Below, piece after piece: positions 1 to 64,000 of a stretch of 64,000 nt of DNA. Source of the DNA: Escarpia spicata (taxonomy: Eukaryota > Annelida > Polychaeta > Sabellida > Siboglinidae). A program made the position numbers and the translations under genes. Where the stretch lies: positions 61,513,541 through 61,577,540 of the forward strand of contig OZ023206.1 in assembly GCA_963995525.1 (NCBI GenBank), written 5' to 3'. The notes beneath the pieces are model-generated. The model was not told the DNA's origin, searched no databases, and saw nothing but the letters and a program-made list of their open reading frames with translations. Position 1 is the stretch's first letter. Each line of letters opens with the position of its first letter.

Positions 1-520
1 GTACAAATGTATCGACTATGCACTTTAATTTAACTCTTTAATATATTCCAGCATTCTGTTGCTGTCTTATTGTTCAGTGTGTTATTCCAGTCTATCTTTG
101 ATAAATATTTCCTCATGTCCTTATACCTTCCTTTGTGTAAATTTCTCCTGTACTGCTTTTTACTATTCCTTTCTGATTTTACTTTGATGGTAAAATGTAT
201 TTGGTTGTAATCACTACTCCCTAGTGGCTCACATATCTTGACATTGTCAACTAATTCATTTTGTGAGGACAAAACTATGTTTAACACTTTCTTACCCCTG
301 GTTGGTTCTAGCACATGTTGAGAAAGGAAAGTATCTTGAACTAAAACTAAAAACTTGTGGTCCTCACTCCCCACACTCTGTAGAGATTTCCATTGTATAT
401 GCCCGTGGTTAAAATTCCCCATAATAATACAGTCCCATTTGCTTACTTCCCTTATAAAGCTTGCTACGCTTTCACCTTCCTCCTGTAAACGTCTATTGAA
501 TTTATTACGTTCAAATATTC
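1..520 (-). pseudogene. LINE (CR1-like non-LTR retrotransposon) endonuclease fragment
   Basis: Read on the minus strand, this encodes the C-terminal half of an APE-type endonuclease followed by the start of the linker to reverse transcriptase. Recognisable blocks are IIMGNFN (family consensus GDFN), a PTRG/LD-type block (LEPTRGKKVLNIVL) and GSSDYNQIHF (consensus SDH). In APE-type endonucleases the Asp of GDFN and the His of SDH are catalytic; here they are Asn and Tyr, so the nuclease should be dead. A stop codon near position 30 breaks the frame, but linker-like sequence continues to the window edge. Homology fades near 520, next to a simple repeat. The reverse transcriptase would lie outside the window. 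Confidence 0.8.
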
Positions 521-537
521 CATTTCGCAACACAGGC

Positions 538-592
538 ATACACACACGCATGCACGCATGCACGCATGCACGCACGCGCACACCCATGAACA
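538..592. repeat. Purine-pyrimidine alternating microsatellite (CA/GCATGCAC)
   Basis: An imperfect run of CA, CG and GCATGCAC units next to the LINE break. Such alternating sequence can adopt Z-DNA. It is low complexity and is not coding. Confidence 0.8.
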
Positions 593-833
593 CATAAATG
601 TAATATTCGACGGGAACTTTGAGTAAACTCAATATTTTATTTAAAACAAGATGCACGTAGACACTCGCAGACTCACGTAAAGGCGCAGAATCACGTACAG
701 GCGAGCGAGCAAGTGCGTGTTCACGTGCACGTGAACATGCACGCTCAGAGATACTCACGGAAGTGCCGCCTTGTCTCGAGCGAGCTCGGCCAGCAGAATG
801 ACTAGGAGAAATCCACACCAGGCTTCTTAACAA

Positions 834-1190
834 ATGCATGTCAATGCATTTGAAGTCAAATGCAAATGTTTCACTTGATTAAAATGCAAATGTTTTAGGT
901 GGCATTCAAATGCAAATGCAAATGTTCTGGTTACGCATTTGCGAATGCATTTGAATTAATTTATATTAACGTTTTTTAATTTGGAGAAACAACGTGATGT
1001 AGACAAACACATTATCAATTTATTTAATAGTAGTACATGATTATTTTAACCTGTAAGTCCCACTACGTAATACATACCAGTTTAACCCCATGAAGATGTA
1101 TGTAAAGAATTACGCGTGCATTTGATTCGCATTTGATTGCGCATTTAACAAACCAAATGTTTGTGAATGGCATTCAAATGCAAATGTTGT
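834..1190. repeat. AT-rich stretch with five perfect ATGCAAAT octamers
   Basis: ATGCAAAT occurs at 860-867, 884-891, 910-917, 916-923 and 1178-1185, with many near matches (ATGCATTTGA, GCATTTGATT) in both orientations. The ends (about 840-925 and 1110-1190) carry the same words in mirrored arrangement, which suggests a small inverted-repeat element. The octamer is the classic POU-domain binding word, but nothing else here shows a promoter. No gene is seen. Confidence 0.45.
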
Positions 1191-1238
1191 ATTGAAAACT
1201 GTTTACATCAGGATGCACAGCCGAGACACTTTCCCTGG

Positions 1239-1342
1239 CGTGAAACGAAAATAGTGGCATTGGGGATACAACGGAAATAGTAGCCTTGGTGATACGACGG
1301 AAATAGTACCCGTGGGGTTACGACGGAAATAGTGGGCTTGTG
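1239..1342. repeat. 26-bp tandem repeat, four copies
   Basis: The core gGAAATAGT recurs at 1247, 1273, 1299 and 1325, an exact 26-bp spacing. Units diverge by a few bases. 26 is not a multiple of three, so this is not a coding repeat. Confidence 0.8.
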
Positions 1343-1790
1343 GATTATTAATGATGGATTATCCTTACAAGCTTATTACCTCAGTAAAACGATCCCCAGA
1401 AGTTGTTCAGTTGGTTTAAATACTCTTCTAATACTCAACAATACTGAGAAAGTATACTGCTCTATATGGCTCTGCTACTTGGAGAGTGACATACGCAACA
1501 ACCAACAGAAAACCTCAAAACATTCATAAACAAATGTTTCATATACATTCTCTGAATGAAATGGAAAGGCAAGACAACGAACATACAACTCATGAAAAGT
1601 ACAGATCAAACCCGCACCAAGATTTAAAGATATCCCAATAAAATGTGCACACCCTCCCGAAGAAAATCTGAAACAGTTTTAAGACAGGATTTGCAACGGA
1701 AATCGCAAGGAAAAAGTTCAACATTTTAAAGATCTTTGTTGGTGTCAGGATGTACGCTTCGTAGACGACCGGTAGAACCACCTATCGGAA
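1343..1790. other. No gene seen
   Basis: Contains only short open frames with no recognisable protein signature, between the 26-bp repeat and the left arm of the foldback-like element. Confidence 0.4.
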
Positions 1791-2455
1791 CAATTTAAGT
1801 GCCCCCCCCCCTACACACATCCAAATGTTATATCATCTGAAAACTCTACATCTCCCCGTCCCAAAGAGGTCTGTCGTAGAGCAATCAATAAGCGTGAATC
1901 CAAGGTCAAGCAATGTCACCGTCAAATGATAAATTTTCGAAATTGTGTTCTTCCGCAATCGTCTTAACATAACAATGGTCGCATATCTACTTTCTTTAAT
2001 TTCAAGATAGCCAAGTCATATATTTTTGGAAAAATAATTGCCTCCCGTCAAAACAAGGTACAGTGAGGAGGTGTTACCTGATGTGGTAGGATTGTAGCTA
2101 AGGTCAAACAAGGACACCGTGAAATGATGAATATTCGATTTTTGTGCAATACCACGAACGTAATGTAGTTACTATGATCCTGCAACTATTTCATTTATAT
2201 GTATGTATCATATATATCATGTGAAAGAACCGGTTCTCCCCGTCAAAATGAGATATGACATGGAGCTGTTAGTTGAATAAGTAGGTGTGAAGCGACGGTA
2301 AAACAGAGTCACCGTCGAGTGATACATGTTCGAAATTGTGTCATCCAGCAAACATCATGCACTATAAATGGTTGCGTGTATCGACCTTTCCTACTTTTTT
2401 CATGGCAATATCGTATACCGTTGGAAAGCCAACTAACGGGAATTTAACATCAGCC
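1791..2455 (+). repeat. Left inverted arm of foldback-like element
   Basis: Three degenerate units are marked by CTCCCCGTCCCAAAG near 1850, CTCCCGTCAAAAC near 2042 and CTCCCCGTCAAAATGAG near 2235, a spacing of about 192 bp. It is the reverse complement of the right arm. A run of ten C lies at the outer end (about 1801-1810). Confidence 0.65.
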
Positions 2456-2607
2456 TTTTGTGGTCATGCGAAGACATCTACATGTCTGTAATGCCAATGA
2501 TACCATTATGCATCCTGCATGTGATAGTAATTGTCTCAGTTGTCTGATCACCAGACACTTCAAATCAAATCGTGACATTTATATTGCGCCGTTCCAACAA
2601 TCGTTGC
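2456..2607 (-). other. Probable 3' untranslated tail of the L2-like LINE
   Basis: On the minus strand this follows the stop codon of the L2-like reading frame and contains a TTGGAACGGCGCAATATAA motif resembling LINE 3' tails that read GGCGCAATATA. It ends near the innermost left-arm unit. Confidence 0.45.
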
Positions 2608-4830
2608 TCACGGCGCAGTACAGAATGTTCGGGAAAACAGGTAAGTCTTAAGGTTTGATTTAAAATCAGTGTTTGTCATTGTTGTTGCAGTCAACTTTTG
2701 CGGCAGCAAGTTCCACAGTGTTGGGGCTGCCACGCAAAAGGATCTATCACCCCAGCGACGCGTTGCACGTGGTACACATAAATGATTGTGTTCACTGGAG
2801 CGCAACAATCGAGTTGGCTGACGTCTGTTCAAACATTTGGTGATATACGGTGGTGCACAGCCAGTCAGTGCTCGGTGCGTGAGTAGAAGTATCTTATACT
2901 CTACTCTAACTGCTATTGGCAGCCAGTGCAGCTTGATCAATAGAGGTGTGACATGACAGAACTTCCTGGCGCCGTCGACAAGGCGAGCCGCCCAGTTCTG
3001 TATTCTCTGCAACCGTTCTAGTTGTTTCACAGGCAGTCGGTGGAGTAATGCATTGCCAACGTCAAGTCTGCTGGTAACAAACGCATGTATGACTTGTTCT
3101 GTCGCTGCAGGTGTTAGATAACGTCTTATTCTTGCAATATTTCGGAGATGGAAAATTGCAGATTTACAGACAGCGGTCACGTGCGTCTCCATCTTCATCT
3201 CGGCATCGAACTGTACACCAAGATTCCGTACATTCTGAGTTACAGTGACCAAACAGTCTCCAATGCATAGTGTGCGCAGCTCAATTTTTCTTAGTTGTTG
3301 CGCAGAGCCGAACACGATGACTTCTGTCTTTGAGTCATTCAACTTTAAAAAGTTTGTCATCATCCACGTCCTGATCTCAGCTACACATTCTTCAATACGG
3401 ACGACAGCCGCAGCAATGTTCTCTTGGTGGGGTTTCACTGGAATGTAGATTTGAGTATCATCCGTGTAGAAATGATACATCAAATTGTACTTGCGAATAA
3501 TCTTAGCAACTGGTGCTACATAGATGGAGAACAGCTGAGGACCCAGCACGGAGCCTTGTGGTACCCCGTATACCAGAGGACGAGCAGGCGATGTAGCACC
3601 ATGAATGTGGACTGACTGGACTCTGTCTCTCAGGTATGACTTAAACCAGTCCAGTGCATCTTGGACCACTCCGATATCATGCGAGAGTCTATGCAACATC
3701 ATTTCATGGTCGACGGTGTCAAACGCAGCCGATAGATCCAGGAGAACCATGATGACAACATTCTGATTGTCCATTGCGTGCAGGATGTGATTCTGCACAC
3801 AGACAAGGGCCGTCTCAACGCTGTGATTCGGCTTGTACGCTGACTGATAGGGCTCACAGAGATTGTGCTCTGACATGTGAGCTGACAATCTCGCAGCAAC
3901 GACACGTTCTATTGTCTTCGATAGATAGGGTAGATTTGACACGGGTCGGTAGTTATTCAAGACAGTTTTGTCTAGATTCGGTTTCTTGAGTACTGGCCTG
4001 ATGTGTGCTTCCTTCAAGTGTGAAGGCATTACCCCCGTTCTCAGAGACATGTTAACAATTGTCATGAGCACAGGTACAACATCGTGCGCACAGTCTCTAA
4101 GAAGCCATGTCGGAATGGGGTCAAGTTCACAAGATTTCACTGGCGATGACTTCAACAACATTCCAATTTCAGCCTCAGTGGCTGGCTCAAATGCAGTCAG
4201 CAGACATGTCTGCGGTGCATCCTCAGCAGAGATATTTACAATGATGACATTCTGATTCAGTTCAGACCGAATTTTCGAAATCTTTTCTGAGAAGAAATCC
4301 GAGAACCGCATTGCCAGTGTGTCAGACGAGTCACCTGGCGGTAGTGGTGTGCCATTATCAGTGTGTAGGAGCTTGGCAACAATCTTGAACAGCTGCTTCT
4401 GGTCACCAGATGCATCAGTAATTTGATTCGTGTGGTATTCAAGTTTTGCACGGTGCACAGACGAAGAGACGAGCTGGCGCTGAAGGCAGTAGGCAAGCCT
4501 GTCAGACTCCAGTCCAGATTTTCTCCATGTTCTTTCCAGTTGTCGTCTAACACATTTTTGCGATCGTATGCCATCGTTATACCACGGCGTGTGTGGTCGT
4601 ACAATCACTGAGCGGTTCTTTAACGGTGCTTGCTTGTCAATGATAGCCGCAATGGTTTCATGGTACATGTCAACAGCATGGTTCATGTCACCAGACAGAT
4701 GATTTGACAGTAGCAACGAACGGATTTCATCACATATCGCAGCGGTATTGATCTGTCGATAAGACACTTGGTTGAAACGCCTTTTAGTTTTCTTCAGAAC
4801 AAAGTATCCTGTAATGAATACTGCACTAGC
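2608..4830 (-). pseudogene. L2-like non-LTR retrotransposon reverse transcriptase, 5'-truncated
   Basis: A 719-codon open frame with a GTG-type first codon at 4767. The same frame reads on to about 4840 through linker-like residues (KKTKRRFNQVSYRQIN). Reverse transcriptase blocks are in order: NNYRPVSNLPYLSKTIERV near residue 270, LLDLSAAFDTVDH near 345, [10 protein letters not shown] at 400, FYTDDTQ near 433, and the thumb and C-terminal VAAPTLWNLLPQKL near 695. The catalytic motif is YTDD instead of the usual YADD; both aspartates remain. The endonuclease domain is missing, as expected from 5' truncation on insertion. The frame is unusually intact for this window, which suggests a young insertion. 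It lies inside the foldback-like element on the minus strand. L2 versus a related clade (Daphne, Crack) cannot be settled by eye. Confidence 0.85.
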
Positions 4831-4840
4831 CTCTGGTGCT

Positions 4841-5640
4841 GTCTAATCGGGGTGTTTCACATTTGCCAGAAAGACTGTTCTCCATCGGGAGGGCGTAGCT
4901 TGTATGATCATAGGTGGTTAGCCAATTTATAATTGCAGTGAAAGGTTCTATATAGTTGCTAATCTTCTCAGTCGTGACGATGTTCAGCAAGATCTTCATA
5001 GTTTCCACGTATGTCAAACAGATCGTGAAATTTGGATTCCTCCGTGAGATATTGAATTGTCTCGTTCCTCAAAACATCTGACAGTTGGTCGACTGTGTTG
5101 CGAGTAGAGTTCTAATCTGCGACTGCCACCTCTCTTCTTCAACATCCTAGCTACATTTTGGGCAAGTCCTTTGACTTACACGTCACATTAATGACCAAAT
5201 GCATGTGTAGTAATAAATAATATGTACATTGTATCAACAGGAATATATACAAACAGGCTTAGAAATAATAATTGGGTATGTAAACACCTTTGATATACGC
5301 GATAAACATACTTGAGAAAACCACGTTTTTATGTTTGATTATCCCATATATTTATGAGAAAATTCAAATTTCAACACATGATAATACAGACAATAAATGT
5401 ACAATCCATAAAATAGTTGGTTTTATGCAACGGTGTGTACAAGAAGATGTGAATTAATTAATAACACTATTTTCACACAAATTTGAGTTTGTGACCCTCA
5501 AATAACCTTCAAAAGCGATGGTGACATCCACATATGCCTATTTTCTTATCCCTTGTGTGATGGTCTAGCATGAATTTCTGATATTAACAAAAAATGCAGT
5601 TAAAAATATAACATCACCTGTTGGCTAACCTACTATTTGT
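4841..5640. other. Unassigned core of the foldback-like element
   Basis: AT-rich sequence between the LINE and the right arm. Only short open frames occur, none with a recognisable domain. It may be the original unique core of the element. Confidence 0.4.
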
Positions 5641-6536
5641 AGAAAGGCATAATTTAGAAAATTCATCTTTTGATGGTGACCTTATTTAACCTGCCCTCCA
5701 GAGTGAGAGCAACATTTTACAACACAATTCCATACCTAATTTTGACGGGAATACAATACACTTTCAAATGTAACATGGCTTAGTGTATGTAGACAAAGTA
5801 GCTACGCAACCGTTGTAATGTAGAACGTTTGTGGTGTGGCGTAGTTTTGAACACTGGTCATTTGATGGTGACCTTATTTAACCTTCACTCCACACCTACT
5901 GCACCACATGATAGCTCCCCGTCGCATCCCATCTATTTACGGGGAGACATCATACGAGATTGCCATGCATAGATAAGTAAAATAGATATACGCAACCATT
6001 TACATTGTATGACGTTTGCGGGATGACACAATTTCAAACATTTATCACTTGACGGTGACTCTGTTTGATCGACGCTCCACACGTACTCCGTAAACTGACA
6101 GCTCCATGTCATATCTCGTTTTGACGGGGAAAAATGCTTCTTTCAAAAGGTGTATCATACTTACATATATATGAAGTAGTTGCACGATCATTGTAACTTT
6201 ATGACTTTCGCAGTATTAGCTCAACTCGTACCATGTCGGGTGGCACCTCCATGTCGTACCCCATTTTGATGGGGAGACAATAGGCTTTCGAAATATATAT
6301 GACTTGGCCATCTTATAATTACGCAAAGTAGGTATGCAACCATTATATTGGTAAGACGATTACGGAAGCGCACAATTTCGAAAATGCATCATTTGACGAT
6401 GACCTTGTTTGACCTTGGATTCACGCTTACAGCACCATTTGGAAGCTCTACGACAGGCCTCATTGGGACGGGGAGATGTAGAACTTTCAAATGATATAAC
6501 ATCTGGGGTGTGTATGGGGGGGCACTTAAAGTCCTA
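5640..6536 (-). repeat. Right inverted arm of foldback-like element
   Basis: About five degenerate units carry ACGGGGA or ACGGGAA blocks near 5742, 5935, 6121, 6270 and 6470. The phrase ATCATTTGACGGTGACC (and variants) precedes each block. The outermost unit pairs with the outermost unit of the left arm. Confidence 0.65.
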
Positions 6537-6658
6537 AAATAAAGCACGTTTGGGGATTTGCCGCTCGCCTATTGGAGTAGATCAACAATGAAAGATAAAT
6601 TGCTGCTAAATAGTTTAGTTTGTGTGGTGGCGGGGGGAGGGGGCTTATGGAATGAATA

Positions 6659-6683
6659 GGGGGTGGGGGAGAGGGGGTGCGGG
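6659..6683 (+). other. Predicted G-quadruplex motif
   Basis: Four G runs (G5, G5, G5, G3) are separated by loops of 1, 3 and 3 bases, in a longer G-rich stretch at 6629-6705. It lies between the foldback-like element and the decayed LINE tail. By sequence rule this can fold as an intramolecular quadruplex. Confidence 0.7.
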
Positions 6684-6739
6684 TGGCGGTGCCGGTTTTG
6701 TTTACTTGGAATGGAAATGGGTAGAAGCCCTAGCCTTAA

Positions 6740-7345
6740 AAGAGCCATGGCTGGGACCTGACACTACTGCCTCTAGAAGTACATTCTAGTCTGGAATGGT
6801 CCTGGGGAAGAACGATAATTTCCTGTAGTCCGTTCTGGAGGATGGTACCTGGCATGTGTTGTTATGGTGACGTCTAAATCTTCTGGTCGGTGCTGTCTGG
6901 TTCTGGCTGTAAACGTTTGTTAAGCCGTTGGAGATCTTGAATAACATCGCAGGCGGGCATTCTTCCTCCTTGTTTCTAACGTTGACCATTTCAGTCTTGT
7001 CAGCATAGTGTTGACACTGGACGTGGTTCGAAGCTTCCCAAGGCAGAGTGTGGCTGCATGTCACTGATTCGCTCTTGCTGATGGCCTTTTGGTGAGTCGA
7101 TCTCAGACCATGCTTGCGAGTTCCATTAAAGGTCTGGCGAGTGCCTTGTAAGCCCGCTCTTTGGTGGACGACGATCCAATCTTCAAGTTTCGCTCTATTT
7201 GCTTTTGAGCGAATACGTGCTTTGCCATCTAAGGTCGGAGCTGATGATGAAACCATACCACTTGACTGTGTTTCCTGTTGGAAGGTGCGACCATGAAGCA
7301 TATACAGACAGTGGTTTGGATGACGACCGCAGGTTATGGAGATAG
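6740..7345 (-). pseudogene. Decayed LINE reverse transcriptase C-terminus
   Basis: Read on the minus strand in more than one frame, the pieces line up with the RT thumb and C-terminal region of CR1-like LINEs. Pieces are ISSDLRW (frame a), CKALARPLMELASMV followed by a stop where Trp is usual, and AMLFKISNGLT through SFFPRTIPD (frame b). At 6784-6786 a TAG stop replaces the Trp of the usual DWN motif, and the reading continues as NVLLEAVVSGP. There are several frameshifts and at least two nonsense codons, so this is an old copy. The catalytic core is absent. Confidence 0.7.
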
Positions 7346-9356
7346 ATACACTGATAATGTATTTTGGAATTGCGTAAATCATACATACAAGCTAGTAGAA
7401 TAAACATAAATATAACTCCGGGTTGACGGCGGAGCCAATTAATGCTGTAACCAGCTGACAAATGATAGTACAATAATAATATTAAGAAATCATTCAATAA
7501 CTAGTTGCTGTCAAACCAAACATAGCTATTATAACAATACAGTAATTTCACGTGTAGCGTGTACATTAAGTTGTTGTATTAGTACAATGTAACAGTCACA
7601 TTTTTACATAATAAATTCAAAAGTGTAGTGTAGCACAAACATAAATATACGGTGATACCAAGCACTAGCCATGGCAGAATACATGTGGTAGTTGAACATT
7701 AGATAGGCATTAACTACTTATTGAGGGCTCCAAAATAGATTATGATAGAACACCATACCCCCTTTGTCAAGATCAACCAAGTGAAACGAATTTATTATAG
7801 AATATGGGTTCAGAGATAGTGTAATTTAACTAAATATTTATACAAGATACAGGTTTTCAACATTTATTCACTTTCACCTGAATAACAAAACTATCAGTAT
7901 ACATACATTTCTAGAGGGAGACTCGTCAGCCTTCTACACACTCTTATCATAGAACGGGTATACCCGGAAATATAAACATGTCAACACTGCTAACTCTCAT
8001 TCGCATACGGTGACGTCCTACCACCATCTCCAACACAAATAATAGCAACAGGCAAATACCATCTCCTGATATCAATCCAGTGAATGTACACTATAATGTG
8101 CTTCTTCATCATATCATAAATAGAATAAAACAATGTTCGGGTCCAACAATACCCTCGGTCGACACGCATGTCAACTTTACGCTCTTCCGACAGTTCGTAA
8201 CATTCAGAAGTCAACGCAGTTCCGACTTAGTGAGCTTCCTTCTTCACGCAGGAATTCAGCCTTGCCTCGGTTATCGTCTAGGCGCTTGCTGCTTCGCTAT
8301 AGGCCCATCGTTCGCACGAACGAGTATGACGTTTTGGATGGCCGTCGCACCGACTCGACACTACAATAAATATTAACTACAATAATAAAATATTAATACT
8401 CGGTGGTATGTACTATACATCCTTCATAGTACAGGTTATTCCAACAACACAAAACACAATCATAATCCATATATATATACATATACATAAACATATATAT
8501 CCATATGTTCGACGTATACTTATCAGAGCAAAATATTCTATATATTATGTTTTCATAAAACAATCCCATCACCAAAAGTATTCGAACTCTTATGAACCTA
8601 TACACCCGTGAATATCATCCATGACAATCATACTGCAACCTACGTTCGGCCATCGTTATTACATAACAACCGCATAGCTGAGCGATGATTTGCTATCCCG
8701 TATAAACTCCGTGACATAAATATCGTTGCGCTGACCCAGGTTCGTTTATTCTCGACCACACCCTTTCACAAATTTAACAATACAAAACCATATAATCAAG
8801 ACAATACCTATAATCTCGTTACAGAGAAGACCAGGTTACCTCCCAAACCTCAGTTAATCAACCATGTACTTTGCATATGTCATGTGATCCCTGCTGATGC
8901 TGACACCATTGTAATACTTTCACCGCCCAATAGGTAACACAATAATTCAACATGTACATAAATCTTCATTATATCGACATTCCTATACGCTATAAAAGTA
9001 TCCCATATAAATTTCCACCCGTACCACAGTTCCTATGCATGTAAAGCTGCCTACCATTTTAATATTTTTTACATGTTAGATTCAACTTTCCTACCTGTCT
9101 ACCCTAACTATAATGTAACATTTCCTCGGTTCTTTAAAATATGACCCTATGCTACCTCCCCAGTGCATTCATACTATTGAGAAAGCACTAGCCAGCCGTC
9201 AATAGCCTCACAGGGTAACCCCAATGATAGTCTTTCACCTCCGCTATCAACCTATGTTAAGTTCTTAACCCCAAATCGTGACACCCTTACAACTGTTGCT
9301 TTTAACGATAATACAACATTTTTGAGTTGGGTTTAGTTTGAGTGCTAGGTAGAATT
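7346..9356. other. About 2 kb without a recognised gene
   Basis: AT-rich sequence with scattered short open frames. The block 8130-8345 has higher GC and two overlapping open frames of 98 and 78 codons, but no motif I recognise. A TATATATATACATATAC run lies at 8468-8505. No repeat structure or splice pattern convinced me. Confidence 0.4.
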
Positions 9357-9730
9357 GAATTCCACACTAACGGACTTTTACCTTGGTCCACGCTACACTT
9401 GAGGAGATGGAACTGCGTGGCCCACTTGAATTCCACACTAGCGGACCTTTATCTTGGTCCACACTACACTTGAGGAGATGGAACTGCGTGGCCCACTTGA
9501 ATTCCACACTAGCGGACCTTTATCTTGGTCCACACTACACTTGAGGAGATGGAACTGCGTGGCCCACTTGAATTCCACACTAGCGGACCTTTATCTTGGT
9601 CCACACTACACTTGAGGAGATGGAACTGCGTGGCCCACTTGAATTCCACACTAGCGGACCTTTACCTTGGTCCACACTACACTTTAGGAGATGGAACTGC
9701 GTGGCCCACTTGGATTCCCAAGTGGCCATC
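9357..9730. repeat. 71-bp tandem repeat, five copies plus a partial
   Basis: Units start with GAATTCCACACTA at 9357, 9428, 9499, 9570 and 9641, an exact 71-bp spacing, then a partial copy. Copies are nearly identical. 71 is not divisible by three, so the open frames crossing it are incidental. Confidence 0.95.
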
Positions 9731-10230
9731 CACTGCTTTACTTTGGGCGAAGGGTATGTCTAAGTAGTAGATGGGGCCTACCCTTCAATCGCTGCATTCC
9801 ATCGTGTATTAATCAGAGTCAGATGGAAGAAGGAACAAGAATGCGAAGGAACTCATTTCACTCAAATAAAAAGCTCATTAAACTATCTTTAATAAACTCT
9901 TTCAACAGATTCTTCGGATGCCATATTTCTATGATAAACTAAGGAGCGAAAGTTACACAATATGCCGGTAGAAATTAAAAGTGGTCAACTTTAAAGGTGG
10001 TCAAGTTGAGGTTATAAAACGTTGGGATGGCAGAACTACCCCATCGTGGTCCAAACTGAGCGTTGGTCCGAAAGGGCCAGTAGCTAAGAGTTATGTCCTT
10101 CTTCATTGGGCGGGGTTACCTAGCGAAGACGTATAACGCGCTCGTGTTGTTCAGTAGGTCGTGACAGTTGTCAGGCATGATAGATATTGAAGGAGCCGCT
10201 GCTCCTGCATGCGTACCAGAGAGTGCCTAG
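9731..10230. other. No gene seen; possible 5' leader of the R2-like element
   Basis: No coding signature. The direct pair AAAAGTGGTCAACTTTAAAGGTGGTCAAG lies near 9978-10006. The stretch precedes the zinc-finger block of the R2-like element, so its 3' part is probably that element's 5' UTR. Confidence 0.4.
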
Positions 10231-10233
10231 AGT

Positions 10234-13200
10234 ATGGGTCGATCCAACGAGGTGGCCACCAGTCAGGATAGTGTGGTGGAAGAGTATGTTTGTGAGGTCT
10301 GTAGTCAAACCTTTGCCTCAAAGCGAGGGCTGTCTCAGCACCAGAGGATCTTACCTGCAAAGTGGTACGATGGTATTTGTATAGGTGATGTCACTAGATC
10401 CGGCTGGGGATCGAAGAAATTATGTTCGTAGCTCGTGATGAGATCCGGCTGGTGAAGGCCGGCTGGGCAGTCTTTGGCGAGTCGGCCAAAATCGCAGTGA
10501 AGTTTGACCCTTTCCGGAGATCTCCGAATAGGTCGGCTATACCGAAAATTGAGGGACAGGCTGATGGATGGGGCTTCCCCAGTCGAAGACACGATCGACT
10601 ACGAGCACTCGTGGGAGTCGAGGTGGGACGTGTGGAAGGGGGCTTGTCCCCTGGCCCCTCCCTTGACACGATGATGACGCAATGGACTGATGGAAAAGGT
10701 AGCCGCGGCGGAGGATCGGCTGATGGCTACAGGCTCGAATAAAATCAACATCGAACTGGCAGGAGAATTTCGTGAACGCATCCTAGAAGCAATCAAAGGT
10801 ATGTAGAGGGCGCCGAGGTACAAAGCGTTGATTTCACGATCCCGGGTAGCGGGGTCTGCCGCGCCGCCGTGATCCCGTCTAGTCAGGCACCAAAGGAAGT
10901 AGAACGTGGGAAGTCATCCCCGATTAATTATGTGTGAGTTGTAACTCCGCCGAATTCACCCGAACACGACACTTGGAACATTGTTACACCGCCGGACGTG
11001 TCCAAAAACGCACCAGAGTTAGAAGACGACACGATTGTAAGTGGAACTTTTACACCCCACCAACCAGCCGCGTCCGTCTTGTACTTCCCGGTCACGAGAC
11101 GTGAGTCGGACGACAGGGGACGCCGGTGAAAAATCGGCGCCCTTTACTAACGAGTTTAATGTTTATAACGCCTGGTTGGATACACTCCGTGAGGAGTTTA
11201 AGTTAGTACAAGGGTACTTTGGCTAGACTCCACGGAGTACCTGGATTTCCGACCCGACCAGCTGAGTCTGGTGGAAAAGAGAACGATCAACACTGAGCAT
11301 CATCGATGGATTGAGTTGGAGTTACGAGCTTCGGACTCCAAGAAGGGCCGCGTCGGAGGGTAAATCGCCGGGGGCAGCAGGTAAGAAGGAAGCCGCTGGC
11401 CTGGCTGCAGCCATGGGACGAAGAAGGCGGAGGAGAACCGAGTACGCTCGGGTCCAGAAACTATACCTCACCAACCGAAGTGAATGTACCCACAAGTTCC
11501 TGAGTGGGGAGTGGCAGCACGAGGTGACCCCGAGCATCCCTCTGGAGGATCAAGTGGTCTGCTGGAGTCTGGTGTTTGGGAAGAGTCCCTAGTCGATGAG
11601 CGCGCTGCGGACCCTTAGGGCCAGGTGTTGTGAGACCTCGTGAGACATATTCGGCTGGAAGAGATCTATGCTACCCCGCGTAAGACCAAGGTTATGGCAG
11701 CAGATTTAGACAGAATCTCGCGAGAGGATGTGACAAAGGTGGACCCTCGAGCCCTCCTTGTGCACTTCAACCTGTGGTTGTATGCCGAACACCAGCCGGC
11801 CAAATTCAGCCCCAGCCGAACCGTCCTGATTCCGAAGGTTGCGGCTCCTTCAGGTCCGGGACAATACCGGCCTATTGCAGTGTCGTCATTTGTGTCGAAG
11901 ATGTTCCACCGGCTCCTGGAGGGGAGGCTGTCTGGGCTTCAGGAGTTCCAGTCCCGACAGAGAGCATTTATGAGTGAAGATGGCATCGCGGACAACATAT
12001 TCCTACATAGTTGCCTGCTAGGAACAGGTACGAGACGTTGGAGCCGCTGTCCTAGGTCTTCCTAAACGTGTCGAAGGCTGGGCCCTTCGTCAATTACCTT
12101 CGCAGCCTCGACGTCCTTGCATGTCGATGGCCAGTTCAGCAGATCCCTGTTACAAAAGCAGGGTGACTCGCTTTCACCTCTGCTGTTCATCTGCGTCATC
12201 GACTGGGCGTTGACGTCGCTGGATACGAAATTGTGCGTCGTGATTGGCGAGGATGGCCCTCGCCTCAATCACCTGGCTTTTGCTGACGATGTCGTCGTGA
12301 TTGCCCAGTCGCAGATTGGCATCCAGCATATTTGCCGACAGTTTGAGCGTGCGCTGGAACGCTGTGGTTTAACCCTTAACGCTGACAAGTCTAGGAAGTT
12401 GAGGATAGCAGCGAACGGGAAAGAAAAACAATAGTTATGTGACCCGAACCCGTTCCTGTCTCTGACGGGCGAGGAACTGCCCGCGGTGCAGATCTTCGCA
12501 GGATTACAAGTACTTACGAATCTCTATCAGAGACAGAGACCGGGATTCTACTGTCGAAGAACTATTGTCAAGAGGGTTAAACCAGCTCACAAGAGCGCCC
12601 CTCAAGCCTCAGCAGCGTATCTACATTGTGTGCAAACATTTGATAACTAATTTGCACCGCCGTTTGGTTCTGTCCCGTTTCAGCGGGGTCATTTTGAGAA
12701 AACGTCACAAGCTAGTCCGAAGGGGCGCGAGGGTCTGGCTAAAGCTACAACACAACTATACTAATGCCTTAGTTCCTTCATACTGACACGACAGACGGCG
12801 TATTGTGGGTTCCCTCTTTCCGCTTCCGCTAAACTTCCGCTTAACTTAAGGACCCAGCATTTGTTGGGTTGGTGGCTCGATCTAGATCGTATGCTAGAGA
12901 GGTGCAACAATGCAGCAGCCCACCGGCCAAGGCGGGCACCACAAGTGTGCACGACCGTGCATCTGTTAAAGCAGCGTTGGCTGAGTCGTTGTATGTGTCA
13001 ACAGAGAGCTACGGTCGGAAGGCCTCTTCGGCTGTCCCTTCTGCTCACAGCTGGGTGGCAGATGGGACGAAATTCATGTCTAGGACGAATTACATTTAAT
13101 GCACACAAATTCGTGGAGCGACAAGAGAGCGGCAAGAGGCCGGCCTCTGGCTTTGGAAAAGTGCGATGCATGCGGGCGGACCGAGACAATAGAACGTGTG

Positions 13201-13721
13201 CTTCAGGTCTGTCATCAAACATGGGGTCCCGTATCAAAAGACACGATGCACTCATGGAGAAGTTCCTCTAGAGAATGGAGAACCATGGCTGGCAGGTTAT
13301 GCGTGCTCCGGTAATACCTGTGAGGGGTGGCTCCCACAGAAACCGGATGGGGTGTTGTACGCTCAGCAGGGCCATTGCTGGGTCGTCGATGCGTCCGTTG
13401 TTGCTGACAACGCGGACCTCAACGACGTCCATTTCAGCAAATGCGCCAAGTACGATACCCTCGCTGTCCATGAATGGTGCCAATCGAACTGGCCTTCCCA
13501 CGAGGCACCGGGACACATTTCATTCGGGCTCTCATATTCAATTGGAGAGGAGCCATGTCGTATCGATCCGCAAGCATGTGTCATTCCCTGGGTACAACGA
13601 ATTCAGACATGAAACTGACGGCGGTAACTATTGTGGAATAGGGGTGGAAGGTATACAGTGCCTTCCACCAGCGCACTGCCTCATATCTCTGAGCTGGCCC
13701 GGTGTGAGATTAGAAAGGTGA
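10234..13721 (+). pseudogene. R2-clade non-LTR retrotransposon, near full length, frameshifted
   Basis: One degenerate polyprotein in several frames, in the R2 order. (1) An N-terminal zinc finger at 10285-10350 (CEVC, then GLSQHQR); the second His, expected a few residues after QH, is missing. (2) A basic block RRRRRRTEYARVQKLY at 11419-11466. (3) RT blocks NLWLYAEHQPA and TVLIPK (11775-11837), YRPIAVSS (11865-11888), KQGDSLSPLLF (12150 on), catalytic FADD (12279-12290) and APLKPQQR (12595 on). (4) A C-terminal CxxC finger at 13162 (CDACGRTET...VLQVC) where the usual His is Arg. (5) A restriction-like endonuclease with KPD (13340 on) and VVDA (13382 on), keeping the PD...D pattern. One N-terminal finger suggests an R2-D-like or related lineage. 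No 28S rRNA sequence is recognisable on either side, so this copy is not in the canonical R2 site. Confidence 0.85.
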
Positions 13722-14515
13722 CGTTGTTTTAGGGCCGTCCATACCCGTCATGTTAGTTTTCATTTCACACTACATTAATCACAAGATCTCTCGTTATGTT
13801 AGTACTTTATAATTTCACCTGTTAATCGTTTGTTATTGTCACGTGAGCTTGTTTAGTTCTTAGCGATTGTAGCCCACAAATTGTGTTTTTTTTTGCATTG
13901 AGAACGATTTTACCCCACTCTTAGTGCGGACTACTTTTAAAGCGATGTTTTTTCGATCCTTCCTGAAAGAGTAAAACTGTGCCTCGCGATCTCAATTCCT
14001 TCATTGATGTTTCTTTGTGTATTCCATCGTTCTCTAAATCACTGACCGCAACATGGTTATGTAGTGAAATACGAATCACTTGCCTTGTTCGATGCCGTTA
14101 CTGAAACTGCAGGTATACTCAAAAACGAGGAAAAAAAGGAGCATAGGAGGCACATACGCGATAGCGGTTTATTTTGTATTATAAGCGATTTGACCTGTTG
14201 AGCCGATTGCGTGACCCAGCCTATATAAGTTAAACTGTGATTCCATATATTTGTACTTTAACAAGCGAACTAATTTGCATTTTATGTTGCTAATTTGATT
14301 AATTTGCATTTTTACTGGTGATGCTATGTGTATGAATACGGTTACAATTCTATTGATTTTGCACAAACAATAATTATTGTATGATCGTACTAATGATGAA
14401 CGTCAACAGGGATCGAATTTAACCTAAAATTAACATCACCGAGAGCAGCTGTTGGTAGAGTCTACACACCTGCGTGTGTCACGTATTATGGTATTGTATT
14501 ATTTTATAACCTAAC
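13722..14515. other. Probable R2-like 3' UTR, then unassigned sequence
   Basis: AT-rich, with no open frame of note. The first few hundred bases probably belong to the 3' UTR of the R2-like element; the 3' boundary is not visible. Confidence 0.35.
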
Positions 14516-14519
14516 TCGG

Positions 14520-14639
14520 GTGGAACTATACGAGGAAGGAAGAGATGCTGCTGCGAAAAAAGCGCGACAATTGGATAGAGAAACAATAATGCAACAACTG
14601 TTTCAGGACAGTAAGGACGGGGAAGAAAGGATGAGTGTG
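14520..14639 (+). other. Short open frame leading into the 61-bp array
   Basis: A charged, helix-prone open frame (ELYEEGRDAAAKKARQLD...) runs directly into the tandem array. It has no recognised domain. It could be a scrap of an exon or chance. Confidence 0.2.
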
Positions 14640-15745
14640 AATGATGAGGGGCACGGTCACACCATGTCTGGTCAGGGTCCGAGTATACACAATGTGTGTG
14701 AATGATGTGGGACACGGTCACACCATGTCTGGTCAGGGTCCGAGTATACACAATGTGTGTGAATGATGTGGGACACGGTCACACCATGTCTGGTCAGGGT
14801 CCGAGTATACACAATGTGTGTGAATGATGTGGGACACGGTCACACCATGTCTGGTCAGGGTCCGAGTATACACAATGTGTGTGAATGATGTGGGACACGG
14901 TCACACCATGTCTGGTCAGGGTCCGAGTATACACAATGTGTGTGAATGATGTGGGACACGGTCACACCATGTCTGGTCAGGGTCCGAGTATACACAATGT
15001 GTGTGAATGATGTGGGACACGGTCACACCATGTCTGGTCAGGGTCCGAGTATACACAATGTGTGTGAATGATGTGGGACACGGTCACACCATGTCTGGTC
15101 AGGGTCCGAGTATACACAATGTGTGTGAATGATGTGGGACACGGTCACACCATGTCTGGTCAGGGTCCGAGTATACACAATGTATGTGAATGATGTGGGA
15201 CACGGTCACACCATGTCTGGTCAGGGTCCGAGTATACACAATGTGTGTGAATGATGTGGGACACGGTCACACCATGTCTGGTCAGGGTCCGAGTATACAC
15301 AATGTGTGTGAATGATGTGGGACACGGTCACACCATGTCTGGTCAGGGTCCGAGTATACACAATGTGTGTGAATGATGTGGGACACGGTCACACCATGTC
15401 TGGTCAGGGTCCGAGTATACACAATGTGTGTGAATGATGTGGGACACGGTCACACCATGTCTGGTCAGGGTCCGAGTATACACAATGTATGTGAATGATG
15501 TGGGACACGGTCACACCATGTCTGGTCAGGGTCCGAGTATACACAATGTGTGTGAATGATGTGGGACACGGTCACACCATGTCTGGTCAGGGTCCGAGTA
15601 TACACAATGTGTGTGAATGATGTGGGACACGGTCACACCATGTCTGGTCAGGGTCCGAGTATACACAATGTGTGTGAATGATGTGGGACACGGTCACACC
15701 ATGTCTGGTCAGGGTACGAGTATACACAATGTGTTTGCAAAATGT
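14640..15745. repeat. 61-bp tandem repeat, 18 copies
   Basis: GGTCACACCATG occurs at 14655 and then every 61 bp to 15692, giving 18 copies with very few differences. Each unit contains TCCGAGTATACACAATG and TGTGTGAATGATGTGGGACA. Near identity implies recent expansion or gene conversion. Units abut without spacers, so this is not a CRISPR array. Confidence 0.97.
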
Positions 15746-16000
15746 GTGATCGGCTCGTTTTGGACGCACTTTTAGCGAGACAAAAATCTGGTGGTATTCT
15801 GAAACAGATCTTAGATACGGCTACCCAGATAGCACACCTACAGCGGGCCGACAGGGTGCCGAGAGGGGCAAAGTCATCGGCCCGCTGTCGGCATCCGCCT
15901 GCGGGCCGAGGGATTTTTGTCCGGCGGCTCGCCTTCGGGACGAGGGCGGCTCATAATCGGACGCCGATACGCTGCCGACGGTTAGCCGCTCATATGCCGA
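15746..16000. repeat. GC-rich GCCGACAG-type dispersed repeat
   Basis: After ACCCAGATAGCACACC, the sequence is rich in CGGGCCGACAG, GCCGAGAGG, CGGCCCGCTGTCGGCATCC and GCCGACGG. The words are partly self-complementary. Similar words flank the LTR element (17395-17416 and 20682-20760). Confidence 0.45.
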
Positions 16001-17416
16001 ATGTGCCTAATTTTGCTAAACGTGTGTATTTGTGTGCTTTCAAGTAATAAGACCACATTATACACATACACTTATGTGTATCGGTCTTATAACTTGAATA
16101 TTTCAATAGTAATCACCATGCATTTTCACTCTAATGTTAACACGAACATTACTTGATATACGTTTTGATTGGGATTAACTTGAATTTGGAAGTTCCAAAC
16201 AACATGACACAAATATTTTATGAAAAGGCTGCTTAATTATAATTGTCCATAAACTCTTTTCTGCTACATCCAGCTGCATTTGTCATCCGGTGCTGTCTAA
16301 CAACATTCCCGTCAGAGGCAGTCTTGGAGTACTTTCGAATGTTCTCCTGGTGTTGTAGTCAGTGGCAATGTTGCCACTTCATTCTTTCTGACAGCATCTG
16401 ACAACATCTGGAATATTAACGTACAGATATTTAATTTCTTCAATGAAGGTACCGAATTGTACAATGCATAGTATCTATAACATTTTAAACATATTTTGTC
16501 TCACAATAAGGTCACATAAAATAATTTTACTTTACTTTTATAAAATAAATTCCTGGTTTCTCAACAGCACAAGAATTGTAAAATAGCTTCCACAAAACTT
16601 TATTTTGAAATATAATTATCCTTTGATTAAATATACATGCAATAATTCTGCGCAAAAAGGGAAAACTATATTTCACACCAAACCAAAGGAATGTGCTTAC
16701 TTGTCAGAAATATATTCAGTAGACATCTTAAGACTTTTAAGTTGTTAATTGTTGACGATGATTTACATTGATAGTTGTTAGTACCGTCATCAGGATCAAC
16801 ATACACACATCTACCATAAATCGCACCCCTCATTTACATATTAATAAAGTTCTGATGAGAAACTTGGAACTATATAGCTCTAAAGTAAAGCAACGTAAAT
16901 GGCAGAAATTGTGTTTGGCGGAAGGCGCCTAGTGTAAGCACTTCATCCATCACACATTCACCCTGTCACACTAACAAACAGGAACACGTAGCACAGAGAC
17001 AGCATTTGTTATTGATGAGACACTTTCATCTTCATGATATCATCGTCATCCATAGTGTATAGGGCGGCCACAATCATGACAACAGGTTATTCTGCCCCAC
17101 ATTCTATTTAATGTTTGCGCATAAATAGCAAGTTTCCACACAATCAAATGTGTGCTTATGAAGTCATGCCAAATTAATGTATTTTAATAATATAGAAATA
17201 TACAAAGATTTACAACAGAATTTCTAAAGACGTACCTTTTCCGCCGGAGCTCTGCTTTTACTGTTTCCTCTAACTGTCAGTCTGGATTCTGTTCAAAAAT
17301 GGCGTACGGCGTAGTGTCAAATGTCACTACCCCAGTGCTCCAGCTGAGGGAAGCCGGACTGCTGATAAATGACTAACGGATTCTGTCACTGGGTCAACAG
17401 CGGCTAGGGAGCGGCT
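16001..17416. other. AT-rich sequence without a recognised gene
   Basis: No open frame with a protein signature. The last 60 bases become GC-rich (CAGCGGCTAGGGAGCGGCT) and join the same repeat type seen right of the LTR element at 20682. Confidence 0.4.
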
Positions 17417-18056
17417 TGTAACGTACATCCACCGTGTTGGATAATTAGAGTTGAGTTGGATATGTTGGACATGTAATATGATACGTTAATTAAACATATA
17501 ACTTAGAAATAGGAAACTAGAAGTGACCATCGGTCCACTATAAATGCCAAACCAGAAGTAATTAAGATGATTTAATGGTTGCTCTGATCGATCCTTAATG
17601 ACTAGTTTGATCGGTCCATAATTAAAATGATTTACATAGGTGATTCAGGTGATTTGGGTGGGTGATCGGAAACCGAATTGACATCAAACGGAAACCAGAT
17701 TGACGTCTGGTCTCACCTTCGAGCGTCAAATCGAAGAACTGATAACCATAGAAACGCCAATAAAACATATTGTGACATATCAAAGGAAAGGTAGGGTTCG
17801 CCAACGCGTCTTTCTGGCAGTATATTAAGCAAGTCTGATGTGGACTTGGGGGAGAATGCTGATACTTGTTCGACTACTTGTTACAGTTGCCATGTTGTAA
17901 CTCGGACGGTGTTCATGAATAATAAACTCATCTACCCACTCTTGGGGCCTGGAACCTTTTGTTGTGTTAATGATTGGTTGTGGTTACACTAGGATGGCGA
18001 GCTGATCTTGTGGTAGGCTCAAAGTCTTAGTATAATCAACACACGAATTCATTACA
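17417..18056 (+). repeat. 5' LTR
   Basis: Begins TGTAACGTACATCCACC and ends AATTCATTACA. It differs from the 3' LTR by scattered substitutions and small indels, for example CTGATCGATCC here versus CTGATCC. Confidence 0.92.
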
Positions 18057-19466
18057 CTGGCGAGCGCTGCCACGTCTGAAGAGGAGGACAGCCACTAATT
18101 TATTACACTGGCGAGCGCTGCCACGTCTGAAGAGGAGGACAGCCACTAATTTATTACACTGGCGAGCGCTGCCACGTATGAAGAGGAGGACAGCCACTAA
18201 TTTATTACACTGGCGAGCGCGCCACGTCTGAAGAGGAGGACAGCCACTAATTTATTACACTGGCGAGCGCTGCCACGTCTGAAGGGGTCAGCACACTGTT
18301 GGACTTCCTGCTTGATTACAGACGAAAAAAAGTGCATTATATTTTTGAGAAATGATTTTTTACAATGTTCGCTTGCTCTGACATAAGTGCATTTGAGTAG
18401 TCAGATTTCTAGATGTGATTGTAGCAGCTGTTGACAGTAAAATGGTGTCTTTTTAGCTGATTTTACTAAGCGGAAGGGTATCTGGCAGCAATTTGGCTAG
18501 TTGACACTTTAGCCGGATTACTGCCTGCATGCATTTGTAAATATTGACGGGTGTCATACATACAGGCATTTTGCAAGAGCTAGAGATATTAGATTTTGAC
18601 TAAAAGCGACCAGCATGTCAATGAGATGATAATAACAGCAGGTGGGAAGTTTAAGAAACTTTATAGGTCACGTTTTCTTATAATCACACAAAACATTAAC
18701 ATGGTCGCCAATGGAAAAACTGACAGTGTGCTGAGCCCTGAAGAGGAGGACAGCCACTAATTTATTACACTGGCGAGCGCGCCACGTCTGAAGAGGAGGA
18801 CAGCCACTAATTTATTACACTGGCGAGCGCTGCCACGTCTGAAGAGGAGGACAGCCACTAATTTATTACACTGGCGAGCGCTGCCACGTCTGAAGAGGAG
18901 GACAGCCACTAATTTATTACACTGGCGAGCGCTGCCACGTCTGAAGAGGAGGACAGCCACTAATTTATTACACTGGCGAACGCGCCACGTCTGAAGAGGA
19001 GGACAGCCACTAATTTATTACACTGACGAGCGCTGCCACGTCTGAAGAGGAGGACAGCCACTAATTTATTACACTGGCGAGCGCTGCCACGTCTGAAGAG
19101 GAGTACAGCCACTAATTTATTACACTGGCGAGCGCTGCCACGTCTGAAGAGGAGGACAGCCACTAATTTATTACACTGGCGAGCGCTGCCACGTCTGAAT
19201 AGGAGGGCAGCCACTAATTTATTACACTGGCGAGCGCGCCACGTCTGAAGAGGAGGACAGCCACTAATTTATTACACTGGCGAGCGCTGCCACATCTGAA
19301 GAGGAGGACAGCCACTAATTTATTACACTGGCGAGCGCTGCCACGTCTGAAGAGGAGGACAGCCACTAATTCATTACACTGGCGAGCGCGCCACGTCTGA
19401 AGAGGAGGGCAGCCACTAATTTATTACACTGGCGAGCGCTGCCACGTCTGAAGAGGAGGACAGCCA
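18057..19466 (+). repeat. 51-bp array of the primer-binding-site region, 19 copies, MITE-interrupted
   Basis: The first unit starts directly after the LTR with CTGGCGAGCGCTGCCACG, the position of the tRNA primer-binding site. The 51-bp unit (50 bp where a T is missing in GCGCGCC) repeats 5 times to 18293 and 14 more times from 18739. Each unit also repeats the final LTR bases TTATTACA. The minus-strand open frames with a 17-residue period are by-products of the 51-bp period. Confidence 0.92.
18294..18738 (+). mobile_element. MITE copy 1 (445 bp) inside the LTR element
   Basis: The ends are inverted: GGGGTCAGCACACTGT on the left and ACAGTGTGCTGAGCCC on the right. TGAA is duplicated on both sides (18290-18293 and 18739-18742), and the 51-bp array resumes exactly after it. 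Two relatives occur at 38843-39229 and 40139-40571. There is no coding capacity. Superfamily is unclear; a 4-bp (or 5-bp TGAAG) duplication limits the choices. Confidence 0.9.
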
Positions 19467-19517
19467 CACCAATGGGCGATGACGTAAAGGTACAGTAATC
19501 CTTTATACTTCCATACG

Positions 19518-20044
19518 ATGGCGGACAAAACACTACCACCGGCACAAATTGATCGACCCGACCCTGAACCATAGATATAAATAGAACACGCTAGTTGAAC
19601 TATAGGGGAATGATTAATGATGTAACTCTATGCCCCGAACACACAGAACCTGTCGACGCTACCCTGGTACCCGACCAAAAAATTCGTTACATCCCCGCAG
19701 GGATGGAAGAGCGCCCTTGCCCGCCACATTCCGTCGGGTTCCCCGATTGTGCCTGGACGGCAGATGATATTGCTCCATTCGATGAACCCTGTTCAAAATG
19801 GACGCGGGCCAATTCGATCGCTATACCCAGGGCCTGGCCCAGATATCGGCTGAAAGTCGCCAAGCAACCCAAGTGGCCGCCCAACGGGTTGAGACGACAA
19901 AATTACTAAATAAACTAATAAAACAAACTGTTTTCTGTGATGGCAGTTTCGCCTTGGCCACGCGAGCGTGGTTGGACGATATCATGTTGGCCCTGAATCG
20001 TGTGGGCCCCAATCACACTATCGAGGTAGCCACGTCCAAAGGTA
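19518..20044 (+). pseudogene. gag remnant of the LTR element
   Basis: A first open frame, MADKTLPPAQIDRPDPEP, starts at 19518 and stops at 19574. A second frame from 19798 reads GQFDRYTQGLAQIS and LATRAWLDDIMLALNRVGP, which resembles the N-terminal part of Ty3-like capsid proteins. It runs directly into the 3' LTR at 20045, so all later domains are deleted. Confidence 0.55.
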
Positions 20045-20681
20045 TGGAACGTACATCCACCGTGTTGGATAATTAGAGTTGAGTTGGATATGTTGGACAT
20101 GTAATATGATACGTTAATTAAACATATAACTTAGAAACAGGAAACTAGAAGTGACCATCGGTCCACTATTAATGTCAAACCAGAAGTAATTAAGATGATT
20201 TAATGGTTGCTCTGATCCTTAATGACTAGTTTGATCGGTCCATAATTAAAATGATTTACATAGGTGATTAAGGTGATTTGGGTGGGTGATCGGAAACCGA
20301 ATTGACATCAAACGGAAACCAGATTGACGTCAAGTCTCACTTTCGAGCGTGAAATCGAAGATTTGATAACCATAGAAACGCCAATAAAACATATTGTGAC
20401 ATATCAAAGGAAAGGTAGGGTTCGCCAACGCGTCTTTCTGACAGTATATTAAGCAAGTCTGATGTGGACTTGGGGGAGAATGCTGATACTTGTTCGACTA
20501 CTTGTTACAGTTGCCATGTTGTAACTCGGACGGTGTTCATGAATAATAAACTCCTCTACCCACGCTGTGGGGCCTGGAATCTTTTGTTGTGATAATGATT
20601 GGTTGTGGTTACACTAGGATGGCGAGCTGATCTTGTGGTAGGCTCAAAGTCTTAGTGTAATCAACACACGAATTCATTACA
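20045..20681 (+). repeat. 3' LTR
   Basis: Begins TGGAACGTACATCCACC and ends AATTCATTACA. It is followed by the GGCT target duplication. Confidence 0.92.
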
Positions 20682-20765
20682 GGCTGGCAGGCGGCTGTCG
20701 TGTGCCGACGAGTGCCGCTTCCCAGCCGCTCAGACCCGCCCTCAGGCCGAGGGTGGCGTACTCGC
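20682..20765. repeat. GC-rich repeat, right half
   Basis: GGCAGGCGGCTGTCG, GTGCCGACGAGTGCCGC and GGCCGAGGG continue the GC-rich sequence that ends at 17416. Joined across the LTR element they form one uninterrupted GC-rich repeat. Confidence 0.5.
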
Positions 20766-23080
20766 TGGGTATTAGAAATGTGCTAGAATAGATGAGGTCA
20801 CCTAAGTGGAGAAGACGATATCGTAGAGAAAATGTATTAGAATGAAACATGTCAACCTTACGACAAATCTCGCTTAAGAGTTTTGCACGTCGTTCTCCTA
20901 CTTTACAAGTCTTGCATGAAGTGTTCGGTAGGATATGTGTGATATTGTCGTATTTCTATCTATCTACAGAACCAATGCGCTGTCTCACTCCACACGCACC
21001 TCCCGTAATGTAACATTTAAAGACTCTACAGTCGGCTATTTCAAAGCCTATAACGATCGGATTGCGACTGTCGACCTAGTAGCTTATGGCAGGTATAAAT
21101 AGTCATCAGCTGTGGTCGTTTGCTGCATTTAGCAGGTGGTCGTTCACGACAGGTACATGACTGTTAGAAACAATCCGTGCCTAGGATTGTGGTCGCCGAA
21201 GACAGGTGGTCGGTCAAGAGAGGTTTCACTATACTATGGTTCAACTAGGTGTCATTGTAAATATAACTTAGTCATTAATCGCTTGGTGGCGGCACCTCTT
21301 TGGCCATTTGCTGTTTACGTGAATAGGTTGTCACATCAGCTGGTCAAACAGTGGCGCCACATGTATTTTGTTATTGACAATTACAAGTTATTCGTACACT
21401 TCTGCGTGTGTGGTATTAATGCGCCGTTCGTTAGAGTCAAATAGTCATTCTTGAATCGCACAATGCTACAATACACTTCTTGCACAGTAGAACGCTGAGA
21501 ATGATCGTGGTGTTGCCGGGAGCTATATCACACTTCAAACAAACTTCTGCCTTCACATTCTTCCCCGTGATCCCTTGCGAGTTGGGGTTAATATGACTCT
21601 GTTCGTCCCATCCTCGGCGTGATTCTTTTCTATCTATACAGGCCTTCTGCACTATTCTCCCATGTGTTCAGAACGTATACCTCCTTCTTCACAAACCTCC
21701 CTCCGTTTTCAGCGCACTCTCTGCAAGTCTCTCCTCGCCCGTTCTTTTTACTTGTCCTGCCCGTCTCGGTCTGCTCCCAACTATTTTGATGTCACGTGCT
21801 TCTTCAAGCCGACATTTTTCATAATGAATTAAAACCTGCCTCCTAGGAAATTTTTACAAGACCAAAATCTGTTCTATCTACTATAACGTCTAACGTGAGA
21901 GCGTGTAGCAGGAAGCACGTGTTATTGTGAAGGGCCAAATAAATTCAGCAGGTCTACTGAAGCTCTTGTTGTCTGTATGAGACGTTATTTGCCACTGTGC
22001 TAGGTGGTTTGTTGTCGAATATAGTGTATGAGCTATTCGCCGAGTACGTTTTATACGAGAAGTAACACACATTAACACAATTTACTCGTTTATATTACAT
22101 TTTAATATTTGTCCAGTCAATATACATCATTCCAGTCTCAACATTCGTCAAATCGGTCTCAAAGTTAATCAAATCCGGCGCTGGTGTGTAACAAACTCGT
22201 CGGCAGCTTCATGGGGGTTCTCATCGTCTATTTCGTCAGAACAACTGAAAACATAATATTGATCTGTAACTGGTTTTGTATAGAAACACAATTTGTCATT
22301 AGCTCCATTACACTTGTGATATACATTGGACTGTCGATACAAGGAACATGTTGGAACTTTGTGAAACTACTCTATATAACCATCGGTACATACAACATTG
22401 AAGAACGGGATTACGAAAAGTTGTTCCTTTTAAGTGGACATTCCGTGTATCACGAGATCGGATAGATAGTCCACTGTAATAATGTGACAATTCATGCGTT
22501 TTTCTCATACAAACAGCACATCGAAAAGTAACTCATTATCGCAGTAATTAGGGTTAAAATTCCTTTCCTCTCAAAATAATGAGAAATACTTTAAGTAATA
22601 TGCAATGTCATGGCCGTATGTTCTATGATTAAATTTATGTTCGTTCTTCTTTTTCCAATAAAAGAGAATATTAGGGATATTTTATTTAAACCATACATAA
22701 ATGTGTACAGACTCCTGTTATTGTAACTGCTCAGAACAGTGAACAGTACCAGTGAATGATCATTGCAATATATTGAGACGCTACTAAAGGCCTGACCCGT
22801 ATGACGCGAACTTAGAGAAAGAATCTATTTATCAAACCGTAATAACTTGTGCCCCGTATTAACTGTCCAATGTTTACCAAATTATCCTCTGTCTATTATT
22901 ACTAAATGTCCCCCTGTATATTTCACCGACAGCCACAAGGCGCGGCGTGACGTCATCACTCACGTCAGACGTAGCGACTCCGGCGACTTTTGATAATTTG
23001 TGATACATTGCACAGCCGCCCGTACGTCTGACGTGAACTAAGGTGAAGGTCGCTCGGACGCTGTTGTTTATCACTCGTAG
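20766..23080. other. No gene seen; short GGTGGTCG repeats
   Basis: GGTGGTCG occurs at about 21135 and 21204, with related GTGGTCG at about 21112 and 21189 and GACAGGT or GAGAGGT words between. A 93-codon hydrophobic open frame at 22184-22465 has no recognisable family and is probably chance. The 3' end of the downstream host gene may reach about 22680. Confidence 0.4.
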
Positions 23081-23090
23081 CACTTTTAAT
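22681..23090 (-). terminator. Candidate polyadenylation signals of the death-domain gene
   Basis: On the minus strand, ATTAAA lies at 23085-23090 (136 bp after the stop codon) and AATAAA at 22681-22686. Either could end the transcript. There is no direct evidence of use. Confidence 0.25.
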
Positions 23091-23225
23091 AGTAACGTCT
23101 AATAAAGTCGACATTTGGTGACACTCGGTGGTCGTTGACGAGTTGGACAGAGTTGTGGGGTGTGTTATTTGCCAGTTGTGTGGTTGGTGTGTGACGTGGA
23201 CGGCGACTGTAGACAAGTCACTTAC

Positions 23226-23304
23226 CTAAAGTAGAACCCTCCGGGGGAACTCGGCCTTGAGTCGACGGTACCACGACGGCGGGGGTAACTGGAACCACAA
23301 CAGC
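23226..23304 (-). CDS. Exon 12: C-terminus and stop
   Basis: The acceptor CTCTCTTCCAG precedes 23304. It encodes LLWFQLPPPSWYRRLKAEF and then PRRVLL, and ends with TAG at 23228-23226. GTAAGTG follows the stop directly, a strong 5' splice site, so a 3' UTR intron may begin exactly after the stop codon. Confidence 0.7.
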
Positions 23305-24226
23305 CTGGAAGAGAGAGGATACGTGAACACGACACACGACACTCACACAGCTCTGTACGCACTGTCAACACACTAACACGTGCAAGGATTAAATACGTCA
23401 ACTTACTGTACATGTATCACCAGCTGTGGTCGCCGTGTCAAGATGTCCCTGAGTGTCGTCTCACTGTCGTCTGTTAAGTAGATGCTGCCAATGCTGTAAA
23501 GAATGAGACAAGAGTAAACACTTTCACTCACCCCGCTAAATACACAAACTAAACAATGTCTACACAGACATTAACCCACCTACAACAGCAATAAATCACC
23601 AGGGTGGGGTAAATGTGGTGGTATATAAATAAATATTTACTCTATTTTCAACATTTATTTGTAATCAACACAATTAACTGTGACATGTGACGTTGACACG
23701 ACGCGCTCGGCACATGTTTTGTTTTGGTCAAAAGTAAATGTTATTTGTGCAGCAAACTGTTTACATTATTGATGCATAATGTGGTATAAAAGAGGGTTTA
23801 TTTTACACAGTTTGATTAAAAAGGTTCAAATTACCGAATGTTATAGTAATTATATATAAGCTATGTACACAATACCTGTTTTATTTTAATTACTGCCAAA
23901 ATAAACAAAACAAGTCTAATAAATTAAAGTAAGACCATCTGGGAAGTGAAGTCATCATTACTACATTAGTGTGACGGGGCAAATGTGAAGTGATGTGGGG
24001 TGAATAAGGAAATGTGTCCTTACCTGAGCCTGGTCAAATGTGGACAGCCCCTGGTGAGGCCCTCCACGATGTGTCTGAGGCCGACGGACGTCAGTCGACA
24101 CCGGTGGAGGCTGTAACGTAAACAACGAGTTGTTTTATCTCACCAACAACACACATCTGTCGTCTCACAAACTCACTTCTCTCAACTCTCCCACGACGAC
24201 ATGTCTACATTAACACAACAACAACA

Positions 24227-24294
<68 letters not shown>

Positions 24295-25708
24295 ACTGTT
24301 GACACATGTTGTAATAAATAATTAAACTTACTTTATTTCACGTAGTGCTGTCAGTGACTCGACGGCTGTCCCCAGGGTCTGGGTCGCGTCGTCGTCACTA
24401 AATACGGCGTAGTTGCGGCTCAAGCTGTGGATGAAATATATTCGTTGATTAAACACCACAAACACACGACCCCGTCACTCGTTGTCGCAGATTAAACTAC
24501 ATAATACGTGTACAACAGACAATGAACTGCCGCATGCTGCGATGTCCACTCATGTCCACTACACTGACTGACCACTGACCAACAACAGAAGTGGACAACA
24601 CTTTCCTGCTCAAGTCTGTCACATTCCGTTAAATACCAACCGTTTAATGTTTTCTGCTCACGAATGTGTCGACCCCGTGTCTCATTATGCGGCGACAAAC
24701 ATCTGGTTTTGACGACACGTTTTGTTCAATTTGTTACATTTTAGTCGGCAGCGTCCGGAGCAATAACATACAATGTATTACAACGAGCGGTCAATGATCT
24801 GGAACATTCTAGAAACAACATTCATAATTAGCATCATAATAATAAACCTGTGAGACCGCTCTGACGATTTGGCATTTTAAATGGTAACAATAAAACTCAC
24901 ATATTTAAAAATAATTCCAGTACAAAATTATTAATACAAACCTTGATAACATAATATAACATATTATATTTTATATTGTTACCGAAAGTAGTAGCCTAAG
25001 TCTAAGTCTAAGACTAAGAATAAGTAGGCTTTTATTCGTTTCGTTGTCATGTGTTTGCTGTTGTTGGCTAAACCTTGTCAATTAAGTGTTGACAACTGTT
25101 CAGTTCATGTATCCAGGTATTTTATACATCAGAGTTAAGATGCCCGTCGTATGTATTTTTAAACGCGGTTTCCAAATTAACACAACGCCGTCAACGGCAT
25201 AATACTCAAAATACTAATGCTAATAGCTATGCTTATAACAATGAGATCGCCACTACGATAACAACGATGATTAGGCGCTGATTATAGTTTGTCTTACCTT
25301 TCCTCTTCGCACCCACAGGACCAGAAGTAGAACATAACGTATGATTGTTGCTGCTTCAACTTTGATTAACATGGTCATGGTATTGTTCCCGCGGGAAATA
25401 AACTATGCCAATAAAATGGTGTTTTTGTTGCTTTTTTTCACAGATATGTATAACAACTTACTGTTTTATACTTACCCTATTACATGATGTTAATCATAAA
25501 TTGTTTGGATTGCTGTTACCGATACAGATTTAATATAAAACTAATCATATATAACTCTGAAAAGAAAGCGGCTAGAAAGCGGCTATAATCAAGCAGACGA
25601 CATCTGATCTAACGCCAACGTGACAGTGCTACCACCTGCAGGCAGCTGTGGGACTAACGTAGTTCTATTGCATTCGCCGAATGTCGCTGGCATTACATAT
25701 AGTACAGA

Positions 25709-25747
<39 letters not shown>

Positions 25748-28700
25748 ATGGCTCTGATATAGTACAGAGTTTCTGCATAGGGACTGTAATAAACTATAGC
25801 TATATAATGACTTAGCCCTAGAACTGGCCTATTTACTCATCGCGTACATTAAAAGTAATGATTAAAAGTAATTATTAATTAGTTTGTTTTATATACCAAA
25901 GAATATTATGAAGCTGAATATGAATCCACACGAGAAACCACATGGATAGTATAATTATGATATAGATTTCACACAAATGACACGAAATTAAGAAAATTAA
26001 GAAAGGCAACTGTGTCATTAACACGCGTAAAAATATACATTAACTGTATCAAGGGTTCGAAAAATGTGCAAGCATTAGAAAACACAAAATAACACTAAAG
26101 TCAATACGACTTAAATGAATGTTTAATTTTTAGCAACAACAACAGTAATTTGTGTGTTTCTTTCTAAATTTCCTGTAAACAGCATGCCCGAAGAAATAAA
26201 ACATAACGTAACAACTCTAGCAAATGAAAGGTTAGTAAAAACATAAAAATTACAATTTACACAATGAAATGACAAAAAGCAACGTTCCAATACACATATT
26301 TTCAAAATAAATTAGCATTAGACACCGTTTTGCAACGCACTGCGTGAAACGTTTGACATATTAATATGATATGATCAGTATATATAACTAGGCTTCATAG
26401 TATGAGGTATGATTATGCTCTCATACCTATCAACACGTTGGTGTCGCGACGTGTGTTCGACTACTCAGCGAATCAAATTACGTTTTTGGATATTACAACC
26501 TGGCTGTGGAGGGTACGATAATGGGTACATCGGTCATCTCGGATGTGACTAAGTAGACTGTGGTGGGTGCGAGAGTGGGTACATCGGTCATCTCGGATGT
26601 GACTAAGTAGACTGTGGTGGGTTCGAGAGTGGGTACATTGGTCATCTCGGATGTGACTAAGTAGACTGTGGTGGGTGCGAGGGTAGGTACATCGGTCATC
26701 TCGGATGTGACTAAGTAGACTGTGGTGGGTGCGATAGTGGGTACATCGGTCATCTCGGATGTGACTAAGTAGACTGTGGTGGGTGCGAGAGTGGGTACAT
26801 CGGTCATCTCGGATGTGACTAAGTAGACTGTGGTGGGTGCGAGGGTGGGTACATCGGTCATCTCGGATGTGACTAAGTAGACTGTGGTGGGTGCGATAGT
26901 GGGTACATCGGTCATCTCGGATGTGACTAAGTAGACTGTGGTGGGTGCGAGGGTGGGTACATCGGTCATCTCAGATGTGACTAAGTAGACTGTGGTGGGT
27001 GCGATAGTGGGTACATCGGTCATCTCAGATGTGACTAAGTAGACTGTGGTGGGTGCGAGGGTGGGTACATCGGTCATCTTGGATGTGACTAAGTAGACTG
27101 TGGTGGGTGCGATAGTGGGTACATCGGTCATCTCGGATGTGACTAAGTAGACTGTGGTGGGTGCGAGGGTGGGTACATCGGTCATCTCAGATGTGACTAA
27201 GTAAACATATTTAACTATGAGTAAGAAACCAGATGAACACTCACTCTAGAATCTGGATATTGGATGGTGCACCTGATGATAGTACAAACACCAGGTCCGG
27301 GAGGTTTGTTTTTGTTAGCACCCGGCTCAAGCACAACCTTCCGTCTTCCACGATGTACTGGGCGATGTGGGCCCACAACTCCGGCTGTCCATACTCCTTG
27401 ATCTTTGCCATCACTCGGAGGGCCCGGCAGTGCTTGTCGTCGTTGCTCTCCCCGGCCACTGTAGACGTAACACACACGCAGCTTGAATGAACCTGTTTGA
27501 AGTTCCTGCTACACAACTACCATACACCTACCCTTGTCCAATATACATACATACATTTTTCATACATATATATATACATGTAATTCTTTCTCCACTCATT
27601 TTAAAATACCAAATATGTTAGCAAGCAGCCAGTTTAGTTCACGTCTAGTCCTACCCGACTTCAATGATTGAGTTGATCACACGTCCATTACAGAAGACAC
27701 TCTCCCTTTCGAATGCCATACAGAAACACCACGTAAAACTACTCCATTTAACGTAAGAGATAGAACTAAAACACTGAAACGACAGTATACCTATTTTTTA
27801 TATATTTGCATTCATCCGAAGCGAAGTCGCACTCCACTTAACAATTCAAACATGATATATACAATCCAAATATGATGTGAGCAGACAAATCCAACGCAAC
27901 CACAGGCATACTATGTCTACAATACAGGCGTCAATACACGATACAATTTGAAAACTCATTAAGTTTCTGACTTTACATCAGCCCAAATAAACGTATGCGA
28001 CTACTGCATAGTACTTGTTGTAAGCGAAAGTAGTACCAAGGTAGTGTACCTGGCTTTGCCGCAGTCGTAAGAGCATCGATCATTTCTTTGGTAGGAACTG
28101 AAACAGTCATTATTGTCGTCATATTTATGAACACCTCCACCGGAATGATATAATAATAGTAAATCATTACGCAAAACCAAGAACATGGACGTGAAGAGTC
28201 ATGATTAGAACAAAGACCCGCCGAAGATTCAGGGTGAGAATGCAATTTAAAACAAATAAGCAGTCATTTAATGAGAATTAGAGTGATTTTACGAAATATA
28301 GATATAAAGTAAAAAGTAAAGGTAAGTTCTTATATAGCAGGACTGTTCAAAGCGCATTACACTTTACTCCCTGGCAGACGTGTACAATCGAACACCATCT
28401 CGACTTCTCTGAGAAGCATTCAGCCACGTTGCAATTAATGCGCGAAGACTATTCTTACACAGATAACCACCACAATATACGGCCAGGTACTGATTCATAC
28501 AGCTGAGTGAACTGTAGTAATGTAGAGTAAACGAACATGCCCGAGGTTCGACATCGCAGCACAGGATTCGAACCCGCGTTCTCTCAGTCGAGAGTCCGGA
28601 GCTCTAACCGCTGTGCTACTGCACTCCACTTGATTTATCTATAAGTTCATATGATTCAATAGTAATGGGGAGCTGATTCCAAAATATGGGTGCACTTAAA

Positions 28701-31700
28701 GGCAAAGCTCGTTTCACAATCTTAAGCTTACTATTAGAAACACACAATACAATGTGCATTGGTGGCGTATACACAGGACCCGCATTCCCTATTCTAAATA
28801 TGGCGGCCAATAAGTAGCATTCGTAGAACACGTGGAAAAGTGTTTATTCAAAGGATGCTAATAAAGAATACATACTTAATCAAGTATTACATCACGCATT
28901 GCTAATATGTTCGGGAATGAGGACGTTACAGCTCCACATTCATTGACCAATGTTTTGTAAAAGGATGAAGAGCCACGCCGTGTAGGAGAACAACGCCCAC
29001 CTACCAAATATAATAACACGTACCTGGTTTCGTCACAGCAGCTTTCGGGACACGGGTCTTTTTACTAGGAAGAGCTGAAATATAGAGTGTCGGCGGTGAA
29101 AGTGTTGTCATTGCCACCACAGTCATGGCCCGCCCCGCAACTCTCTATAATGGCAGATCAACGACAACACCCCAAACGTAACACACAATACGGTCACACA
29201 GTAACAACTGCCTCGTGGCAGAACAACAACAATACCCCAAACGTAAAACAGAATACAGTCGCACAGTAACAACTGCCTCGTGGCAGATCAACAATAACAT
29301 CCCAAACGTAACACACAATACGATCACACATTAACAACTGCCTCGTGGCAGATCAACAACAACATCCCAGACGTAAGAAACAATACGATCACACAGTAGC
29401 AACTGCTTCGTGGTAGAACAACAACAACATCCCAAACGCAACACACAATACGGTCACACAGTAACAACTGCCTCGTGGCAGATCAACAACAACATCCCAA
29501 ACGTAATACACAATACGGTCACACAGTAACAACTGCCTCGTGGCAGTTCAACAACAACATCCCAATCGTAATACACAATACGGTCACACAGTAACAACTG
29601 CCTCGTGGCAGATCAGCAACAACATCCCAAACGTAATACACAATACGGTCGCACAGTAACAACTGCCTCGTGGCAGATCAACAACAATACCCCAAACGTA
29701 AAACAGAGTATGGTCGCACAGTAACAACTGCCTCGTGGCAGTTCAACGACAAAATCCAAAACGTAACACACTACGCTCACACAGTAACAACTGCCTCGTG
29801 GCAGAACAACAACAATACCCCAAACGTAAAACAGAATACAGTCGCACAGTAACAACTGCCTCGTGGCAGATCAACAATAACATCCCAAACGTAAAACACA
29901 ATACGATCACACGTTAACAACTGCCTCGTGGCAGATCAACAACAACATCCCAGACGCAACACACAATACGGTCGCACAGTAACAACTGCCTCGTGTCAGA
30001 TCAACGACAACATCCCAAACGTAACACACAATACGGTCACACAGTAACAACTGCCTCGTGGCAGATCAACGACAACATCCCAGATGTAACACACAATACT
30101 ATCACACAGTAACAGCTGCCTAAACTAATCAGAACATTTTGGCGAATTGGTTTGTTCATGCAACAACAACCATTTTATTGACCTATCGCGCGCGTGCGCG
30201 AGTGTGTGTGTGCGCATGTGTGTGTGTATGTGCTTGTGTGTGTGCGTGCGTGCGTCTGCGTGTGTGTGTGTGTGTGTATACAAACAAACACAACATACTA
30301 GTATCATGTATGTTTCATGATGTACAACTAATTGTGTGGTGCTTGGTACGTTTTCGTTAGTCAATTGTGGAAAAACATATTTTATATACGTTTTAGCATC
30401 GTCTCCACAAGTATTTTGCGTTACCTATTTTCTTCAAGTAGATTAAATTTAAGAAAAACTGTACCATCTAAACACAGCTAAATGATTTTAATATATTTAA
30501 TATTTAAAATAAAGGTGATATAATACCTGAAACGGAATCTCTTCCTCGGTTCCCTTGTCTATTGATTAATTCGTTGAGACGTCGGACCTCGTCTGGAAAG
30601 ATCACAAGGTATTCGTGTTTTCATAATTGTGCATTGACATCAAATTTGACTACTTAGAAAAAAACACAAAGATGCCCATTGTTTTCGCACGGCACGTATT
30701 GAACCGTTGTGTTATCTAAATACGAAACTTAAAGAAAAAGTGAAAAGAAGAAGGTCGGGGAAGTGGTGGAACCACAAAGTGAAACATGACACGTGACTAC
30801 TGCTGTTAACAACAGAGTGGTGGACGGTAGAAAGGTAAATACGAAACTTAAAGGGAAATGGAAAAGAAGAAGGTCGGGGAAGTGGTGGAACGACAAAGTG
30901 AAACATGACACGTGACTACTGCTGTTAACAACAGAGTGGTGGACGGTAGAAAGGTAAATACAAAACTTAAAGGGAAAGAGAAAAGAGGAAGGTCGGGGAA
31001 GTGGTGGAATGACAAAGTGAAACATGACACGTGACTACTGCTATTAACAACAGAGTGGTGGACGATAGAAAGGTAAAAACGGAAGAGTGTGACATTCAAG
31101 AGGACAGCGGCTGCTCAGAGTGGACTACGCATTTAAGCCAAGTAAGACAGTCAAGTAATTATAAATGTGAAGTTTTGTAATTAGTATATGTTATAAATCT
31201 ACGAACCACGAAAGGTGATATTTAAAACATGTAATTTACAGTCCGTCGATTGTAAGTTAATGGTTCGTGGTTGAGTGAACAAGTGAGCGAGTGAGTGAGT
31301 GAGTGACTCACCTTTTGTCTGTTGTAGTTGCGTCGTTGTGTTGTGTAAATCTCCCTTTGTTTGCTGTAAGTCTGTCGTTGTCTGATGTAACTGCGCCGTT
31401 GTTTGTTGTAGTTGCGCCGTTGTGTTGTGTAAATCTCCCTTTGTTTGCTGTAAGTCTGCCGTTGTCTTCTGATGCGCTCCTTTTGTCTCCTCAAGTTGCT
31501 CCTGTGTTTGTCTATGGTCAACCTTGACGCGTTGCATTTGTACTGAAACAAATCAAGCTTTGTTTACGATTCCTTCCTCTTTCCATAACATCTCAAGGTG
31601 TCATAAGTAAATCATACAAAACTGAGTTTCCTGTAGTTACTTTTACCAAACTTATATTTGTAATACTTGAATCGTGTCGTTGAATGTTCTAATTAATTGG

Positions 31701-34700
31701 AATTATGTTACGAGTGATATTAATTACAGAAACCCTAATTACTGGTCAATGCGATCGAGTATTACATTGGACAAATTGAAACAAGATGGACAACTGAATT
31801 ATGAAGACACGTTATGTCAACATTAAAATAAAAGGTTATTCTTCAAATATTTACCATTGAAATTTGTTTCACACGATCGTACTTTTTCCTTCGCCTTTTG
31901 CAGTCGTTCGTTGAGTAGGCGTAATTGCTCTAAAACAGTCAGTATATTTATACATACTTACGTACGTGCATATATGCATTCATGCATACGTGCATGCATG
32001 CATGCACGCACGCCCACACACACTCATACACACACAATCACATCAACAATACAAATTTATACTTAATATTATTTTATTGTATTGTTATCTATTCCTAGCA
32101 TAATGCCCAGTCCGTAGACCCCTGTCACTAGCTCGTGGTGTTTCACACTCCACCGATATGAAAAATGCCACAGTGCATGTAGTGTATTCAATTGTATCGT
32201 ATCTAAACATTGATTAATACAGAGACTCACACAAACAAGTGCTTCCCAATTTTAACTCTGTATTTCTACTCCTCGCTTCCGCCCAGAGATCAGGCCTTAA
32301 TTACATGAGGAGGGGAGCGGTCTTTAACAGTAGACACCACATCCCTCCCTTATTCAAACTGGAAACACATTTTCTCAACGTTCATATCTAACGTCCATTT
32401 GGTCAACAGTTCTTCTTCTGTAATTATTATGCTTACGTGATCTTGATAATGTTTACCAAATAAAGAGATACTTGTTATTATCATCATTGTCCATCATTTC
32501 GTTACGATCAATCTGTAAACACAATCAGTCTCAGAATTTCCACTTTCCACGCATTACTTTAAAATAAAGTCATTCAGGTACTGAGGCGGTCTTCTTTGAC
32601 GGGGTTGTCTACGATCACCGATGTTCGGGTTGTCATGATCTGCAGCCTCGAGTTCTCTTCTTTCACGGAGTTGTCTACGATCACCAATGTTCAGTTTGGC
32701 ATGATCGGTAGCCTCGGTTTGATCACCTTATCTCACCAATGACTCATTACTTGAAATAGAAATATAATCTGGAATATACTCCGACTCGGTGTCATTGTCT
32801 GTTTCATCATCTCGTGGAGTTATGTCTGTGGGAACATACTTCTTCACATGCGAACAGTTTCTCTTGTACTGCACACCATCACGTGATTCAATCACTACCT
32901 GGTTACCGTGTTTACGCGTAACTGTGTACGGCGCATGTTCGTATGCCGGGGTCAGTTTGTTCTGTTTCTTCTGTTGTAGTAGAACTGTGTCACCCGGTTT
33001 AATGATACTTTCCCGTGCATCTCTTCGGTCATCCGAATACTCTTTCCCTTTCATCTTCAATTTAGTGTCACAATCGCGTACACCCTCATATGTCATGTTG
33101 CTGTTGGATTCGAAGGTAGGTTCGTGCGAATTTTTCGCCGGAACAACAATTCAGCCGGACTCACACCTGTGGTTGTGTGAATCGTGCTTCTGTAAGCGAG
33201 AAGATGTGTATTGAGTTCTCTTCTCCAATCACGTCCTTCGACTTGTGCTGCTCTAATAGCCTTCAGTAGAGTTCTGTTGGCACGCTCTACTTCTCCATTA
33301 GCCTGTGGCCATAGCGGAGTCACGGAACGATGCTTGATTCCATTGGTATGAATAAATTCTTCAAACTCTGCTGACACTAGGTTTGGCCCATTGTCAGTCG
33401 TCACGGACATAGGTAATCCGTGCGTCGCGAACATCGTTTCAAGACTCCCGATCAGCTTGTCTGTCGTAGTAGACTTCAGTATCGCGACTTCCGGGTATCT
33501 GCTGTAGTAATCAGTCAGAACAAATATGTGTTCTCCATTTGGGAACGGTCCCATCAGAACAAGCGCCAAGTCTTGCCATGGACCATCTGGTAGTCTTGTA
33601 CGGTCCATAGGTTCTGGTTTTGACTGTGGTGTCACAACTTGACACGCATGACATGATCTTATGGCTCGTCGTGAAATAAGTTGTCAATGTTGTTATTGCG
33701 TGTTCGTAGTCATCGTCACCACCAACCTCTTCCATCGTGAAGAAAATCTCTTGGACTTCTGGTCATGCATGATGTAACAGCATCGCCCGCTTTTGTTTCA
33801 TATCTGTTACCCCTGTCGCTGTCACGTACAGTTCAAAACTGCGACGCCACTGCGTCCATTTTATTCCGAGTTGGGTCGGATCGTTTTTTGTATCAAACAT
33901 CGGAATACTTGCGATTTCCAGCACTACTGCCATTCTCGTTTCGTTTTAACGTTCAACTGAGTGTTCATTTGTAGTTTTACTCGTCGCCAATGTAGTGTAT
34001 TCAATTGTATCGTATCTAAACATTGATTAATACAGAGACTCACACAAACAAGTGCTTCCCAATTTTAACTCTGTATTTCTACTCCTCGCTTCCGCACAGG
34101 GATCAGGCCTTAATTACACGAGGAGGGGAGCGGTCTTTAACAGTAGACACCACACCTATGACTAGCTCGTGGTGTGTCACACTTCACTCCGTAGCAGACT
34201 AGTAATCTATGTTTTGAAACATTCTTGTATGGTAAATGTATTATGTTGTAATATTGTATGATGAGCGTTGAGGTTTTGTATTTATGACAATGCGTTTTGT
34301 GAAGCGTAGATGGAAATTGACTTCCCTTGGCGAACTACACATTTCAACTTGAAAGGCGCGATATGTGACTGTGGTCAAGCTTCGCTCTTCCTATACTACT
34401 TCGTCGTTGAATACGTCACTTCCGTCTGAGACGAATGCAGACTTCCGGTGGTGATTGTTGCGTTTACTCTTGAGCGGCGATACAATCGGCCGTGAATGCC
34501 CTGCTCACGGCTCGGTTGGTTGCTACACTCACCCCGCAACACTACTACCACAACGGCCTCACTTCTGTCGAAGACGATCGCCGAATCCGACGACGACCAG
34601 TGCGTGTCTTCCGCCTGTTTCCCACAAACTACTGAGGTGACTTCCTCCACGTGACTTGAATACTTACACCGTTCTACATGCACCGATACTGCAGCCGCCG

Positions 34701-35833
34701 TTTCAGTGTGGTGTCATCTCTCCGTGATTCACTATGACGATCGACGACCTTTCAGCACGCTACTTGACGCTATACGTGATTCCGCTGAGTTACTTCTATC
34801 GCATCGCCGTTGCACTGTGCCGATAAACAAGAATCCGATACTTGTTTTATCGTTCATTCAACGCTGTCACGACACAGGTTTACTGTCAACATGAGGGTGG
34901 CCGTTTTTAGATCGAATGCGTTGTACGGTCAACGCAACTGAGTGGGTGAATTGATCGTTTAATTGTTCTACTGGTTTACCTCTCTCCTATCTAACAAGTG
35001 GTAACGTCAGGTTCCCTACACCGTTAAACATCTCCTTCTTACTATATACTCTTCAGCAATAAACTGCGACAATTTAACAAGAACCCTCTCTGCTGCACAC
35101 TCACCGCACCGAACGAACTCAACGAGATCCGCCCGTTTGATGTTGACACACGCACCGCTGAGTTCCTCATACAGGGCGGTAGCATTGCTGACGTTCTTTC
35201 TCGAATCCAGCCATGTTTCAAGAATGGTGAATGAGTTGATCACCGCATCGTCGGAGTCACGCATGATGTCTCGGATTGAAGACGTTTTCATCTTGAGGAA
35301 TACTCCCAGTTGGAGCTGCTCAGTCGACGTTATGTTTTGCTGCGCAAGTTTCATGAGAAATGTGTCTTCTAACAGGGCTACAAAGACAAGCACAATATTT
35401 GAAATAATAAGTACTGCAATTATTGCTTGAAATCATAAAACAATGACAGGGACACAGTGAAGCTGCTTTCATACATATTTGCAACAAATGCAATGCGTTT
35501 AGATAAACTGTTATTGCCTAAGTCTGCTTAGCTCAATAACTTCAACATACCATACCTGCATAACGGGGAGAGATTAAGACTGGAATATATCTAAGAAAGA
35601 AAAAAAAATAATTATGCCACAACAAAGTGCTTTACATGCAAAAATCAAAGCGAAGATTCGAAACTATTATTTTGTTGTATCATATTTGTAACAAATGTTT
35701 GAAAAAACACAGGTGTCTTCTGTGAATGATATTTAGAAACCTGGCGTATATCAACATGGTAGTTACCTTTCGTTGGCAGCCCGTCACCAGAGCGAGCAGT
35801 GGCGCCACTTGTGGGTCTCCTTGATTGAGCCAT
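23226..35833 (-). CDS. Death domain - coiled coil - LRR protein, 12-exon gene (456 aa model)
   Basis: The model joins twelve exons: 35833-35767, 35377-35105, 31929-31855, 31542-31312, 30592-30527, 29074-29024, 28097-28050, 27458-27245, 24424-24332, 24110-24024, 23493-23407, 23304-23226. The coding total is 1371 bases, with no internal stop. All introns are GT-AG; introns 1-7 are phase 1 and 8-11 phase 2. Residues 24-113 look like a death domain (six-helix pattern, ILETWLDSRKN and RADLVEFV). Residues 114-215 form a heptad coiled coil (QLQQTTA-type repeats). Residues 216-271 are a linker rich in Lys, Arg and Pro. Residues 300-430 contain ribonuclease-inhibitor-type LRRs (IQILDLSRN, LREINLHRC). 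There is no signal peptide, NACHT or TIR domain. By family knowledge, death-domain plus LRR proteins act as cytosolic innate-immune receptors or adaptors; that role is inferred. The model assumes no exon was missed. Confidence 0.8.
23407..23493 (-). CDS. Exon 11: LRR
   Basis: 87 bases, phase 2-2, with acceptor CATTCTTTACAG and donor GTAAGTTG. It encodes IGSIYLTDDSETTLRDIL and then TRRPQLVIHV. Confidence 0.8.
24024..24110 (-). CDS. Exon 10: LRR
   Basis: 87 bases, phase 2-2, with acceptor GTTACAG and donor GTAAGG. It encodes LHRCRLTSVGLRHIVEGL and then TRGCPHLTRL, a 29-residue repeat. Confidence 0.8.
24228..24293. repeat. (ACT)n triplet microsatellite in intron 9
   Basis: An uninterrupted run of about 22 ACT units follows a short CAA run, within the intron between exons 9 and 10. 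Confidence 0.97.
24332..24424 (-). CDS. Exon 9: LRR
   Basis: 93 bases, phase 2-2, with acceptor TTTCATCCACAG and donor GTAAGTTT. It encodes LSRNYAVFSDDDATQTLG and then TAVESLTALREI. Confidence 0.8.
24425..26490. other. Intron 8, proximal part; no exon recognised
   Basis: AT-rich sequence of about 2 kb. One block at 25290-25375 has a donor-like end on the minus strand but fits no neighbouring exon phase. Confidence 0.4.
25690..25775. repeat. (TA)n run flanked by inverted and direct repeats
   Basis: About 36 bp of TA lie between AGAGCCAT and ATGGCTCT (inverted). The phrase ATAGTACAGAG occurs directly on both sides. It is a likely cruciform-forming site inside intron 8. Confidence 0.8.
26493..27205. 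repeat. 54-bp tandem repeat, about 13 copies, in intron 8
   Basis: Units read GGTACATCGGTCATCTCGGA and so on with small variants (GAGAGT, GATAGT, GAGGGT). Because 54 is a multiple of three and one minus-strand frame lacks stops, it shows a 230-codon open frame with an 18-residue period (MTDVPTLAPTTVYLVTSE). Its frame does not match the exon 8 donor, so I treat it as intronic. Confidence 0.95.
27245..27458 (-). CDS. Exon 8: pre-LRR helical region and first LRR
   Basis: 214 bases with acceptor TTACGTCTACAG and donor GTGAGTG, start phase 1 and end phase 2. It encodes AGESNDDKHCRALRVMAKIK ... ELWAHIAQYIV ... LTKTNLPDLVFVL ... NIQIL. Reading through the donor gives an immediate stop (TGA at 27243-27241). 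Splicing to exon 9 instead gives NIQIL-D-LSRN, the canonical LRR core, which is why I place the exon end at 27245. Confidence 0.8.
27459..28049. other. Intron 7 of the death domain-LRR gene
   Basis: No exon, array or transposon signature was recognised in this 591-bp intron. Confidence 0.45.
28050..28097 (-). CDS. Exon 7 (48-base microexon)
   Basis: Phase 1-1, with acceptor GACTGTTTCAG and donor GTACAC. It encodes PTKEMIDALTTAAKP. Like exon 6 it starts after a split codon and ends KP-G, so the two may be a duplicated cassette. Confidence 0.7.
28556..28623 (-). repeat. tRNA-like (SINE-type) sequence in intron 6
   Basis: On the minus strand it carries an A box (TAGCACAGCGGTTAGAGC at 28618-28601) and a B box (GGTTCGAATCC at 28574-28564) at tRNA spacing. 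The acceptor ends do not pair and the anticodon arm is poor, so it is a tRNA-derived remnant and not a working tRNA gene. Confidence 0.7.
28626..28831 (-). pseudogene. LINE C-terminal fragment in intron 6
   Basis: The minus-strand frame contains IVLCVSNSKLKIVKRALPLS followed by APIFWNQLPITI, the conserved terminal segment of many LINE reverse transcriptases (APxxWNxLP). It is only about 70 codons long and abuts the tRNA-like sequence on its 3' side. Confidence 0.6.
29024..29074 (-). CDS. Exon 6 (51-base microexon)
   Basis: Phase 1-1, with acceptor ATATTTCAG and donor GTACGT. It encodes LPSKKTRVPKAAVTKP, a basic proline-containing linker. Confidence 0.7.
29140..30120. repeat. 65-bp tandem repeat, about 15 copies, in intron 5
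   Basis: GTAACAACTGCCTCGTGGCA recurs at 29201, 29266, 29331 and onward at 65-bp steps, with moderate divergence between units. Confidence 0.95.
30187..30279. repeat. CG/TG alternating microsatellite in intron 5
   Basis: Imperfect GCGCGTGCGCG followed by TG-rich repeats; potential Z-DNA. Confidence 0.85.
30527..30592 (-). CDS. Exon 5 of the death domain-LRR gene
   Basis: 66 bases, phase 1-1, with acceptor GATCTTTCCAG and donor GTATTA. It encodes EVRRLNELINRQ and then a basic, flexible stretch. Confidence 0.7.
30719..31075. repeat. 119-bp tandem repeat, three copies, in intron 4
   Basis: Copies begin near CGAAACTTAAAG at 30723, 30842 and 30961 (a variant in the third). Each contains GAAGGTCGGGGAAGTGGTGGA and ACATGACACGTGACTACTGC. 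Confidence 0.93.
31312..31542 (-). CDS. Exon 4: heptad-repeat coiled coil
   Basis: 231 bases, phase 1-1, with acceptor TTTGTTTCAG and donor GTGAGT. It encodes repeating heptads (DLQQTKG, DLHNTTA, QLQQTTA, QLHQTTT). A 28-residue block (84 bp) is duplicated in tandem within the exon, so the coiled coil grew by in-frame repeat expansion. Confidence 0.8.
31855..31929 (-). CDS. Exon 3: start of coiled coil
   Basis: 75 bases, phase 1-1, with acceptor CTGTTTTAG and donor GTAAAT. It encodes QLRLLNERLQKAKEKV and then RSCETNFN. Its phase matches exons 2 and 4. Confidence 0.75.
32178..32341 (-). repeat. 3' LTR of the intron 2 element
   Basis: 164 bp, matching the other LTR except for a few substitutions (CCCAGAGATC versus CACAGGGATC). 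Confidence 0.9.
32728..33665 (-). pseudogene. Integrase of the intron 2 Ty3-like element
   Basis: The frame starts inside the integrase zinc-binding region (RRAIRSCHACQVVTPQ, so only the CC pair of HHCC remains). The catalytic core keeps all three acidic residues in LTDYYSRYPEV, TDNGPN and PQANGEVERANRT. The core frame stops at 33093-33095, and a shifted frame (MTYEGVRDCDTKLKMKGKEY) continues the C-terminal region to 32728, including IKPGDTVLLQQKKQNKLTP. One small indel therefore breaks the gene. Confidence 0.85.
33666..33933 (-). pseudogene. gag remnant of the intron 2 element
   Basis: Starts with an ATG at 33933 (MAVVLEIASIPMFD). It contains WTQWRRSFELYVTATGV and VQEIFFT, typical of Mag-like gag N-termini, then DDDYEHAITTLTTYF. 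A TGA stop interrupts it near 33763. It is fused out of frame to integrase near 33670. Confidence 0.7.
33991..34154 (-). repeat. 5' LTR of the intron 2 element
   Basis: 164 bp; TTGGCGACGAG lies immediately inside on the minus strand. Confidence 0.9.
34155..35104. other. Intron 2, distal part; no gene seen
   Basis: Several short open frames but no recognised domain. A GC-richer block at 34480-34640 has no coding match I know. Confidence 0.4.
35105..35377 (-). CDS. Exon 2: death domain
   Basis: The acceptor CTTGTCTTTGTAG precedes 35377 and the donor GTGAGTGT follows 35105. At 273 bases it is symmetric phase 1-1, so the whole domain is one exon module. The translation LLEDTFLMKLAQQN...LGVFLKMKTSSIRDI...ALYEELSGACVNIKRADLVEFV has death-fold helix spacing. 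An open frame continues past the donor to a stop at 35016, so read-through would give a short death-domain-only protein. Confidence 0.8.
35767..35833 (-). CDS. Exon 1 of the death domain-LRR gene
   Basis: The ATG at 35833-35831 has context GACATGG. The exon encodes 22 residues (MAQSRRPTSGATARSGDG...) and ends AAA G|GTAACT, phase 1. CTTACAG|ATTAGACATG just upstream could be a 3' splice site of a 5' UTR intron. Confidence 0.7.
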
Positions 35834-36200
35834 GTCTAATCTGTAAGTCATTCACGTTATATTAACTGTACACTATTTGAATATGTATTACTAATATTAT
35901 ACCCATTTCATTGTTAACTAGTCTACACCCACACGTGGAGCAATTATTCAAGGGCAGCAGTTATCAACTTTTCAGTAGTTTGATCTTTTATAACTCGTTC
36001 TCATAGTGGCGCCCTCTGAAGGAAAGTGGTTCACTGCTGATGCTTTCATATAGGAGAGAAATCCTTTAAAATATAGCATATCAAAAACATGTAAGAAAAT
36101 AATATATATATACATAATAATGAATCTTTGTTTATTTAATGCATCGCCAGTTGGTAGATCAGAGGCCAAAGGTCCAAGGATGCGACTGTCCGACTGAACA
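35834..36200. other. Upstream region of the death domain-LRR gene
   Basis: About 370 bp between the start codon and the 28-bp array. No TATA box or initiator convinces. A possible 5' UTR splice acceptor lies at 35841-35842. Confidence 0.35.
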
Positions 36201-36205
36201 TGTAG

Positions 36206-37195
36206 AAAGAGGTGAGTGGACCTCGGCCCCTGGAAAGAAGTGACTGGACCTCGGCCCCTGGAAAGAGATGACTGGACCTCGGCCCCTGGAAAGAGGTGAC
36301 TGGAGTTCGGCCCCTGGAAAGAGATGACTGGACCTCGTCCCCTGGAAAGAGATGACTGGACCTCGACCCCCGGAAAGATATGACTGGACATCGGCCCCTG
36401 GAAAGAGGTGACTGGACCTCGGCCCCTGGAAAGAGGTGACTGGACCTCGGCCCCTGGAAAGAGATGAATGGATATCGGCCCCTGGAAACAGGTGACTGGA
36501 CCTCGGCCCCTAGAAAGAGGTGACTGGACCTCGGCCCCTAGAAAGAGATGACTGGACCTCGGCCCCTGGAAAGAGATGACTGGACCTCGGCCCCTGGAAA
36601 GAGATGACTGGACCTCGGCCCCCGGAAAGAGATGACTGGACCTCTGCCCCTGGAAAGATATGATTGAACCTCGGCCCCTGGAAAGAAGTGACTGGACCTC
36701 GGCCCCTGGAAAGAGATGACTGGACCTCGACCCCTGGAAAGAGGTGAGTGGACCTCGGCCCCTGGAAAGAGGTGACTGGAGTTCGGCCCCTGGAAAGAGA
36801 TGACTGGACCTCGTCCCCTGGAAAGAGATGACTGGACCTCGACCCCCGGAAAGATATGACTGGACATCGGCCCCTGGAAAGAGGTGACTGGACCTCGGCC
36901 CCTGGAAAGAGGTGACTGGACCTCGGCCCCTGGAAAGAGATGAATGGATATCGGCCCCTGGAAACAGGTGACTGGACCTCGGCCCCTAGAAAGAGGTGAC
37001 TGGACCTCGGCCCCTAGAAAGAGATGACTGGACCTCGGCCCCTGGAAAGAGATGACTGGACCTCGGCCCCTGGAAAGAGATGACTGGACCTCGGCCCCCG
37101 GAAAGAGATGACTGGACCTCTGCCCCTGGAAAGATATGATTGAACCTCGTCCCTTGGAAAGAGGTGACTGGACCTCGTCCCCTGGAAAGAGATAC
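36206..37195. repeat. 28-bp tandem array with a 476-bp higher-order repeat
   Basis: The unit CCTCGGCCCCTGGAAAGAGATGACTGGA recurs every 28 bp, about 35 copies. Marker variants such as GAGTTCGG at 36303 and 36779, and GAATGGATATCGG in both halves, repeat at 476 bp (17 units), so a block was duplicated. It lies about 0.4-1.4 kb upstream of the death domain-LRR start codon. The long minus-strand open frames are by-products. Confidence 0.95.
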
Positions 37196-37204
37196 ACTTA
37201 CAAC

Positions 37205-38842
37205 TATAAAAAGTTAGCGCAGTAATAAATATTGTATAGAGAGATTGCCAATGGACGTGTATACACATATTGCGTTAGCGGTGTACTCAATTGTGCTACG
37301 TTGTACTATCAAACATAGTTTCATCCATGACGGGTATTATTATGATCTATCTTGGGCATGATTCACTAGTTCACAATTTGTCGTAGATACCAGTCACTCA
37401 GAGAACGATCTTATAAGTAACAGCTGATTCGACAACAGCCCCTTAGATTCCAATAGGTTCGTTTTAGTTGACTGCACCCTGCACATTAACCACAATGAGT
37501 GATGTCACACAACATAATAAACAGACATAGATAGTCTACTCTTCATATGTGGGCCGCCCCGTGCTGACGGGGATCTACGCTCAATCACAATGATCTTATC
37601 TTGCGGGTTGTCTAACTGCAGGCATTTCTCTGTAAGATAACACTTATTCAGACCAAAGATAACACATGCTGTTACAGCCTGTGCACAGCCCGTCTTAGCC
37701 GTTGTCTGTAATTTGTACAAACAAATCTTATTATAAGTGTCACGTGAAAAATGGACATATAATAAATAACACAAATATATAACGCAATGACCACATTAAC
37801 CAGAACATCTACAAACTTCTTCAAAGGCCAAAATGTAATGATAATAAATCATAGAGCTGACAGGCATAACTACTTATAATACGCAAAACAGAATATGGCT
37901 TTGTGTTGCCTCCAGCCACTCGCGCCAGTGGAATAAGCGGCCGACGCGTGTTTTATAAATAGACAAACGGCGCTGTGTGAATGCGTCGTGGTCGCGGTCG
38001 GTTCTGTCAATCGCAGGGCACATCGCTACGGTTCACATCTCACAACCGGTTTGCTGCACTCAACCGTGACCGCTCGCCGGCAATACAGTTAAAGGGTGCG
38101 GCTGCCACATAAAATGTTATACAACTTACATATCTGCCATTAACGCGACATATCGAGTGAATGAATACATGTGAAATGTTACGCGGTTAGTTGTGTACGC
38201 CGTGTAACAAGCTCCATGAATAATGATGGCAATATTCTGCTACACATAGTCGACCTAATGAAACTCAGTTTCTTCTAACGACGACTAAATATGTGAAGTT
38301 GGCACACACGCACGCGCGCGCGCACGCTCTGTCGGAATCACTGTGCAATACAGGCGACACATTTCCTGAAAGACCGAAAGTACTAGGGACAACAAACGGT
38401 GTCGTGGAGCTATTTTGATAAACATGCTGGTGATGTGCGCCTATGTGTGTTTAAAGAGATACACATCGACTGCTGTAAATCAACAATGAACTGCGCCTAT
38501 AATGTAGACATTGTGAAATGACTGCAAACAATAACGCCACACAGGTGCTTCCTACCGTTACTTGTGGTTGCTGATACTTTCAACGAAAGTGGGGCTAGTT
38601 GTCTGTAGCAATGTACTCGTGATCTGACTCTTAGCGGAAGTACACGCGAATATGGTCGTATGTTGTACGTATCCGTTCAGCCAATCACATAAGAGAATAA
38701 CAACACGTGAAAACATGTTATGCCGTCAGTTTAAGAAAACCAGATGCAGTGACGTAGTTAATATGTGACCGTAATACTCTTTCTAAGCACCCAGCCGTGT
38801 AATATAGGTTGAGCCCCAGTTGTGGCTGCTCAGACCACGTAT
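37205..38842 (+). repeat. Segmental duplication copy 1
   Basis: Shared blocks with 47370-49260 include the TGTACTCAATTGTGCTACGTT stretch near 37285, GATACCAGTCACT near 37387, CACATCGCTACG and CAACCGTGACCGC near 38010-38070, and CAGTGACGTAGTTAA and CAGCCGTGTAAT near 38750-38800, all in the same order. The copy is split by MITE copies 2 and 3; its last block, AGTGACCTCTCATATCAGCATT, lies near 40598. No gene is recognised. Confidence 0.7.
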
Positions 38843-39229
38843 GGGGTCATGTTCTAGTTAGACTTCCTGTCCGTTGCACACATAAGTAAGTGCATTTGAG
38901 TAGGGAGATTTTCATGTGTGATTGTAGAAGGTGTTGACTGGAAAATGGTGGATTTATAGATGACGGAAGGATATTTGGCAGCAATTTGCCTGTGTGACCT
39001 GTTTGCGGAGTAATTCTTGCCGGCATTCGTAAATATTGACGGGTGTCACACATACAGGCATTTTACGAGAGCTGGAAGTATGCAATTTAAAAAAAATCTA
39101 TCAGCATGTCATTGAGATGATGATAACAGCAGGTGAGAAGTTTAAGACATTTTATAGGTCACGTTTTCGTACAATCAGACAAAACGTTAACATGGTCGCC
39201 TATGGGAAAACGAACAGTGAGCTGACCCC
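38843..39229 (+). mobile_element. MITE copy 2 (387 bp)
   Basis: Starts GGGGTCATGTTCTAGTTAGA and ends GAGCTGACCCC. The interior matches copies 1 and 3 (AAGTGCATTTGAGTAG, CAGCAATTTG, AATATTGACGGGTGTCA, TTTATAGGTCACGTTTTC). It lacks the AT-rich block after the first 30 bp. Confidence 0.85.
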
Positions 39230-40138
39230 AATAAAGACCCTGGCAACGGAAGCATGCTATTGTTATTGCACAATCATGGAGGACGCATTTTACTTCAAGT
39301 CTTGAAACAATCACTGATAATATATGTATGGCAAAACAACAGTTGAATGGGACAAACCGTTTTTGGATATTGCAGACTTCTCATCAGTCTGCAAGTCCAA
39401 ATCACAGTGTTGGAACGCATGTCTTATAAGGGGGGTGGGGTGTGTATGCTACTAGTTAAGCCTCAATTTGCTAATCTGTATAAAAATGAATCAATGACAT
39501 TGCAGCAGGGTGATACATCAATCTTTTTTGTTTACTTCTGCTAGTTAAACACACTTGAAGATCTTGTCATTGACCCTAATGAAGCCTGACGACAGTGATT
39601 AGCTGGAGTCGGCTGTAGCCCGAGCCTGTTAACAGATACTGTCTATTGGCAGGACCTTCTGCCCAATCAAGCAAGTGGCATTGCTTTCTGAATGTCTGCT
39701 AATTAGGCTGTGTAATATTGTGTAATTGAATTGCATAAGACGTCTGGCCTTTTGAGAATTCACACCCCAAGGTGACTTTTTGTTGATATTTACCTTTGTA
39801 AATAGGGCACAAGGTCATAAAATCAATATAAATTTGAATGTAACATATAACAATTCGCTGTAATGAATATTCTTATAAAACACATATTGGACTTTCTGGA
39901 AAACAGTTATAGGAGTTCATACGTGCCACCTGAGAATGTTGTGCTAGATTAGAAATTGTCCGACAGTGAAATGCTTATTCACACGGTGCCCTGTCAAAGT
40001 AGGGTGGCTCTTTTGAAATGTGTATAAACAACAAACACGTGGATGAATTACAAAAAAATACAACACAGTGTATGAGATAGGAGAGCCTATCAAATGTGTT
40101 AGTTTCAACATTTTTCTCCAAAATTGCCTTGCCCACTT
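39230..40138. other. Sequence between two MITEs; no gene seen
   Basis: 909 bp with no protein signature. It has no counterpart in segmental duplication copy 2, so it was inserted here together with the flanking MITEs or lost from the other copy. Confidence 0.45.
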
Positions 40139-40571
40139 GGGGTCATGTTCTAGTTAGACTTCCTGTTCGTACGAATAAAAATGCAATGATTTTTTTTTAC
40201 AAAATTCACATGCTGTGACATAAGTGCATTTGAGTAGGGAGATTTTCATGTGTGATTGTAGAAGGTGTTGACTGTAAAATGGTGGATTTATAGATGACGG
40301 AAAGATATTTGGCAGCAATTTGCCTGTGTGGCCTGTTTGCGGAGTAATTCTTGCCGGCATTTGTAAATATTGACGGGTGTCACACATACAGGCATTTACG
40401 AGAGCTGGAAGTATGCAATTTTGTTTTAAAATCCATCAGCATGTCAATGAGATGATGGTAACAGCAGGTGAGAAGTTTAAGACATTTTATAGGTCACGTT
40501 TTCTTATAATCAGACAAAACGTTAACATGGTCGCCTATGCCTATAGGGAAAACCAACAGTGTGCTGACTCC
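40139..40571 (+). mobile_element. MITE copy 3 (433 bp)
   Basis: Starts GGGGTCATGTTCTAGTTAGA and ends CAGTGTGCTGACTCC. It includes the AT-rich block present in copy 1 but missing in copy 2. Confidence 0.85.
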
Positions 40572-40826
40572 GTATGACTCAGTCCATTCACCTTCGCTAG
40601 TGACCTCTCATATCAGCATTGATACTTCTTTGGTTCGATGCTTCTGTACGTAATTTTCGCATGACACCGCTTGGTTATGTGAGCGAGTTCACCGAGTCGT
40701 ATTCACGATACACACGAGGTGATTGGAACGTACCGTTATCACCGTGAGAGCGAGACGTCAGGTCTGCGATCAGCTGCCACGCACAATAGCTAGAGCGATA
40801 GAAGGATAGACAGAGAGAGGACAGAC

Positions 40827-41093
<267 letters not shown>

Positions 41094-41096
<3 letters not shown>

Positions 41097-41639
41097 GATA
41101 TCGAGGCTGGTGGCGCGAACAAGAAAACATTAAATCATCCTCTATTAATTTTATTTATTTTACTTGTTTTTAATTTGATTTATATTACGATAAGGTGATC
41201 AATAAGTGCTATTAGTTGGCGCCCTGTGACCAACACATATACTAAAAAACCACCCACTTCTTTCAAAAACGAACGTTATTTAACAAGACATTGTATTATC
41301 GCCCAGTAAACAACTGGTAACCATGTCACCTATGATCCGTTAATCTACATGCAAGTCGGTTAAAATACACTGAGACTGGTACATATACTTAGGAATCAGT
41401 TAGACTCCTGTCTTAGTATAAGTTTACATTTAAACAAAACAATTTACATTTCCTGTCTTGAGTCTGTCTAACATGGCCTCACAAATGGTTCTGCTCTTTG
41501 TGTGCCCAGTGTAGGCCGTGGGTCGAAGATTCCACTTTTCCATTTTAAGTCTTTCTTCTATACTGTCTACTTTTTGCTTGTGTCCTTTAGCACATAGCAG
41601 TGCCATCCATACTTCCTGACTAACAGAAATACTAGGTTT
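41094..41639. other. No gene seen
   Basis: Sequence between the GA run and the LINE, without a recognised signature. Confidence 0.4.
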
Positions 41640-41848
41640 TAAATTTACAGTGTTGTTTTTCTCATGGTTGTGTTTGCAGAGATTAAAACTAGTACAAATG
41701 ACTGCTATGGAAATTCACATGAAATTTCTGTAAACACATCAGGATCGATTTCTCACATCAAGGCATTGTCTGTCAACTTGCAGCACAAACCAAGGATGCC
41801 CAGAGCAACCCCCAAACATTTCCATCATACTTTATGTTATATCTTCTT

Positions 41849-42050
41849 GACATTGAATTAAATCCCGGCCCCAGAGCACCCAAGAACCGTTGCGGTTTTG
41901 CAAAAAAACAGTAACGTGGAAACACAAAGCAATTTGTTGCGACTCCGGCAATACTTGGTTCCACACGCAATGTGAAAACGTCAGAGACACAATATATGAA
42001 ACAATATAAAATACCAACACATCATGGAATTGCCTAAAATGTGGAATGCC
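41849..42050 (+). pseudogene. LINE N-terminal 2A-like motif and PHD-like finger
   Basis: The frame LYLLDIELNPGPRAPKNRCG carries D-x-E-x-N-P-G-P, the 2A ribosome-skipping signature known from N-termini of some CR1/L2-type LINEs. After a one-base shift the frame reads FCKKTVTWKHKAICCD, NTWFHTQC and SWNCLKCG, the Cys4-His-Cys3 spacing of a PHD finger. An in-frame TAA near 42009 interrupts it. Confidence 0.75.
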
Positions 42051-42250
42051 TAATTTCAGTAGTACCCTTTTCAATTATGACGACATTGAACTTTCTGAAA
42101 ATATATATCAACACATCTCTCAATCAAATGATGACTCCATTAAACTCCCTACAACACCAGCAAGGTTAGGACCTCCATTTCATACATCACCTCCTTCGAA
42201 TCAAAGGAAACAGCACAATTACCGTCATACTCCTAAAAATAAAAAAAACA

Positions 42251-42968
42251 TTGAGAATCATCAACCTAAAGTGTCAATCACTAAAAAACAAGAAGGCTCA
42301 ATTTCTTTCCCTCATTGAAAGCTCCAAGCCAGACATAATTATTGGCACTGAATCTTGGCGTAGCAATAGCATATTAGATGCTGAATTTTTCCCAGATAAA
42401 GTCAATGTATATAGAAAGGACAGAACAGAAGAACATAAAGGAGGAGGGGTATTCATTGCAATAACGCAATACTGCTTAGTGAAGAGGAATTTGAATTAGA
42501 AACAGACTGCGAAATCATTTGGGTTAAGATTAGCATAGTTGGTTGTATATTACTTCATATATCTGCCTACTATAGACCTGACGTAAATGATGAACACAAC
42601 ATAGAACAACTTGAAATATCACTGACAGAGTAAACCAAAAGCAACACTTATTCATTGCAGGAGATTTTAACTTTCCTGGATGGGACTGGCGGAATGGAAT
42701 CTTAAAACCAAACTGCCAAAATGTAGTATTTCTTGAACATTTTTGAAACTTTCTAGATGACCTTGGTCTTATTCAGATTACAGACAAGCCAACAAAGGGA
42801 GAAAACACTCTAGACTTAATGATCACAAATAACCCTACCAATGTCAACCGAACAGAGATATTACCAGGAATCTCACATCATGACTGTTGTTACACAGAGC
42901 TAGACATAAACCCAATGAAACACAAACAGAAACCTAGAAATATTCCCCTTTTCAATAAAGCAGATTGA
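42251..42968 (+). pseudogene. LINE endonuclease domain
   Basis: The pieces RIINLKCQSLKNKKAQFLSL, KPDIIIGTESW, HKGGGVFIAI, ISAYYRPDV, AGDFNFPGWDW (about 42658-42690) and GENTLDLMITN follow the APE endonuclease order. The motif normally reading SDHD is SHHD at 42872-42883, so the conserved Asp is lost. Frame changes occur near 42480 and 42630, with further stops near 42745 and 42966. Confidence 0.8.
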
Positions 42969-43037
42969 GACAGAAAACATATGAAAGATGTAAGCAAAAA
43001 TCTTCAAAACTGCTATGAATAAAACAGTGCAAACAAG

Positions 43038-44818
43038 TTGTGGTGTATATTTCGGGATAGCATTGTCAAAGGTAATGGGTTGTATATACCATCTCGAATG
43101 GCTAGTCATAGGGACGGATACCCCTGGATTACACCAACAGTAAAGACACTTATGCAAAAAAGGGACAGAATGTACAAAAGTCACAAGCACACTCCAAAAT
43201 ACAAACATCTAAAACAAACTATACAGCAGCAACCGAGAACTGCCTACTGGAACTATGAAAATAAAATTGTCACCTCAACTGAAGATAGTCAACAAAAACT
43301 AGGTTATGCTAAGAGATTCTGGACTTACATGAAATACTGCTGTATAAACCACACAGGGATATCACCTCTTAAACAAAATGGAATCCTACACTCAAACCCT
43401 AAAGCCAAAGCGGAGATACTAAATCAACAGTTTCAATCAGTCTTTACAGATGACCCATCTCCCCAAGTAACCAAACTACTCAATCCAACACTACCAGAAA
43501 TGCCAGAAATAGACATTATAGAAGCTGGTGTACTAAAACTCCTACAAAATCTTAAACCTTATAAAGCACAAGGACCAGACAACATCAACCCAAGAATTCT
43601 AAAAGAATTGGCTGTTGAAATTGCGCCATCGCTAACTTTAATCTTTCAGAAGTCATATGCTACAGGAGAAGTCCCCATAGACTGGCTAAAAGCAAATGTC
43701 TCACCTATTATCATGAATGGTCAACAATACATAGCCTCAAGTTATAGGCCCATTTCCCTGACATGCGTAGCATCAAAACTAATGGAATATATCTTGGTTA
43801 GTAGTATAATGAAACATACACATTCACACAACATTTTTTATCATCTTCAACATGGCGTTCGCTCCCAAGTATCTTGCGAGACACAGCTTATTCAGTTCAT
43901 ACATGACTTAGTTACCCATATGCAGTCCGGCACGCAAACGGATGTCATAGTGATGGATTTCTCAAAAGAATTTGATAAGGTCAGCTATAGGAAACTGATT
44001 TACAAACTCTATCACTATGGCATCCAAGGCAAAACAAATTCATGGATTCGATCATTTTTAACAGACAGAACTTAAAGAGTCATAAAAGAGGGCGTGGCCT
44101 CCTCTGAGGTACCGGTAACATCAAGAGTACCACAAGGCTCTGTACTTGGCCCTTGTCTATTCCTCTTTTATATAAATGATAGCCATGGTCAAACACTAGA
44201 AACTGTTTCACAGGTAAATATCTTGGTATAACCATAACCTCAGATCTCCGGTGGAATGCCCACATAAATAACATTTCTCTAAAACCAAATATATCACGAG
44301 GCTTCCTCCGTAGAAATATATAAGTCCTGTCAATTCAAATAAAAACTCAGGCCTACTTCACATTTGTCAGACGCATCCTGGAGAACTGCTGTACTGTCTG
44401 GGATCCCTATACCCTTACACAAATAAACAAACTAAAAATGTTTCAACGCCGTACAGCCCGATATGTCTTATATCGCCACCACACCACTGTGTAACATACA
44501 TGCTCCAGACATTAGGATGGAGATCCCTATTAGACAGAAGAACCAATGCAAAACTATGTATGATGTACAAGATAGCAAATGGCCTAGTGGGTATACCAGC
44601 AAACCAATACCTTATTCCTGTAAATATAGTCACTAGAAAATTCCTTATCTTACCTTATCCCTCACTCCAGATGCAACTACCACTTGTATTCTTTTTTCCC
44701 CAGTACCATTCGACTTTGGAATTCCCTCCCTCAATATATTGTTAATCAGAACAGCCTGGATGCGTTTAAAAGCGACATCCAGACTTTGCACTACCCCATA
44801 CTTTAGACGTTAACTAGT
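43038..44818 (+). pseudogene. LINE reverse transcriptase lacking the catalytic YADD block
   Basis: The first 345 codons are open: YPWITPTVKTLMQKRDRMYK, KAQGPDNINPRILKEL, SYRPISLTCVASKLMEYIL, and MDFSKEFDKV where Ala-Phe is usual (here Glu-Phe). After a stop at 44073 the frame resumes with [18 protein letters not shown] and then jumps straight to [10 protein letters not shown] near 44185. That skips about 80 residues that normally contain the YADD active site. The thumb region follows (TITSDLRWNAHI, WDPYTLTQINKLKMFQRRTA, LCMMYKIANGLVGIPA). This copy cannot polymerise DNA. Confidence 0.85.
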
Positions 44819-44954
44819 TCTTCTGCACATATTTCTGTTTATTTACACCATAATTGTGTTCTTATATATTGCACTAAAAAACACTTTTCCTGTTCGCCTG
44901 CCATGCCACATACCACCTGTATCCTCAGCGTGTTCAGGCTAGGGGTGTATCGGA

Positions 44955-45200
<246 letters not shown>

Positions 45201-45689
45201 ACAAGTGGAGACAAGTCGCATCCCAGTACACATTACTGAAACAAAACGTGTCTTGTCTATCATATCAAAATGACAATATATAGCTCGCATTCGCCAACAC
45301 CATTAAGACCAACAATCCATTTCCATACCCAGAGACACGAAGGCAATTAATTGCCGTGAGACAAGTGAACAGCGTTGAGCTTGGTACCACGTTACCTTAC
45401 ATAAATGCTATCAAGAAAATATACACCGTTGTATGTATCTGAGTTGGCAAAAAGCCCGATAATTTCGCTGTGTTGATGATGAAAGATGTAATTGTTGATA
45501 ACATACACGGCCTAAGGTAAGCACAAAGCCACCGTCTCAATAAGTAATAGCGATAACAAGACCGTTCGGATCGGGAACATGGCGTCAACATAAAGGCGCA
45601 TATATAGCATGTTTTGTTATCGCTGTTGACAAACTTCGCTCAGCCAAAGTGGGTGGCCAAGAGATTGACCAGGAAAATCAACTAGCATT
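45201..45689. other. No gene seen
   Basis: No signature recognised between the GA run and the 21-bp array. Confidence 0.4.
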
Positions 45690-47350
<1,661 letters not shown>

Positions 47351-48124
47351 CAATTGTCTATTGAATTATACACATATTCCTACATTTACCGTGTATTCAA
47401 TTGCGCTGCGTTATTATGATTCGCAACTACAATCACCACGCAAAAAAGCATGATTTGATCATATATCTCGCGCATGAATAATCAAAACATAATTCGTCAT
47501 GGATACCAGTCATTTTAGGAACACTATTTTTCAGGCTGCACTGCCACGTCTGAAGGTTCTCCATAATGTATTCATCAGGTGATCAAGGCTGACCTCCGGA
47601 CACGCCGATGTGGATCAACCTACCTGACGCAGACCACACGTAGACCTATAGTAAAATGACAACCTACATAGTTCCCGCTTTGACAGCAGTAGGGACTCTC
47701 GCGGTGCTCATATTACGGGACACATCGCTGCGTCGTGCGCTTCACCCAACCGTGACCGCGGCCGTACAGTTAACGAGCGAGGCTAAGGTATTAGGCCTAC
47801 ATTGGATTTCATAGTGAAAAGTGTACGGTAACGGTAAAGTAGCATGTCAAAAATATGTTTAATCTGTATGTTTGTTTTAGCAAGTACTATTAATATGAAG
47901 CGTACGAATATAAACATTAAGCACAATGCTCGATCTAAAATACAAGTTTAGAAGAAAAAAAGCATCATGTATTCATGGTTAAAGAGTTAAATTTGACATC
48001 TTCAAAAATATCATAACTCGAAATTTACTTTTCGATTTGTTTTAACATTTTTCATGTTAAATAATAATTATGTATCACATACATCCTGGTCTTTTCACAA
48101 TATATTATACGTTAGCGCCTTTAC

Positions 48125-48365
48125 TAACATGCACGCACACATGCACGCACACTCTCACAAACATGGACACATACGCATGCCCACACACATCACACGAGCG
48201 CACACATACGCACGCACGTATTCATACACACATGAACATGTCTACTCACATGCATGCGCGTATACACACATACGCACACATATACACACAGGCTCATTTC
48301 CACACTCGCACGTACACACGCGCCCTCGAACACACATGCGCGCGCGCACGCAAGTACGTCCACGT
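48125..48365. repeat. Imperfect CA/GCATGCAC microsatellite
   Basis: CACACATGCACGCACAC-type low-complexity sequence. The open frames across it are artefacts. Confidence 0.9.
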
Positions 48366-48661
48366 GGGTTTGTGAAGTCTGTAAGAAAACGACGTTTTCT
48401 GAGTCATTGACGTTGATGAAGGTATAAGAAACGTTGTCTTCGAACTGTTACAACTACCTGTTTAAGCAATGCTGGTAACATATGTGCGCATAAAGATTTA
48501 CATTGCGGTTGCAGGAATTATGTACGCTCGAGTCGTGTTAAGCTAGGATTCCACATACCCTGGCCTACGTAGGGAAACGGCTTTTCCCATTTCTGCAAGC
48601 CCTTTCCGTACATATGATACATGCTTTACTCTATTCTGCAATAATAATAATAACAACAATA

Positions 48662-48669
48662 TGTGTGTG

Positions 48670-48701
<32 letters not shown>

Positions 48702-48707
48702 TGTGTT
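48662..48707. repeat. (GTGC)n microsatellite
   Basis: A GTGTGTGTGCGTGCGTGCGT run of about 46 bp. Confidence 0.95.
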
Positions 48708-49260
48708 CACATTTATAAATTATAAATTATTACTTAGAATCTACCGAGTACACTCAAGCGAACTCGAACGGCCGTGACTTGCACACATCAACAATGGGGC
48801 CGAGCCTACAGTGCAGGAATGGCTAGAATATATTGGCTTACTTCCAATCAACAATGGTAGCTGTGATTAAGGGTATTCACTGTGCAATGGTTGTTAAGAT
48901 AATACACGTCAACCTACCTTAAACGAAGGGGATCGTGTTGTTAATTCGGTTCAATCTACTGATCGTCAACTGAGTTGCTGCTGGGTGTCTGGTCTTAAAG
49001 GTGTTGCTTTATATCTAGCTGTAGCCGATGCACAAATGCGTGTTGGATGAATTGGTCAAACGTATTTATTTAGTGAGCCGCTGGTTAACATTGGTTCAAC
49101 GCCGTGTTACCATACGCGACAGTGACGTAGTTAACACGTGACTAGAATATTCAAGAAAAAAATTTCTGAAGCAGTCAGCCATGTAATGAATACGTTGTGC
49201 ACAAGTCCTGACTGCGTAGACCACCGCCAGTGACCTTTTATATAAGCATTTCCATAGGCC

Positions 49261-50130
49261 TACTCTGTATACGATTCAATTTTTTGTTGTTATTTGTTGA
49301 ATGTTTTCAGCGTCGTCGGACCGGGTACTACATCGTCTTGCTGAAGTGGTCCGGGGGGCTTCTTATGCAGTTATTGTCAATTGATATCCAACTCCTTCCG
49401 CCCTGTTCAAGTTGAACGGGTAAAAGTAGGCACTCTTTCACAATGACACATCACATTCTACAAGTTGGCTAACATAATAAATGGTTCAAATTGTACCCTT
49501 TTTACACGAATGCATGGATCATGTCACACCGATTAATTCAGTAACGCATATTAGTAGATTAGGTAGTCGGGTGCTGCCCTCTCCACGCCCCAAATAGTCG
49601 GTTATACAGCCGACCGGGGTAAAGCCATCAACCCGTTGACGCACGGCTCTGACCACGGGGTGAATAGCGAAAAACCAACTCAGTTACAGTTACCGCAACC
49701 CCATACACAGACTCTCGAGTCGGATTTTTAATCGGGAGTCGGCAGCCAGGATTTTGGAGTCGGGAAGTCATCAGACATCAGTTAGACCAACCGTTTTAAT
49801 TCGATTCCAGACGACTGGTTGGATCGATTCGTTCGGATCGAGCTGATTGCTAGCTAGTATTTTGTATTGAATGGGCTCACGAAGACAGGTCTCGACTTGT
49901 CGTTGTCTCATGCTACACCTCCATTGCTCGGCCGGATCGGACTGGTGCATGAGTACCTAGCGTTATGGATTGACTGGGCTCACGAAGACAGGCGTGGACA
50001 CAGTTCAACTTGTCGCTGTTTATTGTTAGGTATCCACTAGCCATATTTGACCAACTTAACTCTGTTTTGACTTGGCCGCTGATCTTTCTGCTTCATATAC
50101 ATAAAAATAGTCAATTAGGTTTTTCTGAAG
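49261..50130. other. No gene seen
   Basis: One exon-like block follows TTGTTGAATGTTTTCAG near 49311 but gives no recognised protein and no donor. GGGCTCACGAAGACAGG occurs twice near 49874 and 49977. Confidence 0.4.
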
Positions 50131-50290
50131 ATTAAAAAGGAATTCAGATTCACCAAGACTGGCCGCTCGCATTTTGGATGAAGTTAAAACATACTTGTTC
50201 AGCCATCTATAGCTATCTATGGTGCCCCTTCATTGATATACCTTTGTGAAGTACGGTTCACTTATCAAGCGCAATTCAATTCAAATCAAA
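50131..50290 (+). pseudogene. Probable LINE 3' end
   Basis: The frame LDEVKTYLFSHL resembles the terminal KTYLF segment of LINE RTs. It is followed by a short tail ending in repeated AATTCAAATC-like words. Only the last few codons are visible. Confidence 0.4.
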
Positions 50291-50820
50291 TTAATTGAAC
50301 TCATTACTGTGCACACATATACAAATAACAAAATATATAGCAGCGTAATGAGACCAACAAGGGAAGAACATTATGTAATGATATATTCCCTATTGGGTGT
50401 TTCAATGTAGATTCATATATCATAATATTGAAAACAAAAACAACGGGTCATGTATAAACAACCTACATCACAACATTATCAGTGCCCTTTCTGTAGCATT
50501 GATCGGCTCATTTAACGCTTCTCTTCGTCAAGACAGGCGCACGTCTGTTCTGGCAAAATGGAAGTTCGAGTTGCTTCCTGGAAAAGTATCATAAATTACC
50601 TTAATGAAATAATAATGTTTTAAACTACAACACTATTGTGTTTACGTCTCCTTTACACGATGGGTGATAATAATGAATTTTTTTCTGTGATAATATAATT
50701 TCATACTAACTACAATCATTGTTTTAATATATTATTCAAACTGTTGCAAATTATAATATAAGTTGACATGGTTACATGTGGATCTGTGTGACGCACGCGA
50801 GGTTCGAGACAACTAAGACA
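50291..50820. other. No gene seen
   Basis: AT-rich sequence. A short open frame near 50397-50594 has no recognised signature. Confidence 0.4.
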
Positions 50821-50824
50821 CGCA

Positions 50825-51189
50825 TGACATTTCCGGATGACGCTTCGACTTTTCTCTGTCTAGAGGGTGGTACTGACGATGTATTGAGTGACCTCCCCAG
50901 ATAACGCGTCGACTTGTCGTTGTCTAATAATGGTACTGACAATGTTTTGAGTAACTTCCCGGATTTCTCGTCGACTTATCTCTGTCTAAAGGATGGCACT
51001 GACAATGTATTGAGTGACCTCCCCGGATAACACGTCGACTTGTCTATGTCTAAAGGATGATACCGGGTACTGACAATATATTGAGTGACCTCCCCAGATA
51101 ACGCTTTCACTTGTCGCTGTCTAAAGGATGGTATTGGCAATGTATTGAGTGACCTCCCGGGATGACGTGTCGACATGCTCTGTCTAAAG
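50825..51189. repeat. About 63-bp tandem repeat, left part
   Basis: GTATTGAGTGACCTCC recurs near 50881, 50944 (variant), 51007, 51076 (variant) and 51139. Units contain TGTCTAAAGGATGGTACTGAC. The array is split by the hAT element and continues at 55718. Confidence 0.9.
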
Positions 51190-51770
51190 CAGCTGTTCCC
51201 AAACTAGGGTACGCGAACCCCCTGGAGTACGCGAGAGGATTTCTAGGGGGTACGCGACGGTTTGGCTGAAAGTAAGGTTTTCGCTATCGTGTGTGCTACT
51301 CGTGTTCACGCTTAGCACCAAAGGGATCGTTCTTGTTCTATCGGACCGTTCTATCATTCATTGGAATTAACTAAGTACGGCAATGGCGTCATCTGGTAGT
51401 CTTGCAACTGTTTTGAGGGCGAGGGATTATTCAATGTTCGCACGTGTGCGTGTTATTTTTTACTGCGTTGAGTAAGAGAGAAGTGGTCAATCAGTGTACA
51501 TTAGAATGCATCAAACGCCCCAATGTTGTCAATTTGATCTGACCCCAATTTTTGTTGTTAGAAATGTTCTAACTAGAACCCCTGTGAATTGTTGTGAATT
51601 TTGAACTTCGTCTAATGGGTCCACGTCGCCCTCAAACTTGTCAAAAACCCTATTTGCTTACCAGTTGCTAGAAAACAGGGAACGGGTCATCGAATCAAGC
51701 TGAACGTTGCAGAGTAGAATCTGAATATGACACTGATTACATAATTTAACTTTCAGAATGATCGGACAGA

Positions 51771-54445
51771 TATTTAGGGTTTTACGACAGAATTTGTATT
51801 GACCAATCAGACTCGAGTATTCTAAATGTCCAGTTTGTCTACAATCGTTGATTCAAATGTGGTGCCACCGGACCGAGGAGGCCGAAGCAGGTCCACCTCA
51901 CCAGTATCACAGCCGATCACGCCAGTCGCAAAGCAGTCTAACTCCACCCCTGTCACACTAACGACACCTGCAAAACCTAGTCCTAGATCGACAACGCGCA
52001 AGGCCAAGGAGATTTTGGTATTGGCAGTGGCATCACGGTTGGCGACGCTGTCATCACTGGTGTGAGGCTTCCTACGTACGGCTAAGTGTTACGCTGCCTA
52101 CTTTATCACGTACAGGACGGTGCGGCTGTAAGGGGTACAAAGTGGGAGGCCACTAAACTTGTATACGAGCAGGTTGTCGTCTTCTACGAGAAAGCAAATA
52201 CTCCAATACTTTCACTGCGCAAAGCCTGTGAGAAGATTCTCTAATTTTGCAATGACGATGCATCCATTCGTGAAATTCCCCTTGAACGAAGGTCGTCTGA
52301 GAAAGTTTCCGCTCTGGCCGGTCAACCCACTCATCAAAGTTCCTGAAGGTCGAGCATTCGACGCAGTCACTACTGATCTCCTGATGCGGAAGCAACAACG
52401 AACCGAGGACATAGATGGGAGAGTGCAGCGAGAGGACAGACGAATGCAGCAAGAGAGCAACTCATTCACGAGCATGGAAGAAATAGTGTCTGACGATGAT
52501 ACTCCCTCGACTTCATTATCCACTCCCACCCTGTCACAACGATTTCATCATCGTAGTGCACGCTCATGAACGGACGCCTTAATCCCCCATGATATTCTGA
52601 AACGCCCGTCACTTGTCTCTCTCGCTGCACGAATGGAGACGACGCCTGCACAGCAAGCAGCTTTCACTCGTGTCCTCATCGCCGAGTCTGGGGGAGATAC
52701 GTCGAAGGTGACGACGTCATATGCAGCTGCCGATCGTTCTCGACGCTCCATCAGTACAAATATTGTCAGAAACATCATGGATGAGTGGGAGCGACCACGG
52801 CTGGCAACTCTCCATTGGGATTCAAAACTAAATGAAACGTTAGCGAATAAACATGTTGTAGAGGAGCGCCTGTCAGTTCTTGTTGGTACCGCCGATGCCG
52901 TCAAACTTCTCGGCATACTATCATATCAGCCTGGTACCGATCGGAAGTGTGGTGACATAATTGCCGGCTTGACGTGAACATGACGCTCGACACGACCACT
53001 TGACTGCCGCGTGTGTGTCAATACAAGAGAACTGTGCAAGCCTCTACTGTGGTCCGGCTGTAGGCGCCATATCGGGGAAGTGTTGCTGTCGCATCTCATC
53101 GATGATCTGCAGATTGAGACCTCCAAATCACCCGACGTCACGATCTTCAGCAAGTTTAGAAAGAACTATGAAGTGCGCCCTATCACAGTGCTGAATATCA
53201 CTCGCTTGCTCTCTTTCAGCCAAAGCAGGTCGACGGATTATGCTCTGTCTCTACTATCTGAGTGTCGGGCATATGTCAGTGAGCTGGCGACTAAACATCT
53301 TGTCGTGAGGCAACCGGCTCTCGGTGACCCGCAAAAGAAATTCACCCGCGGCGACTACAAAGAGTTTGTCGAGCTGTGTGTAGTATACCTCGGCCTTGGC
53401 AACGACACTCTGCTGCCCCACTTCTCGCTGAAGAAACCTGGCGCTATCCACAAGGCCAGGTGGATGGCGAAACTGTTGTACTATACAAATATCTCATGTT
53501 TGAGAAAGAGATCGAACAGCTACCAACTGGAACAGTCACCACCAAACACCAAGTACCAAAACTGCGTGCATTCATGACCTTCGTCACACATGTTTACAGC
53601 TTGTGGTGGCTAAGTTGTGCCAGTGTTGCCGATGCCCCATGGCACTACTTGCAGATGATCTGTTTGCTGCATCGATATTCCGCGGTAGACCAGCAGGTGT
53701 CACATAGCGTGCTGAAGGCATTTCAACGACAACTTTGGTACCTCACACATGAGATGGTGTCACTTGCACTATTCAGCTGTGCAACGCCTCCAGAAGAGAA
53801 ACAGCAACTAGGTACACGTCTTCTCTTGTGCAGACCCGATGAGCCCCACATCAGTCATGTGTACCGGTATGGAACTGGTTACGGCAAGCCTCAGTTCCCC
53901 AACTTCAAAAGTGCCACTGCCCTCGCCGACTTGGCAGGGAAGGACTCCTGGTTCACCTTCAATGTCTGCAGCTGGACCCGGCGTTCCTATCGGTGCGTGT
54001 TGAACAATGGGAGGAGCACCCAGCGTACAAGTCGTCGGCAACCAACATTCGCGCCATCGTCGTAGTCAATGACTGCGCTGAAAGAGGAGTCAAACTTGGC
54101 TCGGACTTCTTGTGCTCGGCGCGGGGCGAGCAGGCATATCAGGCGACGCTGCAGGTGGTAGAGAAAGACAAGATACGCCGAGCCTGCGAAAACGCAGCAA
54201 GCCTGCCACTTAGGCACCCTGAGGCAATATAGGGCTTGTATGCCTAATAAAGATTGTTGCATACCTATTTCTTGTTGGCTGATACAGTAGATAGGGAAAT
54301 ACACAAAATTGATTAACCACAGAAGTGTGCTGGCCAAATAGTATGACAAAATGTATGAAAAATGAACAATAATAATGAAGAAATAGCATATTTAGAATAC
54401 TCGATTCTGATTGGTCAATACAAATTCTGCCGTAAACCCTAAATA
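51771..54445 (+). mobile_element. 2.7-kb DNA element with 56-bp terminal inverted repeats inside the hAT
   Basis: TATTTAGGGTTTTACGACAG... at 51771-51827 is mirrored at 54390-54445, with one indel and three mismatches over 56 bp. The inner half contains GTATTGACCAATCAG on both sides. Between them lies one transposase-like gene on the plus strand. No target duplication is visible, perhaps because the right flank is rearranged. Confidence 0.85.
51826..54232 (+). pseudogene. Transposase-like protein of unassigned superfamily
   Basis: About 800 codons in several frames, starting with an ATG at the inner edge of the left inverted repeat and ending HPEAI-stop at 54232. Motifs in order: RRFSNFAMTMHPF and VPEGRAFDAVTTDLL (52220-52380); LHWDSKLNETL (about 52812); a DTT block near 52988; CRRHIGEVLLSHLIDD (about 53067); SPDVTIFSKFRKNYE; KPGAIHKARWMAKLLY (about 53434); LWYLTHEMVSLALF (about 53733); and VVNDCAERGVKL (about 54061). 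The same motif order occurs in a family of uncharacterised transposase-like proteins in invertebrate genomes, with an FDTT...CRxH...ARWMAK...VND-AERG pattern, but I cannot name its superfamily. At least three frame breaks make this copy inactive. Confidence 0.7.
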
Positions 54446-54574
54446 CTCGTTCAAGGGGAATTTCGCGAATGGACGCATTGTCATTGCAAATTTAGAGAAT
54501 CTTCTCACAGGCTTTGCGCAGTGAATGTATTGGAATATTTGCTTTCTCGTAGAAGACGACAACCTGCTCGTATG
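54446..54574 (-). repeat. Inverted copy of 52163-52289 beside the right inverted repeat
   Basis: About 127 bp, reverse complement of part of the transposase gene (TACGAGCAGGTTGTCG ... TTCCCCTTGAACGA) with about 8 differences. It directly abuts the outer end of the right inverted repeat. Confidence 0.9.
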
Positions 54575-54589
54575 ATTTTGATGCACACT

Positions 54590-54592
54590 AAC

Positions 54593-54625
<33 letters not shown>

Positions 54626-54640
54626 TATATGTATACATGG
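54590..54640. repeat. (TA)n/(TATG)n microsatellite
   Basis: Alternating TA with ATGTATATA interruptions. Confidence 0.9.
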
Positions 54641-55339
54641 GTTTAGCTGGATGTTTGTGTTCAAGGGTCATCGGGACCCCCAGCCTTCTTCTGCTATAAC
54701 AAAAAACATAACAATTCAAACAACGAATCCAAACCTTACTGATGTAAATCAACAATGGTAATTTCAGTATTTGTTATGGTTATTAACATTGTTTTGACAA
54801 TTTTATTTGCACAGTTTTCGCTTTCAACATAGTACATTCTTTATTTAGAGACATCAGTGAACCACACCAATAATGTTTAAATCACCAAACACATAAAGCA
54901 GTTTTTCCCGTGTGAATATGTTTCACCATTAAAAAATCCTCCATTGCATGATCCATCGATATACTATCGCATCAGAGGTAGTCCCACGAGAATAAAGTTC
55001 ATGTCTTGATTATCTTGTCAAGAGGGTAAATGCCACCAAATCCTGCGCTCTCAATACTCGACTGTAACTTTTCCAAGTGTTTCATGCGGACCAAGAGACA
55101 CAGCTCTTCCACACCGCGGTCTATTCGCTCTCTTTGAGAATATGATGCTAAAGAGAAGTTACTAAACGATGAGATCGCCGAATTGTTTTACCACGTCAAT
55201 AAGGAAAATTCTCAAAAATTCGTCGATAAACTATAGGAACAACGCTGAATACTGAAGCTGGGTAACTTAAAGTTAGAATACTCTTGGACAAGTTCTCGTC
55301 TAAGATGGTCGTGTCGTATCTGACTCTGTACGATGTCCC
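54641..55339. other. hAT interior, decayed
   Basis: Probable 3' half of the hAT transposase gene, too mutated to follow. Stretches such as KSSRLSKMVVSYLTLYDVP near 55290 may be its last helical part. Confidence 0.35.
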
Positions 55340-55365
55340 CGTGATGGTATTGGTGATTGTCCGTC

Positions 55366-55498
55366 CACCTACTTATGTGAACACGGATTCTCGGTGTTAT
55401 TCTGCACGAAGACCAAAGTTCGAGTTCGACTCTGTGTCACGGATGATATCCGATTCTGCTTGTCCAAAATTGCTTCCCGAATTGTGTCCTTGATTTAT
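55366..55498 (+). pseudogene. hAT transposase C-terminal dimerisation region
   Basis: The frame reads STYLCEHGFSVLFCTKTKVR and then VTDDIRFCLSKIASRIVSLI before a TAA. YxCExGFS followed by K.R.RL and a DDLR-like block is the conserved end of hAT transposases of the ZBED/FAM200 type. Confidence 0.8.
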
Positions 55499-55717
55499 TA
55501 AAAGGCTGGCTCACCCATCTAGTTTTTCATATTTTGTATCATAAATTCGGAGTACATTTTTGTTTGTCTCATCAATAAGATTAAGAGTTATCGTTGAGCT
55601 GAGTGTAGAATGTTATTTTATAGAGTCTATATTTTATGTTAAACTGATGGGGGTACACTGACGATCGTTTAAAACACAAAGGGGTAAGCGGTGAGAAAAA
55701 AATATTTGGAACCGCTG

Positions 55718-55915
55718 GTCGAAAGAATGGTACTGACAATGTATTGAGTGATCTCCCCGGATGACTGGTATACTTGCCTCTGTCCAAAATATGGTACTGA
55801 TTATGTATTGAGTGACCTCCCCGGATGATTCGTACACTTGTCTCTGTGTAAGGGATGGTTCTAACAATGTACTGATTGACATCCCCGGGTGACGCGTCGA
55901 CTTATCTCTCTCAAG
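55718..55915. repeat. About 63-bp tandem repeat, right part
   Basis: GTATTGAGTGATCTCC at 55740, GTATTGAGTGACCTCC near 55805 and GTACTGATTGACATCC near 55868 continue the array that stops at 51189. Confidence 0.88.
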
Positions 55916-56210
55916 GAACATAATTCGGTCGTCAGATGTTTCATTGTTCCATAAACATTAACCAGTTATGATAAAAAAATGTCTTTTAGTACCTGTAAAA
56001 TAGTATTAATAGATGTGAAGAAACTACATGGGATTTTGAATGATTAAATTGTGTCTTTTCCTCTTTACTGGTAGAATGATTCGCCGAACATGCGGTCGTC
56101 TGAATGGCGCTGCTCATGCATATTATTTATAATTTTAACTGACTGATTTAAATTGTGGGCAAATGTCGGATCCCTAAAACAGACAACTACTAACCTTGGC
56201 AATGTCTCCG
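55916..56210. other. No gene seen
   Basis: AT-rich sequence between the array and the CA microsatellite. Confidence 0.4.
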
Positions 56211-56234
56211 TAAGTTGCTGACAACGGTAAAAGT

Positions 56235-56508
<274 letters not shown>

Positions 56509-56639
56509 GTGATTCACTATTTATATCTAACGTGTTTTCATAGTTGTGTTTAGATTTACCAACATTACCAGCATTCCCGTACATACCGGAATAACATGAA
56601 AAGTATTCAATTTGCCTGCGTATATACATTGTACAATGG

Positions 56640-56850
56640 CATATTTGTAGATTATATTGTTATACTTACGATGATATAATATATATATACGCATACATAA
56701 TTGTAAGTATATATATATTATATATATGTAATACTTGTATACAATATTTACATATATATATATATATAATATATATGTATCTATATAATATATATATATA
56801 TGTATATATATATTGTATACAAGTATTATATATATTTATTTATTGAGTAT
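56640..56850. repeat. AT-rich palindromic region with a perfect 19-bp inverted repeat
   Basis: TAATACTTGTATACAATAT at 56729-56747 is exactly complementary to 56810-56828. The 62-bp loop is almost all TA. Likely to extrude as a cruciform. Confidence 0.85.
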
Positions 56851-58210
56851 ATTATTATTATACTTAGTATAGTGCTATTCTTAATAATAATAATAACGTT
56901 TAGTGCAATTTGTGTTTTAATTTATGTTAGTTAGCATACAAAGTTTCAATGTTGTGAAACGTCAGGAACATGTTTTGGTGCATACAGCAAACATTGTGAT
57001 ACAAAACAAATTATGTACTGTAGTTGTCGTGACGGCTAATACACATCGAATTGGTCTTAAGATAATTATTCGCACAAGTCACGATTCGACCTCGCCACAA
57101 AAAGATAAACATTGGACGTCAAAGCACGTCTTTATTTGTCCACGTTTGAACGTCATTAATCTACCCAATCTTCCATTATGTATTGCCTAAAATTAACTTG
57201 TTCATACAGAACACAATGACGTGCAACGAAGCCGTTTTGTGAGATTATATTGTAATGTTAATAAGAGTTGGCACAGATTGATACTACACCGCCAAGACAG
57301 ACGGGTAAACACTGGTTTCTACAAGTCGAGTGCAGAAAACGTCTACCACACGGGCAGTAATTGTAATCACGTTCTTTTGTCGCTTAGCTCTAATCTCTCT
57401 AGGATAGGTCGCCTCCCGCTGCGTTGTAGATGATTATCAGACAGTATTCGATACCTGTGGTGCACCACTTAAATGTTGCCAATAATTAATTTGTCGATAT
57501 CTACTAGTATCTAGTGCCATGCACCGAAACAGTGTTGTTGTATTCTATTGCATCGCATCGTTAATAAGACTTTACATAAAGAAACAAGTAATCATTGGTT
57601 TCTACCGAACGTATTTCTATCGCACGGATAGTAGACTAAAAACTGTAATATCGTGTAGTCGGTCCTAACTATGGCCAGTGTGTGGAAGGCCTACACAGGC
57701 TACCTCTCGCCCCGTTGCAGATGGTTATCGAATTAATTTAAAGTTGTTTGAAGTTGGGGGATCGGTCGTCGGCCTCGGTGTGGCGGTGCACGTCACCCGA
57801 AATTCGTTCTCGGTCAATCGCCTGGCGACAGTGTTGCTAATGTGATTCAAGCAACAAGGGAGAATAAGAGAATAAATTTATTATTATTTGCAACTTTTCA
57901 GTTGGATTGTACATACATTCACCATAAAAGCCCCAAATCACACACATTTCATAATGTTACAAGTTACAATACGACACAACATTATGTTACAATACTCATA
58001 AAACATGTTGTACTAAATAAAATAACGCAACACCAAAGATACTGTTAAGTAAATTACACAAAATCGCCCCGTGACGCAACAAACTCAGTATGAGGCGCTT
58101 TATATTAAAACGTGTACATTGCATTACAAAATAAGATACTTTAAATACACTAAAATTAAATCATATAGTTTAAATATTAAAATTGACTGTTGAGACATAC
58201 ACTAAAATCA
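56851..58210. other. No gene seen; degenerate tandem duplication at 57210-57740
   Basis: 57210-57440 and 57490-57740 share the ordered words GTTAATAAGA, TGGTTTCTAC and CGCTGCGTTGTAGATGATTATC or CCCGTTGCAGATGGTTATC. The 3' part (57850-58210) is probably the 3' UTR of the minus-strand LINE. Confidence 0.4.
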
Positions 58211-58790
58211 TTAAGTGTTATGGTAGTGTACTAAGCACCGTGGAATTAATGAGTTTTTGTAGCGATTTGTGTTCGCCATTGGGACGGGTAACTCATTGAA
58301 TGATCTTAGTGTATACGGCACATTTCGAATATTTGGTAGTAGCGTATTCAGTTTGTGGTCACTATGCTTCATTCTAGCGAAATACGTTTTACACAATTCA
58401 TTGCGTTTATCATGCAGCGTTGGTAAGTGTACCATCTCCAGAATATCCTCGTACACACAACCAGGAAATATAGTTTTGAGACACCTTTTTTGAATTATCT
58501 CGATGTTGTCCGATAAATATTTAGGCAAGTTCGTGTGCCATACCGGGCAGGCATATTCAACTACTGGTCTAATCACAGATGCATATATTCTAACCAAGTC
58601 ATTTTGGTTGATACCAGCACGTTTCAACTGATAGATCATATACACTCTCTTTCTTGCCTTTGATACTATTTCATCTACGTGTGCATTCCAACTTAAATCC
58701 GATGATATAGTTACGCCGATAACTTTTGCTTGAGTAACTCTCTCAATATCTGTCCCATTTATATCGATATACGGACGACCTTAAATTACC
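58211..58790 (-). pseudogene. LINE reverse transcriptase C-terminus, 5'-truncated
   Basis: One open minus-strand frame of about 190 codons. It starts near YIDINGTDIERVTQAKVIGV, passes TISSDLSWNAHVDEIVSKAR and IRPVVEYACPVWHTNLPKYL, and ends SLIPRCLVHYHNT. These are thumb and C-terminal blocks of CR1/L2-related LINEs. No stop interrupts it, so the insertion is fairly recent. The catalytic core is missing through 5' truncation. Confidence 0.85.
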
Positions 58791-59042
58791 TTTGCTATTG
58801 TGATCATGAATATATCTCTCTTCCATATATACCGGTTGGTCACTACGTGTTGCGACTGCGCGCAATGGTAGCTTTTTCAGTAAAGGATTTCGTATCAGCG
58901 TTATCTTCATACTCAAACGATAGTTGTAGAATGCATAAATGAAACACAAAATACAAAACAAGAACTACTTCACGTGACTGACGTCGAGCTGACGACCTGT
59001 ATTATGCAGCTACCAAAATACATCTTATCACAACTAATTCAT

Positions 59043-59148
59043 TGTATGTGTGCGTGTGCGTGTGCGTGTGCGTGTGCGTGTGCGTGTGCGTGTGCGTGTG
59101 CGTGTGCGTGTGCGTGTGTGTGTGTGCGTGCGTGTGTGCGTGTGTATG
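59043..59148. repeat. (GTGTGC)n microsatellite
   Basis: GTGTGC hexamer units, about 106 bp. A direct duplication of the flanking TTTATACTTAATGTTAAGC-like text occurs at about 59160, 59220 and 59386. Confidence 0.95.
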
Positions 59149-59653
59149 TTCTTTGCATATTTTATACTTAATGTTAAGCAAACTTGACTCCATCTGGTTC
59201 AATCAAGCATTCCATATTTTATAGATAATGTTAAGTAAACTTCATTCCATCGGGTTCAATCAAGTACTCTATTTGCTAACGTTTAAAAGTTTCAAAGTGT
59301 ATGCGTAGGTGTGAGGGTTCGCGTGTGTGTCTGTGTGCGCGTGTGCATGCGCGCTGCGTTCATGAGTATGTTCATTGCATATTTTATACATAATGTTAAA
59401 GCGATTTTTTGTAAGCTAATATACGTTTGAGCTAAACTTCATCAAAACGTGATAATTTCCCATAAGTACTTTCTCTGCTACTTATGTCTTGCATGTTTAT
59501 GCAACATATGGGCCAATAAATAATTGTGTTTACGCGAATCATTTTGAGCTTGCTGCCACGTGGATGATTAATTCTGCAGCTCGAGTATAATGAATATTCA
59601 TGCACGCTCAATGAACCACACAAAAACCGTTGACGTCACACACACATATTCCG

Positions 59654-59655
59654 TG

Positions 59656-59697
<42 letters not shown>

Positions 59698-59745
59698 TGT
59701 TTGCGAGCGTATGTATGCGCGCGTGTGTGTCCACATGTGCGTGCC
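59654..59745. repeat. (GT)n microsatellite
   Basis: A GT run with GTGCGT interruptions. Confidence 0.95.
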
Positions 59746-60176
59746 TGCGTACGTGTGAATTAATCCAAAAGAGTGATGCCACCAGACAGCCGGTGGTTAT
59801 TGCAGTGGTGCCATCTGGAGGGAAAGGCAGGGTAACAGCGAGTGGACCGTCCGATAGTGTTAATAAACACTAAGATACCTACATACGCTATGTCGATTAT
59901 ACTTAGATATGCCAGGTGGCGCTACGTACTCTTAGCCAGTTTAACGTATACACAGTTTGGTTTTCCGATGTATTTGTCGCGCGCGCGCGTCATTTCTACA
60001 ATTGTTGCCAGTTATATTTTATCTCCTAACAATGATTTACCAAATAAAAGGCGTACAGGGAATTTCGAAAATATAAAAAGCGTTCCTTTTCATTCGATGG
60101 TTTACAGATTAATCCCCGAAAGTTTGGCGTCCAAGGTGCAAACCGTCTAGGAGAAAAACGTCAATTTAATCATTTA
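59746..60176. other. No gene seen
   Basis: Open frames are present but none has a domain signature or convincing splice sites. Confidence 0.4.
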
Positions 60177-60345
60177 CTTACATACATACATGCATGCATG
60201 CATACATGCATACATACATACATACATACATACATACATACATACATTCATTCATACATGCATGCATACATACATACATACATACATATATATATATATA
60301 CATACATACATACTTACATGCATACATACATACATACACATTCAC
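60177..60345. repeat. (CATA)n tetranucleotide microsatellite
   Basis: CATACATACATGCATGCATA-type repeats with a short TA core near 60285-60300. Confidence 0.97.
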
Positions 60346-60889
60346 ATATACACGCACACGTTAGGGCAAACAAAGTTAGAGTGTATAATGTACTTCCTAC
60401 ATATAACAAACACTAGGGCAGTTGGTATATTAAGACAGTATAGTTCAGTGGACGGATATTGAAATTGAAAGCTATGCGACGCTTATGTGAATTGGATGAA
60501 GTTACATCTAAAGTCAATATAAAAAAATTATTATTTATTTTGACAATGCATATATCTACAAATACAATCAAAAAATGCTTACAAGAAGAAAGGTATCCGG
60601 GTGCCCACTAAGACGTCCAGCATCACGTTGCGTTCGTAGTCTTAGTGGCTGCTGGACACACACATGCTTCACTGCAACACCAGATCACATAGATATGGAG
60701 TCACCCTTGTCTGGACCAGCACGAAACAGTCTCAACCGGAACCACCCAAGTGAACACGACACTGGAGATATAAATGCATGCAGTGTAATAAACTGTTGAT
60801 ACTGTGAATCGGCTATAATTTCGAGAAGAATTACAACCAGGCCAAAACTACTGTGGACGTGTAAACAGTCCTTACCTTCTTCCAATTAG
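60346..60889. other. No gene recognised upstream of the exon pair
   Basis: A 74-codon open frame at 60575-60799 has no recognised signature. The last 20 bases (CTTACCTTCTTCCAATTAG) look like a 3' splice site. Confidence 0.4.
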
Positions 60890-61247
60890 CTCTTGATTCT
60901 GTGCTAGCTACATGTAAGCCTAAAGTATTTACAGGTGAGTCACCTATCAACGTGTGTGCGTCGAGATTCTTTGTCATGGCCTCTTATTGATTTGTCGTCT
61001 CTCATCTTAGTTCAACTGTATACTGTTGTTGCCACACCAATCCCTTCAGTCGTCGATCAGCCACTTGTCGAGGTTCTTACTCGTCGTCTGGTTGAGTTCT
61101 ATGGTGTGCGGTTGTCGGACGGCAGAGCAAGGATGTCGCCCGAGTGTTCCAAGCTGATGACGTGTTCTCGAGCCTCTGCGCTTCTCCTTCGACCTCTGCT
61201 CTTAGCGACACTCTGCGGCTGGACAAGTGTCGACAAAGTAGTGGACG
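60890..61247 (+). CDS. Two candidate exons of an unidentified gene
   Basis: Exon a, 60890-60934 (45 bases), follows CTTACCTTCTTCCAATTAG and is followed by GTGAGT. Exon b, 61011-61247 (237 bases), follows GTCGTCTCTCATCTTAG and is followed by GTAGGA. Both are phase 1-1, and the frame is open across the joint (LDSVLATCKPKVFT-V-QLYTVVATPIPSVV). Exon b continues DQPLVEVLTRRLVEFYGVRL and then LLLRPLLLATLCGW. No family is recognised. The intron between them is 76 bp. Neighbouring exons were not found; the gene could start upstream of 60 kb and end beyond the window. Confidence 0.35.
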
Positions 61248-61685
61248 GTAGGACAGTTTGGATGTTTACATTTACACGGTTTTCATTCATAACTATATTT
61301 ACCGTTTACGAATAGTATTAAACATTGTAAGGTGTGAAGTTTTTGTACCATTGATACCGTACATACAGCACGTTTCGGAGACGAACGGTTTATAGTCGTT
61401 GCTAAGTCGTTTCCGTCACAGCCCCCGTTGCAATGATTGCTGCCGCTGTCGGTGATGCTACCGTTTACGGAGAATATATTTTGTGTCTTCTACAAATTCC
61501 ATATTCACAACATCGTAGAACACAACCGTTCCCCGTGCACAACCCTTCCCCGTGCAGTAATGCTTTTGAGTTGACGTTGGGTACCGTAATGTTTCTGGTT
61601 CGAGTACAGATTTATGTCAACTGCATTCCGATTAGTCCACAATACATTAGCTTTTATATATGTTATCATAATACGTATATATATA
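61248..61685. other. No gene seen
   Basis: If the candidate exon pair is real, this would be intron sequence. Confidence 0.35.
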
Positions 61686-61689
61686 CATA

Positions 61690-61818
<129 letters not shown>

Positions 61819-62704
61819 TACCGTGTGTATCTGCGTGCATAGAGGGTAGTCTAGGGGGGGAAACGCACCCCATAAGGCTCACAAAAAACTAAATTCATAT
61901 TGGGTGGGCTGTGAGCCGGAGCTTCAGCACCACTCAGCCGTCACACTGTCCGATCCTGACATGTGAACACAGGGGTGCTGTTGGAAATTAGGAATTTTTT
62001 CGCGGCAACGTTCATAATGTCAGAACGTCTATGAGGACACATAACAATGGCAGATTCAAAAGGTCTATGCGACACACCACTCTAGCGCGGGCAGAGCGCG
62101 GCCAAATTCCAAAGTTCTAGGGAGCACGTGCCTCCAGAGTCGTCTGGATCCGCCCATATAATGTGCGTGTGCTGTGCATGTGAGTAGTAAATAAGTTTAC
62201 TACGGACAATCACTGTGAACATATCTGGATAAAACACGTACATATGTCCAATATTCCACATACTGACACAGTAATAAACACAGAACATTGAATCAGTCGC
62301 CCACCTCTATCATACAAGTTCGTTGTCGTCAGTTCTCATTACGTGGCAACTTTCGATGAAAAAATAATGTGTCAACACGGGTAGCCATGGGTAGCTGTCA
62401 AATATTGCGCTTCAGTGCACTCAGCTTTCATTGTAGGAAGCGAGGCATATTAACAAGGGTAGTTAACTTTCAATTCGGAGCGCTATTTCGACTTAAAAAA
62501 TTGTCCCAAAACGAACTTTTTAACAAGAATATGTTATAGACATTACTCCAAGTCACGTTACGTTTAGTCATGCCATTCAGCATCTCTCTGTGGGTGCAGG
62601 TGTTGAAATCCTTGGCAAAATGTTACAATGCCTATGTTACCAAAATATACGTATTATGATAACAATGTAACTGTTTTGTCAAATTGTACCAAGTTTTCCT
62701 GTTG
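61819..62704. other. No gene seen
   Basis: No coding signature. 62583-62700 (GGTGCAGGTGTTGAAATCC...) resembles 63252-63365, so the 45-bp array is bracketed by a degenerate direct repeat. Confidence 0.4.
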
Positions 62705-63245
62705 TGGCATACATATCCGTAACGTCAGATCATCTGGAACTAGTTGGCACCTCATACATATCCGTAACGTCAGGTCATCTGCAACTAGTTGGCACCTCAT
62801 ACATATCCGTAACGTCAGGTCATCTGGAGCTGGTTGGCATATCATACATATCCGTAACGTCAGGTCATCTGGAGCTAGTTGGCACCTCATACATATCCGT
62901 AAGTCAGTTCATCTGGAACTAGTTGGCACCTCATACATATCCGTAACGTCAGGTCATCTGGAACTAGTTGGCACCTCATACATATCCGTAACGTCAGGTC
63001 ATCTGGAACTAGTTGGCACCTCATACATATCCGTAAAGTCAGGTCATCTGGAGCTAGTTGGCACCTCATACATATCCGTAACGTCAGGTCATCTGGAGCT
63101 AGTTGGCACCTCATACATATCCGTAACGTCAGGTCATCTGGAACTAGTTGGCACATCATACATATCCGTAAAGTCAGGTCATCTGGAGCTAGTTGGCACC
63201 TCATACATATCCGTAACGTCAGGTCATCTGGAGCTAGCTGGCGCC
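62705..63245. repeat. 45-bp tandem repeat, 12 copies
   Basis: CATACATATCCGTAACGTCAGGTCATCTGGAGCTAGTTGGCACCT recurs at 45-bp steps, for example at 62941 and 62986. A missing base near 62899 shifts the frame. The 208-codon open frame with a 15-residue period is a by-product. Confidence 0.96.
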
Positions 63246-63536
63246 TCATTATGAGTGCAGGTGACGATTTTCTTACGAAAACTCACTTTATAAAGTATAA
63301 AATGCCTTTGTTGTCAAGAATATTCATTATGATGCCATTGTAACATTTTACCCAAATCAAATTGTATGTTGTTATTGGGACATCGACATCGACATTAAGA
63401 ATCGATTTTCATATCCCTATAGATGCAGTAACTGGTCAACTGGCCAACACATTCCCTTACCTTGTAAGTTCCACATCTATTTTTAACAGTGTTTCACAGT
63501 CTCCATTGGTGCAAGTATTGACTTTCTAGATAGACC
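63246..63536. other. No gene seen
   Basis: Contains the right member of the degenerate direct repeat that brackets the 45-bp array. Confidence 0.4.
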
Positions 63537-63622
63537 AGGGGCCGGCAACCTTTTTGAGTGGAGGGCCAAATAAGTGACTTGGGTTATGTCAGCGGGCCAC
63601 ACATTTATTTCTTAATACTGGA
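63537..63622 (+). mobile_element. hAT-type terminal fragment
   Basis: CAGGGGCCGGCAACCTTTTTG followed by GAGGGCCA and GCGGGCCACA matches the end of hAT-derived elements of the CAGGGGTCGGCAACC type. The opposite end is not seen. Confidence 0.55.
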
Positions 63623-63654
63623 TATCACTAGCCCAATCTCTGTGGTACAGTATG

Positions 63655-64000
63655 TTATGAAGCGTACATAATATCTATGTAGGTACATATGTAGGTACTG
63701 TACATAACTCGTGGTGGACAGTTAGTGACAACAACGTGCTCGTTCGGCGTAGGCACAAGATGTCGTCGATTTGTGCGAAGACAGCTTGTTTGCAACACGT
63801 TAGAGCGAGGTGAATCAGTCAGTCTGACCACTGTACCACTGGTCTTGGCGTCCTGTACCCACACCAAATTACCTGGCACAAGAATGCCCAATGGTCGTGC
63901 GCGGTGTTCTTCTCTTGTCTATCCTGCAGCTGTTTCGATTCAACCCAACAGTGTCTTTGTTGATTCACAAAGTTTTGGTCTTCCTATACTCTCGTAGTCT
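63655..64000 (-). pseudogene. Ty3-like retrotransposon pol C-terminus, cut by the window end
   Basis: The minus-strand frame reads RARPLGILVPGNLVWVQDAK and then SGTVVRLTDSPRSN and LRTNRRHLVP. This is the post-integrase segment of Ty3-like polyproteins (GDxVWVQD...GTV...R.NRRHL). A TAG lies just upstream near 63924. The integrase core would be outside the window. It is a different lineage from the element in the intron at 32-34 kb, which ends KPGDTVLLQQ. Confidence 0.7.

Follow-up and report, generated by a model that had tools for sequence, protein, structure and literature searches.

A multigene family of Escarpia spicata encoding putative NLR-like proteins with a divergent death domain, a coiled coil and C-terminal leucine-rich repeats, in which no NACHT domain is recognised

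Introduction

PIDD1 (LRDD) carries leucine-rich repeats (LRRs) at its N-terminus, ZU5 and UPA domains in the middle and a death domain at its C-terminus. Sensing of the inflammasome type by NOD-like receptors (NLRs) is thought to require a NACHT ATPase, which provides switching and oligomerisation. Among the NOD-like receptors described in animals, those of the NLRD type, present in sponge, sea urchin and amphioxus, are organised as Death-NACHT-LRR, and the tubeworm NLRC proteins as CARD-NACHT-LRR (PMC11508797).

Here, we analyse a gene located in a 64,000-nucleotide stretch of the Escarpia spicata genome (contig OZ023206.1, positions 61,513,541 to 61,577,540), hereafter the window. As in PIDD1, the death domain and the LRRs are paired within a single protein, but their order is reversed, with the death domain first and the LRRs last, and ZU5 is absent among the Pfam matches listed for the gene; the LRR-ZU5-UPA-Death arrangement is not the one found. 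The gene resembles the NLRD type in having an N-terminal death domain and C-terminal LRRs, but the place where NACHT would be is occupied by an extended heptad coiled coil together with two linker exons.

Results

The gene is composed of 12 minus-strand exons (35833..23226) that join into 1371 nt, equivalent to 456 codons plus a TAG stop, in agreement with the first-pass annotation. All 11 introns are GT-AG, seven of phase 1 and four of phase 2, as that annotation had listed them, and neither stops nor frameshifts interrupt the joined exons. Exon 1 (35767..35833; 67 nt, residues 1-22) carries the ATG. In the window, 7 nt upstream of this ATG, lies the end of an acceptor-like TTACAG, which suggests an intron in the 5' UTR; TTACAG also precedes the ATG in copies c2-c5. 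Exon 2 (35105..35377; 273 nt, residues 23-113) encodes the predicted death domain. The coiled coil begins in exon 3 (31855..31929; 75 nt), continues as heptad repeats through exon 4 (31312..31542; 231 nt), a coding tandem repeat with periods of 21, 42 and 84 bp, and ends in exon 5 (30527..30592; 66 nt). Exons 6 (29024..29074; 51 nt) and 7 (28050..28097; 48 nt) form a linker, followed by a conserved pre-LRR segment in exon 8 (27245..27458; 214 nt, residues 271-341), over which the Pfam scan of the spliced model reported no match. LRR modules are encoded by exons 9 (24332..24424; 93 nt), 10 (24024..24110; 87 nt) and 11 (23407..23493; 87 nt), and exon 12 (23226..23304; 79 nt) supplies the C-terminus and the TAG stop. 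A donor-like GTAAGT directly follows this stop in both the window gene and copy 2.

Three repetitive elements lie within introns. Intron 2 hosts a decayed LTR retroelement on the minus strand (32127..34187), outside the gene product, with LTR-like repeats at 33990-34154 and 32177-32341 and an integrase ORF at 33096-33683, which we read as Ty3/gypsy-like. Two minisatellites were located, one in intron 5 (29151..30121; 15 copies of 65 bp) and the other in intron 8 (26504..27203; 13 copies of 54 bp).

Checking the death domain and the LRRs against PF00531 and the LRR families, as the first-pass annotation had proposed, gave a mixed outcome: the link to the death fold held through a paralog and through profile comparison, but exon 2 of the window had no Pfam Death match (gathering cut-off, 22.6 bits), and all Pfam LRR matches in the spliced model fell under their cut-offs. 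The alignment of exon 2, compared using hhalign with that of eight Pfam-positive exons from the same genome, scored 31.5 (probability 78.6), while the highest score among 100 column shuffles was 17.5 and the reversed alignment scored 8.8. The bridging paralog, C3:49105543, is linked to exon 2 of the window by a match with an E-value of 9.5e-8, and itself exceeds the Pfam Death cut-off, with 29.3 bits. Among ten paralog exons compared with this profile, one was above the cut-off, three were sub-threshold and six had no match. Taken with the profile comparison, this bridge identifies exon 2 as a divergent death domain by predicted fold, located at the N-terminus as the death fold of an NLR would be.

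The LRR part matched known structures, namely NLRP1 (5y3s; E-value 7.9e-8) and ribonuclease inhibitor (E-value 1.3e-6). By this similarity, the C-terminal LRRs are predicted to be of the ribonuclease-inhibitor/NLRP type that characterises NLRs. There are about three LRR modules, a low number for ligand binding. A protein search with the region comprising residues 271-456 retrieved a single weak match (E-value 0.13), using a method that requires shared words of five residues.

Two predicted proteins of Lamellibrachia satsuma contain homologous segments in the same order. LSAT2_030111 (P0002) is collinear over exons 2-5 and 8, with 71% identity in the death domain of exon 2, and LSAT2_011720 (P0001) over exons 2-4, 8 and 9-12. 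These homologues and the E. spicata paralogs support the domain order initially proposed: death domain, heptad coiled coil, linker and LRRs. Both proteins differ from the window gene, as LSAT2_030111 stops ahead of the LRRs and LSAT2_011720 has a Myb/SANT-like domain inserted between the exon-8 segment and the LRRs. Neither protein has clear equivalents of exons 6 and 7, apart from one stretch of P0001 that is similar to exon 7 by eye. Against Pfam Death, P0001 scored 16.1 bits, below the same cut-off, and P0002 gave no match. In the protein search, with its requirement for shared five-residue words, the death-domain region of P0001 matched only itself. P0002 had no match in a plasmid collection used as a null set, and NCBIfam profiles returned nothing useful for either protein.

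The absence of NACHT and TIR, also part of the first-pass annotation, was borne out among the Pfam matches listed. NACHT and NB-ARC are absent among the 25 of 38 Pfam families listed for the spliced model, Pfam detected no NACHT in P0001 or P0002, and TIR, the hallmark of TLR and MyD88, is absent among the matches listed for the model and for both L. satsuma proteins. A NACHT exon hidden between exons 2 and 8, which that annotation had named among the findings that would overturn it, was sought in the ORFs, in P0002 and in copy c7, and none was found. All minus-strand ORFs of at least 110 residues within the gene correspond to the retroelement, a minisatellite, exon 2 or exon 4; only three residues separate the exon-5 and exon-8 segments in P0002; and about 1.3 kb lies between the death-domain and exon-8 matches in c7.

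The gene belongs to a multigene family that, judged by exon 2 similarity, has dozens of copies. At least 55 matches to exon 2, including the window's own, were found in the same genome at E≤1e-3 (79 matches listed), at least two of them with an in-frame stop. Copy 2 (C2:61.77-61.785 Mb), 235 kb away, has all 12 exons with their splice dinucleotides and an intact ORF encoding a 428-residue protein; its exon 4 is shorter by 84 nt, in frame. Seven further copies contain 4-11 of the 12 exon types each, on one strand, some of the stretches examined stopping short of the gene end. Exons 6 and 7 are both found in copies 2 and c4. Copies with 38-77% identity in exon 2 also occur. No match to exons 9-12 was found in 7-kb stretches near the copies at C2:5.2, 6.0, 54.0 and 56.7 Mb. 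Some members are damaged: in the C2:71.7-72.3 Mb group, exon 9 of c5 is frameshifted and L039 lacks exon 10. An apparent frame of 1785 residues around the death domain at C3:66870740 was discarded, as it corresponds to an assembly gap (5000 N). Titles and abstract openings yielded no paper on such a family, which is apparently undescribed.

Between close copies, amino-acid change is concentrated in the LRR exons, and the death domain is conserved. Across exons 9-12, the window and copy 2 differ at 27 of 249.3 nonsynonymous and 2 of 86.7 synonymous sites, while the introns and flank of this block show 9 differences in 1663 bases (about 0.5%; Fisher's test, 1e-17 for nonsynonymous versus intron and 0.008 for nonsynonymous exceeding synonymous). 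Exons 1-2 have no amino-acid differences (0/256.3 nonsynonymous, 2/79.7 synonymous; 0/208 and 2/62 for exon 2 alone). Against c4, whose aligned blocks surrounding exon 2 and exons 9+10 are 85-86% identical to the window, exon 2 showed 4.5/208 nonsynonymous and 3.5/62 synonymous differences, compared with 32.8/129 (0.25) and 6.2/45 (0.14) in exons 9+10. Within each LRR exon, the differences from copy 2 cluster at the start (23/120 for the initial 30 nt versus 8/226 for the remainder, a cut made post hoc). Intron divergence from copy 2 is uneven, with 1 to 10 differences per ~400 bases around exons 1-7 and 74/697 in the exon-8 block, which includes a minisatellite; the 20-fold ratio is, therefore, valid for the exon 9-12 block only, and becomes four- to five-fold against an intron divergence of 2-2.5%. 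At greater distances, nonsynonymous divergence in exon 2 is below synonymous divergence for c6, c8 and c9. For the more distant c5, exon 10 has 0.15 nonsynonymous and 0.29 synonymous, and exon 12 has 0.30 and 0.28. The trend is weaker in the C2:71.7-72.3 Mb copies, with synonymous exceeding nonsynonymous divergence in exon 10 in two of three pairs, a group tried as an independent replicate and found to be partly degenerate and recombinant.

Copy 2 could have arisen by duplication or could be a haplotype retained in the assembly. The second option, in which it is the uncollapsed second haplotype and the differences are allelic, is a serious contender, if somewhat the less probable. Where the flanks were sampled, they align collinearly with the window on either side, their ends at least 24 kb apart; identity is 98.5% across 2.8 kb to one side and goes from 98.0% to 94.7% and 91.1% to the other. 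Such divergence is normal for heterozygosity in marine invertebrates. Near-identical pairs also occur among other copies (L018/L019, 99.3%). However, nothing in the window matches C2:61800000-61803000, and the copies with 38-77% exon 2 identity clearly represent separate loci. If copy 2 is a haplotype, the gene is polymorphic, balancing selection may be acting on it, and the count of copies is somewhat too high.

Instead of repeated selection for new residues, ectopic gene conversion between paralogs that are homologous mostly in their exons could have produced the LRR differences, an origin that we regard as rather unlikely. At the ten positions where the window and copy 2 differ in exons 9+10, c4 has the copy 2 base in six, the window base in two and neither in two, and the c5/L039 pair (C2:72 Mb) shows abrupt, recombination-like shifts of divergence along introns. 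On the other hand, the differences occur in all four exons 9-12, amid introns and flank that are 0.5% divergent, and are predominantly nonsynonymous (27/249 versus 2/87), so neutral transfer would presuppose donors in which nonsynonymous diversification had already taken place.

Discussion

We favour, with reasonable though far from full confidence, the interpretation that this gene of a multigene family encodes an NLR-like sensor without NACHT, a proposal drawn from sequence comparison. The protein would act in the cytosol, where its C-terminal ribonuclease-inhibitor-type LRRs would bind a ligand that varies and is probably of microbial or symbiont origin. The heptad coiled coil would multimerise the protein, standing in for the NACHT ATPase, and the N-terminal death domains, once clustered, would recruit death-domain partners (an adaptor, a kinase or a caspase) and signal. 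We find the earlier suggestion of a novel type of innate-immune sensor plausible, all the more so given how the LRR exons have diversified in amino-acid sequence.

Alternatively, the protein could be a decoy or adaptor, with LRRs that bind host proteins and a death domain that tunes a different pathway, as happens in different ways with PIDD1 and MyD88. The few LRR modules, the strong conservation of the death domain and the lack of a recognised NACHT or TIR fit this role, yet a surface that contacts a host partner is expected to be conserved and the LRRs are the variable part, which makes it distinctly improbable. The many short exons, the richness of the region in repeats and a retroelement, and the damage in part of the family might suggest that open stretches were chained by chance or that the gene is a decaying pseudogene. 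We dismiss this as highly improbable: every exon is found again in copy 2, and many are shared with further copies and with the L. satsuma proteins, a homology on which chance chaining was rejected, and the window gene is free of stops and frameshifts.

Returning to the sensor interpretation, the copies may constitute a lineage-specific NACHT-less NLR-like family with a frozen death domain, a coiled coil of variable length and LRR amino-acid change far exceeding the divergence of the neighbouring introns, a proposition we place just short of even. With similar caution, such a family might be, by analogy, an animal counterpart of the fast-diversifying LRRs of resistance genes, possibly serving to discriminate symbionts from pathogens. 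If the proposal is correct, a death domain, a coiled coil and NLRP-like LRRs can work and diversify without an ATPase. Censuses of NLRs keyed to NACHT, and censuses of death domains based on Pfam cut-offs, would overlook most of the family, and its near-identical copies with divergent LRR exons would allow direct tests of how a receptor diversifies in an invertebrate.

Gene model and homologues

Scripted splicing reproduced the gene proposed in the first-pass annotation, in which twelve minus-strand exons (35833 to 23226) join into 1371 nt, that is, 456 codons followed by TAG. All 11 introns are GT-AG, seven of phase 1 and four of phase 2. Two further marks of a gene flank the frame: an acceptor-like TTACAG ending 7 nt 5' of the ATG, seen in the window and in copies c2 to c5 elsewhere in the genome, and a GTAAGT immediately 3' of the stop, seen in the window and in copy 2, a second full copy 235 kb away (C2:61.77-61.785 Mb). 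A 28-bp minisatellite of 35 copies lies just upstream (36205-37193) and is open in several repeat-derived frames of up to 337 aa.

Intron 2 contains a minus-strand LTR retroelement (32127-34187) that carries an integrase (PF00665) and whose LTR-like repeats share 98.2% identity across 165 nt. Its version in copy 2 (C2:61.78 Mb) has about 2.5 kb more interior; thus, the element seems older than the split of the copies, and that of the window seems to have lost interior. Reverse transcriptase ORFs (RVT_1) were also found at 2611-4842 (minus strand), 43023-44072 (plus) and 12066-12431 (plus), one of them running 744 aa without a stop.

A protein search with the gene model (about 5.8 billion proteins, scoring the 8000 candidates with most shared words) retrieved two matches, both hypothetical proteins of Lamellibrachia satsuma and both gene predictions, not cDNAs. 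P0001 (LSAT2_011720, 740 aa) is collinear with exons 2-4, 8 and 9-12, and P0002 (LSAT2_030111, 277 aa) with exons 2-5 and 8, so that the domain order recurs in a related genome, where the first-pass annotation had proposed looking for it. Exon 2 is 71% identical to P0002. In P0002, three residues separate the exon-5 and exon-8 segments. In P0001, part of the sequence between the coiled coil and the exon-8 segment resembles exon 7 by eye. The exon-8 segment and the LRR of P0001 are, moreover, separated by a Myb/SANT-like domain (residues 484-550; PF13837, E 8.2e-13), which may be a transposon-derived exon, a gene-model fusion or a true variant.

Domain composition

The death domain proposed in the first-pass annotation, here located to exon 2, received no Pfam Death call in the window, but is supported by profile comparison and a bridging paralog. 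Three lines of sequence comparison place this predicted domain in the death fold. With hhalign, the three exon-2 domains (window, P0001 and P0002) matched eight Pfam-positive exons of the same genome (score 31.5, probability 78.6), against at most 17.5 for 100 column shuffles and 8.8 for the reversed alignment. A paralog retrieved by exon 2 (E 9.5e-8) passes the PF00531 cut-off, with 29.3 bits. Sub-threshold Death matches occur in P0001 and three other paralogs; of ten paralog exons put to Pfam, six gave none, as did P0002. Elsewhere in this genome there are tandem death-domain genes, with two successive Pfam Death domains in frames of about 200-400 aa (C8:6562084-6562614, C8:57287828-57288370 and C2:16989885-16990439).

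Exon 4 encodes heptads in a tandem repeat of 21/42/84 bp. No Pfam family matches exon 8, but the exon is conserved in L. satsuma and in the copies in which it was detected. Exons 9-11 encode LRR modules; among solved structures their best matches are NLRP1 (E 7.9e-8) and then ribonuclease inhibitor (1.3e-6). The first-pass annotation had named a NACHT between exons 2 and 8 among the findings that would count against its reading. None is present among the minus-strand ORFs of at least 110 aa within the gene, which lie over exon 2, exon 4, an intronic minisatellite and the LTR element with its integrase, and NACHT matches are absent from P0001 and P0002.

A multicopy family

Searching the genome (1.06 Gb, 1097 contigs, of which C2 holds the window) with exon 2 returned at least 79 matches at E<=1, own locus included, and at least 55 at E<=1e-3 (22 on C2, 24 on C3 and 9 elsewhere, counted from the listing); these are lower bounds, which retained haplotypes may conversely inflate. 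An in-frame stop interrupts two of the 55. Eight copies were checked exon by exon, several in stretches ending before the gene does, so that missing exons are no proof of loss. All 12 exons were found in copy 2, 11 in c5 (where exon 9 is incomplete and has lost 4 nt), eight in c4, seven in c8 and four each in c3, c6 and c9; in c7, four types of exon were seen and the LRR modules are repeated. Copy 2 is open throughout (428 aa), its coiled coil being 84 nt shorter, in frame.

Six weak partial death-domain matches (E 0.01-0.12) at 199-bp spacing (C1:55540885-55542020) may form a tandem array, perhaps a satellite built from a death-domain exon of this kind, or may be due to chance. At C3:66868000-66877500, an apparent open frame of 1785 aa next to a death-domain exon was rejected as a 5000-N assembly gap read as an ORF, an artefact to beware of in ORF-based scans.

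Divergence between copies

Counting introns and the LTR element within them, copy 2 and the window share 97.5-98.3% identity over the main minisatellite-free blocks; where a block contains minisatellites, identity is 92.9-96.1%. In exons 1-2, nonsynonymous (N) and synonymous (S) differences per sites are 0/256.3 and 2/79.7. In exons 9-12 they are 27/249.3 and 2/86.7, whereas the introns and flank of that block differ at 9 of 1663 bases (Fisher, N versus intron 1e-17; N>S 0.008). Other introns vary more (up to 10/400 beside exon 5; 74/697 in the exon-8 block, minisatellite included), so the roughly 20-fold contrast within the exon 9-12 block shrinks to four- to five-fold when set against a background of 2-2.5%. 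Most LRR-exon differences (23 of 31) fall in the first 30 nt of an exon, a cut picked after seeing the data; in the LRR repeat plan, this part corresponds to the beta-strand and the loop after it, which usually make up the binding face.

Against c4, exon 2 shows N=4.5/208 and S=3.5/62, and exons 9+10 show N=32.8/129 and S=6.2/45, in blocks of 85-86% identity. The trend is opposite against c5, where N is 0.15 in exon 10 and 0.30 in exon 12, with S at 0.29 and 0.28, respectively. The pattern is weaker in the C2:71.7-72.3 Mb group: exon 9 has N=4/66 and S=0/24 (upstream intron 14/483), exon 12 has N=4-8 of ~53 and S=0-1 of ~16, S exceeds N in two of three pairs for exon 10, and the last 21 codons of exon 11 hold at most one difference.

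That copy 2 is an uncollapsed haplotype is a serious possibility, if somewhat short of an even chance: its flanks, where sampled, align collinearly to the window, at 98.5% identity on one side and, moving outward, at 98.0%, 94.7% and 91.1% on the other, their ends lying at least 24 kb apart, but C2:61800000-61803000 has no match to the window. Gene conversion among paralogs is a possible though less likely source of the LRR-exon differences. Either way, unusual LRR diversity is still implied.

Taken together, a conserved domain predicted to signal, a spacer predicted to multimerise and a diversifying domain that would serve in recognition suggest, from sequence, a sensor. The predicted sensor would work like an NLR; by definition it is not one, because NACHT, the defining domain, was not found. 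TLR and NLR expansions are reported in vestimentiferans (PMC8476170). A role in symbiosis, drawn from the likely host group, is speculation.
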